Shown here one piece after another: positions 1-64,000 of a stretch of 64,000 nucleotides of DNA. The notes under the pieces were generated by a model. That model searched no databases and was not told the DNA's origin. It worked only from the letters and a program-made list of their open reading frames with translations. Position numbers and translations under genes: made by a program. The stretch covers positions 2,852,001 to 2,916,000 of the forward strand of contig NZ_CP142396.1 of NCBI RefSeq assembly GCF_035934735.1, given 5' to 3'. The DNA is from Sedimentibacter sp. MB31-C6 (GTDB taxonomy: Bacteria > Bacillota > Clostridia > Tissierellales > Sedimentibacteraceae). The stretch's first letter is position 1, and each line of letters starts with the position of its first letter.

Positions 1-626
1 GAAGTAATTTTATAAAAACGCATATGTTCATTTTTAATATTAGAATACATATTATATGTATTTATTGCTTGTTTACTATTATAAAGAATGTAATATTTCA
101 ATGAATTATTATATATTCCTCCATTGGAAATTTTAAATTCTTCATGGTGTTTATACATTTTGATTACCCAATTTTCATAACTTCTATGATCGTTTAACAA
201 TTCAATATTAGCATGTTGGGGAACTGTTAAATCTTGAATTAAATGACAAGCAGCACCTAGATAAAACATCGCTCCTTTTATATCATCATTAAAATATTCA
301 TTAAGGGCTTTTTTATAGTAAAAGATACATTCTCTCTTAGCATTACTATTTCCATATAATCCCCTATCTTTTTTTGGATTATAAAAATGATTGCTACTTT
401 TTAAATCTTGGTCTGCCCAAACAGCGCCTGCATTGATTTCATTAATGTAATTATTTAAAATATTATATACATCTATATGGCCATCATTCTTTAATATTAC
501 TAATGACTGATTATTAATAAATTTATGAACAATACATTCAGTTTTGATTATTCTTTTCTTTAATGGATTAACAGCCTTTAAAATATTTTTATATACTAAT
601 GAATAAGATCTTTCTATTGATATCAT
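1..626 (-). CDS. Zinc-dependent phospholipase C-like protein (3' end outside the window)
   Basis: The reverse strand reads open for 208 codons from an ATG at 626 and leaves the window without a stop, so the C-terminus is missing. A ribosome site (AAAGGTGA) precedes the ATG. Residues that match zinc ligands of the clostridial alpha-toxin/PC-PLC family are visible: His34, Asp72 and Asp74 in WADQD, His80 in NHFYNP, His128 and Asp132 in CHLIQD, His138 in PQHAN, then His147 and Glu151. Secreted members carry a signal peptide whose removal exposes an N-terminal Trp ligand. Here there is neither a signal peptide nor that Trp, so the protein may be cytoplasmic or use a different first site. The family assignment is firm; the lipase activity is inferred. 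Confidence 0.8.
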   Translation of the reverse strand, partial: MISIERSYSLVYKNILKAVNPLKKRIIKTECIVHKFINNQSLVILKNDGHIDVYNILNNYINEINAGAVWADQDLKSSNHFYNPKKDRGLYGNSNAKRECIFYYKKALNEYFNDDIKGAMFYLGAACHLIQDLTVPQHANIELLNDHRSYENWVIKMYKHHEEFKISNGGIYNNSLKYYILYNSKQAINTYNMYSNIKNEHMRFYKIT

Positions 627-729
627 ATATTCACCTTTCAAATTAATATATTAAAAGTATTTTGCACATGTTTTATAGTATTATCCTAAGAAAACTTCAA
701 TTTTGTTGTATTTAAATTACAGTACATTT

Positions 730-2031
730 TTAAAGGCTTTGTTGAGCATTTTTTCCAAAATACATTCCTATAATTAATGTTATTATTTCTGATAACGGAA
801 AACTAATCCATATCCCAGTCATACCAAAAAAGTATGATAGTAATATAGCTAATGGAACAATAATACATCCGCTACGTAAAATTGAAATAATGTATGCATG
901 TTTTGGTTCGTTTATGGAACTTAATGAAGCTGAAATTATAATATTAATTCCAGCAAAGAAGAAACCAGTGAAATATAGATTCAATCCCCTTGATGCAATT
1001 TTAGAAAGGGTTTCTACATTGTCTCTATTGAATATTCCTACCAATGGTTTATTGAAGATAACAACGAGAATATACATTATAACGGAAATAAAGATTGATG
1101 TACTAATTGCATATTTAAATAGTTGTCGTATTTTTTCATTATTACCTTGTCCATAATTTTCACTTAATATCGGTTGTGTTCCTTGAGCAATACCTGTATA
1201 AATAGAAGTTGCAACTAATGCTAAATTAGCTACAATACCATATGCTGCTACACCGGTATTTCCAGCTTGATTTAAGATAAGTAAATTGAATACAATAAGA
1301 ATAATACCTGAAGTAATCTCTGCTATAAAGGAAGATACTCCTAAACTACAATCATGAATTAACTGCTTTATTGATAATTTTGACTTTTGAATATGAAAAT
1401 TATTTTTCTTTTTAAAGTAATGAATCATTAGAATACTCATACTGATAATAGGTGCTAGTCCAGTTGCAAATGCAGCTCCAAACATCCCCCATTTAAAAGT
1501 AAAGATAAAAATATAGTCTAGAAAAATATTAGAAAAACTTCCAATTAACATTCCTAACATGGATAATTTAGGATTTTCATCGTTCCTAACAAAAGAAATA
1601 AAAATGTTATTAAGAATAAAAAAAGGTGCAAAGGATAAAATTGTTTTAAGATAGATATTTGTCATAGCAAAGGTATTTTTATCTGCTCCTAATAAATTGC
1701 TAAGAATTGATGAACCAAATAAACCAATTATAAGAAAAAGTATCCCTGATAGTATACCTATTTTAATGGAGTTTGTAAAAGTAGCATTTGCTTTGTTTTG
1801 TTCATTTTTTGCTCGATAAATTGAAAATCTTGTAGCAGCTCCAATTCCAATCATAAGTCCTGTAGCATGAATAAAACTATAAATAGAAATTGATAAATTT
1901 AGAGATGTTAATCCATTTGCTCCTAATCCTTTAGAGATAAAAAAGGTATCAGCCAAAATATAGCATGAAATTCCAATCATACCTATAATATTAGTTGTCA
2001 CATATCTTAAAAATGTCTTAATTAAATTCAA
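730..2031 (-). CDS. MATE family multidrug/cation exporter
   Basis: A 433-residue, very hydrophobic protein with about twelve predicted membrane segments and the duplicated layout of the MATE family (NorM/MepA/DinF group), which export cationic compounds using Na+ or H+ gradients. The start is taken as TTG at 2031 because a clean AGGAGGA lies 9 bases upstream; an ATG at 2058 would sit before that ribosome site and has none of its own. The mRNA leader carries a probable guanidine-IV riboswitch and terminator. This suggests the exporter, or its expression, responds to guanidine, as is known for mepA-type genes in Clostridia. The family call is secure; the substrate is inferred only from the leader. 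Confidence 0.9.
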   Translation of the reverse strand: MNLIKTFLRYVTTNIIGMIGISCYILADTFFISKGLGANGLTSLNLSISIYSFIHATGLMIGIGAATRFSIYRAKNEQNKANATFTNSIKIGILSGILFLIIGLFGSSILSNLLGADKNTFAMTNIYLKTILSFAPFFILNNIFISFVRNDENPKLSMLGMLIGSFSNIFLDYIFIFTFKWGMFGAAFATGLAPIISMSILMIHYFKKKNNFHIQKSKLSIKQLIHDCSLGVSSFIAEITSGIILIVFNLLILNQAGNTGVAAYGIVANLALVATSIYTGIAQGTQPILSENYGQGNNEKIRQLFKYAISTSIFISVIMYILVVIFNKPLVGIFNRDNVETLSKIASRGLNLYFTGFFFAGINIIISASLSSINEPKHAYIISILRSGCIIVPLAILLSYFFGMTGIWISFPLSEIITLIIGMYFGKNAQQSL

Positions 2032-2059
2032 TTTAAAATTTCCTCCTAAGATAAGCATA

Positions 2060-2150
2060 AAAAAAACCTAACAACTATTCCTACTAAGACCTAAAGGAAT
2101 AAAGTTAAGTACCTTATATGAGTTACCCGGTGGCAACTCAATAGTATTTA
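2060..2150 (-). promoter_or_regulatory. Probable guanidine-IV (mepA motif) riboswitch with terminator
   Basis: On the reverse strand a hairpin GAGTT-GCCACCGGGT-AACTC (2120-2139) is followed by a second, larger hairpin (about 2068-2107). In that one TAAC..TATTCCT pairs with AGGAATA..GTTA, and it ends in a run of eight U (2059-2066). This is a transcription terminator directly ahead of the MATE gene start. The CACCGGG loop, the short first stem, the terminator and the MATE gene agree with the guanidine-IV class as I remember it. The class name is recognition from memory, not an alignment. Confidence 0.6.
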
Positions 2151-2165
2151 ATATTAATTTATTAA

Positions 2166-2194
2166 ATATTATCATAAATGACGAATTTTGTAAA
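2166..2194 (-). promoter_or_regulatory. Sigma-A type promoter of the MATE leader
   Basis: On the reverse strand TTTACA (2194-2189) and TAATAT (2171-2166) are separated by 17 bases. Transcription would begin near 2160, just before the riboswitch-like hairpin. Confidence 0.55.
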
Positions 2195-2209
2195 CATAAT
2201 TTAGATATA

Positions 2210-2252
2210 AATAAGAGTTAATTAGTTAAAATGAAACTAATTAACTCTTATT
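2210..2252. terminator. 16-bp perfect inverted repeat after the YeiH gene
   Basis: The arms 2210-2225 and 2237-2252 are perfect complements around an 11-base loop, 32 bases past the stop of the YeiH-like gene. The flanks are A/T-rich but there is no long U run, so termination is probable rather than certain. Confidence 0.55.
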
Positions 2253-2283
2253 ATATTATTAAGTTAAATCTAAGTATAAGGTA

Positions 2284-3309
2284 CTAAAGTTGTCCTAATA
2301 ATATCTGAACACCAAAAGATACCACGACTACTAATGTAGAAATAATAAATCCATGCATCATTGGTTTAAAGCCAGACTGGGATACTTCTTTAAAGTTTGT
2401 TTTTAATCCTATTGCTCCAAGAGCCATAATCATTAAAAATTTACTTATGTTAGAAGCACTATTACTTATACTGTTACTTATAATGCCTGTACTTTTTATT
2501 GCTACCATTAAGAGAAACAATAATATGAAATATGGAAAAATCTTTTTAAAATTAATCTTTGGTTTATTAATTGATTTATTGTCTATAATTTGTTTTTTTT
2601 GATTTAATTTTGCGTTTATTATAGAAAATATCATGACAGTTGGTATGATTGATAAAGTTCTTGTAAGTTTAACAATTACTGAATAAGCGCCGGCTGCATC
2701 AGAAAATGCATAGCCAGCAGCAACTACTGATGAAGTATCATTAACAGCAGTACCTGCCCATAAACCAAACCCCATATCGCTCATTCCAAAATATCGACCT
2801 GCTATTGGAAATAAAATAACCATAATTACATCAAAAATAAAAGTAGCTGAAATTGCATAGGCGATATCTTTGTCTTGAGAATCTATGACTGGAGCAATAG
2901 CAGCTATTGCTGAACCACCACATATTCCTGTACCTGCTGAAATAAGACTTGATAATTTCCAATTCATATTAAATAATTTGCCAACCAAGTAACCACCACC
3001 AAATGCGGTAAAAAGAGTAAAGCACATAACAATGAGTGAATATTTACCAACTTGCAACACCTGCGAAAAGCTTAATGTTAATCCCATTAAAACTATAGAA
3101 ATTTTTAACACTCGTTTTGAAACAAATTGAATTCCTGTTGAAAATGTAGTGTATTTTGAAATTAATGGATTTAAAAGCATACCAATAATTAAAGAAAATA
3201 CACTACCACTTATTAAGTGCATTGGAATAAATCTACTAATTAGTAGGGCGATTACTGCTAAAAGTATTGTTAATAAAATACCAGCTGAATATTTTTTTAA
3301 TGTTTTCAT
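2284..3309 (-). CDS. YeiH/UPF0324 family putative sulfate/sulfite exporter
   Basis: A 341-residue integral membrane protein with about ten hydrophobic segments. The glycine-rich stretches GTGICGGSAIAAIAPV and GLWAGTAVNDTSSVVAAG are typical of the UPF0324/YeiH family. The start is set at the ATG at 3309: GAGAGGTG ends 6 bases before it, and an in-frame GTG at 3318 overlaps that ribosome site. The gene is divergent from a LysR regulator across about 108 bp, the usual yeiE-yeiH type arrangement. Members are annotated as sulfate or sulfite exporters, but the substrate of this protein cannot be read from sequence. Confidence 0.88.
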   Translation of the reverse strand: MKTLKKYSAGILLTILLAVIALLISRFIPMHLISGSVFSLIIGMLLNPLISKYTTFSTGIQFVSKRVLKISIVLMGLTLSFSQVLQVGKYSLIVMCFTLFTAFGGGYLVGKLFNMNWKLSSLISAGTGICGGSAIAAIAPVIDSQDKDIAYAISATFIFDVIMVILFPIAGRYFGMSDMGFGLWAGTAVNDTSSVVAAGYAFSDAAGAYSVIVKLTRTLSIIPTVMIFSIINAKLNQKKQIIDNKSINKPKINFKKIFPYFILLFLLMVAIKSTGIISNSISNSASNISKFLMIMALGAIGLKTNFKEVSQSGFKPMMHGFIISTLVVVVSFGVQILLGQL

Positions 3310-3417
3310 TATTAACACCTCTCAAAAATAATTTTGTATTGATTATATCTTAGAATATCGATAAAATGAAATTATGATTATTTATAAACATATAAAATAA
3401 ATTTATAGGTGGTAATA

Positions 3418-4293
3418 ATGATAGACTTTAGACATAAAACATTTTTAGAGCTTTGCAAGGTTAGAAATTATACAAAAACAGCAGAAAATTTACATATGAC
3501 ACAGCCTGCAGTAACGCAACACATTAAATATTTAGAACAAATTTATGGTGGTAAGCTTTTTATTTATAGTGGTAAAAATCTTACTATTACAAGCAAAGGT
3601 AAAAAACTATATGAGTACACTCAAAGAATGATTGCAGATAGTAAGAAAATTGAAGAAATGGTTATATCTCATAATGAAAATATTACTATATCATTTGGAG
3701 CAACACTTACAATCGGAGAATTTGTTATGCCCAGTATTATCAGTAGGGTAATGAAAGAAAAGAAAAATTTGCATTTTAATATGTTCGTAGAGAATACCAA
3801 ATCACTATTATTAAAACTTCAAAGTGGTGAAATATCTTTTGCTTTGTTAGAAGGCTTTTTTGATAAATCTAAATATGGTTATAAGCTTTTTAGAAAAGAA
3901 CAATTTATTTCTGTTTGTTCATCAAAATCGCCACTTAAAAATGGGAAATATGCTTTAGAAGAACTTTTGAATGAACGTCTCATTTTAAGAGAAAAAGGGT
4001 CTGGTACTCGTGATATTCTAGAGCAAATTCTTCACGAGGTAAATTTAAGTAAAGATAATTTTAAAAGTATAATTGAAATTGGAAATATGAGTGCCATTAA
4101 AGAGCTTGTTGCACAGGATTTAGGGATAACATTTATGTATAAAGCAGCTGCTCAAAAAGATTTGGTAAATAGTGAGCTCTATAAAATAAATCTAGATAAT
4201 TTTGAAGTGAATCGAGAATTTAATTTTGTATATTTGAAAGATAGTGTTCATGAAAATATCTATTTGAAATGGTTTGATTTACTGAGTAAATAA
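3418..4293 (+). CDS. LysR family transcriptional regulator
   Basis: A 291-residue LysR protein. The N-terminal winged helix-turn-helix is clear (TAENLHMTQPAVTQHIKYLE, about residues 18-37) and is followed by a periplasmic-binding-protein-like effector domain. The start is the ATG at 3418, 5 bases after AGGTGG; the longer GTG at 3409 overlaps the ribosome site. It is transcribed away from the YeiH-like transporter, so it most likely controls that gene from the shared 108-bp region, which has several A/T dyads. The effector is unknown; by analogy with YeiE/CysB-like regulators it could be a sulfur compound. Confidence 0.9.
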   Translation: MIDFRHKTFLELCKVRNYTKTAENLHMTQPAVTQHIKYLEQIYGGKLFIYSGKNLTITSKGKKLYEYTQRMIADSKKIEEMVISHNENITISFGATLTIGEFVMPSIISRVMKEKKNLHFNMFVENTKSLLLKLQSGEISFALLEGFFDKSKYGYKLFRKEQFISVCSSKSPLKNGKYALEELLNERLILREKGSGTRDILEQILHEVNLSKDNFKSIIEIGNMSAIKELVAQDLGITFMYKAAAQKDLVNSELYKINLDNFEVNREFNFVYLKDSVHENIYLKWFDLLSK

Positions 4294-4331
4294 AACAAGT
4301 TACAATAGAATATTTTTTTTAAAGGTGGCAT

Positions 4332-4361
4332 TTGTAGTATCTTTATTTTTTTGGGTATAAT
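4332..4361 (+). promoter_or_regulatory. Probable promoter of the YyaL-like gene
   Basis: TTGTAG at 4332-4337 and TATAAT at 4356-4361, 18 bases apart. The expected transcript start near 4368 gives a short leader to the ATG at 4395. Confidence 0.45.
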
Positions 4362-4394
4362 AAAACGAAATACATTATGAAGGAAGTTGATAAA

Positions 4395-6440
4395 ATGACT
4401 AACAATAATGCAGTACCTAATAGAATGATATATGAAAAATCGCCTTATCTATTACAACATGCTTACAATCCAGTTGATTGGTTCCCATGGGGAGAGGAAG
4501 CTTTTTCAAAGGCTGAAAAGGAAGACAAACCAATCTTCCTCAGCATCGGATATAGTACTTGTCATTGGTGTCATGTTATGGCACATGAATCGTTTGAAGA
4601 TGATGAAATTGCTGAGGAATTAAATAATAACTTTATTTCAATAAAGGTTGATAGGGAAGAGCGTCCGGATGTTGATGCAGTTTATATGAATGTAGCCCAA
4701 AGAATGACTGGTGCTGGAGGATGGCCTTTAACCATAATTATGACTCCAAAGCAAAAACCTTTTTTTGCAGCTACATATATACCTAAAATAGCACGATATA
4801 ACATGAAGGGTTTGTTAGAAATATTAGATATTGTAGCAACAAAATGGAAGAATAATAGCGATGAACTAATTAATTCAGGTAATCAAATTACTGAATTAAT
4901 AAAAAGTCAGGAAGAAAAGGAATATAGGGAATTAATGCCGACTAAGGAATTGATATTTGATGCAAAAAGTATTTTTGTACAAAATTTTGACGAAGAATAT
5001 GGAAGCTTTGGAAGTAGTCCTAAATTTCCTCAACCAAGTAATTTAATGTTTTTGTTGAGATATTACAAAATGGAAAATGATGATGAAGCTCTTTATATGG
5101 TAGAAAAAACATTAGAAAGCATGTATAGAGGAGGAATATTTGATCATATAGGATATGGATTTTCTCGTTATTCTACTGATGATAAATGGTTAGTACCACA
5201 TTTTGAAAAAATGTTATATGATAATGCTCAATTAGTTATTGTATTAACTGAAGCTTTTCAAATTACTAAGAATGATTTATATAAAGATATAGTTGTTAAA
5301 ACATTAGATTATATATTAAGAGAAATGACAGATGATAACGGTGGTTTTTATTCAGCTCAAGATGCAGATAGTGAAGGAGAAGAAGGAAAGTATTATGTTT
5401 TTACTTTAACTGAAATAATTGATGTTTTAGGCGAAGTAGATGGAAAATATTTTATTAATTATTACAATATTACTAAAGAAGGAAACTTTGAAGGAAAAAA
5501 TATTTTAAATTTACTTAATAACGAAGATTATTATAAAAAAGATGATAGAATTGAAAGCTTAAATATAAAATTATATGATTATAGGTTGAAACGAATAAAA
5601 CTTCATAAGGATGATAAAATATTAACTTCATGGAATGGTATGATGATAGCTGCCTTTGCATTAGCTTATAAAACTTTTGGAGATTTAAAATATTTAAAGG
5701 CGGCTGAAAAGGCGGTTAATTTTATTGATGAAAATTTAATTGATGAAAACAATAAAATAAGTGTAAGATTTCGAGAGGGTTCTGTTATTGGAAATGGAAC
5801 ACTTGATGATTATGCTTTTTATGTATGGTCATTAATAGAAATGTATAATGCTACTTATAATTTTAAATTTTTAAGTAGGGCTATAAAGTTAAATAATAAA
5901 ATGATAGATTTGTTTTGGGATAGTAAAAATGGTGGATTTTATATGACAAGTAATGAAGGCGAAAGTTTAATATATAATCCTAAAGAAGTTTATGATGGTG
6001 CATTACCATCGGGTAATTCTGTAGCTTCTAATAATTTAATAAGACTTGCTAAAATTACTGGAAATATAGGTCTTGAAGAAGTATCTAATAAGCAGATTAC
6101 CTTTTTAACTGATATGATTTCTGAATATCCTGCTGGATATACATTTGCTTTGATTTCATTAATGTATGAATTATATCCTACTAAAGAGATAGTTTGTATA
6201 TTGAATAATAACGAAGGATTAGAAGATATAAATAATATTTTAAAAACAAATTTCATAATTAATACTACAGTATTAGTAGTTAATTATGATGATTTGAAAG
6301 AAGTTGGAAATACAATTGAATTCATTAAGGATTATAAATTGAAAAATAATAAAACAACTTTCTATATTTGTGAGAACAAAGAATGTTCATTACCAATTAC
6401 AGATATCAATGAGGTAGTAAAGATTTTGGATAGTGACTGA
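4395..6440 (+). CDS. YyaL/SPATA20-type thioredoxin domain protein (DUF255)
   Basis: A 681-residue protein. Residues about 8-170 form a thioredoxin-like DUF255 domain with the conserved opening [21 protein letters not shown] and a CHWC active-site motif at 56-59. The rest is an (alpha/alpha)6-barrel-like region resembling N-acylglucosamine 2-epimerase/cellulase folds, for example [14 protein letters not shown] and [17 protein letters not shown] 4395 is chosen because AAGGAAG lies 8 bases upstream; the ATG at 4377 lacks a ribosome site. The length is normal for the family (bacterial YyaL, animal SPATA20). The biochemical role is not established; it is a monocistronic unit here. Confidence 0.9.
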
Positions 6441-6446
6441 TTTAAT

Positions 6447-6520
6447 CTGTAGGGGACGCATTGAATGCGTCCCTCGGTATGCATACAATGCATACCCTAC
6501 AGTGTTAAGGATGACGAGAA
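6447..6520. repeat. Structured intergenic repeat (two hairpins inside an outer stem)
   Basis: CTGTAGGG (6447-6454) pairs with CCCTACAG (6495-6502) and encloses two near-perfect hairpins: GGGACGCATT/AATGCGTCCC (6453-6473) and GGTATGCAT/ATGCATACC (6476-6496). A tail around GGATGACGAGAA follows. A related copy lies at 25247-25315. This is a MITE- or REP-like dispersed element between the convergent YyaL and ychF genes, where it may also act as a terminator. Confidence 0.6.
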
Positions 6521-6528
6521 TTTTGATT

Positions 6529-7620
6529 TTAAACATTGAACCTAAATAATACAATGTCTCCGTCTTTCATTATATAATCTTTACCTTCAAGGCGCATTAA
6601 ACCTTTTTCTTTTACTGCGTTCATTGTTTTATATTCAACAACATCATCATAGGATGATACTTCTGCTCTTATGAATCCTCTTTCAATATCACTGTGGATT
6701 TTACCTGCTGCTTGTGGAGCTTTAGTTCCTTTTTTAATAGTCCAAGCTTTTGACTCTATAGGACCTGTAGTAAAGAAGCTTATTAATCCTAACAGTTGAT
6801 AGCTAGCTCTAATTAGTTTATCAAGGCCTGATTCTTTAAGTCCAAGTTCTTGTAAAAATTCCTTTTTTTCTTCTTCTTCAAGAACTGAAATTTCTTCTTC
6901 AATTTTACCGCAAACTACAATAACTTCTGAATTATCTTTAGAAGCATGTTCTTTAACTATTTTTACGAATTCATTAGATGAGGGATCTGCTAAAAATTCC
7001 TCATCAACATTTGCAGCATATAGTACTGGCTTAGCTGTAATTAAATTAAATGTTTTTAGAAGTTTCAATTCCTCGTCAGTGTATTCTAAGTAACGAGCTG
7101 ATTTTTCCATTTCCAAAGCATCAACTAATTTTTGTACTAATTCTAATTCAGGTTTCAAAGATTTATCATTTTTGACTAATTTGTTTAATCTTTCTAGTCT
7201 TTTGCTCATTACTTCTAAATCAGCTAAAATAAGTTCTAATTCTATTATTTCTATATCACGTTTGGGATCTACTGTGCTTTCAACATGTATTACATTTTCA
7301 TCTTCAAAACATCTAACTACGTGAACAACAGCTTCAACTTCTCTTATATGAGATAAAAATTTGTTTCCAAGTCCTTCACCTTTACTTGCTCCTTTAACTA
7401 ATCCGGCTATATCAAAAAATTCAATAACTGCAGGTACTGTTTTACCCGAATTGCTCATTTTAGTTAAAAAGTCTAATCTATTATCAGGAACGCTAACCAT
7501 GCCTACATTTGGTTCTATTGTACAAAATGGATAATTTGCTGATTCTGCTCCTGCTGATGTTATTGCGTTAAATAATGTGCTTTTACCTACATTAGGAAGT
7601 CCTACTATACCTAATTTCAT
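6529..7620 (-). CDS. ychF: Redox-regulated ATPase YchF (OLA1 family)
   Basis: A 363-residue Obg-like P-loop protein. The Walker A motif GLPNVGKSTLFNA lies at residues 7-19. The G3 region reads DIAGLVKGASKGEG, and the NKxD specificity motif is altered (AANVDEE), which in this family goes with ATP rather than GTP preference. A C-terminal TGS domain ends in the conserved DGDIVLFRFNV. The length equals the family standard. YchF binds ribosomes and responds to oxidative stress. Its upstream region is cut short by an integrase remnant beginning only about 50 bases away, so its original promoter may have been displaced. Confidence 0.97.
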   Translation of the reverse strand: MKLGIVGLPNVGKSTLFNAITSAGAESANYPFCTIEPNVGMVSVPDNRLDFLTKMSNSGKTVPAVIEFFDIAGLVKGASKGEGLGNKFLSHIREVEAVVHVVRCFEDENVIHVESTVDPKRDIEIIELELILADLEVMSKRLERLNKLVKNDKSLKPELELVQKLVDALEMEKSARYLEYTDEELKLLKTFNLITAKPVLYAANVDEEFLADPSSNEFVKIVKEHASKDNSEVIVVCGKIEEEISVLEEEEKKEFLQELGLKESGLDKLIRASYQLLGLISFFTTGPIESKAWTIKKGTKAPQAAGKIHSDIERGFIRAEVSSYDDVVEYKTMNAVKEKGLMRLEGKDYIMKDGDIVLFRFNV

Positions 7621-7638
7621 TTTATCTTATACCTATTC

Positions 7639-7665
7639 AGAAAGCCTTGATTTACAAGGGTTTCT
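7639..7665. other. 27-bp imperfect dyad, possible recombination core (att-like)
   Basis: AGAAAGCCTTG and CAAGGGTTTCT are inverted around ATTTA with a single mismatch, right after the end of the integrase remnant and just before ychF. A dyad of this size next to an integrase is what a tyrosine-recombinase attachment core looks like. No second copy was found in the window, so this is inference only. Confidence 0.3.
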
Positions 7666-7673
7666 GCCTTTCG

Positions 7674-8343
7674 TTAAATTTCTTGTACGCCCTTTTTACG
7701 CCCTTTTTTTGAAACTGGCGGCATATTCTGTTGAAATTGGCGTATTGCGTTCACCAGTGATTCATCTGTAACATGAACATATCTGTCCATTGTTGTCTTA
7801 ATGCTTGCGTGACCTAATAGCTGCTGTAAAACTTTAGGCTGTACGCGCGCTCGATAGCGCGTGTAGCGTAAGTATGCCATAAAGCGTGCATACAAAAGCG
7901 TTTGATACCGGCTTAATCACACAACTTGTATAGGTGTGTGTCATAGGAGCTGTTTTTTTCGGGTTCTCCTGTTCGCCAGTAGACAGGACAGCTTTACAGT
8001 GCATGGGCTTCACGTCCACAATGCACATAGCTCCAATTACAGGTTGAATATTCTATTTGTAACGCTCTTGATAATTGCGTATTGTATTTGGTGCAAGGTC
8101 ACAAACGATATTCTCAATCCAGTAAGTAAACCATTTGTCTACGGTCATATCGGGAGAAGTGACAATAAAATTATGCCGTTCTTCATATCTTGCATCAGCA
8201 AGCCAGTTTTTCGCTTGCGGCAATGTTTCAAAATACTTTTCTTTGTGTTTGAGGTCTTTCGTGTAATATCTTGCAGAGAATAAACCGTCCTTTCTTATCT
8301 CAAAAAAGAGTCCAATGCAATAATATATTTTATCATACAACCT
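7674..8343 (-). pseudogene. Broken tyrosine integrase (ICE/Tn916-like)
   Basis: Reading leftwards, an N-terminal part (8343-8053) has the DNA-binding and SAM-like domains: RKDGLFSARYYTKD, TVDKWFTYWIENIV and LAPNTIRNYQERYK. An in-frame TAG then interrupts it, and the same frame continues NIQPVIGAMCIVDVKPMHCK. Most of the catalytic domain is missing. The protein resumes with a RFCMHALWHTYATRAIER segment in another frame and, after a second frame change, VQPKVLQQLLGHASIKTTMDR with the family C-terminus (to 7674). At least four lesions are visible: one nonsense codon, one large internal deletion and two frame changes. A strong AGGAGG sits before an ATG at 8343. This is an inactive relic, so the element can no longer excise on its own. 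Confidence 0.85.
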
Positions 8344-8490
8344 CCTTTTTTTCAATAAAATTCAATCCAAACTTCTCGACTTTGCTATATTGTAATATTA
8401 CGGGCTATGAACTTTTCAAATTCTTGCCGCTTAAAACTCTACCGCCGCAACAACGGTTTTTTTTATTTACCGTTGTGCAGTATAAACAGA

Positions 8491-9411
8491 CTATCTATTT
8501 TCTTGTATTGGCTTTACCCATATTTCCATGCAATACCCGTTATCACAATTTGTATAATACTTTTCTGCTGAAAACGGTTCAGTAGTAAGTTGGTGTTTTG
8601 GTAGCCATGTACCAAACAGATATTTACCCGCTTTGTCTAACGCTTCTTTTACAAGCAATTCAAAACTTTCTGCTTCTATTTTACAAATGATATATTCACC
8701 TTTGGGTAGTTCTTGAATTATAAAATTGCTTGTATCGTGTAACTCATTTTGTAAGTATGCTCCTGCAAAATACTGAAATATCCCTTTCTCGGGTTCAGCC
8801 ATATAGGACATTCCTAATTCAATATCAAAGTCTATGAAATTAGAAAGTGCCATTTTTTCTTTATGAAATTTTACCCAAAGTTGCCCCGGAACATCAATAC
8901 CCGTACTTTCACCGACAGGGGTCTGTTCCGCGATATTTACATCAGCAGTAAATCCAATATATTTTTCAGAAGTTGTTACATTCTTTCTTTGAATTTCTAA
9001 CACAATATCCCCGACAATAAGCGGAACTCCTTCATCAATCAAAATGTAATTCATAGAGATTTCCGGTTTTGTAACAGTATTCATCATTGGACGGCTTTTT
9101 TTATATTCCTCTGGTGTAATTCCATAAGTTTCCTTAAAAGCGCGTGTAAAGTTTGCATGACTGGAAAATCCATAGTCTAATGCAACGTCTATAATCCGGT
9201 TCTCATTTGTATTGAATGTTTCGATTGCTTTTGATAAACGACGCAATTTAATGTATTCCTGCACCGACTTATTGACCAGTCTCTTAAATAATCTTTGAAA
9301 ATAAAATGGTGATAGAGAAACTATTTCAGCTAACGTTTCAGTGCTGATTTCTTCCTGCAAATTTTCTTCAATAAAATCTACAGCTTTTTGAATTGCTTCC
9401 CATGCGTGCAT
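8491..9411 (-). CDS. AraC family regulator with GyrI/Rob-like effector domain
   Basis: A 306-residue protein. Residues 1-108 hold two helix-turn-helix motifs of the AraC/XylS family (TETLAEIVSLSPFYFQRLFKR and DVALDYGFSSHANFTRAFKE). Residues about 118-303 form a GyrI-like small-molecule binding domain, as in Rob and BmrR. AAGGAGG precedes the ATG by 8 bases. Base composition is higher in G+C than the flanking genes, and the gene lies between an integrase relic and a hairpin cluster, which points to horizontal acquisition. No target gene is left beside it. Such regulators usually sense lipophilic drugs or cations, but the ligand here is unknown. Confidence 0.9.
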   Translation of the reverse strand: MHAWEAIQKAVDFIEENLQEEISTETLAEIVSLSPFYFQRLFKRLVNKSVQEYIKLRRLSKAIETFNTNENRIIDVALDYGFSSHANFTRAFKETYGITPEEYKKSRPMMNTVTKPEISMNYILIDEGVPLIVGDIVLEIQRKNVTTSEKYIGFTADVNIAEQTPVGESTGIDVPGQLWVKFHKEKMALSNFIDFDIELGMSYMAEPEKGIFQYFAGAYLQNELHDTSNFIIQELPKGEYIICKIEAESFELLVKEALDKAGKYLFGTWLPKHQLTTEPFSAEKYYTNCDNGYCMEIWVKPIQENR

Positions 9412-9550
9412 AATCTATACCTCCTTTATTGTTCTGAGTAGATTATATCAAGTAAAAACAATGTGGACTTTTCACACAATGCTCTTTTTGTTAAAAAACA
9501 ACTAAACTTTTTTATTTTTCTTTATAAACTATCCATTCATGTACCTAGGG

Positions 9551-9646
9551 TTAATTACGAGTATATAAACGATTGCTATAACGATGATAAGCATTTCTCC
9601 CACTAACAATAGCTTGCTGTAAACTATCGGTTGCAATTCTATGTAT
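9551..9646 (-). pseudogene. Possible remnant of a protein C-terminus
   Basis: On the reverse strand about 30 codons read openly into TAA at 9551, with protein-like composition (RIATDSLQQAIVSGRNAYHR). There is no start codon, and stops lie directly upstream in the hairpin at 9646-9690. It may be the end of a gene of the mobile element cut off by a rearrangement. I do not recognise the family. Confidence 0.25.
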
Positions 9647-9818
9647 TTTTTATTATATAGGAAAGTTCTCCTTTCCTATATAATAAAAAACGAGGATTGC
9701 AAAGGACGGAACGTCCTTGCCGTTAAGGGGGGTGCTCAGTAAAAATGCTTTAATAAAGCATTTTTACGCCGAAGGGGGACATAGGTCCCCCTAGCGGCGT
9801 TGCGAAGCAACTCTTTTT
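9646..9818. repeat. Cluster of five hairpins/palindromes in the mobile-element remnant
   Basis: Five dyads follow one another. 9646-9690 has 20-bp perfect arms with a 5-base loop. 9702-9718 is AAGGACG/CGTCCTT. 9739-9767 has 14-bp perfect arms around one base. 9766-9800 is CGCCG..AGGGGGAC pairing with GTCCCCCT..CGGCG. 9799-9811 is GTTGC/GCAAC followed by a T run. The G+C content and structure are unlike the surroundings. Such clusters occur at transfer or replication origins and at ends of mobile elements; the function here is not shown. Confidence 0.6.
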
Positions 9819-10255
9819 ATGAGTCTATTGAATCGACTAAAACAATTTCACAATAGTAGAGATACCGAAGTAAATCAAATACTTAAACTCTGAAATAATA
9901 CCCAGTTATTATATATCGAACTTATAAGGTTGGCAATAAAAATCGAACAAATAATATACTCTATTACTGTCAATTATATGATGTGTGTAATCATATCTCA
10001 AAGAAGGGGTGAACGGTAAAATGTAGTAGGGTGAAAAAATATGAAGCAGAATAAAGAAAAATCTGATTTTAAAACATGCTAAGGAAATATTAAAATATCA
10101 GATGTAATTTTAAGTAATGCAAAGCAATATATTTTATAGAAAATACTTTTCATAATGAATACAATTGTATATTTTTTAGATTTTAAAAGCATATATTATA
10201 TAAATTTGAATATTATGAAATATATAAGACAAATTATAGGGGGAAGAAAAAGGTT
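9819..10255. other. Non-coding gap before the SSB gene
   Basis: A/T-rich DNA with no open frame of useful length. A 13-codon frame at about 10041-10082 follows a ribosome-like site (AGGGTGA) but has no visible homology. The part next to 10256 is the leader of the SSB-like gene, with the ribosome site AGGGGGAAG. Confidence 0.4.
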
Positions 10256-10936
10256 ATGATTGATAAACAGATGCAGTCAAATTATATTAGAGTTGTTGGA
10301 ATAATAAACAGTAATTTAGAATTCAGCCACGAAGTATTTGGAGAAAAATTTTATGAATTCTATTTAGAAGTACCAAGATTAAGTGAGACAAAGGATTTGC
10401 TGCCTGTTATAATATCGGAGAGGATTATTAATGATATCGATATGGACATCGGAAATAATATTGTTATAGATGGTCAGTTCCGATCTTATAATAGATATGA
10501 GGACACAAGTAATAAATTGCTATTAAGGGTATTTGTGAGAGATATTAATGTTCCTAGTGAAGAAGAGTTGGAAGAATTACAGAGACATCCTAATGAAGCC
10601 TTTCTAAACGGATATTTGTGTAAAGAAACGAAGTATAGAACTACTCCTTTTGGAAGGGAAATAACTGATATGCTTATTGCAGTTAATAGGTCCTATAACA
10701 AATCGGATTATATACCATGTATAGCATGGGGTAGGAATGCAAGATATTGCGAAAAGCTAGAAGTAGGAGATCATGTTAAAATTTGGGGCAGAATACAAAG
10801 CAGAAAATATCAAAAAAGAAATAGAAATGATCAATATGAAACTAAAACAGCTTATGAAGTATCCATAACGAAATTAGAACACATAAAAACGGACAATAAC
10901 AGAAAAAAAGACGATAATGAATTTCTTGAATTGTAA
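10256..10936 (+). CDS. Single-stranded DNA-binding protein with two OB folds
   Basis: A 226-residue protein. The first half (about 8-105) and second half (about 112-210) both look like SSB OB-fold domains; the second reads NEAFLNGYLCKETKYRTTPFGREITDMLIAVNR..DYIPCIAWG, a classic SSB core. The C-terminus is acidic and hydrophobic (DDNEFLEL), resembling the partner-binding tail of SSB. Standard SSB has one OB fold per chain, so this is the clostridial two-domain variant and probably not the main replicative SSB. It stands alone, upstream of topoisomerase III and just past the mobile-element debris. Whether it is native or element-borne is open. Confidence 0.75.
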   Translation: MIDKQMQSNYIRVVGIINSNLEFSHEVFGEKFYEFYLEVPRLSETKDLLPVIISERIINDIDMDIGNNIVIDGQFRSYNRYEDTSNKLLLRVFVRDINVPSEEELEELQRHPNEAFLNGYLCKETKYRTTPFGREITDMLIAVNRSYNKSDYIPCIAWGRNARYCEKLEVGDHVKIWGRIQSRKYQKRNRNDQYETKTAYEVSITKLEHIKTDNNRKKDDNEFLEL

Positions 10937-10950
10937 TATACTTAGTTTGT

Positions 10951-10980
10951 AAAGTGAAACTTATAGAGTTTCACTTTTTT
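10951..10980 (+). terminator. Rho-independent terminator after the SSB-like gene
   Basis: AAAGTGAAACT (10951-10961) pairs with AGTTTCACTTT (10967-10977) around a 5-base loop and runs into a T tract. Confidence 0.85.
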
Positions 10981-11079
10981 AATGTTCATTTTTTTAGATA
11001 TTAATTAGATAACATTTGTTTATTATTTATTTTTTTTATGATACAATATAACTAAATAAATTTTTAAAGGAATGAAAAA

Positions 11080-13254
11080 ATGATATTAGTTTTAGCAGAA
11101 AAACCATCAGTAGGTAAAGATATAGGAAGAGTATTAGGATGCAATAAAAAGCAAAATGGTTATGTAGAGGGAAATAAATACATTGTTACTTGGGCACTCG
11201 GTCATTTAGTTGAATTAGCAGAACCTGAAAAATATAATTCTAATTATACAAAATGGAATTTAGATGATTTGCCAATTATTCCAAACCAAATGAAGACGGA
11301 AATAATTAAGAAAACTGGAAAACAATTTAAAACAGTTAAAGGTTTATTGAATAGAAATGATGTTAATGAAATTGTAATAGCAACTGATGCAGGAAGAGAA
11401 GGAGAACTTGTAGCTAGATGGATAATAGAAAAGTCAAATGTAAAGAAGCCTATAAAAAGACTTTGGATATCTTCTGTAACAGATAAGGCTATTAAGGATG
11501 GATTTAATAAATTAAAGGACGGAAGACTTTATGAAAATTTATATCAAGCAGCTTTAGCTAGAGCAGAAGCTGACTGGATAGTTGGAATAAATGCTACAAG
11601 AGCTTTAACTTCTAAATACAATGCCCAACTGTCATGTGGAAGAGTTCAAACACCTACCATTGCAATGATTAAATCATTAGAAGATGAAATTCGAGATTTT
11701 AAACCATCTAAATATTTTGGTATTGAAGCATTAACAAAGGATTTTAAATTCATCTGGAAGGATAAAAATAATAATACAAGAACTTTTAACAAAGAAAAAT
11801 GTAATAAGATAAGGAATACAATAAAAAATAATAATTTAATTATTACAAACATAATTAGAAAAAAAGATAAAACCTTTGCTCCCCTTTTATATGATTTAAC
11901 TGAATTACAAAGGGATGCAAGTAATAAGTTTGGATATTCAGCAAAAGAAACTTTATCAACAATGCAAACTTTATATGAACGTCATAAAGTATTAACGTAT
12001 CCTCGAACTGATTCAAGGTATATAAGTGATGATATTGTTGAAACTCTAAAAGATAGGGTGAAAGCTTGTAGTGTTGGTCCCTATACTAAATATGGTTATA
12101 AAATAAGTTCTCAATCAATTAAAGGAAGTAAACACTTTGTTAATAATAATAAAGTTTCAGATCATCATGCAATTATTCCTACAGAACAAACTGTATTTCT
12201 AGGGGATTTATCAGATAAAGAAAGGAAGATTTATGATTTAGTAGTAAAAAGATTTTTAGCAGTATTGTCAAAACCTTATGAATTTGAAAAAATATCAATA
12301 GTAGGTAAAATAGGTGATGAAATTTTTGAAACAAAAGGAAAAGTAACTTTATCTAAAGGGTGGAAAGAAATATATGGTTACTATGAAGATGAAGATGTTT
12401 TAGATGATTTTCCTTTAGATATTTTAAATACATTAGAAAATGGTAGTAAGTTAAAAGTAGCTTCTGTTAACTTAACTAGTGGTGAAACTAAGCCACCTAC
12501 AAGATTTACTGAAGCAAGTCTTTTATCTGCGATGGAAAATCCAATTAAGTTTATGAAAAACTCAGATAGCAATTTGAAAAAGACTATTGGAGAAACTGGT
12601 GGGTTAGGAACAGTAGCAACTAGGGCAGATATTATAGAAAAATTATTTAATAGCTATGTTTTAGAAAAAAGGGATAAATTTATTTATACTACATCAAAGG
12701 GAAAACAGCTTTTAGATTTAGCTCCAGTTGATTTAAAGTCACCTGAATTAACAGCTGAATGGGAGCAAAAATTAAATAAAATTTCAAAGGGCAATCTTAA
12801 TAAAAATAGCTTTATTAATGAAATGAAAGATTATACTAAAAAAATTATTAGAGAAATTATAAGTAGTGAAAAAAATTTTATTCATGATAATGAAACTAAG
12901 TCTAAATGCCCTGATTGTGGAAGCTATTTATTAGAGGTTAATGGAAAAAAAGGGATTATGTTAGTTTGTCAAAACAGAGAGTGTAATTATAAAAGAAGAA
13001 TTTCACAAATATCAAATGCAAGATGCCCTAATTGTCATAAGAAACTTGAACTTAGAGGAGAGGGCGAAGGTAAAATATTTGTTTGTAAATGTGGATATAG
13101 AGAAAAACTATCAGCTTTTAATAAAAGAAAAGAAAATGAAAAAACTGCAATTTCCAAAAAAGAAGCATCTAAATTTTTAGCTAAACAAAATAACGATAAA
13201 AACGAAAGTATTAATACTGCATTGGCAGATGCTTTAGCAAAATTAAAACTTTAA
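11080..13254 (+). CDS. topB: DNA topoisomerase III (type IA)
   Basis: A 724-residue type IA topoisomerase that relaxes and decatenates DNA through a 5'-phosphotyrosine. The TOPRIM domain has AEKPSVGKDIGRVLG (6-20) and ATDAGREGELVARWI. The active-site motif YPRTDSRYISDD has its tyrosine near residue 307. SDHHAIIPTE is conserved. Two C-terminal zinc-ribbon cysteine sets follow (CPDCGSYLLE..CQNREC and CPNCHKKLEL..CKC). A ribosome site AAAGGA precedes the ATG. The length is normal for TopB of Firmicutes that carry zinc ribbons. Confidence 0.96.
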   Translation: MILVLAEKPSVGKDIGRVLGCNKKQNGYVEGNKYIVTWALGHLVELAEPEKYNSNYTKWNLDDLPIIPNQMKTEIIKKTGKQFKTVKGLLNRNDVNEIVIATDAGREGELVARWIIEKSNVKKPIKRLWISSVTDKAIKDGFNKLKDGRLYENLYQAALARAEADWIVGINATRALTSKYNAQLSCGRVQTPTIAMIKSLEDEIRDFKPSKYFGIEALTKDFKFIWKDKNNNTRTFNKEKCNKIRNTIKNNNLIITNIIRKKDKTFAPLLYDLTELQRDASNKFGYSAKETLSTMQTLYERHKVLTYPRTDSRYISDDIVETLKDRVKACSVGPYTKYGYKISSQSIKGSKHFVNNNKVSDHHAIIPTEQTVFLGDLSDKERKIYDLVVKRFLAVLSKPYEFEKISIVGKIGDEIFETKGKVTLSKGWKEIYGYYEDEDVLDDFPLDILNTLENGSKLKVASVNLTSGETKPPTRFTEASLLSAMENPIKFMKNSDSNLKKTIGETGGLGTVATRADIIEKLFNSYVLEKRDKFIYTTSKGKQLLDLAPVDLKSPELTAEWEQKLNKISKGNLNKNSFINEMKDYTKKIIREIISSEKNFIHDNETKSKCPDCGSYLLEVNGKKGIMLVCQNRECNYKRRISQISNARCPNCHKKLELRGEGEGKIFVCKCGYREKLSAFNKRKENEKTAISKKEASKFLAKQNNDKNESINTALADALAKLKL

Positions 13255-13306
13255 TAAAAGTATAGTGTTTTTATTATATTAGAGATATATAATTTAAGGA
13301 GAAAAT

Positions 13307-13942
13307 ATGTATTTTTTGATTATTGTTATAGTAGCATTTCTATTATATGCTGTATTTAAGAGAAGAACCTTAGTAAAACAAGTAGAATTATTTAATAAAC
13401 TGTTATATATAGAAAAAAGCCCAGAAAAATATATTAATGAAATAAATAAAATTTTGTTAAAAGTACAATCAGATAATGAAAGAAATATTAATTTCATTCA
13501 AAAAACTACAGGATTATTTTATGCTGGAAGATTTGAAGAAGCAATAAATATTTTAAAAAACGAAGTAAAAAAAATACCTCCAAATTGGCAACATATATAT
13601 TATCATAATTTAATTTTAAGTTTATATTTTAATGGAGATATAGAAGAAGGTAATAATGTTTTTTCCGAAGCAGATGAAATTTTAAAAATATATGCGAAAA
13701 AAGAGTATAATAAGGCAGCAATAGATTTAATTTATGCGATTTCAGATTTTTATAATGGTAAAGGTTTAATAAGAAAAGACTTTTTTATGAATTTGAAAGA
13801 AACAGGTCGAAATGATTATAGAATTGCTATTGCATATTATTTTTTAAGTAAAATTAATGAAGATGAAGATAATATAGAAGAAAGTGAACTGAATTTGGAA
13901 AAAGCGCAAATATATGGGCAAGGTAGCTTTATAGAAAGATGA
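13307..13942 (+). CDS. Membrane-anchored TPR-like hypothetical protein
   Basis: A 211-residue protein that I cannot assign to a named family. One N-terminal membrane helix (residues 2-16, then basic KRR) anchors a cytoplasmic, helical region. TPR-like helix pairs are visible (FYAGRFEEAINILKNEVKKIPPNWQHIYYHNLILSLYFNGDI and LDLI-type repeats). AAGGAG precedes the ATG. It follows topB and is followed 29 bases later by an OGG-type glycosylase, so the three may be co-transcribed. A scaffolding role is possible but not shown. Confidence 0.7.
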   Translation: MYFLIIVIVAFLLYAVFKRRTLVKQVELFNKLLYIEKSPEKYINEINKILLKVQSDNERNINFIQKTTGLFYAGRFEEAINILKNEVKKIPPNWQHIYYHNLILSLYFNGDIEEGNNVFSEADEILKIYAKKEYNKAAIDLIYAISDFYNGKGLIRKDFFMNLKETGRNDYRIAIAYYFLSKINEDEDNIEESELNLEKAQIYGQGSFIER

Positions 13943-13971
13943 TACAATTTATAATTAGAAGGGACATGCTT

Positions 13972-14844
13972 ATGAATATTACAGAAATTAATAATGGGCT
14001 AATTTTAGAAAATGTTAAAGATTTTAATGTAACTCATATATTTGATTGTGGACAATGTTTTAGATGGAATAAAGAAGATAATGGTAGTTATACTGGCGTT
14101 GTAAAAAACAAAGTAATAAATGTTTCTCAAAATGGTTCTAACATTATTTTTAAAAATATAAATATTGATGATTATGAAAATATTATTAAAAGTTACTTTG
14201 ATATAGATACTGACTATTCTGATATAAAAAAAAGTATCAATAAAGATGATATTATGGGAAAAGCAATAAAATATGGAGAAGGTATCAGAATTTTAAATCA
14301 AGATGAATGGGAAACGATGATCTCTTTTATGATTTCTGCAAACAATAGAATTCCTATGATTAAAAAGGTTATAGAAAATTTGAGTAAAAACTTTGGAGAA
14401 TATATTTGCACATATAAGAATAAAGAGTATTACCAATTTCCTACACCTAAAAGATTATCAGAATCGTCATTGGAAAAAATAAAGGATTGTAAGGCAGGAT
14501 TTCGTTCAGAGCGTATAAAAGAAGCAGCAATAAGGTTTCTTAATGAAAAGGATATTATATATGATTTGAAAAATAGAAGCTACGATGAAGGTCTAGAATA
14601 TTTAAAGACATATAAAGGGATTGGAGACAAGGTTGCAAATTGCATATTATTGTTTTCAATGAAACAATTTTATACATTTCCTGTAGATGTTTGGGTTCGA
14701 AGGGTAATGCAAACATTATATGTAGATAAGAATACAAGTGATAAAGAAATAAGACAGTTTGCAGAAAATAAATTTGGTAAACTGTCAGGATATGCACAAC
14801 AATATCTTTTTTATTACGCTAGGGAACTAGCAATAGGCAAATAA
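13972..14844 (+). CDS. 8-oxoguanine DNA glycosylase (OGG1-type, HhH-GPD)
   Basis: A 290-residue bifunctional DNA glycosylase/AP lyase of the OGG1 type. It has an N-terminal OGG domain (IFDCGQCFRWNKEDNGSYTG) and an HhH-GPD domain with the hairpin YKGIGDKVANCILLF, containing the catalytic lysine, and the catalytic aspartate in FPVDVWVRRVM. The start ATG 13972 is chosen because GAAGGGA lies 7 bases upstream; further in-frame ATG codons at 13939 and 13966 have no or overlapping ribosome sites. It removes oxidised purines, and it joins an endonuclease III gene at 32187 as the second HhH glycosylase here. Confidence 0.92.
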   Translation: MNITEINNGLILENVKDFNVTHIFDCGQCFRWNKEDNGSYTGVVKNKVINVSQNGSNIIFKNINIDDYENIIKSYFDIDTDYSDIKKSINKDDIMGKAIKYGEGIRILNQDEWETMISFMISANNRIPMIKKVIENLSKNFGEYICTYKNKEYYQFPTPKRLSESSLEKIKDCKAGFRSERIKEAAIRFLNEKDIIYDLKNRSYDEGLEYLKTYKGIGDKVANCILLFSMKQFYTFPVDVWVRRVMQTLYVDKNTSDKEIRQFAENKFGKLSGYAQQYLFYYARELAIGK

Positions 14845-14867
14845 TATATTTATTAAGGAGGAATAAT

Positions 14868-15383
14868 ATGACAGCTCAAGAACGACGAAAAGAAATTGAA
14901 AAATTACTAAAAAAATCAACAGAATCAATATCAGCTACAACTCTAGCTAAAAAATTTTCTGTTAGTCGTCAAATAATAGTTGGGGATATTGCATTGTTGA
15001 GAGCAGCAGGTTTGAAAATTTCTGCAACTCCTAGAGGTTATATTATGAATTCTACTATAGAAAATACGGATTTGATATTTACCATTGCTTGTAATCATAG
15101 TAAGGAAGATACAGCAAAGGAGCTATATACGATAGTAGACAATGGTGGTACTATACTTGATGTTACAGTTGAACATCCTATATATGGAGAAATAATTGGT
15201 GAATTAAGAATTTCATCTAGATATGATGTGGATTTATTTTTGAAAAAAACTGATAATTATAAAGCACAGCCACTAAATAAATTAACAGGCGGTATTCACT
15301 TACACAGGATTAAATGTAATAATAAAGAAGTCATGGAAAGAATAGTACATGAACTTAAAAAGGAAAAGATATTATTAAATTAA
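14868..15383 (+). CDS. niaR: NiaR-type niacin-responsive repressor
   Basis: A 171-residue repressor with an N-terminal HTH_11 winged helix (ISATTLAKKFSVSRQIIVGDIALLRAAG, about 21-48). It is followed by a 3H domain named for its three histidines, seen here in ACNHSKED, VEHPIYGE and GGIHLHRIKC. NiaR (YrxA) represses NAD synthesis and niacin uptake genes when nicotinic acid is available. AAGGAGG precedes the ATG. The next gene is the niacin transporter niaX, and the space between has a promoter overlapped by a GTGTC-AA-GACAC dyad, which supports the assignment. Confidence 0.92.
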   Translation: MTAQERRKEIEKLLKKSTESISATTLAKKFSVSRQIIVGDIALLRAAGLKISATPRGYIMNSTIENTDLIFTIACNHSKEDTAKELYTIVDNGGTILDVTVEHPIYGEIIGELRISSRYDVDLFLKKTDNYKAQPLNKLTGGIHLHRIKCNNKEVMERIVHELKKEKILLN

Positions 15384-15392
15384 AAATAATGT

Positions 15393-15421
15393 TTGACAAA
15401 AAAGAGTTACCTAATTATAAT
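15393..15421 (+). promoter_or_regulatory. Promoter of niaX
   Basis: TTGACA (15393-15398) and TATAAT (15416-15421) match the sigma-A consensus exactly with a 17-base spacer. Confidence 0.85.
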
Positions 15422-15432
15422 GTAGTAGACAG

Positions 15433-15456
15433 GTGTCAAGACACATAACAAGACAC
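15433..15456 (+). promoter_or_regulatory. Probable NiaR operator
   Basis: GTGTC-AA-GACAC (15433-15444) is a perfect dyad lying just after the -10 box, at the expected transcript start. Another AAGACAC half site is at 15450-15456. Position and content fit repression of niaX by NiaR; the binding itself is inferred. Confidence 0.65.
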
Positions 15457-15485
15457 AAATATTTCTTTGGAAGAAGGTAATTCTA

Positions 15486-16058
15486 ATGTTTAGAAATAAT
15501 AAACTTTACTTTATGATAGTTTCAGCTTTACTTTGTGCAATTGGAATAGGTATACCAATAATATCACCTATTAAAATTACTCTAGAGCCTGCTTCTTTTA
15601 CACTTGCTAGTCACGTACCTATATTTATTGCAATGTTTATTTCACCATCAACGGCAATTTTTGTTTCTGTTGGTTCAACTATAGGATTTTTACTGGGAGG
15701 CTTTCCTATTGTAGTGGTAATGAGAGCTTCAACTCATGTAGTTTTTGCTTCGTTAGGAGCACTTATTTTAAAGAAGTATCCAAAAGTTTTAGAAAAAACT
15801 AAATTATCTATATTATATTCATTTTGTATTAGTGTTCTTCATGGGATTTGTGAAGTTCTAATAGTGCTACCATTTTACTTTAACAACAGTATGTCTGCTG
15901 GATATTACACTAAGGGATTTATAATTTCCGTAATTCTGTTGGTAGGCGTTGGAACAATTATTCACAGTATGATAGATTTCGGAATTTCTAAAGTAATATG
16001 GAATTATTTAATTAAAGCAGTTAAAATTCCTAAGTACGCAGATGTTACTAAAAATTAA
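15486..16058 (+). CDS. niaX: Niacin ECF-type transporter NiaX
   Basis: A 190-residue membrane protein with about six hydrophobic segments and the family features ISPIKITLEPASFTLASHVPIFIAMFISP and GGFPIVVVMRASTHVVFASLGALI. NiaX is the substrate-binding S component that takes up nicotinic acid or nicotinamide, probably with a shared energising module encoded elsewhere. It lies directly after niaR with its own strong promoter and operator, and a terminator follows at 16078, so it forms a single-gene unit. Confidence 0.92.
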   Translation: MFRNNKLYFMIVSALLCAIGIGIPIISPIKITLEPASFTLASHVPIFIAMFISPSTAIFVSVGSTIGFLLGGFPIVVVMRASTHVVFASLGALILKKYPKVLEKTKLSILYSFCISVLHGICEVLIVLPFYFNNSMSAGYYTKGFIISVILLVGVGTIIHSMIDFGISKVIWNYLIKAVKIPKYADVTKN

Positions 16059-16077
16059 ATGAAAAATTTGTTTTTAA

Positions 16078-16121
16078 AGATTGAAATTTCAGTAATTACT
16101 GTTAAATTTCAATCTTTTTTT
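16078..16121 (+). terminator. Terminator of niaX
   Basis: AGATTGAAATTT (16078-16089) pairs perfectly with AAATTTCAATCT (16103-16114), followed by seven T. Confidence 0.9.
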
Positions 16122-16277
16122 GTTTTAAATATAAAAATAAAGGAAAAATTTATTAATCCAAGAAGTAGGGAAAGTAAAAATTTTCAAATAATAGATTTTG
16201 GCAAATGTGTAATAATAAATAAAGGAACATTAATAGTCAGTTCAGTAAGTGATAAATCAAAATAGAAGGGAAACAAG

Positions 16278-16451
16278 ATGGAAAAAAAATTTGAAGATAT
16301 AAAAAAGGAATTTATGAATGCTAGTTTAGATGAAAAAATAAGAATTTATACATCAACTCAGGGACTTACAGTAGAACAGTTTAAAGAATTGCTTGCCTAT
16401 TTCCCATTAAAACATTTAGATAAATTGGAGGAAGCAGTAAATAGCATTTAA
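16278..16451 (+). CDS. Small 57-residue protein of unknown function
   Basis: The frame begins MEKKFEDIKKEFMNASLDEK and runs to TAA at 16451. GAAGGGAAACAAG precedes the ATG as a plausible ribosome site, and a terminator-like hairpin follows at 16462-16506. The composition is that of a soluble, helical, charged protein (ending FPLKHLDKLEEAVNSI). I recognise no family. A proper start, stop, ribosome site and terminator argue for a real gene. Confidence 0.6.
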   Translation: MEKKFEDIKKEFMNASLDEKIRIYTSTQGLTVEQFKELLAYFPLKHLDKLEEAVNSI

Positions 16452-16461
16452 ATTGAAATAT

Positions 16462-16506
16462 AAAAATCGCCTTAGTAGCAATTATCAATGTTATAAGGTG
16501 ATTTTT
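16462..16506 (+). terminator. Terminator-like hairpin after the 57-residue gene
   Basis: AAAAATCGCCTTA (16462-16474) pairs with TAAGGTGATTTTT (16494-16506), one G-T pair included. The right arm ends in a T run. Confidence 0.65.
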
Positions 16507-16561
16507 ATATTCAATTGCATAAAATAACAATATATGGAAACAATATTATTGGGGTGATAGT

Positions 16562-17488
16562 ATGACTAAAGATAAAAATACAAGAAAAATTTTTATTGAA
16601 GAAACATTAGGAACTAGAAAGTATTTAAGTTATAGAGCTGATTTAATAATGTATAAATTATTACTTTGTATATTTGTATTTTTTGTGATAGTTTTTATTT
16701 CATCAGATTTAATTTTATCACTTTTAATTGTTACACAAGTATTTATTATTTTTACTTTAATTAACAAGTTGAATATTAATCGCAAATTAAAAGAAGGAGA
16801 AGTTTTAGCAATAAAAAAAATAAAGAAAGAATATGTTACTAAGAAATTAAAAGAAATAGATATAGAAAGTTATGAAAATCTTATTAAATTCTTTTTCGAG
16901 AAAGAAGGGTATTCAAATATAAAGAGAATTGGTAAGTATGTATATTCAGTTGAACTTGATAATATAACTTATTGTATAAAAATGTTTAATATGTATGAAG
17001 GAGCACAAGTGGAAAAACTTGATATAAGAAGTTTTGCAGGGACTATGAGCAAAAATAAAATAAAAAATGGCTATATAGTAACTGCAAATGAACTTTCGGA
17101 AGAATCAATAGAAATAATTAATGATTTAAAAGATAATTTGAATATTGTTATAGTAGATTTAGATTTAATTATTGAAAAATTAGAAAAATATAAAATACTA
17201 CCTGAAAAGAAATTTTTTTATAAAAAAATTTCTGAATTAAAGTATACTGAGAAAAGTAAAAAAATAATAAAAAATAATACATTTAATAGTAAAAAAATAA
17301 TTATATACATTTTTGCTGCAACTTTTTTTTACATAAATTCGAGACTTTTACCATATAATTCAGTTTCATTGTTTATTTCATTTTATTTTTTATTATTAGC
17401 TATTATTAGTTTTGCTTTGTATCTAATTGATAAATACAAATTAGGTAGAAAATTGCCATCAACCTCTATAAGTTCAGGTGACAATTAA
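16562..17488 (+). CDS. Membrane protein with an Mrr/restriction-endonuclease-like domain
   Basis: A 308-residue protein. Two membrane helices lie at about 30-70 and two more near 240-292. Between them, residues about 105-205 resemble the restriction-endonuclease-like (Mrr_cat/DUF2034) fold: YENLIKFFFEKEGYSNIKRIG, then YCIKMFNMYEGAQVEKLDIRSFAG, then IKNGYIVTANELSEESIEI. In Mrr the core is a D..(Q/E)xK pattern. The match here is loose (CIKMF in place of QxK), so nuclease activity is doubtful. No modification gene is nearby, so a restriction system is unlikely. The N-terminal and C-terminal membrane pairs suggest a fixed position at the membrane. Confidence 0.65.
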   Translation: MTKDKNTRKIFIEETLGTRKYLSYRADLIMYKLLLCIFVFFVIVFISSDLILSLLIVTQVFIIFTLINKLNINRKLKEGEVLAIKKIKKEYVTKKLKEIDIESYENLIKFFFEKEGYSNIKRIGKYVYSVELDNITYCIKMFNMYEGAQVEKLDIRSFAGTMSKNKIKNGYIVTANELSEESIEIINDLKDNLNIVIVDLDLIIEKLEKYKILPEKKFFYKKISELKYTEKSKKIIKNNTFNSKKIIIYIFAATFFYINSRLLPYNSVSLFISFYFLLLAIISFALYLIDKYKLGRKLPSTSISSGDN

Positions 17489-17506
17489 AAAAAATCCATT
17501 TTTATA

Positions 17507-17535
17507 TTGATATTATGAGTAATTTATATTATAAT
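17507..17535 (+). promoter_or_regulatory. Promoter of the PduL gene
   Basis: TTGATA (17507-17512) and TATAAT (17530-17535) with a 17-base spacer. Confidence 0.7.
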
Positions 17536-17566
17536 TCCATTATAATTTAAAAATATGGAGGATATA

Positions 17567-18142
17567 ATGAACTTTCAAGTAACTGTAGGATTATCAAACA
17601 AACATGTTCACTTAAGTAAAGAACATATAAATATTTTATTTGGCAATGGACACGAATTAACATCAATTAAGGAATTAAGTCAACCTGGACAATTTGCTTG
17701 TGATGAAAAAGTTGATGTTGTAGGACCTAAGAGAACTATTAAAGGTGTAAGAATACTTGGACCTGCAAGAAAAGAATCACAAGTTGAAATATCATATTCT
17801 GATGGATTTACATTAGGATTAAAAGATGTACCATTAAGAGATTCAGGTAAATTAGAAGGAACTCCAGGAGTGAAGTTAGTAGGGCCAAAAGGAGAAGTAG
17901 AATTAGAAAAGGGTGTAATTATTGCTTCAAGACATTTACATATGCATACTTCAGATGCAGAGAAATTTGGATTGAAAGATAAAGATATAGTTAAGGTAAA
18001 AGTGAGCGGTCCAAGGGGATTAACTTTCGATAATGTATTAGTAAGAGTTAATGAAGCTTATGCTTTAGATTTGCATGTTGATGTTGAGGAAGGAAATGCT
18101 GCAGGACTTACAAACGGTCAGGTAGTTGAAGTTATAGTATAG
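17567..18142 (+). CDS. pduL: PduL-type phosphate acyltransferase
   Basis: A 191-residue PduL protein, a phosphotransacylase unrelated to Pta/Ptb that interconverts acyl-CoA and acyl phosphate (propionyl or acetyl). Both PduL repeats are present: VGLSNKHVHLSKEHI with its zinc-binding HxH, and GVIIASRHLHMHTSDAEKFGLKD with a second His cluster. The start is ATG 17567 after GGAGG; an in-frame ATG at 17555 overlaps that site. There is no shell-protein gene and no encapsulation peptide at the N-terminus, so it is a cytoplasmic form. It probably handles acetyl-CoA/acetyl phosphate in fermentation, alongside the acetyl phosphate made by glycine reductase. Confidence 0.93.
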   Translation: MNFQVTVGLSNKHVHLSKEHINILFGNGHELTSIKELSQPGQFACDEKVDVVGPKRTIKGVRILGPARKESQVEISYSDGFTLGLKDVPLRDSGKLEGTPGVKLVGPKGEVELEKGVIIASRHLHMHTSDAEKFGLKDKDIVKVKVSGPRGLTFDNVLVRVNEAYALDLHVDVEEGNAAGLTNGQVVEVIV

Positions 18143-18208
18143 AAATAATATATGATAATAAAGATATTATTTATTAATTTAATAAATAAGAAAAATTGTA
18201 ATTTGAAT

Positions 18209-18265
18209 AAAAACAATAAAATTGTAAGGTAGCATTATAATGCATCTTACAATTTTATTGTTTTT
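18209..18265 (+). terminator. Strong terminator after pduL
   Basis: Perfect 20-bp arms (18209-18228 and 18246-18265) around a 17-base loop, ending in TTTTT. The rest of the gap to 18441 is A/T-rich with no frame seen. Confidence 0.85.
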
Positions 18266-18441
18266 ATGTATATAGAAATGAGATAATATAAAAGAATAGA
18301 ATATTAAATAAAATTATGACTTATCGAAGATTAAACTATTAAAGAAATTTGACGATAATAATTATAGTAATGTAGATATGTTAGAATTAAGAATTTGATA
18401 TAATTATTCTATTATCTAAATTACTAATTAAAGGAGATATG

Positions 18442-20232
18442 ATGGATTTTTTGCCAATTAATATTGAAGATATGAAAAAAAGAGGATGGGACCAATGTGA
18501 TTTCGTTTTTGTTACTGGAGATGCTTATGTTGATCATTCATCTTTTGGGGCAGCTATAATATCTAGACTATTGGAGCGTTATGGTTACAAGGTTGGCATA
18601 ATAGCCCAACCAGACTGGAAAGATGTAAAGTCCTTTAGAGCATTAGGGGAACCTAGACTTGGATTTCTTATAAATTCAGGAAATATAGATTCCATGGTTA
18701 ATCATTATACAACATTTAAAAAGAAAAGAAGAACAGATGTATATTCTCCTGGAGGAAAACCTAATTTAAGACCAGATCGAGCAGTAACTGTCTACTCAAA
18801 TAAAATTAGAGAAGCTTATAAACATGCACCTATAATAATAGGAGGTATTGAAGCTAGTTTAAGAAGGTTAAGTCATTATGACTATTGGAGTAATAGTGTT
18901 AAAAGATCTATTCTTATGGATTCGGGGGCTAATTTATTAGTTTATGGTATGGGTGAAAAGGCCATAATTCAAATTGCTGAAGCTTTAAATTCAGGATTGC
19001 CTATTGAAGAAATTACATTTATAAATGGGACTGTTTATAAAACAAAGGACAAAGAAAGGGCATTTGAACCTGTAATTTTACCTAAGTATGAAGAAGTTTC
19101 TATATCAAAGAAAACTTATGCTGACAGTTTTAAAATACAATTTGAAAATACAGATTCAAAATCGGGCAAAACACTTGTAGAACAGTATAATACTGTTTAT
19201 GTTGTCCAAAACCCTCCAATGGAAATATTAACACAACAAGAGTTAGATGATATTTATGATTTGGATTATATGAATGATTATCATCCTATTTATAAAAACT
19301 CAGGAGGAATTCCAGCTTTAAGTGAAATTAAATTCAGTATTACAAGTGTAAGAGGATGCTTTGGTGGTTGTAGTTTTTGTGCACTTAATTTTCATCAAGG
19401 TAGGATAGTTCAATCGAGAAGTCATGAATCTATTCTTAAGGAAGCTGAAAAAATGTCAAATGACAAAGAGTTCAAAGGATATATACATGATGTTGGAGGA
19501 CCTACAGCTAATTTTAGAATTAAAGCATGTAAAAAGCAGGAAAAATATGGAGCATGTAAGGATAAAAATTGTTTGAGTCCTGAAAGATGTAAAAATCTAC
19601 AAGTAAGTCACTCAGATTATTTAGATTTACTTAGGAAAATTAGGAAAATAAATGGAATTAAAAAGGTGTTTATAAGATCAGGTATTCGATATGATTATGC
19701 AATATATGATAAAAATGATAATTTTATTAGGGAATTATGCCAAAATCATATAAGCGGACAACTTAGAACAGCACCAGAACATGTATCGAAATCTGTATTA
19801 GAGCTTATGGGCAAACCACCGATAAAAACTTATAATCAATTTGTTAATAAATTTAATGAAGAAAATAAGAAATTAAATATGAAACAATATATTGTTCCTT
19901 ATTTCATCTCTTCGCATCCTGGCTCTAAAATTAAGGATGCAATAGAATTAGCTGAATATATTAGAGACATAGGGCATATGCCAGAACAAGTTCAGGATTT
20001 TTACCCTACACCGGGGACACTTTCAACTTGTATGTATTATACTGGAATTAATCCTTTGACAAGTGACAGTGTTTATATTCCAAAAGATATAGAAGAAAGA
20101 AAAATGCAAAGAGCATTACTTCAATACAACAAAAGAGAAAACTATGAATTAGTTTTGAAAGCTTTAAAAAAAGAAAAAAGATATGATTTAATTGGATATA
20201 ATTCAAAAGCTTTAATTAAACCAAAAAATTAA
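18442..20232 (+). CDS. YgiQ family radical SAM protein
   Basis: A 596-residue radical SAM enzyme of the YgiQ (UPF0313) group. It has an N-terminal B12-binding-like region, the cluster motif [18 protein letters not shown] (CxxxCxxC), extra cysteines in the middle ([21 protein letters not shown]) and the family tail [19 protein letters not shown]. The start is the second of two adjacent ATG codons, 5 bases after AAGGAG. The reaction of this family is not established. It stands alone. Confidence 0.93.
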
Positions 20233-20345
20233 TATAAGAAGTATGAATGCTAAAGTTAAGTATTTTTTAATAATTAATTTATTGCAAAATCATTCATAGT
20301 AAGTTAATATTATTATAGATAGTACAATAAATTAAGAGGTATAAA

Positions 20346-21617
20346 ATGAGTAGAAAATTCAGACGCAGAAAAAGGAATAGACGCATAATATTTTTAATTT
20401 TAATATTAGTAATTGGAATAGTCGGTGTTTCATTAATTATTAATGGATTAGGAAATGATAATCTAATAGCAGAAGGTGATACTTCTGATAACAATGAAAA
20501 AAATGAACAAAACACAAATCAGGAACTAGAGGAAGAACCAGAACCGGAAGAAGAGCCAGATATCTCGATAAACATTGCAGCTACAGGCGATATAATGTTT
20601 CATCCATCACAGTTAGATGGTGCTTATAATCCTTTAAGTGGAACGTATGATTTTACTAATAGTTTTAAAGCTGTTAAAGATATACTTCAAGAAGCAGATA
20701 TAGCTATAGCTAATTTCGAAGGTACAACAGCAGGAAATGAGGTCTATTCTTATCAAGGTTATCCTTTGTTTAATGCGCCAGATGAAGCATTAGATGCTAT
20801 TAAAGACGCTGGCTTTGATATATTATCAACAGTTAATAATCATTGTTTAGATACAAGAAAAGCTGGAATAATTAGAACTATTGAAGAAATTCAAGCTAGA
20901 GGTATGGATAGTATAGGTACTTATAAGGAAAAACCAGAAACTAGAGTGTTAATAAAAGAAGTAGAAGGCATTAAGCTTGCCTTTATAGCATATACTGAAA
21001 TGGTAAATGGGCTTGAAAGTGTACTTTCACCAGAAGATTTAGACTCAATGGTAAATATAATAGATGAAGCCAAGCTTAAAGAAGACATTGCCTATGCAAA
21101 AGAACAAAATGCTGAAGTTATAATTGCATCTCTTCACTGGGGAAATGAATATGCAAGAAAACAAGCAGAAAGACAGGAAGTTTTAGCTGATATGTTGTTT
21201 AATGAAGGAGTAGACATTATATTAGGTAGTCATCCACATGTAATACAACAAGCTAAACAGTTAGATTATAATGGTAAATCTAAGTTTGTAGCTTATTCAA
21301 TGGGGAATTTTATATCAAATCAAAGGATTGAAACTTTAGGCCCCTACGGGATGTCTGAAGAAGAAACTAAATATACTGAAGATGGAATTATAATCAATAT
21401 AGAAATAAAGAAAAATGGAAAGACAGGGGAAATTTCTATTAACAATATAAAATATATTCCTTTATGGGTATATAAAGGAACAACATCAGATGGTGGTGTA
21501 GAGCATGTAGTATATCCGATTATGGATTATATTGAAAGTGATGAATTAAATGATAATTCAAAATCACGTATGAATAGATCATATAATGATACAATGGCAC
21601 AAGTTAATGTAGAATAA
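20346..21617 (+). CDS. CapA-type (poly-gamma-glutamate synthesis) metallophosphatase-like protein
   Basis: A 423-residue protein. It has a basic N-terminus (RKFRRRKRNRR), one membrane helix (about 15-38), an acidic Glu/Pro linker (QELEEEPEPEEEPD) and then a PGA_cap domain outside the membrane. Domain motifs are ATGDIMFHPSQ, ANFEGTTAG, TVNNHCLDT, SLHWGNEY and ILGSHPHVIQ, a calcineurin-like metal-binding pattern. CapA/PgsA proteins take part in capsule polymer handling. No capB/capC is present, so the substrate here is unknown. It lies 19 bases before cdaA and may be co-transcribed with it. Confidence 0.88.
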   Translation: MSRKFRRRKRNRRIIFLILILVIGIVGVSLIINGLGNDNLIAEGDTSDNNEKNEQNTNQELEEEPEPEEEPDISINIAATGDIMFHPSQLDGAYNPLSGTYDFTNSFKAVKDILQEADIAIANFEGTTAGNEVYSYQGYPLFNAPDEALDAIKDAGFDILSTVNNHCLDTRKAGIIRTIEEIQARGMDSIGTYKEKPETRVLIKEVEGIKLAFIAYTEMVNGLESVLSPEDLDSMVNIIDEAKLKEDIAYAKEQNAEVIIASLHWGNEYARKQAERQEVLADMLFNEGVDIILGSHPHVIQQAKQLDYNGKSKFVAYSMGNFISNQRIETLGPYGMSEEETKYTEDGIIINIEIKKNGKTGEISINNIKYIPLWVYKGTTSDGGVEHVVYPIMDYIESDELNDNSKSRMNRSYNDTMAQVNVE

Positions 21618-21636
21618 AAAATTGGGAAGTGGTCTG

Positions 21637-22464
21637 ATGGAGCAAATTAAATTAGTCTTTAGTAATATTGGTTTAAATAGTGTAATTGATATAACTATAG
21701 TATATTATGTTTTCTACAAGAGTTATATGTTGATAAGGGATATGAGAGCTAAATCCTTATTGAAGGGAATAGTACTTTTAATACTTTTAATACCTATATC
21801 AGATATTTTTGAACTATTTATGATAAGTTACATTTTAGAAAATACTTTTGAAGTAGGTATAATTGCATTAGTTATAGTATTTCAACCTGAAATACGTAGA
21901 GCTCTTGAATATCTGGGGAGAAGTTCCTTTTCATTATCAAACTTGGACAAAAGTACTCAATCATCAGAAACAGTAATTAAAGAAATTGTAACTGCAACAT
22001 CGTCTTTGGCTAGACAAAAAATAGGAGCATTAATTATATTTGAGCAAAATGTTGGACTAAATGATATCATTGATAGTGGAACAAAACTTAATGCTAATAT
22101 TTCAAGTGGACTTTTAATAAATATTTTTATACCAAATACTCCGTTGCATGATGGAGCAGTAATAATAAAAGATTTTTCAATATTAGCAGCTGGATGTTTT
22201 TTACCATTAACAGATAACAATTTATTAAGTAAAGATATTGGAACGAGGCATAGGGCAGCCATAGGCATGACTGAAAGATCTGATTCTATAGCAATAGTTG
22301 TTTCAGAAGAGACAGGATACATATCCTATGCAGTGGATGGAAGGTTGTATAGAAATATTCAAATATCAGAACTTGAAAACTTATTATCTGGAATTTATAC
22401 AGAAACTGACAAAATTAATATTTTTGAAAAGTGGAGAAATAAAAATGAAGATAAAAAACGATAA
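21637..22464 (+). CDS. cdaA: Diadenylate cyclase CdaA (c-di-AMP synthase)
   Basis: A 275-residue membrane-bound enzyme that makes c-di-AMP from two ATP. Three N-terminal membrane helices lie at about 10-75. The DisA_N domain follows with FQPEIRRALEYLGR, the catalytic DGA at 172-174 and RHR at 204-206 (GTRHRAAIGMTERSDSIAIVVSEETG). ATG 21637 is chosen since GGGAAGTGG lies upstream; a longer TTG frame from 21622 precedes that site. It overlaps the regulator gene cdaR by 20 bases. In most Firmicutes glmM follows; here it does not. Confidence 0.95.
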   Translation: MEQIKLVFSNIGLNSVIDITIVYYVFYKSYMLIRDMRAKSLLKGIVLLILLIPISDIFELFMISYILENTFEVGIIALVIVFQPEIRRALEYLGRSSFSLSNLDKSTQSSETVIKEIVTATSSLARQKIGALIIFEQNVGLNDIIDSGTKLNANISSGLLINIFIPNTPLHDGAVIIKDFSILAAGCFLPLTDNNLLSKDIGTRHRAAIGMTERSDSIAIVVSEETGYISYAVDGRLYRNIQISELENLLSGIYTETDKINIFEKWRNKNEDKKR

Positions 22465-23689
22465 ATTATTCATTCAAATAATATGCTTAATTTGCTCCAT
22501 TGCATTATGGGTAATGGTAATGATTCAAACAAATCCTCCACAAGAAAGAAACATTACAAATGTTCCGGTAAAAATTAAAAATTTAACTGCATTAGAAAAC
22601 TCTAATATGGTTTTAATGAATAGTGACAAAGATAATTTAACAGTAAATATTAAAGTTAAGGGTAATAGTGATGAACTTATAAAACTAAAAAATAGTGATT
22701 TCACTGCTACAATAGATGTTTTAGGTTTTGTTGAAGGAACTACTAATGCTAAAGTGGAAGTGTCAGGTCCCAGTGGTTTAGATATAAACAGTATTTATCC
22801 TACTCAAATAGCTTGTAAGGTTGAAAGTATTGTATCTAAAGTTATGGATGTTACTGTTCAGTATGAAGGTGAACATGCAAATAATTATTATAGAGTAAAC
22901 GGTACACCGAACCCTACTTCTGTAAAAGTAACTGGACCTAGAAGTGTTGTAGATTCTGCTAATCTTGCTATTGCAACTGTTAATGTTGAGGGTGCAAAAG
23001 AGGATGTTGTAAAAACTGTACCTGTTAGAATTTATGACGGAAAGGATACAGAGATATTTATGTCTGTTCCAACAGGAAATGTTGAAGTTACAGTACCTAT
23101 TTATCCTACAAAATATGTTAATCTTAAGACTAGTATTATAGGCGAACCATTAGAAGGATATGAGCTTGTTGATGTTTCTGTAAATCCAAGTAGAGTTAGA
23201 ATAGCTGGTAGACAAGATATTATTGATACTATTAATGAATTGGAACTTGCTGAACTTGATATATCAGGAGCATACAATAACATATTATCTTCTAAGGAAA
23301 TTTTAAATGGTGAAAACTTAATATTTTTAGATTTACCTAAAACTCCAGTTGTAAATGCAATGATTGAAGAAGTTATTGAGAAAGAATTTGAATATAATTT
23401 AGATGAAATTCAATTTTCTAATTTAAATGAGGGTTACGATATTAATTTACCTGAAACAGATAATGAAATTAAAGTTACAGTTGTTGGTACAAAGAGCAAT
23501 GTTAATTCATTGAAAAAGGATGATATTAGTTTGAACATAGACTTATCAGATGCTTCCTTAGGATCCAATACTTATATAATAGAAAGTATAACAGACAATG
23601 AAGCTTTAGATATAACATTAAATTTAAATACTATCGATGTTGAAATTATTGAGGTGAATTCAGATTCTGAAGACAATAATGAAGATTAA
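22445..23689 (+). CDS. cdaR: CdaR, YbbR-domain regulator of CdaA
   Basis: A 414-residue protein with one N-terminal membrane helix (FIQIICLICSIALWVMVMI, about 9-27) and about four extracytoplasmic YbbR domains recognisable by repeated V..GP..VDSA and V.VTVPIYPTK segments. CdaR binds CdaA and tunes c-di-AMP production. The ATG at 22445 lies inside the end of cdaA, and the protein starts MKIKNDKLFIQIICL. The reading frame stays open further upstream inside cdaA, but that extension is only overlap. A strong terminator follows at 23710. Confidence 0.93.
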   Translation: MKIKNDKLFIQIICLICSIALWVMVMIQTNPPQERNITNVPVKIKNLTALENSNMVLMNSDKDNLTVNIKVKGNSDELIKLKNSDFTATIDVLGFVEGTTNAKVEVSGPSGLDINSIYPTQIACKVESIVSKVMDVTVQYEGEHANNYYRVNGTPNPTSVKVTGPRSVVDSANLAIATVNVEGAKEDVVKTVPVRIYDGKDTEIFMSVPTGNVEVTVPIYPTKYVNLKTSIIGEPLEGYELVDVSVNPSRVRIAGRQDIIDTINELELAELDISGAYNNILSSKEILNGENLIFLDLPKTPVVNAMIEEVIEKEFEYNLDEIQFSNLNEGYDINLPETDNEIKVTVVGTKSNVNSLKKDDISLNIDLSDASLGSNTYIIESITDNEALDITLNLNTIDVEIIEVNSDSEDNNED

Positions 23690-23709
23690 ATCAAAGTGAG
23701 TTGTAATGA

Positions 23710-23746
23710 AAAAGAATTCTTATCTTTAGAAGGTAAGAATTCTTTT
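23710..23746 (+). terminator. Terminator after cdaR
   Basis: AAAAGAATTCTTA (23710-23722) pairs perfectly with TAAGAATTCTTTT (23734-23746). Confidence 0.85.
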
Positions 23747-23769
23747 CATAAAATATGAGAGGTTTTATT

Positions 23770-25167
23770 ATGAAAAAGAAATTAGATATTCAAGTGAATC
23801 ATCTTGATTATCAAGGTATGTTAGAAGCTATTTTTCTAGCAACACAGGATGCAATAAGTGTTGTCAATGAAAAAGGAGAACATATCATGGTAAATCCGGC
23901 TTATACAAAAATAACAGGTATTAAGTACAATGATATTATTGGGAAGGATGCCCTATATGATATTGAACAAGGTTCTAGTCTGCATTTAAAAGTACTATCT
24001 ACAAAAAAACCAGTTGAAAATACGAAATTAAAAATAAAGCCTAGTGGAAAGACTGTTGTGGCACAAGCTGCTCCCATTATAGTTGATAATGTCATTAAAG
24101 GAAGCGTTGCTATACTACATGATATATCAGGAATAAAAAATTTGACTGACAAATTAGAAGAAGCAGAAAAAAAAATAAGAGAGTTAACTTACAAATATAA
24201 ACCTGAAGATATAATTGGTGAATCAGAAAATATTCAAGAAGTTAAAAGATTAGTAATGAAAGCTGCACAAGTACGTGCAACAGTTTTATTGAGAGGTGAA
24301 AGTGGTACTGGAAAGGAACTTTTTGCTAATTCAATTCATGCACAAAGTGACAGAAAAAATAATAGTTTTATAAGGGTGAATTGCGCAGCTATTACTGAAA
24401 CTCTATTAGAAAGTGAGTTGTTTGGCTATGAAGAAGGTGCTTTTACCGGAGCCAAAAAAGGTGGTAAAAAGGGTTTGTTTGAAGAAGCTGATAAAGGTAC
24501 AATATTTTTAGATGAAATATCTGAAATAAGTATGAACACTCAAGTAAAATTGTTAAGAGTATTGCAAGAAAAAGAAATAATGAAAGTTGGTGGCACTAAG
24601 CCAATATCAATAGATGTAAGAATAATTGCAGCTACAAACTCAGATTTAAGACAAGCGGTTAAAGATGGTAAATTTAGAGAGGATTTGTTTTATAGATTAA
24701 ATATACTTCCTATATATATACCACCATTAAGAGAACGCAAAAAAGATATTTCTTTATTAATAAAAAGATTTATAGTTAAAATAAATGATGAATATGGAAG
24801 AAATATTGTAAATATTGATGATGAAGCAACTAATATATTATTACATTATAATTGGCCAGGGAACGTAAGAGAACTGGAAAATGTAATAGGAAGGTCTATA
24901 ATTAATATGAACTTTAATGAACAGATAATTATGGCAGAACATTTACCACATCTATATCCATCTAATAAGAAAATTAAGCAAGGTTTAGTCATAAATAATA
25001 TAGATTATATACAAAAATTGAGTAGTATAATGGAAGAAACAGAATCGGAATATATTAGAAGTGTATATTTAAAACTTGAGAAAAATAAAACTCATACTGC
25101 GAAAAAACTAGGAATATCTGTTAGAACCCTTTATTATAAAATGGAGAAGTATGGCATAGTAGATTAG
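23770..25167 (+). CDS. Sigma-54 dependent activator (PAS, AAA+, Fis HTH)
   Basis: A 465-residue enhancer-binding protein. An N-terminal PAS domain (about 15-130, MVNPAYTKITGIKYNDIIGKD) senses an unknown signal. The AAA+ domain has Walker A GESGTGKE at 176-183 and the sigma-54 contact loop GAFTGA at 223-228. The C-terminal Fis-type helix-turn-helix is THTAKKLGISVRTLYYKMEK (about 441-460). ATG 23770 follows GAGAGG by 7 bases; the ATG at 23755 overlaps that site. A three-copy inverted repeat array and a -24/-12 promoter lie just downstream, before ptb. It therefore most likely activates the ptb-buk-vor operon, in the manner of BkdR. No receiver domain is present. Confidence 0.95.
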   Translation: MKKKLDIQVNHLDYQGMLEAIFLATQDAISVVNEKGEHIMVNPAYTKITGIKYNDIIGKDALYDIEQGSSLHLKVLSTKKPVENTKLKIKPSGKTVVAQAAPIIVDNVIKGSVAILHDISGIKNLTDKLEEAEKKIRELTYKYKPEDIIGESENIQEVKRLVMKAAQVRATVLLRGESGTGKELFANSIHAQSDRKNNSFIRVNCAAITETLLESELFGYEEGAFTGAKKGGKKGLFEEADKGTIFLDEISEISMNTQVKLLRVLQEKEIMKVGGTKPISIDVRIIAATNSDLRQAVKDGKFREDLFYRLNILPIYIPPLRERKKDISLLIKRFIVKINDEYGRNIVNIDDEATNILLHYNWPGNVRELENVIGRSIINMNFNEQIIMAEHLPHLYPSNKKIKQGLVINNIDYIQKLSSIMEETESEYIRSVYLKLEKNKTHTAKKLGISVRTLYYKMEKYGIVD

Positions 25168-25170
25168 ATA

Positions 25171-25225
25171 TGCAAACTTTTGCACAAATATATATTTTGC
25201 AATAATTTGCATGCAAATTATTGCA
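25171..25225 (+). promoter_or_regulatory. Enhancer array: three TGCAA-N4-TTGCA sites
   Basis: Three 14-bp dyads of the form TGCAA-N4-TTGCA occur at 25171-25184, 25198-25211 and 25212-25225. The last two abut, so 25197-25226 is one perfect 30-bp palindrome. They begin 4 bases after the activator stop and lie about 160-215 bp before the sigma-54 promoter, a normal enhancer distance. A further TGCA-rich half element follows (25223-25234). Binding by the upstream activator is inferred. Confidence 0.75.
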
Positions 25226-25246
25226 AGCATGCATTTGTTACTTCTA

Positions 25247-25315
25247 TACGGGACGCATTGTATGCGCCCGTAGTTCATATACAATTCAAACATACAACGT
25301 TAGGATGACAAGAAA
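25247..25315. repeat. Second copy of the structured intergenic repeat
   Basis: ACGGGACGCAT pairs with ATGCGCCCGT (one mismatched pair of positions) at the left end. The tail ACAACGTTAGGATGACAAGAA matches the tail of the copy at 6447-6520. It lies between the enhancer array and the sigma-54 promoter without breaking either. Confidence 0.5.
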
Positions 25316-25384
25316 TTGTTTATCAATAGTCTGAAATATTGATATAGCAATACTTGTTTTTTTATTATTATTTTTTAGAATTTA

Positions 25385-25402
25385 TTGGCATAAAAATTGC
25401 TT
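25385..25402 (+). promoter_or_regulatory. Sigma-54 (-24/-12) promoter of the ptb-buk-vor operon
   Basis: TTGGCATAAAAATTGCTT has the invariant GG (25387-25388) and GC (25399-25400) separated by exactly 10 bases, close to the TGGCAC-N5-TTGC consensus. The GTG start of ptb lies 25 bases further on. Confidence 0.88.
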
Positions 25403-25424
25403 AAATCTATTGTGAGGTGAGAAT

Positions 25425-26324
25425 GTGAAAAATTTTAATGATATTTTAGAACTTGCTAGAGTAAAAGGTCCAAAAAAAGTATCTGTAGCTGTAGCTCATG
25501 ATGAAGGTGTACTTAATGCAATTAAAAAAGCTGTAAATGAAAATATTTGTATTCCTTATCTTATTGGTGACGAAGAAAGAATCAGAGAAATATCTAAAAA
25601 AATAAATTTTAATTTAAACAATATTGACGTAATTGATGAAAAGGATGTTGTGAATGCATGCAGGAAAGCGGTATCAATGGTTAATGATGGTATATCTGAT
25701 ATAGTAATGAAAGGGTTAGTGGATACCTCGATTATTTTAAAAGCAGTACTTGATAAAAAAATCGGTTTAAGAACAGGAAATATACTAAGTCATGCTGCTG
25801 TTTTCTCAATAGAAAAATATCACAAAGTATTAATAATAACTGATGCTGCTATGAGTATTGCTCCTAGTGTAAATGAAAAAAAACAAATTTTAGAAAATGC
25901 AATTGGGTTAGCTCAATCTCTTGATATTACAACTCCAAAGGCTGCTGTTATATGTGCAAAAGAAAAAGTTAGTTTAAATATGCAGGCGACATTGGATGCT
26001 CAGGAATTGGTTGAAATGCATAAAGCTGGGATTATTAAACAGTGTTTTCTTGAGGGACCTTATGCACTTGATAATGCAATTTCTAAAGCTGCAGCAGAGC
26101 ATAAAGGTGTTAAGGGAGATGTTGCTGGCGATGCAGATATATTATTAATGCCTAATATAGAAGCAGGAAATGTTTTGTATAAATCATTAACTTATTTTTC
26201 TGACTCAGACAACGCTGGAGTAATTTTAGGAGCGAAAGCACCAATAGTACTTACTTCAAGAGCTGATACAGATGTTGCAAAATTAAATTCAATTGCTTTA
26301 GCAGTTTTACGAGCATCAAATTAA
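25425..26324 (+). CDS. ptb: Phosphate butyryltransferase (Ptb)
   Basis: A 299-residue enzyme of the phosphate acetyl/butyryltransferase family that converts (branched) acyl-CoA and phosphate to acyl phosphate and CoA. Family features are [57 protein letters not shown] and [19 protein letters not shown]. The start is GTG, placed 3 bases after GAGGTGAG. It is the first gene of the sigma-54 operon, 14 bases before buk. With a 2-oxoacid oxidoreductase downstream, likely substrates are isobutyryl-, isovaleryl- or 2-methylbutyryl-CoA. Confidence 0.95.
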
Positions 26325-26338
26325 AAAGGAGAAAAATT

Positions 26339-27406
26339 ATGTATCAATTAGTAATAAACCCAGGTTCAACTTCAACTAAAATAGCTGTATTTGATGATGA
26401 AAAATCGATTTATGAAAAAACTTTGAGACATTCAAATGAGGAACTTATTGAATTTTCTAATGTATCAGAACAATTCGAATTTAGAAAAAAATTGATTTTA
26501 GAAAATTTGCAGGAAAGTAATTTTGATATTAATTCATTAAGTGCAGTTGTAGGTAGAGGGGGGCTCTTGCTTCCTATTGAAGGTGGAACATACTTAGTCA
26601 ATGACAAACTAATAAAAGATTTGAAATCAAACATAAAAGGTGAACATGCATCAAATCTTGGAGGTTTGATAGCACGTTCAATATCAGATGAAACAGGAAT
26701 ACCAGCTTATATAGTTGATCCAGTAGTTGTAGATGAGATGGAAGAAGTAGCAAGAATAAGTGGTTATCCTGAATTTGAGAGAATTAGTATATGGCATGCA
26801 TTAAATCAAAAGGCTGTAGCTAGAAGAGCTGCAAAAGAAAAATTTAACAAAAAATATGAAGATATGAATTTTGTTGTAGCGCATTTAGGAGGAGGAATAT
26901 CAGTTGGAGCACATAAAAAAGGAAGAGTTATTGATGTAAATAATGCATTGAATGGCGAGGGTCCTTTTTCTCCAGAAAGATCAGGATCTCTTCCTATGGA
27001 ACAAGTTGTAAAAGTTTGCTTTAGCGGAAAATATACGGAAGAAGAAATTAAAAAAATCATCGCTGGAAAAGGTGGATTAAGTGCTTATTTAGGTACTAAT
27101 AATGCAAAAGAAGTAAGTGAAAGGGCGAAAAGTGGTGATGATAAGGCGGAACTAATTTATAAAGCAATGGCTTATCAGGTAGCAAAAGCAATAGGAGAAT
27201 ATTCAGTTGTTTTGGATGGAAATGTTGATGCTATTTTAGTAACAGGTGGAATTGCCTATGACAAAACATTTGTTGAGATGATAGAAGAAAAAGTTAAATT
27301 TATTGCAGATGTAATAACCTATCCTGGGGAAGATGAGTTGTTAGCATTAGCTCAAGGTGGTCTTAGAGTACTTAACAATATAGAACAAGCTAAAGAATAT
27401 GCATAA
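26339..27406 (+). CDS. buk: Butyrate (branched-chain fatty acid) kinase
   Basis: A 355-residue ASKHA-fold kinase making ATP from acyl phosphate. The phosphate-1 motif is [13 protein letters not shown] (6-18). [48 protein letters not shown] and [12 protein letters not shown] are the usual family blocks. The length is normal for Buk. AAAGGAG precedes the ATG. Together with Ptb it forms the ATP-yielding step of the operon. Preference for butyrate or a branched acid cannot be told from sequence. Confidence 0.95.
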
Positions 27407-27442
27407 GAAACTGTAGTAACTTTTATGAAAGGGGGTTAATCA

Positions 27443-28117
27443 GTGATTGATAAAAGGTTAGTAATTGTCACGGGACATTATGGTAGTGGAAAAACAGAGT
27501 TTTCAGTTAATTATGCTATAAAAATGAAAGAGAAATGTGAAAAAGTAAGTATTGCAGACTTAGATATTGTGAATCCATATTTTCGAACTAGAGAAAAAAG
27601 GAAATTTTTAGAGGAATTAGGAATCGATGTTTCGGATAGTAGTATTAGAAATACCACTCTCGATTTACCTGCTCTTCCTGCTGAAATTATGGGTATTATT
27701 CAAAACCAAAATGTTAAGGCTGTATTAGACGTAGGTGGTGATCCAGTAGGAGCAAGAGTACTTGCTAGATTTTCTACTTTAATTCTTAATACTGAGTTCG
27801 ACTTGTTTTATGTAATAAATGCGTATAGGCCTGAAACTAATTCTAAAGAAAAAGTTATAAAGTATTTAAGAGATATAGAAAAAACATCAGGATTAAAAGT
27901 AACAGGACTCATAAATAATACACATCTATTAAAAGAAACTAAAGTACATGATGTAGAATTTGGACATGAACTTACAAAAGAAGTGTCATGGGAGACAGAT
28001 ATACCAATTAGATATGAAGTTGCAATACAAAATGTGGTACAAGATATTGTTAACCCAGAAATTAAAGATAAATTGTTCCCCATAAATCTTTATATGAGGG
28101 AAGAATGGATGAGTTAA
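27443..28117 (+). CDS. P-loop ATP/GTP-binding protein of the vor operon
   Basis: A 224-residue P-loop NTPase with Walker A GHYGSGKTEFS at about residues 11-21. A SIMIBI/MinD-like layout is visible: ADLDIVNPYFRTREKR, AVLDVGGDPVGARVLARF and the possible specificity element LINNTHL. Related proteins occur next to ferredoxin-linked 2-oxoacid oxidoreductases in Clostridia. The start GTG 27443 follows GGGGGTTAAT. A role in assembling or activating the iron-sulfur/thiamine enzyme complex is plausible from the fold and position, but it is not established. Confidence 0.8.
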   Translation: MIDKRLVIVTGHYGSGKTEFSVNYAIKMKEKCEKVSIADLDIVNPYFRTREKRKFLEELGIDVSDSSIRNTTLDLPALPAEIMGIIQNQNVKAVLDVGGDPVGARVLARFSTLILNTEFDLFYVINAYRPETNSKEKVIKYLRDIEKTSGLKVTGLINNTHLLKETKVHDVEFGHELTKEVSWETDIPIRYEVAIQNVVQDIVNPEIKDKLFPINLYMREEWMS

Positions 28118-28134
28118 AAAATGGAGGTATAAAT

Positions 28135-28350
28135 ATGGCAAAAGGTAAAGTAACGTTTAATGATGATGCATGCAAGGGATGTGAACTATGCGTTTCTGTA
28201 TGTCCTAAAAAAATTATTAGCTTAAGTAAAGACAAAATTAATAAAAAGGGCTACAGTCCAGCATATGTAACCAATCAAGAAGAATGCATAGCATGTGGTA
28301 ATTGTGCAATTATGTGTCCTGATTCAGCAATAACAGTAGAGAGATTATAA
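28135..28350 (+). CDS. Ferredoxin-like delta subunit of a 2-oxoacid:ferredoxin oxidoreductase
   Basis: A 71-residue protein with two 4Fe-4S motifs: CKGCELCVSVCP (cysteines 13, 16, 19, 23) and CIACGNCAIMCP. It relays electrons from the thiamine site to ferredoxin. The start is ATG 28135 after GGAGG; an ATG at 28105 in the same frame overlaps the end of the previous gene and lacks support. The next subunit begins 16 bases later. Confidence 0.93.
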   Translation: MAKGKVTFNDDACKGCELCVSVCPKKIISLSKDKINKKGYSPAYVTNQEECIACGNCAIMCPDSAITVERL

Positions 28351-28365
28351 AATTGGAGGTAAGTT

Positions 28366-29427
28366 ATGTCAAAAGTATTGATGAAAGGTAACGAAGCAGT
28401 TGGAGCAGCAGCTATAAAAGCAGGATGTAAATATTTTTTCGGTTATCCTATTACTCCACAAAGTGAATTGCCAGAATATATGTCAAAAGCATTACCAGAG
28501 GCGGGGGGAGTTTTTTTACAGGCAGAAAGTGAAGTTGCAGCAATTAATATGGTATATGGCGCTGCAGGTGCTGGGGCAAGGGTTATGACAGGTTCATCTA
28601 GTCCTGGAATATCATTAAAACAAGAAGGTATAACATATTGTGCAGGAGCAGAACTTCCTTGTGTTATTGTTAATATGATGAGAGGTGGTCCAGGTCTTGG
28701 TAGTATCCAACCTGGTCAAGCAGATTATTTCCAAAGTACTAGAGGTGGTGGAAACGGAGATTATAGAACATTAGTATATGCACCAGCAAGTATTCAGGAA
28801 ACAGTTGACTATGTAATGTTAGCATTTGACAAAGCAGATCAATATAGAAATCCAGTTTTGATACTTGCGGATGGAATGATTGGTCAAATGATGGAAGCAG
28901 TAGAATTTAAAGAAGCAAAAAAGATTGATTTACCAAAGAAAGATTGGGCAAGTACCGGTACAAAAGGAAAAAGATCACGTAACATTATAAATTCATTATA
29001 TTTAGAAGCTGAAGATTTAGAAGCACATAATGTTAGATTAGAAAAAAAATATAAGACTATTGAGGAAAATGAAGTTTTATACGAAGCTTTCGGATTAGAA
29101 GATGCAGAGGTAGTATGCGTTGCCTATGGAACAACATCAAGAATAGTTAAAACAGCTATAAAACAGGCAGAAGCAAAAGGAATAAAAGTTGGAATGATTC
29201 GTCCAATAACATTATGGCCATTTCCTTATGAAGCATTTAAAAATATAAATTTAAATGCAAAGGGAATGCTTGCAGTTGAAATGAGTTCAGGTCAGTTAAC
29301 GGACGATGTTAAAATAGGGATAGAAGGTAGATTACCAGTATATTTTAATGGTAGAACTGGCGGAATGATTCCAACACCAGAAAGTATAGTTGCAGATATA
29401 GAGAAAATTGCAGGAGGTACTAAATAA
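28366..29427 (+). CDS. vorB: 2-oxoacid:ferredoxin oxidoreductase alpha subunit (VorB-like)
   Basis: A 353-residue alpha subunit. The pyrimidine-binding region has GCKYFFGYPITPQSELPEYM, QAESEVAAINMVYGAAGAGARVMTGSSSPG and MMRGGPGLGSIQPGQADYFQSTRGGGNGDYR. A transketolase C-terminal-like domain follows (VCVAYGTTSRIVKTAIKQAEAKGIKVGMIRPITLWPFP). In databases this form is usually named VorB (3-methyl-2-oxobutanoate). The Ptb/Buk neighbours agree with branched-chain 2-oxoacid use, although KorA-type 2-oxoglutarate or broad specificity cannot be excluded. The last base of the stop is the first base of the next ATG. Confidence 0.92.
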   Translation: MSKVLMKGNEAVGAAAIKAGCKYFFGYPITPQSELPEYMSKALPEAGGVFLQAESEVAAINMVYGAAGAGARVMTGSSSPGISLKQEGITYCAGAELPCVIVNMMRGGPGLGSIQPGQADYFQSTRGGGNGDYRTLVYAPASIQETVDYVMLAFDKADQYRNPVLILADGMIGQMMEAVEFKEAKKIDLPKKDWASTGTKGKRSRNIINSLYLEAEDLEAHNVRLEKKYKTIEENEVLYEAFGLEDAEVVCVAYGTTSRIVKTAIKQAEAKGIKVGMIRPITLWPFPYEAFKNINLNAKGMLAVEMSSGQLTDDVKIGIEGRLPVYFNGRTGGMIPTPESIVADIEKIAGGTK

Positions 29428-30173
29428 TGACTATAGTATATGAAAAATCAAAAGGTTTAACTGATATACCTTTTCATTATTGCCCGGGGTGTACTCATGG
29501 AGTAATTCATAAATTAGTTGCTGAAGTATTAGTAGAATTAGGAGTATTGGATGATGCTATAGGTGTTGCACCTGTAGGATGTTCAGTGTTGGCATATAAT
29601 TATTTTAATTGTGATATGCAAGAAGCATCACATGGTAGGGCGCCAGCTGTAGCAACTGGAATAAAAAGAGTTTTACCAGATAATGTTGTATTTTCATATC
29701 AAGGTGATGGAGACCTTGCTTCTATCGGAACAGCAGAAATAGTTCATGCTGCACATAGAGGCGAAAAGATAACTACTATTTTTGTTAATAATGCAATTTA
29801 TGGTATGACTGGAGGACAAATGGCTCCAACTACATTGGTAGGTCAAAAAGCAACAACTGCTCCTTTTGGAAGAGATGAAGCGCATTGTGGAAAACCTATA
29901 AAAATATCTGAAATGCTTGCTACTATTGATGGAGCTAAATTCGTAGAGAGAGTTGCAGTTAATACTCCTGCTAATATAAGAAAGGCTAAAAAAGCAATAA
30001 AGAGAGCATTTGAATGTCAGATTCAAGGAAAGGGATTTGCAATAGTTGAAGTATTGTCAACTTGCCCAACAAACTGGGGATTAACACCGGTTAAAGCTTT
30101 AGATTGGCTACAAGACAATATGATACCATATTATCCTTTACAAAATTTCAGAAATTTTGAGGAGGTAAAATAA
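29427..30173 (+). CDS. 2-oxoacid:ferredoxin oxidoreductase beta subunit (thiamine-binding)
   Basis: A 248-residue beta subunit with the TPP-binding motif GDGDLASIGTAEIVHAAHRG..NNAIYGMTGGQMAPTT and an early CPGC (19-22), a conserved cysteine motif of these subunits. It holds the thiamine diphosphate that attacks the 2-oxoacid. Its start overlaps the stop of the alpha gene by one base, and the gamma gene follows 1 base after its own stop, so expression is tightly coupled. Confidence 0.94.
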   Translation: MTIVYEKSKGLTDIPFHYCPGCTHGVIHKLVAEVLVELGVLDDAIGVAPVGCSVLAYNYFNCDMQEASHGRAPAVATGIKRVLPDNVVFSYQGDGDLASIGTAEIVHAAHRGEKITTIFVNNAIYGMTGGQMAPTTLVGQKATTAPFGRDEAHCGKPIKISEMLATIDGAKFVERVAVNTPANIRKAKKAIKRAFECQIQGKGFAIVEVLSTCPTNWGLTPVKALDWLQDNMIPYYPLQNFRNFEEVK

Positions 30174-30174
30174 C

Positions 30175-30717
30175 ATGGAAGAAAAAGTAATAATGGCTGG
30201 TTTTGGTGGTCAAGGTGTTATGGCTATAGGAAAGCTTCTTGCTTATGCAGGAATGCTGGAAAATAAACAAGTTACATGGTTACCATCTTATGGTCCAGAA
30301 ATGAGAGGTGGTACAGCAAACTGTGCTGTAGTAGTATCTGATGAAATGATTGGTTCACCAGTTATATCAAAAGATGGATCTGCTGCAATTATAATGAATT
30401 TACCATCTTTAACAAAATTTGAAGGTGAAATATTATCTGGTGGTAAACTAATAATAAATAAATCACTTATTGAAGATAAACCATCAAGAAATGATATAGA
30501 TGCTTATTATGTTCCTGCAAATGAAATAGCTGCAGAATTGGGTAATGGAAAAGTAGCTAATATGATAATGTTAGGGGCATATCTAGAACTCACTAAAGTA
30601 GTAGAAGTAGAATCAGTATTAAATGCATTTGTTAAAGTATTTGGAGAAAATAAATCTCATCTGGTTCCTTTGAATAAAGAAGCACTATTAAAGGGAGCAG
30701 AAGCAGTAAGAAAATAA
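30175..30717 (+). CDS. 2-oxoacid:ferredoxin oxidoreductase gamma subunit
   Basis: A 180-residue gamma subunit. The domain opens MAGFGGQGVMAIGKLLAYAG and continues TWLPSYGPEMRGGTANCAVVVSDEMIGSP, the hallmark of the POR/KOR gamma family that helps bind CoA. It closes the sigma-54 operon and is followed immediately by a terminator. Confidence 0.94.
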   Translation: MEEKVIMAGFGGQGVMAIGKLLAYAGMLENKQVTWLPSYGPEMRGGTANCAVVVSDEMIGSPVISKDGSAAIIMNLPSLTKFEGEILSGGKLIINKSLIEDKPSRNDIDAYYVPANEIAAELGNGKVANMIMLGAYLELTKVVEVESVLNAFVKVFGENKSHLVPLNKEALLKGAEAVRK

Positions 30718-30742
30718 AAAAACGCCTTCAGGGCGTTTTTTT
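30716..30742 (+). terminator. Terminator of the ptb-buk-vor operon
   Basis: AAAAAAACGCC and GGCGTTTTTTT pair around a short loop, starting at the gamma-subunit stop codon. Confidence 0.92.
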
Positions 30743-30813
30743 ATTTTTAAGACTTTAATCTATTATTTAATTATGATATATTATGTTTAAAGTATATATT
30801 AAGGAAAAAGATT

Positions 30814-31920
30814 ATGAAACAAATTATATTGGATATAGCGAAAGAATTGGATATTGAACTAATCGGAATTACAACAACATTGGATTACGGATATTTAAAG
30901 GATTTCCTTTATAAAAGATCTAATAGAGGATATGATAATGAACTTGAAGAACAGAATATAGAAAAAAGGCTTGATGTGAGGAATGTTTTTCCTAATTGTA
31001 AAAGTATAATAGCAATAGGAATTCCATATGCAAAGGGATATAAAAAAGGGAATCCGATTGACAAAGGTTTAATAAGTGTTGTTTCCTTTGGTGAAGATTA
31101 TCATATAAAAATAAATCGAATTTTAAATGATTTAGCTCAAAAAATAAAAGAGTATATTGAATTTAATTATAAGATTTGTGTAGATACTTCACCACTATTG
31201 GATAGAGAAATATGTAGAAATGCTGGTATTGGAAATTATGGTAAAAATAGTTTGCTTATTAATAAAGAATTGGGTTCTTTTATTCATCTAGGATATTTGT
31301 TAACAGATTTGAATTTAGAAGATGATAAAATAATAAATGAACAAGATGTATGTGAGAATTGTAACTTATGTATTAAAAGCTGCCCAAACAATGCGATACT
31401 AAGCACTGGGGGTATAAATTCAAGTAAATGTGTCTCTTATTTAACTCAAACGAAAAAATATATTCCCATTGAATATAGAAAAAACATGAAAAACCAAATT
31501 TATGGTTGTGATGTTTGTCAAATTGTATGTCCTAAAAATAAAAAAATACTCCAATTAGAATCAGTAAACAATTACGATGATTTAACTGTAGATTTAATAG
31601 AGCTAATGAATATGAGTAACAATGAATTTATTAAAAAGTATGGCAGATTGTCAGGAAGTTGGAGAGGTAAAAATGTTTGGAAAAGAAATGCAATAATTTC
31701 TATAGCTAATCTTAAATTACATTCTTTGTTTGATAAAGTAAAAGATGAATTAAAAAGTCCTTCTGAAATGATTAGAATTTATTCAGCGTGGTCATTACTA
31801 GTACTAAATAAACAAAAGGCTAAAGACATATTAAATGAAAATCTTAAGAATGAAAAAGGCAAAGTAAAGAAAGAATACATTAAATTAATGGAGGAATTTC
31901 ATGATTGTAGGCACATGTGA
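30814..31920 (+). CDS. queG: Epoxyqueuosine reductase QueG
   Basis: A 368-residue enzyme for the last step of queuosine synthesis in tRNA, a cobalamin and iron-sulfur protein. It has an N-terminal DUF1730 domain. The sequence DREICRNAGIGNYGKNSLLINKELGSF is followed by two cluster motifs, CENCNLCIKSCPNNAI and CVSYL..CDVCQIVCPKN. A C-terminal HEAT-like region (residues about 285-365) is retained. The next gene begins 20 bases before its stop, so the four genes from here to trmL may be partly co-transcribed. Confidence 0.93.
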   Translation: MKQIILDIAKELDIELIGITTTLDYGYLKDFLYKRSNRGYDNELEEQNIEKRLDVRNVFPNCKSIIAIGIPYAKGYKKGNPIDKGLISVVSFGEDYHIKINRILNDLAQKIKEYIEFNYKICVDTSPLLDREICRNAGIGNYGKNSLLINKELGSFIHLGYLLTDLNLEDDKIINEQDVCENCNLCIKSCPNNAILSTGGINSSKCVSYLTQTKKYIPIEYRKNMKNQIYGCDVCQIVCPKNKKILQLESVNNYDDLTVDLIELMNMSNNEFIKKYGRLSGSWRGKNVWKRNAIISIANLKLHSLFDKVKDELKSPSEMIRIYSAWSLLVLNKQKAKDILNENLKNEKGKVKKEYIKLMEEFHDCRHM

Positions 31921-32182
31921 AATAGAGCTTTTAATATTTGAATCAAATTCTCTAAAAGAAAAGAGACATGTTATTAAAAGTATTATAGAAAGGATAAAAT
32001 CTAGATTTAATGTTTCAATAGCAGAAATTGATTATCATGAATTGTGGAATAGATCATTATTAGGTGTTGCAGTTGTATCTAATAAAAAATCAATTTGCGA
32101 ATCTTCAATTTCAAAAGTTATTGAATTTATTGATAATGATGAAAGAGTTGAGATAATAAGTAATTTCAAGGAGGTATTGTAA
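31901..32182 (+). CDS. DUF503 (YlxP-like) protein
   Basis: A 93-residue protein of the DUF503 family: the N-terminus MIVGTCEIELLIFESNSLKEKRHVIKSII and the centre FNVSIAEIDYHELWNRSLLGVAVVS are characteristic. B. subtilis YlxP is encoded next to rbfA and is thought to touch ribosome function; the function is otherwise unknown. It overlaps queG by 20 bases with a ribosome site (ATGGAGGAATTTC) inside that gene. Confidence 0.88.
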   Translation: MIVGTCEIELLIFESNSLKEKRHVIKSIIERIKSRFNVSIAEIDYHELWNRSLLGVAVVSNKKSICESSISKVIEFIDNDERVEIISNFKEVL

Positions 32183-32186
32183 TTTT

Positions 32187-32822
32187 ATGAGAAAGGCTGA
32201 CAAGGTTTATAATCTTTTGAAAGAGTCATATCCTTACGCAAAATGTGGTCTTGATTATAAATCACCTTTTCAATTACTTGTATCAACAATTTTAAGTGCT
32301 CAAGCAACGGATAAAAGCGTGAATAAGGTTACTATGGAATTATACAAGCAATACCCTGATTTAGATAGTTTTTTAACATTGTCTAAAGAGGAAATTGAAA
32401 TTAGTATAAAAAAGATAGGTTTATATAAAAATAAGGCTAATAATATATATAATATGTGTAGGGAATTAAAAGAAAAATTTAATGGTGAAGTTCCAAAAAA
32501 TATGGAAGATTTAATGTCTCTATCAGGTGTGGGGCGAAAAACTGCAAGTGTTGTTTTAGTAGAAGCATATAATATCCCTGCTTTTCCGGTTGATACTCAT
32601 GTTTTTAGAGTAACAAGACGTTTAGGTATAGCAAAAGAAAATAACGCTGATAAGGTTTCTGAAGAATTGATGAGCAAACTTGCTAAAAAGAAATGGCATT
32701 TGATGCATCATCTATTGATAACTCATGGTAGAGAAACTTGCATTGCACGAAAGCCTAAATGCAATGAATGCTCAATATCGGCAATATGTAATTATTATAA
32801 GAATATCAAAAAAGAAATATGA
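32187..32822 (+). CDS. nth: Endonuclease III
   Basis: A 211-residue DNA glycosylase/AP lyase for oxidised pyrimidines. The helix-hairpin-helix LSGVGRKTASVV contains the catalytic Lys, and FPVDTHVFRVTRRLG contains the catalytic Asp. The 4Fe-4S loop CIARKPKCNECSISAIC has the standard spacing C-x6-C-x2-C-x5-C. The length is normal. It starts 4 bases after the DUF503 stop. Confidence 0.97.
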   Translation: MRKADKVYNLLKESYPYAKCGLDYKSPFQLLVSTILSAQATDKSVNKVTMELYKQYPDLDSFLTLSKEEIEISIKKIGLYKNKANNIYNMCRELKEKFNGEVPKNMEDLMSLSGVGRKTASVVLVEAYNIPAFPVDTHVFRVTRRLGIAKENNADKVSEELMSKLAKKKWHLMHHLLITHGRETCIARKPKCNECSISAICNYYKNIKKEI

Positions 32823-32908
32823 ATAATTTGGAAAAAAATTATCTCTTTATAATATTAATAAAGGATGATATAATCACATTGTCGAAAAACATAATATAGG
32901 AGTTAATA

Positions 32909-33379
32909 ATGTCTTTAAATATAGTTTTGTTTGAACCAGAAATACCTCAAAATACAGGAAATATAGCCAGAACTTGTGCTGCTACTGGTTCAAATCTTCA
33001 TTTAATTAAACCTTTGGGTTTTTCCGTAAAGGACAAGTATTTAAAAAGAGCTGGGCTTGATTACTGGGATTTGGTTAATATAACTTATTATGATGATTTC
33101 CAAGATTTTATTAAAAAAACTGGAGATGAAATAATCTTTATAGCTACAACAAAGGAAAGTAGAATTTATACTGATGTAAATTATACTGATAATTGTTACA
33201 TTATATTTGGAAAAGAAACAGCAGGCTTGCCTGAATATATACATCAACATTTTATTAATACTAGAATTAAAATTCCTATGATTGAAAATGAACACGCTAG
33301 GTCGCTGAATCTAGCTAACTCTGTAAATATAGTGATGTATGAAGCTTTAAGACAATTAAGCTTCCCAAATTTAGTGTAA
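32909..33379 (+). CDS. trmL: tRNA (cytidine/uridine-34 2'-O) methyltransferase TrmL
   Basis: A 156-residue SPOUT methyltransferase with LFEPEIPQNTGNIARTCAATG at the start, IIFGKETAGLPEYI in the cofactor knot and IPMIENEHARSLNLANSVNIVMYEALRQL at the end. It modifies the wobble ribose of tRNA-Leu. The length matches the family. A ribosome site (TAGGAG) precedes the ATG, and the Na/Pi gene begins 13 bases after the stop. Confidence 0.95.
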   Translation: MSLNIVLFEPEIPQNTGNIARTCAATGSNLHLIKPLGFSVKDKYLKRAGLDYWDLVNITYYDDFQDFIKKTGDEIIFIATTKESRIYTDVNYTDNCYIIFGKETAGLPEYIHQHFINTRIKIPMIENEHARSLNLANSVNIVMYEALRQLSFPNLV

Positions 33380-33391
33380 AATGGAGGAGAT

Positions 33392-35020
33392 ATGGATATT
33401 GCTATAAGTTTAATAGGTGGATTAGGCCTATTTTTGTTTGGTATGAATTATATGGGAGATGGTCTTCAAAAAGCTGCAGGTAATAAAATGAAAAGTATTT
33501 TAGCGGCTTTAACTAAAAATAAAGTAATGGGTGTACTAGTAGGAGCATTGGTTACAGCTGTAATACAAAGCAGTAGTGCTACTACAGTTATGGTAGTAGG
33601 TTTTGTTAATGCAGGATTAATGAATTTAAATCAAGCAGTTGGAATTATAATGGGAGCAAATATTGGTACAACTGTAACTGCTTTTATTGTATCACTAAAT
33701 ATTACAAAGTTAGCTACATTTTTAGTCGGTATTGGAGTGCTTTTGCATTTTACTGCTGAAAAGAAAAAAATAAAAAGTATAGCTGATGTAATAATAGGTT
33801 TTGGTATTTTATTTATTGGAATGAATATTATGAAAACTGCAATGGAACCATTAGAATCCAATCCTCAATTTACAAAATTAATGACAGAATTCAAAAATCC
33901 CGTCTTAGGTATATTTGTTGGTTTTATAATGACTGCAATATTACAAAGCAGTAGTGCCACAACCGGTCTTTTAATAGCTCTTGCATCTACTGGTGTTATT
34001 ACCTTTGATATTGCATATCCAGTTATTTTCGGTCAAAATATGGGGACTTGTGTAACTGCAATGTTATCAAGTATAGGAGCAAACAAAACTGCTAAAAAAG
34101 CTGCTGTGGTACATTTATTATTTAATGTTATGGGAACTTTACTATTTTTGATTTTTTTAAAGAATCCAGTTGAATGGGTTGTTTATGAAGTAGCACCAGT
34201 TGATATAACTAAACAAATTGCTACTGGACATATATTATTTAATATTATTAATGTAATAATTTTATTTCCCTTTTCTGGGTTGTTGGTTAAAGCTTCAGAA
34301 TATATTATTAAAGGCGGGGACGATGACGAAGAGCATATTACAAAGTATATTGATGAGAGAATACTTGCAACTCCACAAATTGCTTTAACACAAGCTTCAA
34401 AGGAAGTTTTGCATTTAGGTAACATAGCATTAAAAGAATTTGATACATCGATAGATGCTTTTATGAAAAATGATGAAGATTTAGCTTACAAAACTTTTGA
34501 AATAGAAAAGAAAGTAAATGCATTGAATAAAACAATACTAAAATATTTAGTCAAACTTGATAAAGTAGCTCTTACAGATTATGAAAAAGACAAAGTAGTT
34601 ACTTTAATGAATGCTATTAATGATATAGAAAGGGTTGGAGATCATGCAGACAATATTGGTGAACTTGCTTTGTATAGAATAGAGAATGATGTTTCTTTTT
34701 CAGAAGATGCAAATAAAGAAGTAATAAAAATGTTTGACTTAACAAAAAAAGTTTTCATATTATCATTAAATGCATTAAGAACTTTAGATTGCGATAAATG
34801 TGACGAAGTAGTAATAAATGATAAAGAAATTGACATAATGTACAAGAATTTAAGGAAAAATCACATTGAGCGTCTGAATGACTTTATTTGTGAGCCTAAT
34901 TCTGGAGTTATATTTTTAGATACTATAGGAAACCTTGAAAGAATAGGCGATCATTCATCTAATATTGCAATTTCAATAATGGAAGGTATCAATAGAAAAT
35001 TAAAAAATAATTATAAATAG
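33392..35020 (+). CDS. Na+/phosphate cotransporter with PhoU domain
   Basis: A 542-residue protein of the NptA/YjbB family. Two inverted repeats of a membrane domain each contain the signature QSSSATT (first near residue 53, second near residue 187), in the context VTAVIQSSSATTVMVVGF and MTAILQSSSATTGLLIAL. The soluble part after residue about 310 is a PhoU-like helical domain (two copies, with ERVGDHADNIGELA and ERIGDHSSNIAISI). It moves phosphate with Na+, in or out. The glycine riboswitch leader begins about 40 bases after its stop. Confidence 0.93.
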   Translation: MDIAISLIGGLGLFLFGMNYMGDGLQKAAGNKMKSILAALTKNKVMGVLVGALVTAVIQSSSATTVMVVGFVNAGLMNLNQAVGIIMGANIGTTVTAFIVSLNITKLATFLVGIGVLLHFTAEKKKIKSIADVIIGFGILFIGMNIMKTAMEPLESNPQFTKLMTEFKNPVLGIFVGFIMTAILQSSSATTGLLIALASTGVITFDIAYPVIFGQNMGTCVTAMLSSIGANKTAKKAAVVHLLFNVMGTLLFLIFLKNPVEWVVYEVAPVDITKQIATGHILFNIINVIILFPFSGLLVKASEYIIKGGDDDEEHITKYIDERILATPQIALTQASKEVLHLGNIALKEFDTSIDAFMKNDEDLAYKTFEIEKKVNALNKTILKYLVKLDKVALTDYEKDKVVTLMNAINDIERVGDHADNIGELALYRIENDVSFSEDANKEVIKMFDLTKKVFILSLNALRTLDCDKCDEVVINDKEIDIMYKNLRKNHIERLNDFICEPNSGVIFLDTIGNLERIGDHSSNIAISIMEGINRKLKNNYK

Positions 35021-35023
35021 TAC

Positions 35024-35052
35024 TTGTATTATTATAATTTATTATATATAAT
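35024..35052 (+). promoter_or_regulatory. Promoter of the glycine reductase operon
   Basis: TTGTAT (35024-35029) and TATAAT (35047-35052) with a 17-base spacer, just after the Na/Pi gene. Transcription would begin near 35059, ahead of the riboswitch. Confidence 0.6.
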
Positions 35053-35079
35053 ATAATTAACAGAATAGATTGGATGACG

Positions 35080-35255
35080 TTTAGCGGGAGAGTCTGTTAT
35101 GAATTTAACAGCGCCGAAGGAGTAAGTAAATAATATTAGCCATATTATTTATGATGATCTCAGGCAAAAGGACCGTAAACTGACAAATCTCTGGAAAGCG
35201 TAGCACCGAAGGGGCAATTCTATTAAGAAGAATCTCTCAGGTTAAAAACAGAGCA
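35080..35255 (+). promoter_or_regulatory. Tandem glycine riboswitch
   Basis: Two glycine aptamers are readable. The first has GCCGAAGGAG (35113-35122) and CTCAGGCAAAAGGAC (35159-35173). The second has ATCTCTGG (from about 35187), CACCGAAGGGG (35204-35214) and CTCTCAGGTTAAAAACAGAG (35234-35253). Both match the conserved core of the gcvT-type element in order and spacing. A terminator overlaps the end of the second aptamer, so glycine binding most likely lets transcription proceed into the grd genes. Confidence 0.95.
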
Positions 35256-35291
35256 GAAGGCAATTATTTTTAATATGCTTTCTGCTTTTTT
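35252..35291 (+). terminator. Riboswitch expression-platform terminator
   Basis: AGCAGAAGGCA (35252-35262) pairs with TGCTTTCTGCT (35276-35286), with one G-T pair, followed by a T run. The left arm shares its first bases with the closing stem of the second aptamer. Confidence 0.88.
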
Positions 35292-35356
35292 ACTCCGTAA
35301 AATATTATTTTATAAGTTTTATTTATTTAAATATGGGTATATTAAAGGTGAGAAAA

Positions 35357-35716
35357 ATGATAATAACTAATAATGAAATGGTTTACAACAAATATATGGA
35401 TGCGTATGATGTCATTTTTATTGATGGCAATTTTAGAGATGTCTTAATAGCGACAAGAAATAAAATACATGAAGGATATGAGTTGCTTACCCATCCATTG
35501 TCAAGTAGTGTAAAACCTAATGAAACACCGTATAAATCTATAATAATATCTGATAATAAAAGAAATAATAATTTTGATTCAATTATAATTATTGAAAATT
35601 CTATTATGACATATGATAAGTTTAATAAGGATAAAATTAACTACATAAGTGAAAGAATTGATAATGATTTTAAGTTGATTGATTTAACTGTGCTTCAAAG
35701 CGCATTAAATATATAG
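35357..35716 (+). CDS. grdX: GrdX family protein
   Basis: A 119-residue GrdX protein, recognised by LLTHPLSSSVKPNETPYKSIIIS. GrdX genes start glycine reductase clusters in several Clostridia; the function is unknown. The start is ATG 35357, directly after AAAGGTGAGAAAA; an in-frame ATG at 35333 precedes that site. It is the first gene after the riboswitch and 38 bases before grdE. Confidence 0.9.
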   Translation: MIITNNEMVYNKYMDAYDVIFIDGNFRDVLIATRNKIHEGYELLTHPLSSSVKPNETPYKSIIISDNKRNNNFDSIIIIENSIMTYDKFNKDKINYISERIDNDFKLIDLTVLQSALNI

Positions 35717-35754
35717 TAATATTTGTTTCTTATTTTAAACGGAGGTGAATAATT

Positions 35755-37035
35755 TTGAAATTAGAATTAGGCTACATTTTAATTAAGGATATTCAGTTTT
35801 CTGAAGAATCCAAAGTTGAAAACGGAACACTGTTTGTTAACAAAGAAGAAGTTAAAGCATTAATTCTAGAAGACCAAAACTTTAAGTCTGCAGAGGTGGA
35901 GCTTGCAAAACCAGGTGACAGCATTCGTATAATGCCTGTTAAAGATGTTATCGAGCCAAGAGTTAAAGTTGAAGGACCTGGAGGGATTTTCCCTGGTATG
36001 GTTAACAAAGTAGAAACTGTAGGTTCTGGAAAAACAAATGTTTTAAAGGGTGCAGCAGTTGTTACAACAGGAAAAATTGTAGGTTTTCAAGAAGGTATTA
36101 TTGATATGACTGGTCCCGGATCAGAATATACACCATTTTCTAAGTTAAATAATTTAGTTTTAGCTTGTGAACCAGTTGATGGCTTAAAACAGCATGAGCA
36201 TGAAAAAGCCCTTAGATTTGCTGGCTATAAAGTAGCATTGTATCTAGGGGAATTAGCAAGAAATATTGTACCAGATGAATCTGAAACATTTGAGACACCT
36301 ACTATTACAGAAGGAATTAAATTATATCCAGAACTTCCTAGAGTAGGTTATGTTTTAATGTTACAAAGTCAAGGATTATTACATGATACTTATGTATATG
36401 GGGTTGATGCTAAACAATCATTAACTACAATGATATATCCTACTGAAATAATGGATGGTGCTATAGTAAGCGGTAACTGTGTATCAGCTTGTGATAAAAA
36501 TACTACATATCACCATTTAAATAATCCTGTTATTCATGACTTATTTGCAGAACATGGAAAAACATTGAACTTTGTAGGTGTTATTATTACAAATGAGAAT
36601 GTATATCTTGCAGATAAAGAAAGATCTTCTAACTGGAGTGCTAAATTTGCAGAACTATTAGGCTTAGATGGAGTAATTATTTCACAAGAAGGGTTTGGTA
36701 ATCCAGATACAGACTTAATTATGAATTGTAAGAAAATAGAAGCTAAAGGTGTTAAAACTGTTATTATAACAGATGAATATGCTGGTAGGGATGGTTCATC
36801 TCAATCATTAGCAGATGCAGATATAAGTGCTAATGCAGTTGTAACTGGTGGAAATGCAAATGAAGTAATTGAACTTCCAGCTTTAGACAAGATAATCGGA
36901 TATCCAGAAGTTGCTAATGTTATTGCTGGTGGTTTCGATGGAAGTTTACATGCTGATGGTAGTATTACAGCAGAACTTCAGGTTATAACAGGTGCGACTA
37001 ATGAAATGGGCTTCAATAAACTAAGTGCGAGATAA
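35755..37035 (+). CDS. grdE: Glycine reductase component B, GrdE proprotein
   Basis: A 426-residue substrate-specific component B precursor. The protein is known to be cleaved autocatalytically at an Asn-Cys bond to give two chains, the second with an N-terminal pyruvoyl group that forms a Schiff base with glycine. The matching SGNCVSACDKNTTYHHLNNPV is present with Cys at residue 242. The start is TTG, 6 bases after GGAGGTGA; no in-frame ATG lies near. grdB follows 17 bases later. The family and the processing site are clear. Confidence 0.96.
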   Translation: MKLELGYILIKDIQFSEESKVENGTLFVNKEEVKALILEDQNFKSAEVELAKPGDSIRIMPVKDVIEPRVKVEGPGGIFPGMVNKVETVGSGKTNVLKGAAVVTTGKIVGFQEGIIDMTGPGSEYTPFSKLNNLVLACEPVDGLKQHEHEKALRFAGYKVALYLGELARNIVPDESETFETPTITEGIKLYPELPRVGYVLMLQSQGLLHDTYVYGVDAKQSLTTMIYPTEIMDGAIVSGNCVSACDKNTTYHHLNNPVIHDLFAEHGKTLNFVGVIITNENVYLADKERSSNWSAKFAELLGLDGVIISQEGFGNPDTDLIMNCKKIEAKGVKTVIITDEYAGRDGSSQSLADADISANAVVTGGNANEVIELPALDKIIGYPEVANVIAGGFDGSLHADGSITAELQVITGATNEMGFNKLSAR

Positions 37036-37052
37036 GGAAGGGAGGAAAAATA

Positions 37053-38357
37053 ATGATAAAAGTTGTTCATTATATAAATCAATTCTTTGCTAATGTTGGT
37101 GGAGAAGAAATGGCTCACATTCCTGCTGAAGTAAGAGAAGGTATTGTAGGCCCTGGGTTAGCTTTTAAACAAGCTTTTAAGGATGAAGCAGAAATTGTTG
37201 CAACAATAGTTTGTGGTGATTCATATTTTAATGAAAATCTTGAAGAAGCAAAGAGTGCTATATTAGAAATGGTAAGAAAATATAATCCTGATTTATTTAT
37301 TGCAGGACCAGCATTCAATGCAGGTAGATATGGTGTTGCTTGTGGCACTATAGCCAAAGCAGTTAATGATGAATTAGGTATACCAGTAATTACAGGTATG
37401 TATATAGAAAATCCTGGTGTAGATATGTTTAAAAACAGTTTATACATAGTTTCTACAAAAAATTCAGCTGCTGGTATGAGAGATGCTGTTAAAAAAATGG
37501 CTCCATTAGCATTAAAATTAGCCAAAAAAGAAAAAATAGGATCTTCATTTGAAGAAAGTTATATTCCAAATGGAATAAGAAAAAATTTCTTTGAAAAAGA
37601 AAGAGGTTCAAAAAGAGCAGTAAAAATGCTTATTAATAAATTAAATGGAAAAGATTTTGTTACAGAATATCCAATGCCTGATTTTGATAGAGTAGAAGCA
37701 AATCCTGCTGTTAAGGATATATCAAAAGCTAAAATAGCATTAGTTACTTCTGGTGGTATAGTACCAAAGGGAAATCCAGATCATATTGAATCATCTAGTG
37801 CATCTAAGTATGGTAAGTACGATATTGATGGAGTGCAAGATTTAACAGAAGAAACATTTGAAACTGCACATGGTGGATATGACCCTGTTTATGCTAATTT
37901 AGATGCTGACAGAGTATTACCAGTAGATATATTAAGAGAATTTGAAAAAGAAGGTAAAATAGGTAGTTTATATAGATATTATTATACAACAGTTGGTAAT
38001 GGTACTGCAGTTAAAAGTGCTAAAGGCTTTGCTGAAGAAATTGGTAAAGAATTGAAGGCTGATAAAGTAGATGCAGTTATACTTACTTCAACCTGAGGTA
38101 CCTGTACACGTTGCGGCGCAACGATGGTAAAAGAAATTGAAAGAGCGGGAATTCCTGTTGTTCATATGTGTACTGTAGTTCCTATTTCGCTAACAGTTGG
38201 TGCGAACCGGATAGTTCCAACAATTGCAATTCCACATCCATTAGGGAATCCTTCTTTGACAATTGAAGAAGAAAGAGATATAAGAAGGAATTTAGTTGGA
38301 AGAGCATTAAGAGCTTTAGAAACTGAAATAACAGAACAAACAGTTTTTGAGAGTTAG
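37053..38357 (+). CDS. grdB: Glycine reductase component B selenoprotein GrdB (TGA = selenocysteine)
   Basis: The frame runs from ATG 37053 to TAG at 38357 through one TGA at 38094-38096, which encodes selenocysteine 348 in LTST-U-GTCTRCGATM. The total is 434 residues, the usual GrdB length. GrdB uses the selenol to attack the bound glycine and pass a carboxymethyl group to GrdA. Sequence before the TGA (FANVGGEEMAHIPAEVREG) and after it (GIPVVHMCTVVPISLTVGANRIVPTIAIPHPLGNP) both match GrdB, so this is recoding, not a frameshift or nonsense mutation. A hairpin at 38109-38123 is in place for SECIS. Confidence 0.97.
38097..38130 (+). other. Candidate SECIS element of grdB
   Basis: Starting 12 bases after the TGA, CGTTGC (38109-38114) and GCAACG (38118-38123) form a six-pair stem with the tight loop GGC, with G bases in the loop. 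Distance and position fit a bacterial SECIS; the loop is smaller than in the E. coli fdhF element. Confidence 0.5.
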
Positions 38358-38360
38358 TTA

Positions 38361-38408
38361 AAGGATCTCATTGAGATCCTTCGAGCTTTGCTCTCAGAAT
38401 GACAGACT
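38361..38408. repeat. Small hairpin repeat between grdB and trxB
   Basis: AAGGATCTCA pairs with TGAGATCCTT around one base (38361-38381). CGAGCTTTGCTCTCAGAATGACAG follows, a tail like that of dispersed repeats in many Firmicutes and similar to the GGATGACNAGAA tails at 6447 and 25247. It may also slow or end part of the transcription. Confidence 0.5.
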
Positions 38409-38467
38409 ATATTATAGTTAGTATAGTAAGATTTGACCCATGACATTACAGAGAAAAGAGGTGTGAA

Positions 38468-39400
38468 ATGAGCAAAGTATATGATGTTATAATAATTGGA
38501 GCTGGACCTGCAGGATTATCAGCAGGTATTTATGCAGGAAGAGCAAGATTAAGTACATTAATTATTGAAAAGGAAAAGGATGGAGGACAAATAGTTCTCA
38601 CATCTGAAGTAGAAAACTATCCAGGTTGCTTAGAAGGTGAATCAGGCCCTACTTTGGTTGATAGAATGGCTGAACAGGCAAAGCATTTTGGTGCAGAGAA
38701 GGTTTATGATGAAATAATAGAAGTTAATCTTGAAGGCAAAGAAAAGGTGCTTAAAGGCAAAAAAGGTGAGTATTTAGGAAAAACAGTTATAGTTGCTACT
38801 GGAGCAACTTCAAGACCGATAGGTTGTCCAGGAGAAAAAACTTTTACTGGAAAGGGAGTTTCTTATTGTGCAACTTGTGATGGAGCCTTTTTTGAGGATT
38901 TTGAAGTATATGTAGTAGGCGGTGGCGATACAGCAGTTGAGGAAGCATTATACTTAACCAAATTTGCGAGAAAAGTATCTATAATTCACAGAAGAAATGA
39001 ATTGAGAGCAGCAAAATCTATTCAAGATAAAGCAAAAGCAAATCCAAAAATTGATTTTATCTGGGATTCAGTTGTTAAAGAAATTAAAGGCGACGGAATT
39101 GTTGATACAATGATTATTGAGAATGTAAAAACTGGTGAATTAACTGAGGTTAAAGCAGATGAAGATGATGGTACATTTGGTATTTTTGTATTTATAGGAT
39201 ATGTTCCGAAAACAAAAATATTTGAGGATATGCTTGAACTTCAAAAAGGTTACATTGTTACTGATGAAAATATGAATACCAATATTGAAGGTGTGTATGC
39301 AGCTGGAGATATAAGAGTAAAAAGTTTAAGACAGGTTGTTACTGCAGCAGCTGACGGAGCAATAGCAGCTGTTCAAGCAGAAAAATACTTGGAGCAATAG
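38468..39400 (+). CDS. trxB: Thioredoxin reductase
   Basis: A 310-residue flavoenzyme with FAD-binding IIGAGPAGLSAGIYAGRA (residues about 10-27), the redox-active CATC at 134-137 and the pyridine-nucleotide site VVGGGDTAVEEALYL. It reduces the neighbouring TrxA, which in turn reduces GrdA and hence drives glycine reduction. It lies inside the grd cluster between grdB and grdA, as in other glycine-fermenting Clostridia. GAGGTGTGAA precedes the ATG. Confidence 0.96.
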   Translation: MSKVYDVIIIGAGPAGLSAGIYAGRARLSTLIIEKEKDGGQIVLTSEVENYPGCLEGESGPTLVDRMAEQAKHFGAEKVYDEIIEVNLEGKEKVLKGKKGEYLGKTVIVATGATSRPIGCPGEKTFTGKGVSYCATCDGAFFEDFEVYVVGGGDTAVEEALYLTKFARKVSIIHRRNELRAAKSIQDKAKANPKIDFIWDSVVKEIKGDGIVDTMIIENVKTGELTEVKADEDDGTFGIFVFIGYVPKTKIFEDMLELQKGYIVTDENMNTNIEGVYAAGDIRVKSLRQVVTAAADGAIAAVQAEKYLEQ

Positions 39401-39413
39401 TAGGAGGTAAATT

Positions 39414-39731
39414 ATGTTAGAGTTAGATAAAAAAACCTTTGAGCCTGAGGTATTACAAGGAGAAGGTTATATATTAGTAGATTTTTATGGTGATGGTTGT
39501 GCTCCTTGTCAATCTTTAATGCCACATGTAATAGAGTTTTCTGAAAAATATGGTGATAAAATTAAATTTATGAAATTAAATACTACTAAGGCTAGAAGAG
39601 TTGCTATAGGACAAAAAGTATTAGGTTTGCCTGTTATTGCAATCTATAAAGACGGAGAAAAAGTAGAAGAATTAGTAAAAGAAGATGCTACTCCAGAAAA
39701 TATAGAAGCAATGATAAATAAATATATTTAA
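39414..39731 (+). CDS. trxA: Thioredoxin of the glycine reductase system (GCAPC active site)
   Basis: A 105-residue thioredoxin whose active site is G-C29-A-P-C32 instead of the standard WCGPC. Loss of the Trp and Gly is a feature of Grd-linked thioredoxins in amino-acid-fermenting Clostridia and probably tunes potential and partner choice. The remaining fold is standard (ILVDFYGDG, then [16 protein letters not shown] with the cis-Pro). It starts 14 bases after trxB with AGGAGG. Confidence 0.95.
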
Positions 39732-39767
39732 ACAGACAATTAACAAAAAATAATAGGAGGTTTAACT

Positions 39768-40241
39768 ATGAGCTTATTAAAAGATAAGAAAGTAATTATA
39801 ATAGGCGACAGAGATGGGATTCCAGGACCAGCCATTGAAGAATGTGTAAAAAGTGCTGGAGCAGAAGTAGTTTTTTCATCTACTGAATGTTTTGTCTGAA
39901 CTGCCGCAGGAGCAATGGATTTGGAAAATCAGAAAAGGGTTAAAGAGTTAACAGAAAAGTACGGTGCTGAAAACATAGTAGTTGTACTTGGTGCAGCTGA
40001 AGGTGAAGCTTCAGGCTTAGCAGCTGAAACTGTTACAAATGGTGACCCTACTTATGCAGGTCCATTGACAGGAGTTCAGTTAGGACTCAGTGTATTTCAC
40101 GTTTGTGAACCAGAAGTAAAAGAAGAAGTTGACGAATCTATTTATGATGAACAAATCAGCATGATGGAAATGGTATTAGATGTTGATGACATAGTAGATG
40201 AAATGAAACCAATTAGAGAAGATTATTGTAAATATTTATAA
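39768..40241 (+). CDS. grdA: Glycine reductase component A selenoprotein GrdA (TGA = selenocysteine)
   Basis: A full frame runs from ATG 39768 to 40241 (157 residues) with a TGA at 39897-39899 encoding selenocysteine 44 in the CFVU motif. The start [20 protein letters not shown] and the downstream [24 protein letters not shown] are typical of GrdA. It accepts the carboxymethyl group on its selenol and transfers it to component C as ketene plus a selenide-sulfide, later reduced by thioredoxin. TAGGAGG precedes the ATG. A SECIS is expected right after the TGA, but I see only a weak stem there. Confidence 0.97.
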
Positions 40242-40270
40242 TATGAATAATAAATTTTTAGAATATTTTT

Positions 40271-40428
40271 ACGAGATATAAGGATATCCCCTTCCCAGAT
40301 GCGATATCCTTAAACTCGTAAGCAGTGTGATGTAATAATTGCTTCGCAGCTACTGCGAAGCAAATTTTCAAACTTAATTTAAAGTATAAAGTTTAAAGTT
40401 TAAATAAACTGATTAAACTTTATACTTT
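40271..40428 (+). repeat. Three consecutive hairpins between grdA and grdC
   Basis: The first stem, ACGAG..TAAGGATATC pairing with GATATCCTTA..CTCGT, spans about 40271-40319. The second, TTGCTTCGCAG/CTGCGAAGCAA at 40339-40363, has 11 perfect pairs and a CTA loop and is followed by AATTTT. The third, at 40381-40396/40413-40428, has 16 perfect pairs. The second looks like a weak terminator. This spacer may lower transcription of grdC-grdD or protect the grdA message. Confidence 0.6.
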
Positions 40429-40464
40429 GTATTTTAAATAGTTAATAGCACTAAGGAGGTAATT

Positions 40465-41997
40465 ATGAACAGTGTAATAAAAGGAGCTAGTTATATTTTA
40501 GCCTTTGTACCTGATATGGTTTTACATAATGGTACAACACAAACTACTGAAAGAACTGTTAACCCAAATTCAGAGTATTTAAAAGAAATTAAAAATCACA
40601 TAAGAAATTATGAGCAAGTAGTAAAATATCCACCAAATCAAGCTTATATAGGTAATATTACACCTGATGATTTAGCAAATTATGAATTGCCATGGTATGA
40701 CAAATCAATAGAAAATGCTGATAGGTTTGGAAAGTATGGGGAGATAATGCCCCAAGATGAATTTATCTGTTTAATGCAAATGTGTGATGTATTTGATCTT
40801 GTGAAACTTGAAAAAGAATTTGTTCAACTTACTAGAGAAAAACTATCAAAGCATCCATTAATAGATGAAAATTTATTAGGAAGATTAAAAGATGGTGATG
40901 ATGCTGAAATAATTGAAAAATTAGTTTCTGAAGAGCATTCAGAACCTATATATAATAATAGTAAATTAATTGGATGTGTAAAAAGAGCACATGATATTGA
41001 TGTTAACCTAAGTGCTCATGTTATGTTAGAAAATTTGGTTTCTAAGGCTTCAAATGTTCTATCTATTTTGAATTTAATAGCTAAACATAATATTAATAGA
41101 GAAGAAATTGATTATGTTATTGATTGTTGTGAAGAAGCTTGTGGTGACATGAATCAAAGAGGTGGAGGTAATTTTGCAAAAGCATGTGCAGAGGTTGCAG
41201 GGCTAACAAATGCTACTGGTTCTGATGTAAGAGGTTTTTGTGCAGGTCCAGCTCATGCACTAATTGAAGCTGCTGCCCTTGTAAAAGCTGGAGCATATAA
41301 GAATGTAATTGTTTCAGCAGGAGGCTCTACTGCAAAACTAGGTATGAATGGTAAAGATCATATTAAAAAGGGACTTCCAATACTTGAAGATGTTCTAGGT
41401 GGTTTTTCTATTTTAATAAGCGAAAATGATGGTATCAATCCAGAAATAAGGTTAGATTTTATAGGAAAACATTGTGTAGGTACTGGTTCTTCTCCTCAAG
41501 CAGTTATTACTTCTTTAGTATCATCTTTAGATAAGGCTGGAATGAAAATTACTGATGTAGATAAATATTCAGTTGAAATGCAAAATCCTGACATTACAAA
41601 ACCTGCTGGAGCAGGAGATGTTCCTTTAGCAAACTATAAAATGATTGGAGCTTTGGCAGTAAAAAGAGGTGACATAGAGAAAAAGGAATTAATTGATTTT
41701 ACTAAAAAGCATGGGATGATAGGCTGGGCACCAACTCAGGGACATATCCCATCAGGAGTACCATATATAGGATTTGGAAGACAAGATATACTAGATGGTA
41801 AAATTAAGAATGCTATGATAGTTGGAAAAGGTAGTTTGTTCCTAGGCAGAATGACAAATTTATTTGACGGTGTTTCCTTTATTATTGAAGCAAACAAAGG
41901 AAAAGAAGAAGAACAAACTTCTGTTTCTGAAGATAAAATAAAAGAATTAATTGCACAAGCATTAAAAAATTTCGCTTCAAATCTACTAACTGAATAG
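40465..41997 (+). CDS. grdC: Glycine/sarcosine/betaine reductase component C, beta subunit GrdC
   Basis: A 510-residue GrdC, related to FabH-type condensing enzymes. Family blocks are VPDMVLHNGTTQTTERTVNPNSEYLKE, DYVIDCCEEACGDMNQRGGGNFAKACAEVAG and RGFCAGPAHALIEAAALVKAG. Component C takes the carboxymethyl-selenyl group from GrdA and, with GrdD, releases acetyl phosphate. AGGAGG precedes the ATG. grdD follows after 10 bases. Confidence 0.96.
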   Translation: MNSVIKGASYILAFVPDMVLHNGTTQTTERTVNPNSEYLKEIKNHIRNYEQVVKYPPNQAYIGNITPDDLANYELPWYDKSIENADRFGKYGEIMPQDEFICLMQMCDVFDLVKLEKEFVQLTREKLSKHPLIDENLLGRLKDGDDAEIIEKLVSEEHSEPIYNNSKLIGCVKRAHDIDVNLSAHVMLENLVSKASNVLSILNLIAKHNINREEIDYVIDCCEEACGDMNQRGGGNFAKACAEVAGLTNATGSDVRGFCAGPAHALIEAAALVKAGAYKNVIVSAGGSTAKLGMNGKDHIKKGLPILEDVLGGFSILISENDGINPEIRLDFIGKHCVGTGSSPQAVITSLVSSLDKAGMKITDVDKYSVEMQNPDITKPAGAGDVPLANYKMIGALAVKRGDIEKKELIDFTKKHGMIGWAPTQGHIPSGVPYIGFGRQDILDGKIKNAMIVGKGSLFLGRMTNLFDGVSFIIEANKGKEEEQTSVSEDKIKELIAQALKNFASNLLTE

Positions 41998-42007
41998 GAG
42001 TGAAGAA

Positions 42008-43177
42008 ATGTCTGAAAAACAAGTAAATCAAATAATAGGTAAAGTATTTAATCAATTGGCAGACACATTAATAAGTGGCGAATATGGACAAAAGCCACGT
42101 ATTGGAATAACAGCTATAGGAAGCGAACACGGTGAAGATAATATTATTGAAGCAGCATTAAATGCAAGTAAAAGTTCTATTGAAACGATTGTTATAGGAA
42201 CAAAGGATATAGATGGCATTGAATCATCTATAGTAAAATCTGAAGCCGAAGCACATAAAAGAATGGATTTGTTACTAGAATCTAAAAAAATAGATGCTGC
42301 AGTTACTATGCATTATCCATTTCCAATTGGGGTTTCAACAGTAGGTAAAGTAATTACCCCTGGAAAGGGAAAAGAAATGTTTATTGCTACAACTACAGGA
42401 ACTTCCTCAACGGATAAAGTTGAAGGAATGGTAAAAAATGCAATTTATGGTATTATAACTGCTAAGGCTTGTGGTATTAAAAATCCAACTGTAGGCATTT
42501 TAAATGTAGATGGGGCTAGACAAACAGAAATTGCTTTGAAAAAGCTTCAAAGTCAAGGTTACGATATTAATTTTGCGTCATCTCAAAGATCTGATGGAGG
42601 ATCTGTTATGCGCGGGAATGACTTACTTATGGGTTCGGCAGATGTTATGGTTATGGATTCATTGACAGGTAATCTTATGATTAAAATTTTCTCTTCATAT
42701 ACTACTGGTGGTAATTATGAATCCTTAGGCTATGGTTATGGACCAGGTATAGGAGAAAACTTTAAAAAATTAATTTTAATAATTTCCAGAGCGTCAGGAG
42801 CTCCTTTAATTGAAGGTGCAATAAAATTTGCAGCGAAACTTGTTAAAGGAAATTGTATTGAAATAGCTAAAAACGAATTTAATAAAGCTAATAATGCAGG
42901 TTTGAAAGATATATTAAGTGGATTAAAGTCTAGTAAAAAGTCAGAAGTTGAAGAAATAAAAGCACCTAGTAAAGAAGTTGTTACCTTTCAAATTTCTGGA
43001 ATTGAAATAATGGATCTTGAAGATGCAGTAAAATTACTTTGGAAAGAAGGCATTTATGCTGAAAGTGGAATGGGTTGTACAGGACCTATAATTTTAGTTA
43101 ATGAAGAAAAAACAAATGAAGCTATAAAAATTCTTTCAAAAGCAGAATACATTGCTAAAGAACAGACTGATTGTTAA
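42008..43177 (+). CDS. grdD: Glycine/sarcosine/betaine reductase component C, alpha subunit GrdD
   Basis: A 389-residue GrdD, related to PlsX/phosphate acyltransferase folds. It has YPFPIGVSTVGKVITPGKGKEMFIATTTGTSSTDKVEGM and SQRSDGGSVMRGNDLLMGSADVMVMDSLTGN, and a C-terminal GMGCTGPIILVNEE with Cys357, the likely acetyl-thioester residue by comparison with studied GrdD. It phosphorolyses the acetyl thioester to acetyl phosphate. A terminator follows at 43214, closing the locus. Confidence 0.95.
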   Translation: MSEKQVNQIIGKVFNQLADTLISGEYGQKPRIGITAIGSEHGEDNIIEAALNASKSSIETIVIGTKDIDGIESSIVKSEAEAHKRMDLLLESKKIDAAVTMHYPFPIGVSTVGKVITPGKGKEMFIATTTGTSSTDKVEGMVKNAIYGIITAKACGIKNPTVGILNVDGARQTEIALKKLQSQGYDINFASSQRSDGGSVMRGNDLLMGSADVMVMDSLTGNLMIKIFSSYTTGGNYESLGYGYGPGIGENFKKLILIISRASGAPLIEGAIKFAAKLVKGNCIEIAKNEFNKANNAGLKDILSGLKSSKKSEVEEIKAPSKEVVTFQISGIEIMDLEDAVKLLWKEGIYAESGMGCTGPIILVNEEKTNEAIKILSKAEYIAKEQTDC

Positions 43178-43213
43178 AAGTACATTGATAGTATTATGAT
43201 GATATAATAAATT

Positions 43214-43263
43214 AAAGAAATTCTTTAAAACTGATAAAAAAGTTGTGGAGAATTTCTTTTTTT
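43214..43263 (+). terminator. Terminator of the grd locus
   Basis: AAAGAAATTCT (43214-43224) pairs perfectly with AGAATTTCTTT (43249-43259), followed by T. Confidence 0.85.
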
Positions 43264-43294
43264 GTAGAAGAAATTTTTAATTTCTATCTGAAAT

Positions 43295-43336
43295 GAGGGA
43301 CGCATATAATTCGTCACTACGTTTATCAGAGAGTTT
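43295..43336. repeat. Partial copy of the GGGACGCAT intergenic repeat
   Basis: GAGGGACGCATATAATTCGTC resembles the left hairpin of the repeats at 6447 and 25247 but has decayed. The rest of the 294-base gap between grdD and rpoN is A/T-rich with no frame seen. Confidence 0.35.
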
Positions 43337-43421
43337 CATTACTTAAAGGGTTTTTGTTTACTAATTAATGCCAAAAACTTATGTTTTTTATTATAATTCT
43401 TAATAAGAATTCATTATTATG

Positions 43422-43449
43422 TTGAAAAATTAATATAATTTGGTATAAT
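43422..43449 (+). promoter_or_regulatory. Promoter of rpoN
   Basis: TTGAAA (43422-43427) and TATAAT (43444-43449) with a 16-base spacer; the ATG lies 22 bases further. Confidence 0.65.
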
Positions 43450-43471
43450 ATATATAGCAGGGAGTGATATT

Positions 43472-44878
43472 ATGAAAATGGGATTTGAACTGAATCTTTC
43501 ACAGACTCAAAAGCTTATAATGACACCAGAATTGAGACAAGCCATTCAAATTTTACAATTTAATAATGTAGAATTGTCAGAGTTTATTAATAAACAGTTA
43601 GAAGTAAATCCGTTTCTTGAAACTGCTGATAAGAATAATGATTCTAATTCTAGTGAAGAAATTACTAATGATTTTGAAAAAAATGAAACAAAGGAAGAAA
43701 TTGATTGGAAGGATGTACTTGAAAAATATGATGATATAAGTTATAAGGCATATGGCAATGTAATTGAATCAGAGTATAAACAAACCTTTGAAAGTTATAC
43801 ATCCAAAAAAATGACTCTGAAGGATCATTTAATGGTTCAAATAGGTGTATCTGTCAAAACTCAAAAAGAAAAAAGAATAGGAGAATTCATAATTGAGTCC
43901 CTGGATAGCAAAGGTTATCTTGGATGTTCATTACAAGATATTAGCCTATTGTTAAATGAGGATATTGTAGAGATTGAAAGAATCTTAAGATTGATACAAA
44001 CCTTTGACCCAGTTGGAGTTGGAGCTAGAAGTTTAAGTGAATGTTTAAAAATACAGATGAAAGAAAAAGGAATAAAAGATAAAAATGCATATATAATTGT
44101 TGAAGATTATTTGGAAGATGTTGCAACTAACAAAATCCAAAAGATTGCCAAGGAACTTCATATTACGATTAATAGAGTGCAAAATATCTGTGACATAATA
44201 AAAATACTTGAACCTAAACCATCTAGAGGATTCATTGTAGACAGTGATAATATAAGGTATATAGTACCTGATGTTACTATTGAAAAAATAGGTGATGAAT
44301 ATATTATTATTGTAAACGATAATAATTTACCAATGCTAACAATAAGCAGTTATTATAAAGATATGATTAATAATTTGGATAACAAAGAAGCAAATAAGTT
44401 TTTAACAGATAAGCTTAATTCTTCTATGTGGTTAATTAAAAGCATTGAACAAAGAAAGATGACGCTTTATAAAGTTGTAGAATCCATTCTAAAATTTCAA
44501 AGAAAATTTTTTGATGAAGGAAAAACAGAGTTAAAACCTCTTGTCTTAAAAGATGTTGCTGATGAAATAGGAATACATGAATCTACAGTAAGTAGAGCTA
44601 CAAACGGTAAATATGTACAAACACCTAGAGGATTATTTGAACTTAAATACTTTTTTTCTAGCAGTTTAAATGATGAATCAGGTGGTAGTGTATCCTCAAC
44701 AAGTGTAAAAACTAAAATAAAGAATTTAATTGAAAAAGAAAACTCTAAAAAACCATTAAGTGATCAGAAAATATCTGATATATTAAATGAAGATGGTGTA
44801 AATATATCGAGAAGAACAGTTGCAAAATACAGAGACGAAATGAGAATACCTTCATCGTCTTTAAGAAGAAGGTATTAA
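43472..44878 (+). CDS. rpoN: RNA polymerase sigma-54 factor RpoN
   Basis: A 468-residue sigma-54. The Gln/Leu-rich activator region LNLSQTQKLIMTPELRQAIQILQFNNVELSEFI is at residues 6-39. The helix-turn-helix region is VADEIGIHESTVSRATNGKYVQTPRG, and the RpoN box appears near the end as SRRTVAKYRDEMRIPSSSLRRRY. GGGAGTG precedes the ATG. It has its own promoter and terminator. It would serve the -24/-12 promoter at 25385 driven by the PAS activator. Confidence 0.97.
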   Translation: MKMGFELNLSQTQKLIMTPELRQAIQILQFNNVELSEFINKQLEVNPFLETADKNNDSNSSEEITNDFEKNETKEEIDWKDVLEKYDDISYKAYGNVIESEYKQTFESYTSKKMTLKDHLMVQIGVSVKTQKEKRIGEFIIESLDSKGYLGCSLQDISLLLNEDIVEIERILRLIQTFDPVGVGARSLSECLKIQMKEKGIKDKNAYIIVEDYLEDVATNKIQKIAKELHITINRVQNICDIIKILEPKPSRGFIVDSDNIRYIVPDVTIEKIGDEYIIIVNDNNLPMLTISSYYKDMINNLDNKEANKFLTDKLNSSMWLIKSIEQRKMTLYKVVESILKFQRKFFDEGKTELKPLVLKDVADEIGIHESTVSRATNGKYVQTPRGLFELKYFFSSSLNDESGGSVSSTSVKTKIKNLIEKENSKKPLSDQKISDILNEDGVNISRRTVAKYRDEMRIPSSSLRRRY

Positions 44879-44914
44879 AAATCATCACATTTACTTTATG
44901 TGATGATTTTTTTT
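44877..44914 (+). terminator. Terminator of rpoN
   Basis: AAAATCATCACAT pairs with ATGTGATGATTTT and ends in eight T. Confidence 0.9.
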
Positions 44915-44922
44915 ACACATTA

Positions 44923-44952
44923 TTGACGAAAAATATTACAGTTGTATATAAA
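44923..44952 (+). promoter_or_regulatory. Promoter of the peptide-binding protein gene
   Basis: TTGACG (44923-44928) with TATAAA (44947-44952), spacer 18, or TATATA at 44945 with spacer 16. The leader to 45142 is about 180 bases; nothing further is recognised in it. Confidence 0.5.
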
Positions 44953-45141
44953 ATATTAGAAGGATATAAAAAATATAAAAAAAATAGAAACAAATATATA
45001 ATAAAAATCATTTTAAAGTAAATAGAAATTATTGATTTATCCTATACATGCAAATAGAAAGTATTTTTTAAAATTAGGTAAATAGCATATATGGCATTAA
45101 AGTTGCATATATTTAATAAAAAAAATTATGAGGTGTATATT

Positions 45142-46806
45142 ATGAAACTAAGGAAAACGTTATTGCTTACTATGGTTATGATTTTTTTATTGACATCATG
45201 TACAACCCCTGGTCAAAGTGACAATGTAGCACCTATTGACGAAGAAGAAGTAACAACCGATGTAAATGAGTCTGAAACAACAGAAAAGAAAATACTTAGA
45301 TATTCATTGATTGCAGATGCACCAACGTTAGACCCGCAGTTAATGAATTCGATTCCAAGTTCTACAGTTGGTTTTCATATTTATGAAGGTTTAATGAGAA
45401 ATCATGTTGGTGAAATACAACCTGGTATGGCTAAGGATTATGAAATTTCAGAAGATGGGAAAATATATACATTTTATTTAAGAGATGCTCAATGGAGTGA
45501 TGGTGTAGAGATAAAAGCACAGGATTATGAGTATGCATTAAGAAGGCTTGTGGACCCTGAAACAGCAAGTGATTATTCGTTTTTAGTCACTTCACTAATA
45601 AAAAATGCAGGGGATATAAACGCAGGAAATATGCCTGTAGAGGAACTAGGTGTTAATGCAATTGATGAAAAGACTTTAACTATTGAACTTAATAATCCAA
45701 CAGGATATTTTTTAAGTATGCTTTCAATGTCTCAATTGTGTCCTGTGAGACAGGATATTGTAGAACAATATGGTAAAGACTTTTCTGCAGATGCTGAAAA
45801 AAATGTATATAGTGGTCCATTCATTGTAAAGGATTGGAAACACGAGGATAGAATAATACTTGAAAAGAATCCGAATTATTGGAATGCTGAAGCAATTAAA
45901 TTAGATGAAGTTCATATATTAACTGTTGCTGATCCAATGACAGCAGTAGCAATGTTTGAACAAGGAGAATTGGATCAAGTTAATATTCCTGCAGAAGTCT
46001 TGGCAAATTATGAAGATAAAGTAGAATACTACTTTGATGGTGCAAACGACTTCATAAAACTTAATATGGATGGAAGTAGTGAACTTAGTAATAAAGATTT
46101 AAGATTGGCTATAAATTATTCTCTTAATAGAGAAGATTACATACTTTTAACTACACAAAATATGTATCTACCAAATACTAGGTATGTTTTACCTCAAGTT
46201 AATGGAGTTAATGGAGAATATGGAGAAGAATATCCTTATGAAGCATTTCCTGTTAAAGGAGATATAGATTTAGCCAAGGAACATTTATCAAAGGCTATGA
46301 TAGAACTTGGAGCAACTAATCCCTCTGATATTGAAGTTGAATTATTAACTACTGATCAGGAGCGTACAAGAATAGAAGCTGAAGTATTGCAAAACCAAAT
46401 ACAAACTGCTTTAGGAATTAAGGTAAATATAAGACAGGTTCCATATAAACAGAGATTACAAATGGAATCTGATCATGAATTTGAAATGGTAGTAACAGGA
46501 TGGGTACCTGATTATCCTGACCCTATGTCATATTTGGAATTATGGCCTACAGATTCTCCATATAATCACGGCTCATATAGTAGTGAAATATATGATGGAT
46601 ATATTAAAGAAGCTTTAAGTAATACTAATCCTCAAGAAAGGATGGATGCATTATTTAATGCTGAAAAAACTTTATTAGAAGACGGAGCTATTGTACCACT
46701 TCAATTGAGAAGAAATGCTATGCTTGTTAATCCTAAGGTTAAGGGTTTTGAGACTTATTTTGTTGGTATAAACTATGACTATATTTATGCTGATATAGAA
46801 GAATAG
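45142..46806 (+). CDS. Peptide ABC transporter substrate-binding lipoprotein (SBP_bac_5)
   Basis: A 554-residue extracytoplasmic binding protein. The lipoprotein signal MKLRKTLLLTMVMIFLLTSC ends in the lipobox LTSC with Cys20 as the lipidated residue. An acidic, Thr-rich linker follows (EEEVTTDVNESETTE). The OppA/DppA fold is clear: DAPTLDPQLMNSIPSSTVGFHIYEGLM, YTFYLRDAQWSDG and YWNAEAIKLDEVHI. ATG 45142 follows AGGTG; the frame also extends upstream to 45091 without a ribosome site. It feeds the permease genes at 48090-51973. The separate promoter and terminator fit the need for more binding protein than permease. Confidence 0.94.
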   Translation: MKLRKTLLLTMVMIFLLTSCTTPGQSDNVAPIDEEEVTTDVNESETTEKKILRYSLIADAPTLDPQLMNSIPSSTVGFHIYEGLMRNHVGEIQPGMAKDYEISEDGKIYTFYLRDAQWSDGVEIKAQDYEYALRRLVDPETASDYSFLVTSLIKNAGDINAGNMPVEELGVNAIDEKTLTIELNNPTGYFLSMLSMSQLCPVRQDIVEQYGKDFSADAEKNVYSGPFIVKDWKHEDRIILEKNPNYWNAEAIKLDEVHILTVADPMTAVAMFEQGELDQVNIPAEVLANYEDKVEYYFDGANDFIKLNMDGSSELSNKDLRLAINYSLNREDYILLTTQNMYLPNTRYVLPQVNGVNGEYGEEYPYEAFPVKGDIDLAKEHLSKAMIELGATNPSDIEVELLTTDQERTRIEAEVLQNQIQTALGIKVNIRQVPYKQRLQMESDHEFEMVVTGWVPDYPDPMSYLELWPTDSPYNHGSYSSEIYDGYIKEALSNTNPQERMDALFNAEKTLLEDGAIVPLQLRRNAMLVNPKVKGFETYFVGINYDYIYADIEE

Positions 46807-46829
46807 TTTTTTAAGTACTATTTAATGTT

Positions 46830-46865
46830 AAAAGATGATTTCTTGAATATGGAATCATCTTTTGC
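46830..46865 (+). terminator. Terminator after the binding-protein gene
   Basis: AAAAGATGATTTC (46830-46842) pairs with GGAATCATCTTTT (46851-46863), one G-T pair. Confidence 0.8.
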
Positions 46866-46943
46866 GAATTTAGTATTAAAATAACAATGAACTATTTTTC
46901 ATTAATAATGATTAGTTATTAATGAAATTAAGGAGATATAGAC

Positions 46944-48008
46944 ATGATAAATAATGTTCATAATTTTTTATCTAAAAGAAATATAGATGGTTTTATTATT
47001 ACTAAACCACAAAACGTAAGATATATTAGTAAATATACAGGAGACGATTCTTGTTTATTAATAACTGAAAAAGATAAGTTTTTTATTACTGATCCAAGAT
47101 ATACTGAACAGGTGCAGCAAGAATGTCCAAGCTATAATGTTGTCAATTGGCGTAGTTATGGAAAAAACATTATTGCAGCAGTAAGGTATATAATAGAAAA
47201 GTTAAAACTTAAAAACTTTGCCTTTGAAGGAGATTCGTTAAGTTTTAATTTGTATAAAGAATTATCTGAAGGAATAAATGCAGAAGCAATTCCAATAACT
47301 GGAATAGTAGAAGAATTTAGAGCTATTAAAACGAAAGAAGAAATTTACAACTTAAGAGTTGCATGTCAAATTGCTGATCGTGCTTTTGATAAAATAATAA
47401 GGGATATACGGGTCGGTATAACAGAAAAAGAATTGGCATCTAAATTATCACATTATATGGTAATGGAAGGTGCAGATACAAAACCATATGGAAATATATT
47501 AATTTCAGGAAAGAGAACATCATTATTACATGGGATTCCGTCTAATAAAACGATAGAATATGGAGATTTTGTACTTATGGACTATGGTTGTGGTTTCAAT
47601 GGATACTTATCTGATATGACGAGAACAGTTATAGTCGGAATACCAACACCAGAGCAAAAAGAAGTATACGAACTAGAAAAGAAAATGTTAGAAGATGCAA
47701 CTAAAACTATGATTGCTGGGACTCCCGCTGTTGATGTTTATAATGCTTCTGTAAAAGCAATAAAAGATACAAAATACTATGAATATCATTATAATGGTAT
47801 TGGTCATGGTATAGGATTATTTGTTCATGAAAAACCATTTATGGGCCCAAATTCTACTGAAGTATTAATGAGAAATAATGTAATTACAATTGAGCCTGGA
47901 ATTTATATTCCAAATTGGGGTGGAGTAAGAATAGAAGACCAAATTTTAATAATGCAAGATTCTAACGAAAGTTTAACTAATTCAACAAGAGAGTTAATTA
48001 TCCTTTAA
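46944..48008 (+). CDS. Xaa-Pro aminopeptidase (M24 family)
   Basis: A 354-residue metallopeptidase. Residues 1-125 form a creatinase-like N-terminal domain and 130-350 the pita-bread M24 domain. Metal ligands are visible: Asp in LMDYGCGFNGYLSDMTRTV (two Asp), His in HYNGIGHGIGLFVHEKP, Glu in TIEPGIYIPNWGGVRIEDQ (two Glu). It removes residues before Pro from short peptides, which fits its position between the peptide-binding protein and the permeases. AAGGAG precedes the ATG. Confidence 0.92.
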   Translation: MINNVHNFLSKRNIDGFIITKPQNVRYISKYTGDDSCLLITEKDKFFITDPRYTEQVQQECPSYNVVNWRSYGKNIIAAVRYIIEKLKLKNFAFEGDSLSFNLYKELSEGINAEAIPITGIVEEFRAIKTKEEIYNLRVACQIADRAFDKIIRDIRVGITEKELASKLSHYMVMEGADTKPYGNILISGKRTSLLHGIPSNKTIEYGDFVLMDYGCGFNGYLSDMTRTVIVGIPTPEQKEVYELEKKMLEDATKTMIAGTPAVDVYNASVKAIKDTKYYEYHYNGIGHGIGLFVHEKPFMGPNSTEVLMRNNVITIEPGIYIPNWGGVRIEDQILIMQDSNESLTNSTRELIIL

Positions 48009-48025
48009 TACCCCCCCCTTGTTAA

Positions 48026-48067
48026 AACAGTTTGAAGTAATTGCTTACGTAATAACTTCAAACTGTT
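48026..48067 (+). terminator. Terminator-like hairpin after the aminopeptidase gene
   Basis: AACAGTTTGAAGT (48026-48038) pairs perfectly with ACTTCAAACTGTT (48055-48067); the tail is ATTAAAAATTT. An unusual run of eight C (48011-48018) precedes it. Confidence 0.65.
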
Positions 48068-48089
48068 ATTAAAAATTTGAGGTGATAAA

Positions 48090-49010
48090 GTGGTAAAATA
48101 TATATTAAAAAGGTTAGGAATTTCACTTATAACAATATGGGTATTAGCAACAGTAGTTTTTATTTTAGTAAGATTAATGCCAGGGGATCCTTTTGTAAGT
48201 GAAAAATTAACACCTGAAATAAGAGCAAATCTTGAAAGATATTATGGCTTTGATAAGCCTTTAATTGTACAGTATTTTACTTATATGAAAAATATTGCTC
48301 AAGGTGATTTTGGACATTCTATTAAATATGTAAATCAATCTGTTAATAAAATAATTGCTGATGCATTTCCCTATTCTTTTGATTTAGGTATGAGAGCACT
48401 ATCATTTTCTATAGCTTTAGGACTAGTCTTTGGAATAATTGCTGCATTAAATAGAGGAAGGACACTAGATTTTATTTGTATAATAATAGCCATTATAGGT
48501 ACATCTGTTCCTGATTTTATAATTGGCGCCTTGCTGCAGTATTTTTTTGGTATAAAATGGGGATTGTTTCCAGTTGCCCAATACATGGGTATAGAGTATA
48601 CAATACTACCTTCAATAGCTCTAGGATTCTATACTTTAGCTATGGTATCAAGACTTATGAGAGCTAGTATGTTAGAAGTAGTACAGCAAGATTATATTAA
48701 AACAGCTAAATCTAAAGGAATTTCTAGATTAAGAATAATCTATAAACATCAAATTAGAAATTCCATTTTACCTGTAGTTACAGTTTTAGGACCAACTGTA
48801 GCTGCCGTATTAACAGGTACATTTGTAATTGAGTCTATATTTGCAATACCTGGCATGGGTAAATATTATGTTCAAAGTGTACAAAATGCTGATTATTCAC
48901 TTATATTAGGAATGACAATTTTCTATGGGATTTTTTTAGTAATAGCAAATATGATAGTAGATATTTTGTATGGATTAATAGACCCAAGAATTAGAGTATC
49001 AGGAAGGTAG
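48090..49010 (+). CDS. Peptide ABC transporter permease (OppB/DppB type)
   Basis: A 306-residue permease with six membrane segments. The N-terminus MVKYILKRLGISLITIWVLATVVFILVRLMPGDP is typical of the first permease of Opp/Dpp systems. The EAA coupling loop for the ATPases is visible (DYIKTAKSKGISRLRIIYKHQIRNSILPVV). The start is GTG after AGGTGATAAA. It pairs with the permease gene 7 bases downstream. The exact peptide length preference cannot be told. Confidence 0.93.
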   Translation: MVKYILKRLGISLITIWVLATVVFILVRLMPGDPFVSEKLTPEIRANLERYYGFDKPLIVQYFTYMKNIAQGDFGHSIKYVNQSVNKIIADAFPYSFDLGMRALSFSIALGLVFGIIAALNRGRTLDFICIIIAIIGTSVPDFIIGALLQYFFGIKWGLFPVAQYMGIEYTILPSIALGFYTLAMVSRLMRASMLEVVQQDYIKTAKSKGISRLRIIYKHQIRNSILPVVTVLGPTVAAVLTGTFVIESIFAIPGMGKYYVQSVQNADYSLILGMTIFYGIFLVIANMIVDILYGLIDPRIRVSGR

Positions 49011-49017
49011 GCTAAAT

Positions 49018-49959
49018 ATGGAAATTTACGATATAAATGAAAATATAGAAGAATCACAATTTAAGACTGTCGGTAAAAATATAGAGAAAATGGAAGCCAT
49101 ATCGAGACCTAATCTTACCTATTGGAAAGATACTTGGAGAAGAATAAAGAAAAATAAAGTTGCTTTCGCAGGTTTGATATTGATAGTACTATACATAATT
49201 TTAGCTATCTTTGGTCCGATTATCAGTAAATACGATTATACAGGTATTGATTCATCAAGAATGAATCAAACTATATCAAAAGAACATTGGTTTGGTACAG
49301 ACGAACTTGGGAGAGATTTGTGGACTAGAACTTGGAGAGGTGCTAGAGTCTCATTGGCAATAGGATTTATTTCTACTATATTAAATACAGTTATAGGAGG
49401 ATTGGTAGGTGGAATATCAGGTTACTATGGAGGAACATTAGATTTAGTTTTAATGAGAATAATAGATGTAATGTATGGTATTCCTTATATAATAGTTTCA
49501 ATACTAGTTATGGTTGTATTAGGGCCAGGTATTACTTCACTGATTATAGCAATGGTAATAGTTGGTTGGATTGGTACGGCAAGATTTGTAAGAGGAGAAA
49601 TGTTAAAGCTTAAAGAGCAGGATTTTGTTGCAGCTGCAAAGGTTCTTGGAGTGTCTAATATTTCTATTATTGTTAAACATATAATTCCAAATGTAATGGG
49701 ATTAATAATTACAAATTTAACTATGGCAGTGCCAAAGGCAATATTCAATGAAGCTTTTTTAAGTTATATCGGCCTTGGTATAGCTCCTCCAGAATGTAGT
49801 TGGGGTATTTTGGCAAAATCCGGTATTAAAATGCTGAGGATTTATCCATATCAATTATTTATTCCATCATTTTTTATATCAACTACAATGCTGGCATTAA
49901 ATCTTTTAGGTGATGGGATGAGAGATGCATTAGATCCTAAACTTAGAGGTACTGAATAA
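49018..49959 (+). CDS. Peptide ABC transporter permease (OppC/DppC type)
   Basis: A 313-residue second permease. It has an N-terminal OppC_N segment (PNLTYWKDTWRRIKKNKVAFAGLILIVLYIILAIFGPII) and a WFGTDELGRDLWTRTWRGARVSL block. The EAA loop is DFVAAAKVLGVSNISIIVKHIIPNVMGLI. About six membrane helices are predicted. It is co-transcribed with the flanking transporter genes (7 and 16 bases apart). Confidence 0.93.
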   Translation: MEIYDINENIEESQFKTVGKNIEKMEAISRPNLTYWKDTWRRIKKNKVAFAGLILIVLYIILAIFGPIISKYDYTGIDSSRMNQTISKEHWFGTDELGRDLWTRTWRGARVSLAIGFISTILNTVIGGLVGGISGYYGGTLDLVLMRIIDVMYGIPYIIVSILVMVVLGPGITSLIIAMVIVGWIGTARFVRGEMLKLKEQDFVAAAKVLGVSNISIIVKHIIPNVMGLIITNLTMAVPKAIFNEAFLSYIGLGIAPPECSWGILAKSGIKMLRIYPYQLFIPSFFISTTMLALNLLGDGMRDALDPKLRGTE

Positions 49960-49975
49960 ATAAGGAAGTGAAATT

Positions 49976-50998
49976 ATGGATAAGATACTTGAAATTAAAG
50001 ATTTGAATTTTTATTTTAATACTTATGGTGGTATAGTTAAATCAGTTAGAGGAGTAAGTCTAGATATAAATGAGGGCGAGATTATTGGTATAGTGGGAGA
50101 ATCAGGTTGTGGAAAAAGTGTAACGGCTCAATGTATATTAAAACTCAATCCTGAACCACCAGGTTTTTTTAAAGAAGGCTCAATTAAATATAAAGGTAAA
50201 GAAATAATAACAATGACTGAACAAGAAATGAGAAAGATTAGAGGCGTAGAAATAGGATTTATATTTCAAGATCCAATGACGTCATTAAATCCTACAATGA
50301 AAATAGGGAAACAAATTGAAGAAATATTTGTTCAAAGAAAACTATATAACAAAAAAGAATTAAAAGAAAAAGCTTTGGAAATTTTAAAGTTAGTTGGAAT
50401 ATCTGATGGTGAGAGAAGATATAATCAGTATCCTCATGAACTAAGTGGAGGAATGAAACAAAGAGTAATGATTGCAATAGCTCTCATAGGAAATCCAAGT
50501 ATTATTATAGCTGATGAGCCAACAACATCTTTAGATGTTACTATAGAAGCACAAATACTTGATTTGTTGAAAGATTTACAGAAAAAATTTAAAACATCAA
50601 TTATATTAATAACTCATGATTTAGGTGTTATAGCAAAAATGTGCGATAGAGTTTTTGTTATGTATGGAGGGAAAATTTTAGAAAGAGGAATGGTTGATGA
50701 TATATTCTATAATACAAAACATCCCTATACATCTGGTCTTTTATGTTCTATCGCAAGTTTGGATATAGAAAAAAGTGAAGAACTAGAACCTATAGAGGGA
50801 ACACCTCCAGATTTGTTTTCGCCACCTTTAGGATGCCCCTTTGCGGCAAGATGTGATTATGCAATGGAAATTTGTTATAGTAAAATGCCTCTAGAATATT
50901 TGATAAAAGAAGAACATTCAACAATGTGTTGGTTGCAACATGAATACGCAAAGAATGTAATACTCCCATGTAAAAAACAATCAAGAGGGGTGAACTAA
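49976..50998 (+). CDS. Peptide ABC transporter ATPase (OppD/DppD type)
   Basis: A 340-residue ABC ATPase. Walker A is GESGCGKSVTAQ, the signature is LSGGMKQRVMIAIAL, and Walker B is IIIADEPTTSLDVT. The C-terminal oligopeptide-transporter extension contains a cysteine set (CPFAARCDYAMEICYSK..MCW) that in several homologues holds an iron-sulfur cluster. AAGGAAGTGAAATT precedes the ATG. The partner ATPase gene starts on the very next base after its stop. Confidence 0.94.
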   Translation: MDKILEIKDLNFYFNTYGGIVKSVRGVSLDINEGEIIGIVGESGCGKSVTAQCILKLNPEPPGFFKEGSIKYKGKEIITMTEQEMRKIRGVEIGFIFQDPMTSLNPTMKIGKQIEEIFVQRKLYNKKELKEKALEILKLVGISDGERRYNQYPHELSGGMKQRVMIAIALIGNPSIIIADEPTTSLDVTIEAQILDLLKDLQKKFKTSIILITHDLGVIAKMCDRVFVMYGGKILERGMVDDIFYNTKHPYTSGLLCSIASLDIEKSEELEPIEGTPPDLFSPPLGCPFAARCDYAMEICYSKMPLEYLIKEEHSTMCWLQHEYAKNVILPCKKQSRGVN

Positions 50999-51973
50999 AT
51001 GACAAATGAAAGAAAACCTCTAGTACAAGTAAAGAATTTATGTAAATATTTTCAAGTTAGCAAAAAAGAAACATTAATGGCAGTGGATGATGTTTCATTT
51101 AATATCTATGAAGGAGAAACTGTAGGATTAGTAGGAGAATCAGGTTGTGGGAAATCCACAACTGGTAGATGTATTGTAAAATTATATAATCCGACTAAAG
51201 GAAAAATATTATATAAAGATAATGATATATTTAATGCAACTAATAAAGAAGAAAAATTAGAGTATTGTAGAAATACACAAATGATTTTTCAAAATCCATA
51301 TTCATCTTTGAATCCAAGAATGACTGTAAAAGATATTGTAGGAGAAGGCATAAGACTTCATGAAAAAATATCAGTTAAAGAATTAGATCTAAAAATAGAA
51401 GACTTATTAAAAACGGTTGGATTAAATAGAGATCATATGTCTAGATTCCCACATGAATTTTCTGGAGGACAAAGACAACGTATAGGTATTGCAAGAGCAT
51501 TATCTGTAAATCCAAAATTTATAGTATGTGATGAGCCAATTTCAGCACTAGATGTATCTATACAAGCACAAGTTTTAAATATGCTAAAGAAGCTACAAAA
51601 AGAAAGAGGACTGACATTTTTATTTATAGCTCATGATTTAAGTGTTGTAAAATATATTTCAGATAAAGTAATAGTAATGTATCTTGGTATAATAGCAGAA
51701 GAGGCAGAAGCAAATGAGCTATATAAAAATCCATTACATCCATATACTAAAGCTCTATTATCTGCCATTCCTGAAGCAGATCCAAACAAGTCGAAAACTA
51801 AAGAAAGAATAAAACTTAAGGGAGAAATTCCTAGTCCAATTAATCCGAAAGAATGTTGTAGATTTGTTGAAAGATGTAATTATGCAAAACCAATTTGCTA
51901 TAAAGAAATACCAAAATTGAAATCAATAGAGCAATCAAATATAAAACATAAAATTGCTTGTCATTTATATTAA
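50999..51973 (+). CDS. Peptide ABC transporter ATPase (OppF/DppF type)
   Basis: A 324-residue ABC ATPase that pairs with the upstream one. Walker A is GESGCGKSTTGR, the signature is FSGGQRQRIGIARAL, and Walker B is FIVCDEPISALDVS. The OppF-type C-terminus also has cysteines (CCRFVERCNYAKPICYKE..CHLY). GAGGGGTGAAC lies upstream of the ATG inside the previous gene. It ends the transporter operon; a terminator follows at 51981. Confidence 0.94.
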   Translation: MTNERKPLVQVKNLCKYFQVSKKETLMAVDDVSFNIYEGETVGLVGESGCGKSTTGRCIVKLYNPTKGKILYKDNDIFNATNKEEKLEYCRNTQMIFQNPYSSLNPRMTVKDIVGEGIRLHEKISVKELDLKIEDLLKTVGLNRDHMSRFPHEFSGGQRQRIGIARALSVNPKFIVCDEPISALDVSIQAQVLNMLKKLQKERGLTFLFIAHDLSVVKYISDKVIVMYLGIIAEEAEANELYKNPLHPYTKALLSAIPEADPNKSKTKERIKLKGEIPSPINPKECCRFVERCNYAKPICYKEIPKLKSIEQSNIKHKIACHLY

Positions 51974-51980
51974 ATAATTA

Positions 51981-52016
51981 AAATAAAAGGGATAAAATCT
52001 ATTCCTTTTATTTTTT
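51981..52016 (+). terminator. Terminator of the peptide transporter operon
   Basis: AAATAAAAGG (51981-51990) pairs with CCTTTTATTT (52004-52013), followed by T. The rest of the gap to the cggR promoter (52188) is A/T-rich with nothing recognised. Confidence 0.8.
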
Positions 52017-52187
52017 GTATTTTTTTAAAAAATACTATACATTAGATAATCAGTATGTTATAATTCTGCATATCAAATAAATAACACATCCTATTTAAAT
52101 AAAGTATAACACATATCCTTTCGAAGCAAATCTATATATTTATAAGATTAAATAAATCTAAAATTTCAAAAAAATAACAAAAAGGTA

Positions 52188-52215
52188 TTGCATTAAAAAT
52201 TAAATATGATAAAAT
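52188..52215 (+). promoter_or_regulatory. Promoter of the glycolytic operon
   Basis: TTGCAT (52188-52193) and TAAAAT (52210-52215), spacer 16, just upstream of the operator at 52223. Confidence 0.55.
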
Positions 52216-52222
52216 AAAAACA

Positions 52223-52260
52223 CAGGGACGCAAAACGTACAACAGGGACACTAAACGCCC
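52223..52260 (+). promoter_or_regulatory. CggR operator (two direct repeats, 20-bp period)
   Basis: AGGGAC-N6-CG occurs twice, starting at 52224 and 52244, exactly 20 bases apart. The B. subtilis CggR operator is a pair of CGGGAC-N6-TGTC repeats with the same 20-base period. It lies between the -10 box and the cggR ribosome site, so binding would block transcript elongation and give autoregulation. Confidence 0.75.
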
Positions 52261-52270
52261 GGAGGTGATT

Positions 52271-53296
52271 ATGAAAATTAATAAAATGCTTGAAATACAA
52301 AGACGTATAGTGCCTGAAACTGTAGATGCTTTTATGACAAGATATGAGATTCTTAAAATTATAAGTATTTCATATCCTATTGGCAGAAGAGCAATATCTA
52401 AAAAAATCGGGACAACAGAAAGAACAATACGAACAGAAATTGATAAATTAAAAGAGTTAGACTTGGTACGTATTTTATCTACAGGAGTAGAATTAACTGA
52501 AGAAGGGAAAGTAACTCTTTCAGAAGTTCAAAACACCTTTTATTCTATTAAGAATTTATCCGAAATTGAATTGAAATTAAAGGAAAAATTAGGAATTAGA
52601 AGAGTTGCAGTTGTATCTGGTAATGTAGAAAAGGATAATTTTGCTTTTGACGCCCTAGGTAAAAAGGCTGCAGAAATTGTTGTTGAATATATAAAAAACG
52701 ATACAGTCCTTGGAATAACCGGTGGAACTACGATGGCTTGCGTTGTAAAACAAATGAAAAAGAAAAAGGGAATAAGAAATCTTTTAGTTTTGCCAGCTAG
52801 AGGAGGCTTAAGTGAGGATTTAGAAATTCAGTCTAATACAATTGCAGCTACATTGGCAAAAAAAATTAATTCTGAATATAAATTATTACATATACCTGAT
52901 AATTTGGATTTTGATGAGCTTAATGTTCTTAAAAATAATAGAATAATTAGTGATGTATTATCGGATATAAAGAAAATTAACTTATTAGTGTTTGGATTAG
53001 GAAATGCTTATGATATGGCTGTACGTCGTAAAGCAGATAAACCAGTTTTTGAAAAGATTAAAAAAGATAATTTAGTTGCAGAAGCATTTGGATATTATTT
53101 TGATTATAATGGAAAAATGAAAATGCAGACAAATTCAGTAGGTATAACACTAGAAAATTTAAAAGAAATTAGCAATGTTGTTGGAGTAGCTGCTGGCAGC
53201 TCTAAAGCAGAAGCAATTTATGCAGTTTCGAAGTTCTATAATGACTATATTCTCGTTACAGATGAAAGTGCTGCAAAAAAGATTTTAGAGTTATAG
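52271..53296 (+). CDS. cggR: Central glycolytic genes regulator CggR
   Basis: A 341-residue SorC/DeoR-type repressor. The N-terminal winged helix is GRRAISKKIGTTERTIRTEIDKLKELDL (about 40-67). The C-terminal sugar-phosphate-binding domain has VLGITGGTTMACVVKQM, LPARGGLSEDLEIQSNTIA and GVAAGSSKAEAIYAVSKF. CggR is released by fructose-1,6-bisphosphate. ATG 52271 follows GGAGGTGATT; the in-frame GTG at 52265 lies in the ribosome site. It is followed by the gap-pgk-tpiA-gpmI-eno genes it is expected to control. Confidence 0.95.
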   Translation: MKINKMLEIQRRIVPETVDAFMTRYEILKIISISYPIGRRAISKKIGTTERTIRTEIDKLKELDLVRILSTGVELTEEGKVTLSEVQNTFYSIKNLSEIELKLKEKLGIRRVAVVSGNVEKDNFAFDALGKKAAEIVVEYIKNDTVLGITGGTTMACVVKQMKKKKGIRNLLVLPARGGLSEDLEIQSNTIAATLAKKINSEYKLLHIPDNLDFDELNVLKNNRIISDVLSDIKKINLLVFGLGNAYDMAVRRKADKPVFEKIKKDNLVAEAFGYYFDYNGKMKMQTNSVGITLENLKEISNVVGVAAGSSKAEAIYAVSKFYNDYILVTDESAAKKILEL

Positions 53297-53371
53297 ATAA
53301 TTTAAAATTGGAAATTTCATTAATTTCCGAAATTATGATATAATAAAATATATAATCTATAGGAGGATAAC

Positions 53372-54379
53372 ATGATTAGAGTAGCAATTAATGGATTTGG
53401 AAGAATTGGGAGATTAGCACTTAGAAAGATGGTTCTAGATGATGACTTTGAGGTAGTAGCAATTAATACTAACTCAGATGCCAAAACACTTTCATATTTA
53501 CTAAAATATGACACAGCCCATGGAAATTTTATGATTGATAAAGTTTCTCATAAGGACGACAAATTGATTGTTGATGGTAAAGAAATCATAACTTCTAGAA
53601 TTAGAGAACCTGAAAATTGTAATTGGAAGGATCTTAAAATTGACTTAGTTATTGATTGTACTGGAAAATTTAACGAAAAAGATAAAGCAGAAGCTCATAT
53701 AAAAGCAGGGGCAAAGAAAGTTTTACTTTCAGCACCAGGTAAAGGCGATTTAAAAACTGTAGTATTCAATGTTAATCATAATATTCTTGATGGAAATGAA
53801 ACAGTTATTTCAGCAGCTTCTTGTACTACTAATTGTTTAGCTCCTTTAGCTCAAGCAATTAATAATGAATTTGGTATAGTAAAAGGATTGATGACAACTG
53901 TACATGCTTATACAAACGATCAAAATATTCATGACAATTCCCACAAAAAAGGTATTGAATCAAGAAGAGGACGTGCAGCGGCAGCTAATATAATTCCTGC
54001 ATCAACAGGTGCTGCAAAATCAGTTGGAATAGTACTTCCTGAATTAAAGGGTAAATTAGATGGTATGGCTCTTAGAGTTCCTACATTAACTGGTTCTGTC
54101 GTTGATTTGGTTGTAGAGCTTAAGAAAAATGTTACTATAGAAGAAGTTAATGCAGCTATAAAAGCAGCATCTAATGAAACTTTAGGATATACTGAAGATC
54201 CTATAGTTTCAGGAGATGTAATAGGAAGTAATTTTGGTTGTGTATTCGATTCATTATCTACTAGTGTCCTTGAATCAGATGGGAAACAATTAATTAAGCT
54301 TATAGCTTGGTATGATAATGAAATGTCCTTTACATCCCAATTAATAAGAACAGCTAAATATTGGGGTTCAATGAAATAA
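53372..54379 (+). CDS. gap: Glyceraldehyde-3-phosphate dehydrogenase
   Basis: A 335-residue type I GAPDH. The Rossmann start is IRVAINGFGRIGRLALRKM, the catalytic motif is AASCTTNCLAPLAQAIN with the active-site Cys, and the His partner lies in TTVHAYTNDQNIHDNSHKK. NTNSDAKTLSYLLKYDTAHG is typical of NAD-dependent enzymes. AGGAGG precedes the ATG. A TATAAT at 53339 may allow transcription apart from cggR. Confidence 0.96.
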   Translation: MIRVAINGFGRIGRLALRKMVLDDDFEVVAINTNSDAKTLSYLLKYDTAHGNFMIDKVSHKDDKLIVDGKEIITSRIREPENCNWKDLKIDLVIDCTGKFNEKDKAEAHIKAGAKKVLLSAPGKGDLKTVVFNVNHNILDGNETVISAASCTTNCLAPLAQAINNEFGIVKGLMTTVHAYTNDQNIHDNSHKKGIESRRGRAAAANIIPASTGAAKSVGIVLPELKGKLDGMALRVPTLTGSVVDLVVELKKNVTIEEVNAAIKAASNETLGYTEDPIVSGDVIGSNFGCVFDSLSTSVLESDGKQLIKLIAWYDNEMSFTSQLIRTAKYWGSMK

Positions 54380-54396
54380 ATTAATTAATTTTGATT

Positions 54397-54433
54397 GATG
54401 AGCAATAGCTATGTAATCCAGCTATAGCTCATC
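54397..54433 (+). other. Hairpin between gap and pgk
   Basis: GATGAGC-A-ATAGCT (54397-54410) pairs with AGCTAT-A-GCTCATC (54420-54433) with a single A-A mismatch and a 9-base loop. There is no T run, so it is more likely an mRNA stability or processing element than a terminator. Confidence 0.55.
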
Positions 54434-54455
54434 GATTATTGAATCGGAGGGTTAC

Positions 54456-55664
54456 ATGAACAAACAAACTTTAAAAGATATTGATGTGAGAAACAAGAAG
54501 GTATTGGTTAGATGTGATTTTAATGTTCCTCTTGATAATGATGGAAATATCACTGACGATATAAGAATCGTAAGTTCTTTACCTACAATTAATTATTTAT
54601 TAAAAAATGGTGCATCAGTAATTTTGATTTCTCATCTTGGTAGACCAAAAGGTGAACCTAATCCAAAATATTCTTTATTACCTGTATCAAAAAAATTATG
54701 CGAATTATTAGGTAAAAAGGTTATTTTTGAAGAAACTGATGAAGTAGTTAATGACAAGGTTAAGGAAGATGCAGATAAAATGAACCCAGGGGATGTTATG
54801 TTGCTCCAAAACACACGTTTTAGAAAAGAAGAAACAAAAAATGGGGATAAATTAGCAATGGAATTATCTTCACTTGGAGACATTTTTGTTAATGATGCCT
54901 TTGGAACTGCTCATAGAGCTCATTCTTCAAATGTTGGTGTAAGTACATATTTACCATCAGCTGTAGGGTTCTTAGTTGAAAAAGAAATTGAAATTATGGG
55001 AAATGCATTAGCAAATCCTAAAAGACCATTAACAGCTATTCTAGGAGGAGCAAAAGTATCTGATAAAATAGCAGTAATTGAAAATCTATTAAACATAGCA
55101 GATAATATTTTAATAGGCGGTGGAATGGCTTATACTTTTATTAAAGCTCAGGGCTATGAAATTGGTAAATCCATGTTGGAAAAAGATAAAGTAGATTTAG
55201 CTAAGAAATTAATCAATAAAGCAATTGAGAAAAATGTTAAACTTTATTTACCTATTGACACAGTTGTAGCAAAGGAATTTAAAAATGAGACAGAATTTTA
55301 TATAGTTGAATCAGATAGTATTCCTATTGATTTTATGGGACTTGATATAGGTGAAAAAACAATAGATTTATATTGTGATGTTATACGTAATTCTAAAACT
55401 ATTATTTGGAATGGACCTTTAGGGGTTTTTGAAATGGATAACTTTGCTAAAGGTACAAATTCGATAGCAAATTGTATTGCTTCAAATGAAAAAGCAATCT
55501 CGATAATAGGTGGAGGAGATAGTGCTGCAGCTGTTGAAAAAATTGGTATTGGTGATAAAATTACGCATATTTCAACAGGTGGTGGCGCTTCTCTAGAATT
55601 TTTAGAAGGACAAATATTGCCAGGAATAGATGCAGTTAGTAATAAAATAAGGAGATTAATATGA
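54456..55664 (+). CDS. pgk: Phosphoglycerate kinase
   Basis: A 402-residue kinase making ATP from 1,3-bisphosphoglycerate. N-domain motifs VRCDFNVPLD, ISHLGRPKGEPNPKYSL and DAFGTAHRAHSSNVG bind the substrate. The C-domain has ILGGAKVSDKIAVIENLL, GGGMAYTFIKAQGYEIG and STGGGASLEFLEGQ for nucleotide binding. The length is normal. The end overlaps the tpiA start by 4 bases. Confidence 0.97.
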   Translation: MNKQTLKDIDVRNKKVLVRCDFNVPLDNDGNITDDIRIVSSLPTINYLLKNGASVILISHLGRPKGEPNPKYSLLPVSKKLCELLGKKVIFEETDEVVNDKVKEDADKMNPGDVMLLQNTRFRKEETKNGDKLAMELSSLGDIFVNDAFGTAHRAHSSNVGVSTYLPSAVGFLVEKEIEIMGNALANPKRPLTAILGGAKVSDKIAVIENLLNIADNILIGGGMAYTFIKAQGYEIGKSMLEKDKVDLAKKLINKAIEKNVKLYLPIDTVVAKEFKNETEFYIVESDSIPIDFMGLDIGEKTIDLYCDVIRNSKTIIWNGPLGVFEMDNFAKGTNSIANCIASNEKAISIIGGGDSAAAVEKIGIGDKITHISTGGGASLEFLEGQILPGIDAVSNKIRRLI

Positions 55665-56419
55665 GAACACCTTTAATAGCTGGAAATTGGAAAATGAATA
55701 ATAATATGACTGAAAGCATGGAATTAGTTGATAATTTGATTCAATTGACAAAAAATTTTAATAAAAATGTGGAAATTTTGATTTGCCCACCTTTTACAGC
55801 TTTATTTTCTATAAAGAATTCTATTAATGATTCAGTTATAAAATTAGGTGCACAAAATATGCATTTTGAAGAAAAGGGGGCTTATACAGGAGAAGTATCG
55901 CCTATGATGTTACATGATATTGGTGTTGAATATGTTATTATTGGGCATTCTGAGAGAAGACAATTGTTTAATGAAACTGATGATTTAATTAATAAAAAGC
56001 TTAAAGCAGCTCTTAAATATGGCATCAAGCCAATTTTATGTGTGGGAGAAACATTAGGACAAAGAGAATCGGGTATTGAAAAATCAATAATAAAAAATCA
56101 AATTACTAATGCTTTTAATGATATAAACGATAAAGATAGTGCTAAGGTTATTATTGCATATGAACCTATTTGGGCTATAGGAACAGGTAAAAATGCAACG
56201 AGTAATCAAGCTAATGAAATGGCATCTTTTATAAGAAAAACTGTTTCAGAACTTTATGGTGAGTTAGTATCCCAAAATATGATTATTCAATATGGGGGTA
56301 GTGTAAAAGTAAATAATGCAAATGAAATATTGAGTCAAAATGATATAGATGGAGCTTTGATTGGCGGTGCAAGTCTAAAAGCAGAAGATTTTTATAAAAT
56401 AATTAACAGCGCACAATAA
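55661..56419 (+). CDS. tpiA: Triosephosphate isomerase
   Basis: A 252-residue TIM barrel: N- and K-containing AGNWKMNNNM at the start, catalytic His in VIIGHSERRQLF, catalytic Glu in IAYEPIWAIGTGKNA and the phosphate loop in QYGGSVKVNNA and GALIGGASL. It overlaps pgk by 4 bases (ATGA), which points to translational coupling. Confidence 0.97.
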   Translation: MRTPLIAGNWKMNNNMTESMELVDNLIQLTKNFNKNVEILICPPFTALFSIKNSINDSVIKLGAQNMHFEEKGAYTGEVSPMMLHDIGVEYVIIGHSERRQLFNETDDLINKKLKAALKYGIKPILCVGETLGQRESGIEKSIIKNQITNAFNDINDKDSAKVIIAYEPIWAIGTGKNATSNQANEMASFIRKTVSELYGELVSQNMIIQYGGSVKVNNANEILSQNDIDGALIGGASLKAEDFYKIINSAQ

Positions 56420-56446
56420 TGTACGATAGGAAAGTAGGAATAATAT

Positions 56447-59288
<2,842 letters not shown>

Positions 59289-59294
59289 TTTAAT

Positions 59295-59328
59295 AAAAGA
59301 ATTTAGGTTATAATCTAAATTCTTTTAT
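59295..59328 (+). terminator. Terminator of the glycolytic operon
   Basis: AAAAGAATTTAG (59295-59306) pairs perfectly with CTAAATTCTTTT (59315-59326) around an 8-base loop. Confidence 0.9.
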
Positions 59329-59372
59329 ATTATTAAAATTCTTAATTTTTGAATGTTTATTGATGAAATATA

Positions 59373-59401
59373 TTGATTTCATAAAAATTTAGTGATATAA
59401 T
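59373..59401 (+). promoter_or_regulatory. Promoter of secG
   Basis: TTGATT (59373-59378) and TATAAT (59396-59401), spacer 17. Confidence 0.65.
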
Positions 59402-59445
59402 CTAACCGTTATGCAGAGAAAATAGTAACAGGAGGTGTGTGACTA

Positions 59446-59670
59446 GTGGACGTATTTTTTAGAATAATATTAATCATAGCAAGCTTAGTACTTATAGCAA
59501 GTATATTACTCCAATCTGGTAAATCAGCGGGAATGGGAGAAATTGCTGGTGGAGCTGAATCTATTTGGGGAAAAAATAAAAGTAGAAGCTTTGAAGGTAA
59601 GTTAGAAAAAGCAACAACTGTTTCAGCAATTATTTTTGTAATTGCATCATTAATATTGACAGCTATTTAG
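59446..59670 (+). CDS. secG: Protein translocase subunit SecG
   Basis: A 74-residue SecG with two membrane helices (about 4-22 and 54-72) and the family loop LLQSGKSAGMGEIAGGAESIWGKNKS. It stimulates the SecYEG channel. The start is GTG after GGAGGTGTGTGACTA. In many Firmicutes rnr and smpB follow secG; here hppA does, 130 bases later. Confidence 0.92.
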   Translation: MDVFFRIILIIASLVLIASILLQSGKSAGMGEIAGGAESIWGKNKSRSFEGKLEKATTVSAIIFVIASLILTAI

Positions 59671-59800
59671 TAATAATTTGTTATAAAATGGTAATGATAT
59701 AATAATATATCATAATTTTTATATTCTAAAAAACCTAATGGTATTTTGGAATATATTAGTATGTAATTTTAAATTTTTTAAACGATGGAGGAATATTTAA

Positions 59801-61828
59801 ATGGGAACACTAATAATAGCTCCTATAGTAGGAGTTTTGGCATTGCTGTATGCTTATTATAAAGCTGTAAGCATTAACAAAGTAAATGCTGGTACTAAAA
59901 GAATGGAAGAAATTTCTTCATTCATTCATGAAGGTGCAATGGCTTTTCTAACAAGAGAATATAAGTCAGTAGCAATATTTGCAATCGTATTATTTTTTAT
60001 ATTAGGATTTGGAATTAACTGGCAAACAGCTGTTTCCTTTGCTGTTGGAGCAATATTTTCAACATTAGCTGGATATTTTGGAATGACTGTTGCTACAAAA
60101 GCAAATGTTAGAACAGCTAATGCAGCAAGAGAATCAGGAATGAATAAAGCATTAGAAATAGCATTCTCAGGTGGTGCTGTAATGGGAATGGTAGTTGTTG
60201 GTCTTGGCTTGTTAGGAGTTGGAGCTTTATGGATTGTATTTGGTGAAGCTAGTTACTTGACAGGATTTAGTTTAGGTGCTTCTTCAATAGCATTATTTGC
60301 ACGTGTTGGCGGTGGTATCTATACAAAGGCAGCTGACGTAGGAGCTGATTTAGTTGGTAAAGTAGAAGCTGGAATTCCTGAAGATGATCCAAGAAATCCT
60401 GCAGTTATAGCTGATAACGTAGGTGATAACGTAGGTGATGTAGCAGGAATGGGAGCAGATTTATTTGAATCATATGTTGGTTCAATAGTTTCTGCAATAA
60501 CACTTGGATTAATAGCATTTCCAGAGGGTGGCAGAGGTGTATTGTTTGCACTTTCATTAGCAGCAGTTGGAATACTTGCTTCTATATTAGGAACACTTTT
60601 TGTTAAAGGTAAAGAAGGTGGAAATCCTCAGAAATCATTAGATGCAGGTACATATGTAAGTTCGTTAATAGTAGTAATTGCAGCGTTTTTCTTAAGTAGA
60701 TCTTTATTGGGAGATATAAGACCATTTGGAGCAATTGTATTAGGTTTAGCTGTTGGTTTAATAATAGCAAAAATCACAGAATATTATACAGCTGATGAAT
60801 ATAAACCAGTTCAAGGAATCGCTGATCAATCTGAAACAGGAGCTGCTACAACAATTATTAGTGGTTTGTCAGTTGGTATGCAATCAACTGCTTATCCAAT
60901 AGTAGTATTAGCTATTGGTATTATAGGTGCGTATTATGTAGCAGGTTATTCTGGTGGCTCAATGGACTCAGTTCAAGGGTTATATGGTATAGCACTTGCT
61001 GCTGTAGGTATGTTATCAACTGCAGGTATGACTGTAGCTGTTGATGCGTACGGTCCTATAGCTGATAATGCTGGTGGTATAGCAGAAATGTGTGAATTAC
61101 CTCATGAAGTTAGAGAAATAACAGATAAACTTGACTCAGTTGGAAATACAACAGCAGCTATTGGTAAAGGATTCGCAATAGGTTCAGCAGCTTTAACAGC
61201 TCTAGCATTATTTGCATCTTATACTCAAGTTGTTGGAATAACATCAATTAGTTTAACTGAACCAACTGTTATAGCAGGATTATTTATAGGTGGTATGTTA
61301 CCATTCTTATTCTCAGCAATCACTATGAGTGCAGTTGGTAAAGCAGCATTTGCAATGATTGAAGAAGTAAGAAGACAGTTCAAAGAAATGCCTGGTATAA
61401 TGAAGGGAACAGAACAACCTGATTATAAAACTTGTGTTGACATAAGTACAGCTGCTGCATTAAGAGAAATGATTATTCCAGGTCTTTTAGCAGTTGTAGT
61501 TCCTTTGATTGTAGGATTTTTACTTGGAGTAGAAGCTCTTGGTGGATTATTAGCTGGGGGTTTAGTAACAGGAGTACTTATGGCTATCATGATGTCAAAT
61601 GCAGGTGGAGCTTGGGATAATGCTAAAAAATTCATTGAATCAGGTAAGCATGGTGGAAAAGGTAGTGAAGCTCATAAGGCAGCAGTTGTTGGAGATACAG
61701 TCGGAGATCCATTTAAAGATACTTCAGGACCTTCAATTAATATATTGATAAAACTTATGACTATAGTAGCCCTTGTATTTGGACCTACAATAGCACAATA
61801 TGGTGGAATATTACTAGATTTATTCTAA
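59801..61828 (+). CDS. hppA: Membrane-bound ion-pumping pyrophosphatase (K+-dependent type)
   Basis: A 675-residue membrane pyrophosphatase with about 16 helices that uses PPi to pump Na+ or H+ out of the cytoplasm. Substrate motifs are [43 protein letters not shown] and [21 protein letters not shown]. In [15 protein letters not shown] the Ala at residue 452, where K+-independent enzymes have Lys, marks the K+-dependent subfamily. Na+ pumping is common among those in Firmicutes but cannot be decided by eye. Its promoter region at 59671-59780 is A/T-rich. Confidence 0.95.
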
Positions 61829-61842
61829 AATATTAAAAATAG

Positions 61843-61870
61843 AGACTTCTCATTTGAGGAGTCTTTTTTA
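61843..61870 (+). terminator. Terminator of hppA
   Basis: AGACTTCTC (61843-61851) pairs with GAGGAGTCT (61856-61864), one G-T pair, followed by six T. Confidence 0.9.
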
Positions 61871-62010
61871 TTGCAGTGAGAATTACTAATATGGTATAAT
61901 CATTTTAATGGTTTTACATATAATAGTAAAAGAACAATAAATGAACAATTTCGCTCACCTCATTTTGTAGTTAAGCAACTAATGCATAATAAGAAAGGAA
62001 ATGATGATAA

Positions 62011-62781
62011 ATGCAAATTAATATTAAAAATTTAAATATTAACTACATAGATGAAGGAATAGGTAAGCCAGTGTTATTGCTCCATGGTTGGGGTGGAAGC
62101 ATACAAACTATGTTACCTATTTTTAATATTTTAAAAGATAGATGTAGAGTTATTGCATTGGATTTACCAGGGTTTGGTGAAAGTGATATACCAAAAATGC
62201 CATGGAATTCTTATGATTATGCTGATTTTATAAAAAAATTTGTTAATGAAATAAATATTAAGGGTATTATATTAATTGGACATTCACATGGTGGAAGAAT
62301 TTCTATAATATTATCAAGTAAATATGATAATTTAATAAAAAAATTAGTATTGATTGATAGTGCAGGTTTAATACCTAAAAGGAATATTAAGTATCATATT
62401 AAAGTATATAGTTTTAAGATATTAAAATACGTATTTACTATATTTGTAAAAGGAAATAAAGAAGAAAGATTGGAAAAGTTCTATAAAAAATATGGCTCTG
62501 CTGATTACAGAGATTCTCAGGGAACAATGCGAAAAACTTTAGTTAAAGTTGTTAATGATAACTTAATTGAATTATTACCTATGATAAAGGTACCAACACT
62601 TTTAATATGGGGAGAGAATGATGAAGATACTCCACTATATATGGGTAAATTAATGGAGCAAAAAATTGAAGATAGCGGGTTAGTTATACTAAAAAATGCA
62701 GGTCATTATTCATATATTGATTGTTATGACCAATTTAAAGCAGTAATTAATGTCTTCCTAAAAGAAGATTTCAACATATAG
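62011..62781 (+). CDS. Alpha/beta hydrolase
   Basis: A 256-residue alpha/beta-fold hydrolase. The oxyanion region is LLLHGWGGSIQTM (residues about 23-35), the nucleophile is the Ser of GHSHGGR, and the catalytic Asp and His are likely in LLIWGENDEDTP and NAGHYSYID. A lid insert lies between about 125 and 195. The substrate is unknown; esterase, lipase or epoxide hydrolase relatives exist. The next gene begins 11 bases after its stop, a membrane-anchored Mur ligase, so a cell-envelope role is possible. Confidence 0.88.
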   Translation: MQINIKNLNINYIDEGIGKPVLLLHGWGGSIQTMLPIFNILKDRCRVIALDLPGFGESDIPKMPWNSYDYADFIKKFVNEINIKGIILIGHSHGGRISIILSSKYDNLIKKLVLIDSAGLIPKRNIKYHIKVYSFKILKYVFTIFVKGNKEERLEKFYKKYGSADYRDSQGTMRKTLVKVVNDNLIELLPMIKVPTLLIWGENDEDTPLYMGKLMEQKIEDSGLVILKNAGHYSYIDCYDQFKAVINVFLKEDFNI

Positions 62782-62792
62782 GGAGTGAAGAA

Positions 62793-64000
62793 ATGAAAAT
62801 AGTAATTTTATTATTCGTCGTATTTTGGATGATTTTATGTGCATTAAAGTTGAAGTATAGTTTACATATGATTCAATTAGTTGGATATAAAAGCAACAAA
62901 TATATAGAATGGATAAACAATAACAAGAATAAAATACATACTAAATATGATAAGATATATATATCGAATTTAATAATTTTTTCTGTTTTTCTATTATTTA
63001 AGTATTCTAGCGAGTATATTTTTGGTTATTCTTTGATGTATTTAATTAATATAATTATTTTATTAGTTATAAATGTTTGGTTAGAATTTTGGTCTAAATA
63101 TGATGTAAAGAAGCCACTTGTATTTACAGGAAGAGCTAAACGCTTGTTTGGAATTACTTTATTATTAGTTTTGATAGACTTAATAAGTACAACAATTTTA
63201 GTTTTATTAATAACAAAAAATTTAATATTGTATTTTATACTATTTGCTGGCTTATTATCCATAATCTATTATTTTTCTTCGTATTATATAATAGCTGCAA
63301 ATTATATAGCAAAACCTATAGAAAATAAGATTAATAATAAGTTTTACTCAGCTGCTTCAAGGAAAATTAGAGAAATGAAAAATATTACTTCTATCGGTAT
63401 AACAGGTAGTTATGGTAAAACAAGTACTAAATTTATTACTGCAACAATACTTAATGAAAAATATAAAGTATTAAATACTCCGGAAAGTTATAATACTCCT
63501 ATGGGAATTAGTAAAGTAATAAATAACGATTTAAATGGCGAGTATGATATATTCATTGCTGAATTAGGAGCTACTCAAATAGGAGATATAAAAGAAGTAG
63601 CAGAACTTTCTAATCCAACAATAGGGATAATAACTTCTATTGGGCCATGTCATTTAGAGACTTTTAAATCTATTGATAATATTATGCGAACTAAATATGA
63701 ACTTATAGAAGAATTACCTGATAACGGCATTGCTATTTTTAATTATGATAATGATTATGTCAAAAAATTAGGAGACAAAACATTTAAAGAAAAAATATTA
63801 TATGGTATAGACAATATTGAAGATACTGATGTATTTGCAACGGACATAAAAGTTAGCAACAAAGGTTCTACATTTACTTTATGTGTAAGTGGATTAGGCA
63901 ATATAGAATGTAAAACAAAACTTCTTGGAAGACACAATATTTTAAATATACTTGCAGGAGTTGCAACAGCAAAAGTATTAGGGTTATCTTTAGAAGAAAT
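62793..64000 (+). CDS. Membrane-anchored Mur ligase family protein, MurF-like (3' end outside the window)
   Basis: The frame is open from ATG 62793 (after GGGAGTGAAG) to the window edge, at least 402 residues. Residues 1-180 have about five membrane helices, which ordinary MurF lacks. From about 195 it is a Mur ligase: MKNITSIGITGSYGKTSTKFITATIL (ATP loop), NTPESYNTPMGISKVIN, DIFIAELGATQIGDIKEVAELSNPTIGIITSIGPCHLETFKS and LLGRHNILNILAGVATAKVLG. It joins an amino acid or dipeptide to a UDP-linked or lipid-linked acceptor. The membrane part suggests a lipid-linked acceptor or a location at the membrane. Confidence 0.85.
   Translation, partial: MKIVILLFVVFWMILCALKLKYSLHMIQLVGYKSNKYIEWINNNKNKIHTKYDKIYISNLIIFSVFLLFKYSSEYIFGYSLMYLINIIILLVINVWLEFWSKYDVKKPLVFTGRAKRLFGITLLLVLIDLISTTILVLLITKNLILYFILFAGLLSIIYYFSSYYIIAANYIAKPIENKINNKFYSAASRKIREMKNITSIGITGSYGKTSTKFITATILNEKYKVLNTPESYNTPMGISKVINNDLNGEYDIFIAELGATQIGDIKEVAELSNPTIGIITSIGPCHLETFKSIDNIMRTKYELIEELPDNGIAIFNYDNDYVKKLGDKTFKEKILYGIDNIEDTDVFATDIKVSNKGSTFTLCVSGLGNIECKTKLLGRHNILNILAGVATAKVLGLSLEE

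Follow-up and report, generated by a model that had tools for sequence, protein, structure and literature searches.

A predicted BkdR-type sigma-54 circuit ahead of a ptb-buk-vor operon in Sedimentibacter

The locus described here lies in a 64,000-nucleotide stretch of the Sedimentibacter sp. MB31-C6 genome (the window) and probably represents the BkdR regulon of Bacillus in an anaerobic version, a reading to which we assign a probability of roughly 0.86. Comparative genomics strongly supports a predicted sigma-54 circuit in which ptb-buk-vor has an activator, operators and a promoter of its own. Sequence comparison establishes the homology of the activator, the conservation of operator and promoter, the operon content and the co-occurrence of activator and sites. 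As judged by this comparison, the locus shares regulator, operator and Ptb-Buk exit with the bkd regulon and has a ferredoxin-linked oxidoreductase (VOR) and a P-loop NTPase in place of the dehydrogenase complex. The ferredoxin-linked enzyme suits anaerobic life, and the switch and its sites are apparently the same as those of Bacillus branched-chain breakdown.

Layout and predicted control elements

A sequence-only reading of the window had proposed the order activator, three dyads, promoter, ptb, buk, a P-loop gene, four oxidoreductase subunit genes and terminator, and this was confirmed by ORF calls, domain searches and a motif scan (Table 1), which also found the three TGCAA-N4-TTGCA dyads and the GG-N10-GC promoter to be exact as claimed. 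The rpoN gene that it had placed in the same window matches TIGR02395 over cut-off. The GAFTGA loop is the sigma-54 contact in activators of this class. The VOR set of alpha, beta, gamma and delta subunits is complete. Folding gave the terminator stem 15 pairs, A/T flanks included, and a z of -6.75; the stem is not among the calls of a generic terminator scan.

Table 1. Features of the locus, with rpoN, in window positions.
Feature	Position	Strand	Basis or remark
BkdR-family sigma-54 activator, ORF	23755..25167	+	ORF call; Pfam PAS, Sigma54_activat, AAA_lid, HTH_8; trees
Probable activator start, ATG	23770	+	By inspection
PAS domain, probable sensor (residues 22-125)	23818..24129	+	Pfam
Sigma54_activat domain (residues 153-320)			Pfam
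GAFTGA loop, exact	24436..24453	+	
Fis-type helix-turn-helix, HTH_8 (residues 426-466)	25030..25152	+	Pfam
Predicted operator dyad 1, TGCAAACTTTTGCA	25171..25184		Exact; conserved in relatives
Predicted operator dyad 2, TGCAATAATTTGCA	25198..25211		27 bp centre to centre from dyad 1
Predicted operator dyad 3, TGCAAATTATTGCA	25212..25225		Abuts dyad 2 (14 bp)
Dispersed palindromic repeat copy	25249..25270		Between operators and promoter
Predicted -24/-12 promoter, TTGGCATAAAAATTGCT	25385..25401	+	Transcript start predicted near 25412
ptb ribosome site, GAGGTG	25414-25419		By inspection
ptb, phosphate butyryltransferase type; GTG start	25425..26324	+	NF004472 over cut-off
buk, butyrate kinase type	26339..27406	+	TIGR02707 over cut-off
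P-loop NTPase gene, companion of VOR	27443..28117	+	Below Pfam cut-offs
vorD, ferredoxin-like subunit, two 4Fe-4S motifs	28135..28350	+	Start 28135 probable, by inspection
vorB, alpha subunit, 2-oxoacid:ferredoxin oxidoreductase	28366..29427	+	NF005507 (PRK07119) over cut-off
vorA, beta subunit, thiamine diphosphate binding	29427..30173	+	PF02775
vorC, gamma subunit	30175..30717	+	PF01558
Intrinsic terminator	30713..30745	+	Folding
rpoN (sigma-54), 13 kb on from the operon	43472..44878	+	TIGR02395 over cut-off

Exact dyads number four in the 3,023,553-base genome, three of them at this locus, and none in the genome read backward as a control. The fourth lies at position 1501 of L107, within an ORF (657-1805), and was for that reason rejected as a second target of the activator. 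By eye, this ORF is diguanylate cyclase-like. Chance was likewise rejected as the source of the dyads, with genome counts, shuffles and comparison loci all against it. The circuit may fairly be called self-contained as regards activator and operator, given that outside this locus the genome has no exact dyad except the one within an ORF, but sigma-54 would be shared with 20 other strong activator matches in the same genome.

Only one GG-N10-GC occurs within 25161-25430, starting at 25387. Alignment with the spacers of three near relatives showed no equivalent of the repeat copy between operators and promoter, and the hairpin of this copy was rejected as a special regulatory element, as the repeat is dispersed, with 136 strand matches at up to two mismatches (palindromic places being counted twice).

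The activator as a BkdR homologue

Judged from its identities and domains, the activator is a BkdR homologue through PAS, AAA+ and HTH. It is 54% identical to a B. velezensis protein adjoining its bkd operon, and its PAS domain is 43-54% identical to those of 54 Bacillus-type BkdR proteins; against 20 own-genome paralogues, median identity was 19% (6-32) for the PAS domain, 48% for AAA+ and 30% for HTH. A quick tree with long branches set the BkdR family apart from 19 own-genome paralogues (SH-aLRT 99). The activator has the family architecture, PAS-AAA+ (GAFTGA or GAFSGA)-Fis HTH, and its gene immediately precedes a ptb-buk operon that has a -24/-12 promoter. It also shares the family's operator, a mark of membership set here by comparison and not from the literature. 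PrdR, the best NCBIfam match, was rejected as its identity (433.5 bits, where the cut-off is 795).

The protein differs from its Bacillus counterparts in size: it has 470 aa and, by Pfam, one PAS domain, with neither an N-terminal extra region nor a second PAS, whereas 47 of the 54 proteins at bkd operons measure 670-730 aa and the one Bacillus-type protein scanned with Pfam (L091, 689 aa) has two PAS domains. Length does not define the family, as five of the 54 are also shorter than 600 aa; with one PAS and no extra region, the signal of the activator could differ from that of BkdR. The sequence-only reading had set the locus against Bacillus BkdR, and the contrast in enzymes holds, but, with a homologous activator and a shared site, the circuit belongs to the BkdR family. 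It was also right about a lone PAS domain with no receiver, which is nevertheless no oddity, one-component PAS EBPs being the rule: of the 431 EBPs that carry an N-terminal regulatory domain in the consulted parts of Nie et al. 2019 (PMC6615313), 387 are one-component, and 357 of the 387 have PAS.

Operators and promoters across loci and genomes

Among the 80 best matches to the activator, 54 lie upstream of bcd-lpd-bkdAA-AB-B type operons (BKD), 14 are at VOR operons, 11 are 'other' and one, the Bacillales locus L033, has both enzyme sets. A dyad with at most one mismatch together with a -24/-12 promoter was found at 51 of the 54 BKD loci, at 13 of 15 VOR loci (the 14 above and that of the window), at the double locus and at 2 of the 11 'other' loci. 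Of these 11, two (L074, L040) end at contig edges. L030 has dyads and a -12 element without GC, L056, L051 and L106 have 2-mismatch dyads only, and no dyad was found at L058. Two loci (L028, L029) were classed as VOR from the P-loop gene alone, their contigs ending there. The P-loop gene occurs at one of the 55 loci with bkd genes (L033); its count of 0/54 at BKD loci is true by construction, as a bkd locus with it would be classed as having both. Dyad spacing here is 27 and 14 bp, compared with mostly 14 and 19 at BKD loci, and abutting pairs were seen again in relatives.

The search of related genomes for the motif, which the sequence-only reading had called for, did find it: within the source organism's order, all 44 regions tested have a dyad with at most one mismatch and a -24/-12 promoter, 38 have an exact dyad and 42 two or more dyads, although these regions overlap with the 80 loci in some contigs, judged by equal lengths, and the relatives are not independent. 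In 2,200 shuffles of the order regions there were 0 exact dyads, with at least one site within one mismatch in 6% and two in 0.14%. An ordinary orphan EBP that neighbours a fermentation operon and is evolutionarily unconnected to bkd, with operators that are convergent A+T-rich palindromes, would fit the single-operon control by 170 of 263 Clostridiales EBPs given in the parts of PMC6615313 consulted. These shuffles, the domain-by-domain homology to BkdR, the shared ptb and buk and the two enzyme sets of L033 make it very improbable.

Three close palindromes could also be repressor sites, and a sigma-70-like match (25385-25413, 9/12) overlaps the -24/-12 site; both would suit dyads bound by another regulator, such as a repressor, with the activator acting elsewhere. 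Such matches are at shuffle level (39 vs 38.4), the remaining exact dyad of the genome is inside an ORF, and the dyads co-occur with the activator gene, with which every order region pairs near-dyad and promoter. At 20 VOR loci with no activator, an exact dyad was found in 0/20; they hold five scattered 1-mismatch sites in 110 kb and a -24/-12-like match in 4/20, none near a near-dyad. We therefore regard another regulator as very improbable and favour the dyads as predicted sites of the BkdR-type activator. Around 20 own-genome EBP loci (3.5 kb each), exact dyads were found in 0/20 and a lone 1-mismatch site in 2/20.

The distance from the activator to VorB downstream is 2.3-4.7 kb in 39 of 46 genomes; among the 115 genomes with VorB, the activator is just upstream in only 39. 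A single clade of VOR-type activators was not supported by the careful activator tree (46 rows, including 19 of the 54 BKD rows), in which VOR needs five changes, at least four by starred branches.

Enzymes, substrate and known regulons

The Bacillus operon under BkdR and SigL runs bkdR-ptb-bcd-buk-lpdV-bkdAA-bkdAB-bkdB. The Sedimentibacter locus resembles it in an activator homologous over PAS-AAA+-HTH and directly upstream, in TGCAA-N4-TTGCA sites, in the -24/-12 promoter and in ptb and buk; unlike it, the locus has VOR and the P-loop NTPase in place of lpdV-bkdAA-bkdAB-bkdB, which are absent as target genes here, and no bcd. According to the parts of PMC4428206 consulted, the promoter before ptb in B. 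thuringiensis is under sigma-54 control and loses much of its strength in a bkdR mutant, and degradation of isoleucine and valine is the annotated role of the operon; no BkdR site of the TGCAA-N4-TTGCA type is named in the consulted parts of that paper or of PMC4524646.

The regulons of the 39 Clostridiales EBP groups (PMC6615313, in the parts consulted) are similar to the locus in that a one-component PAS EBP adjoins an operon for fermentation or the Stickland reaction, and several UAS are often present. None of the 39 rows of Table 1 in the main text of that paper has a ptb-buk-vor target, and searches of published papers found no description of a VOR version of the BkdR regulon. ZypR of Clostridiales is likewise a sigma-54 activator that governs a ferredoxin-linked 2-oxoacid oxidoreductase, together with butyrate kinase; its target tyrB-iorAB-butK (PMC6615313, Table 1) has lower expression when sigL is mutated (PMC7438776, Table 4). 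ZypR differs in belonging to another activator group, in its aromatic 2-oxoacid enzyme and in the lack of ptb and vor; neither its UAS (TGT/ACA with a 10-12 bp spacer, PMC6615313, same parts) nor its target is matched by the sites and genes of the locus.

Ptb passes PRK05805 (410.3 against an NCBIfam cut-off of 399) and misses the equivalog TIGR02706 (375.5 against 410.5). VorB passes NF005507 (559.3 against 399), neither VorA nor VorC reaches any NCBIfam cut-off among those listed, and VorD reaches none among the best 25 of 85 matches; the substrate is thus assigned by association. The same circuit may serve another 2-oxoacid, through a broad or a 2-oxobutyrate or aromatic enzyme of threonine, methionine or aromatic amino acid metabolism: VorB alone passes a substrate-named family, ZypR sets a Clostridiales precedent, and in Thermodesulfovibrio (L082) the genes behind a BkdR-family activator are those of an indolepyruvate oxidoreductase, which exceed the cut-off, and a phenylacetate-CoA ligase-like gene that narrowly misses its own, so targets of the family vary. 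We consider this unlikely, as PAS and operator match those of Bacillus BkdR, with its isoleucine and valine annotation, and VorB reaches only 68 of 651 bits with the IOR model.

For the branched-chain reading, we infer that the PAS domain would sense, as inducer, a small metabolite from branched-chain amino acid breakdown, and that the activator would bind the three dyads, hydrolyse ATP and open RNA polymerase-sigma-54 at the promoter some 170-210 bp downstream. VOR would convert 2-oxoisovalerate or its relatives, CoA and oxidised ferredoxin into branched acyl-CoA, CO2 and reduced ferredoxin; Ptb would turn the acyl-CoA into acyl phosphate, and Buk the acyl phosphate and ADP into branched fatty acid and ATP. 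The operon would form the oxidative side of a Stickland fermentation, the half that yields ATP. Such a circuit would tie a textbook Bacillus regulon to anaerobic amino acid fermentation, with one sensor and operator code over two unrelated enzyme machineries whose carbon chemistry is the same and whose electron carriers differ. It also provides a candidate operator through which branched-chain fatty acid production may be controlled in the little-studied Tissierellia and Clostridia, and a comparison of two branches with a common conserved PAS domain may bring the BkdR ligand within reach.

More tentatively, and with somewhat less than even confidence, the bkd regulon of aerobic Bacilli may descend from an anaerobic sigma-54/BkdR circuit over a VOR operon, the central enzyme having been replaced once while regulator, operator and Ptb-Buk exit were kept. 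Loci like L033 would mark the exchange, and the P-loop NTPase would serve specifically to assemble or activate VOR and would have been lost together with it. The activator-free relatives offer a natural experiment: their ptb-buk-P-loop-vor operons have the same genes as this locus (ptb and buk kept in 19/20) and differ in having neither the activator gene nor its exact dyad in all 20 tested. In 15 of the 20, cdaA lies within the same 5.5-kb upstream stretch.

A probable sigma-54 circuit over ptb, buk and vor

The activator, the dyads, the −24/−12 promoter, the ptb-buk-P-loop-vor operon, its terminator and rpoN, all named in the sequence-only reading, were each found where that reading had placed them, and its interpretation was right in outline. 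The finding is real; more revealing still, the circuit looks like a bkd regulon, as controlled by the sigma-54 activator BkdR in Bacillus, with its enzyme exchanged. The claimed TGCAA-N4-TTGCA dyads, the predicted operator, proved to be exact matches, and such sites are rare: the 3,023,553-base genome holds four, three of them within 55 bp here. The promoter sequence, TTGGCATAAAAATTGCT, agrees with TTGGCATNNNNNTTGCT, the consensus for clostridia given by Nie et al. (PMC6615313). The pattern TGGCAYNNNNNTTGCW matched 24 times genome-wide versus once in a backward control, and 17 of the 24 have one of the genome's 21 strong sigma-54 activator matches within 2.5 kb. In the spacer between operators and promoter sits one copy of a palindromic repeat that is dispersed in the genome (core GGGACGCATTGTATGCGTCCC; at least 21 exact places, and 136 strand matches at ≤2 mismatches, a count in which each palindromic place appears twice); no counterpart of this copy was found in the aligned spacers of three near relatives.

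Coordinates of the features discussed (L-numbers are loci of activator homologues)
Source	Position	Feature
Window	23755-25167	Sigma-54 activator
Window	25171-25225	Three dyads
Window	25249-25270	Dispersed palindromic repeat
Window	25385-25401	−24/−12 promoter
Window	27443-28117	P-loop NTPase gene
Window	35755-43177	Sarcosine/glycine reductase cluster, immediately 5' of rpoN
Window	43472-44878	rpoN
L033 (Bacillales)	10001-21367	Activator-ptb-bcd-buk-P-loop-vorDBAC-lpd-bkdAA-bkdAB, consecutive, reaching the edge of the stretch examined
L082 (Thermodesulfovibrio)	2964-8502	BkdR-family activator, then indolepyruvate oxidoreductase genes and a phenylacetate-CoA ligase-like gene
L076 (Pelotomaculum and kin)	1286-5727	BkdR-family activator, small gene, acetate-CoA ligase
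L089 (Pelotomaculum and kin)	9995-14409	BkdR-family activator, small gene, acetate-CoA ligase

A BkdR homologue and its predicted operator

A scan of genome contigs gave at least 587 confirmed activator matches; neighbouring genes of the best 80 were annotated by tblastn and the loci sorted by content. Among the matches listed, three Tissierellia relatives are closest (69-73% identity), followed by mainly Bacillus and kin (49-64%). The best 80 comprise 54 loci with branched-chain dehydrogenase genes (BKD), 14 with 2-oxoisovalerate:ferredoxin oxidoreductase genes (VOR; the window is additional), one with both and 11 others. Because the best homologues mostly adjoin branched-chain dehydrogenase genes, the window activator is, judged by sequence, a BkdR homologue. 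Its identity to the 54 BKD proteins is 48% in the PAS domain (median; 43-54), 62% in AAA+ and 46% in the HTH, the values for 20 paralogues in its own genome being 19, 48 and 30%. The conservation of PAS suggests that the signal sensed may be conserved as well. The B. velezensis protein has 689 aa, two PAS domains and an N-terminal stretch matching Rossmann-type models below cut-off only; the window activator has 470 residues and one PAS. Lengths are 670-730 aa in 47 of the 54 BKD proteins and under 600 aa in five, and 459 to 592 aa in VOR-type activators.

Intervals from activator to operon were scored for a dyad with at most one mismatch plus a −24/−12 promoter. Both occur in 51/54 BKD loci, 13/15 VOR loci (window included) and the locus with both enzymes, and the predicted operator is common to BKD and VOR loci. 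L030 has dyads, but its −12 element lacks GC; L056, L051 and L106 have dyads with two mismatches only, and L058 has none between activator and operon. Dyad and promoter were present in two of the 11 other loci. Among the remaining nine, L060 carries a ptb-bcd-buk-vor operon on the opposite strand, preceded by two one-mismatch dyads and a −24/−12 element, buk begins 1.5 kb away in L040, and in some loci, L082 and L089 among them, the downstream genes include none of ptb, buk or vor. With two-mismatch sites counted, 11 of 15 VOR loci show an abutting dyad pair (14 bp) and, upstream of it at a distance of 22 or 27-29 bp, a third dyad, and spacings of 14 and 19 occur in many BKD loci.

In a careful tree built from 46 members of the family, with no fixed root, the 19 BKD rows that were used all fall on one side together with L033 (support 92/88, not starred); the VOR rows form several lineages on the other, with five changes for VOR, at least four by starred branches. 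The tree fits a single exchange in which the dehydrogenase complex took the place of VOR, or several events in the opposite direction. L033 apparently holds both enzyme systems in one operon behind BkdR.

Activator, dyads and P-loop gene across genomes

Counted over genomes of the window's order that are related to one another, some with contigs overlapping the set of 80 loci, the activator was matched in 46/199 (E ≤ 1e-115) and VorB in 115/199 (E ≤ 1e-100). In 39 of the 46, VorB is encoded 2,270-4,708 bp downstream of the activator and on its strand; among the remaining seven, five lack a VorB match and two carry it on a different contig. Regions downstream of the activator, taken from 44 of the 46, all contain dyad and promoter, with an exact dyad in 38/44 and at least two dyads within one mismatch in 42/44. 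Dinucleotide shuffles (n = 2,200) gave no exact dyad, at least one near-match in 6% and two in 0.14%. As a further control, the 5.5 kb upstream of vorB were scanned in 20 of the 74 genomes with VorB but no activator: these stretches held no exact dyad and five scattered near-matches, and a −24/−12-like match in four was never close to a near-dyad. They kept ptb and buk in 19/20, and cdaA lay within 15/20. Under one genus code, G035 has the activator and three exact dyads; G051 and G063 have neither, though they retain ptb, buk and vor. Across these genomes of the order, activator gene and dyads come and go together.

The P-loop gene is present in 13/15 VOR loci (11/13 without L028 and L029, which were assigned to VOR by this very gene), in 20/20 activator-free VOR stretches, and in 1/55 loci with bkd genes, namely L033, where VOR genes also occur. 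It is absent from both Thermincola VOR loci. From this gene company, we guess at a role in VOR assembly or activation. The Walker-type region is invariant among the copies compared, and the single cysteine of the window protein (residue 32) is at a non-conserved position. The window copy reaches the cut-off of no named family, and both it and the L027 copy fall short of those in Pfam; CbiA is narrowly exceeded by the L030 copy (27.9 vs 25.4).

Probable Stickland context and other possible targets

Ptb scored over the PRK05805 cut-off and under TIGR02706, Buk and VorB exceeded curated cut-offs, and VorA, VorC and VorD matched at domain level only. The reaction sequence from VOR through Ptb to Buk is established biochemistry of these families. 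The reductase cluster encodes GrdG, GrdF, thioredoxin reductase and component C beta and alpha; the GrdF match covers only model positions 4-349 of 435, and this short frame may reflect an in-frame TGA that is read as selenocysteine. The succession of vor operon, reductase cluster and rpoN is consistent with a Stickland organism. The part covered of PMC8225356 assigns VorA1-B1-C1 and Ptb1 of C. difficile to the branched-chain amino acid oxidative branch, and Table 4 of Soutourina et al., within the excerpt covered (PMC7438776), gives no −24/−12 promoter for such an operon.

No description of BkdR-type control of VOR was found in the literature searched, which covered few subscription papers and included the covered parts of PMC9130780, PMC12316311, PMC8225356, PMC4428206, PMC3162934 and PMC4524646; likewise, Table 1 of Nie et al. 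2019, as excerpted (PMC6615313), has no row with a ptb-buk-vor target. The genes of L082 are a possible third kind of target for BkdR-family activators; the 500 bases scanned 3' of its activator contain no TGCAA-N4-TTGCA-type dyad. The acetate-CoA ligase is over cut-off in L076 and assigned by resemblance in L089.
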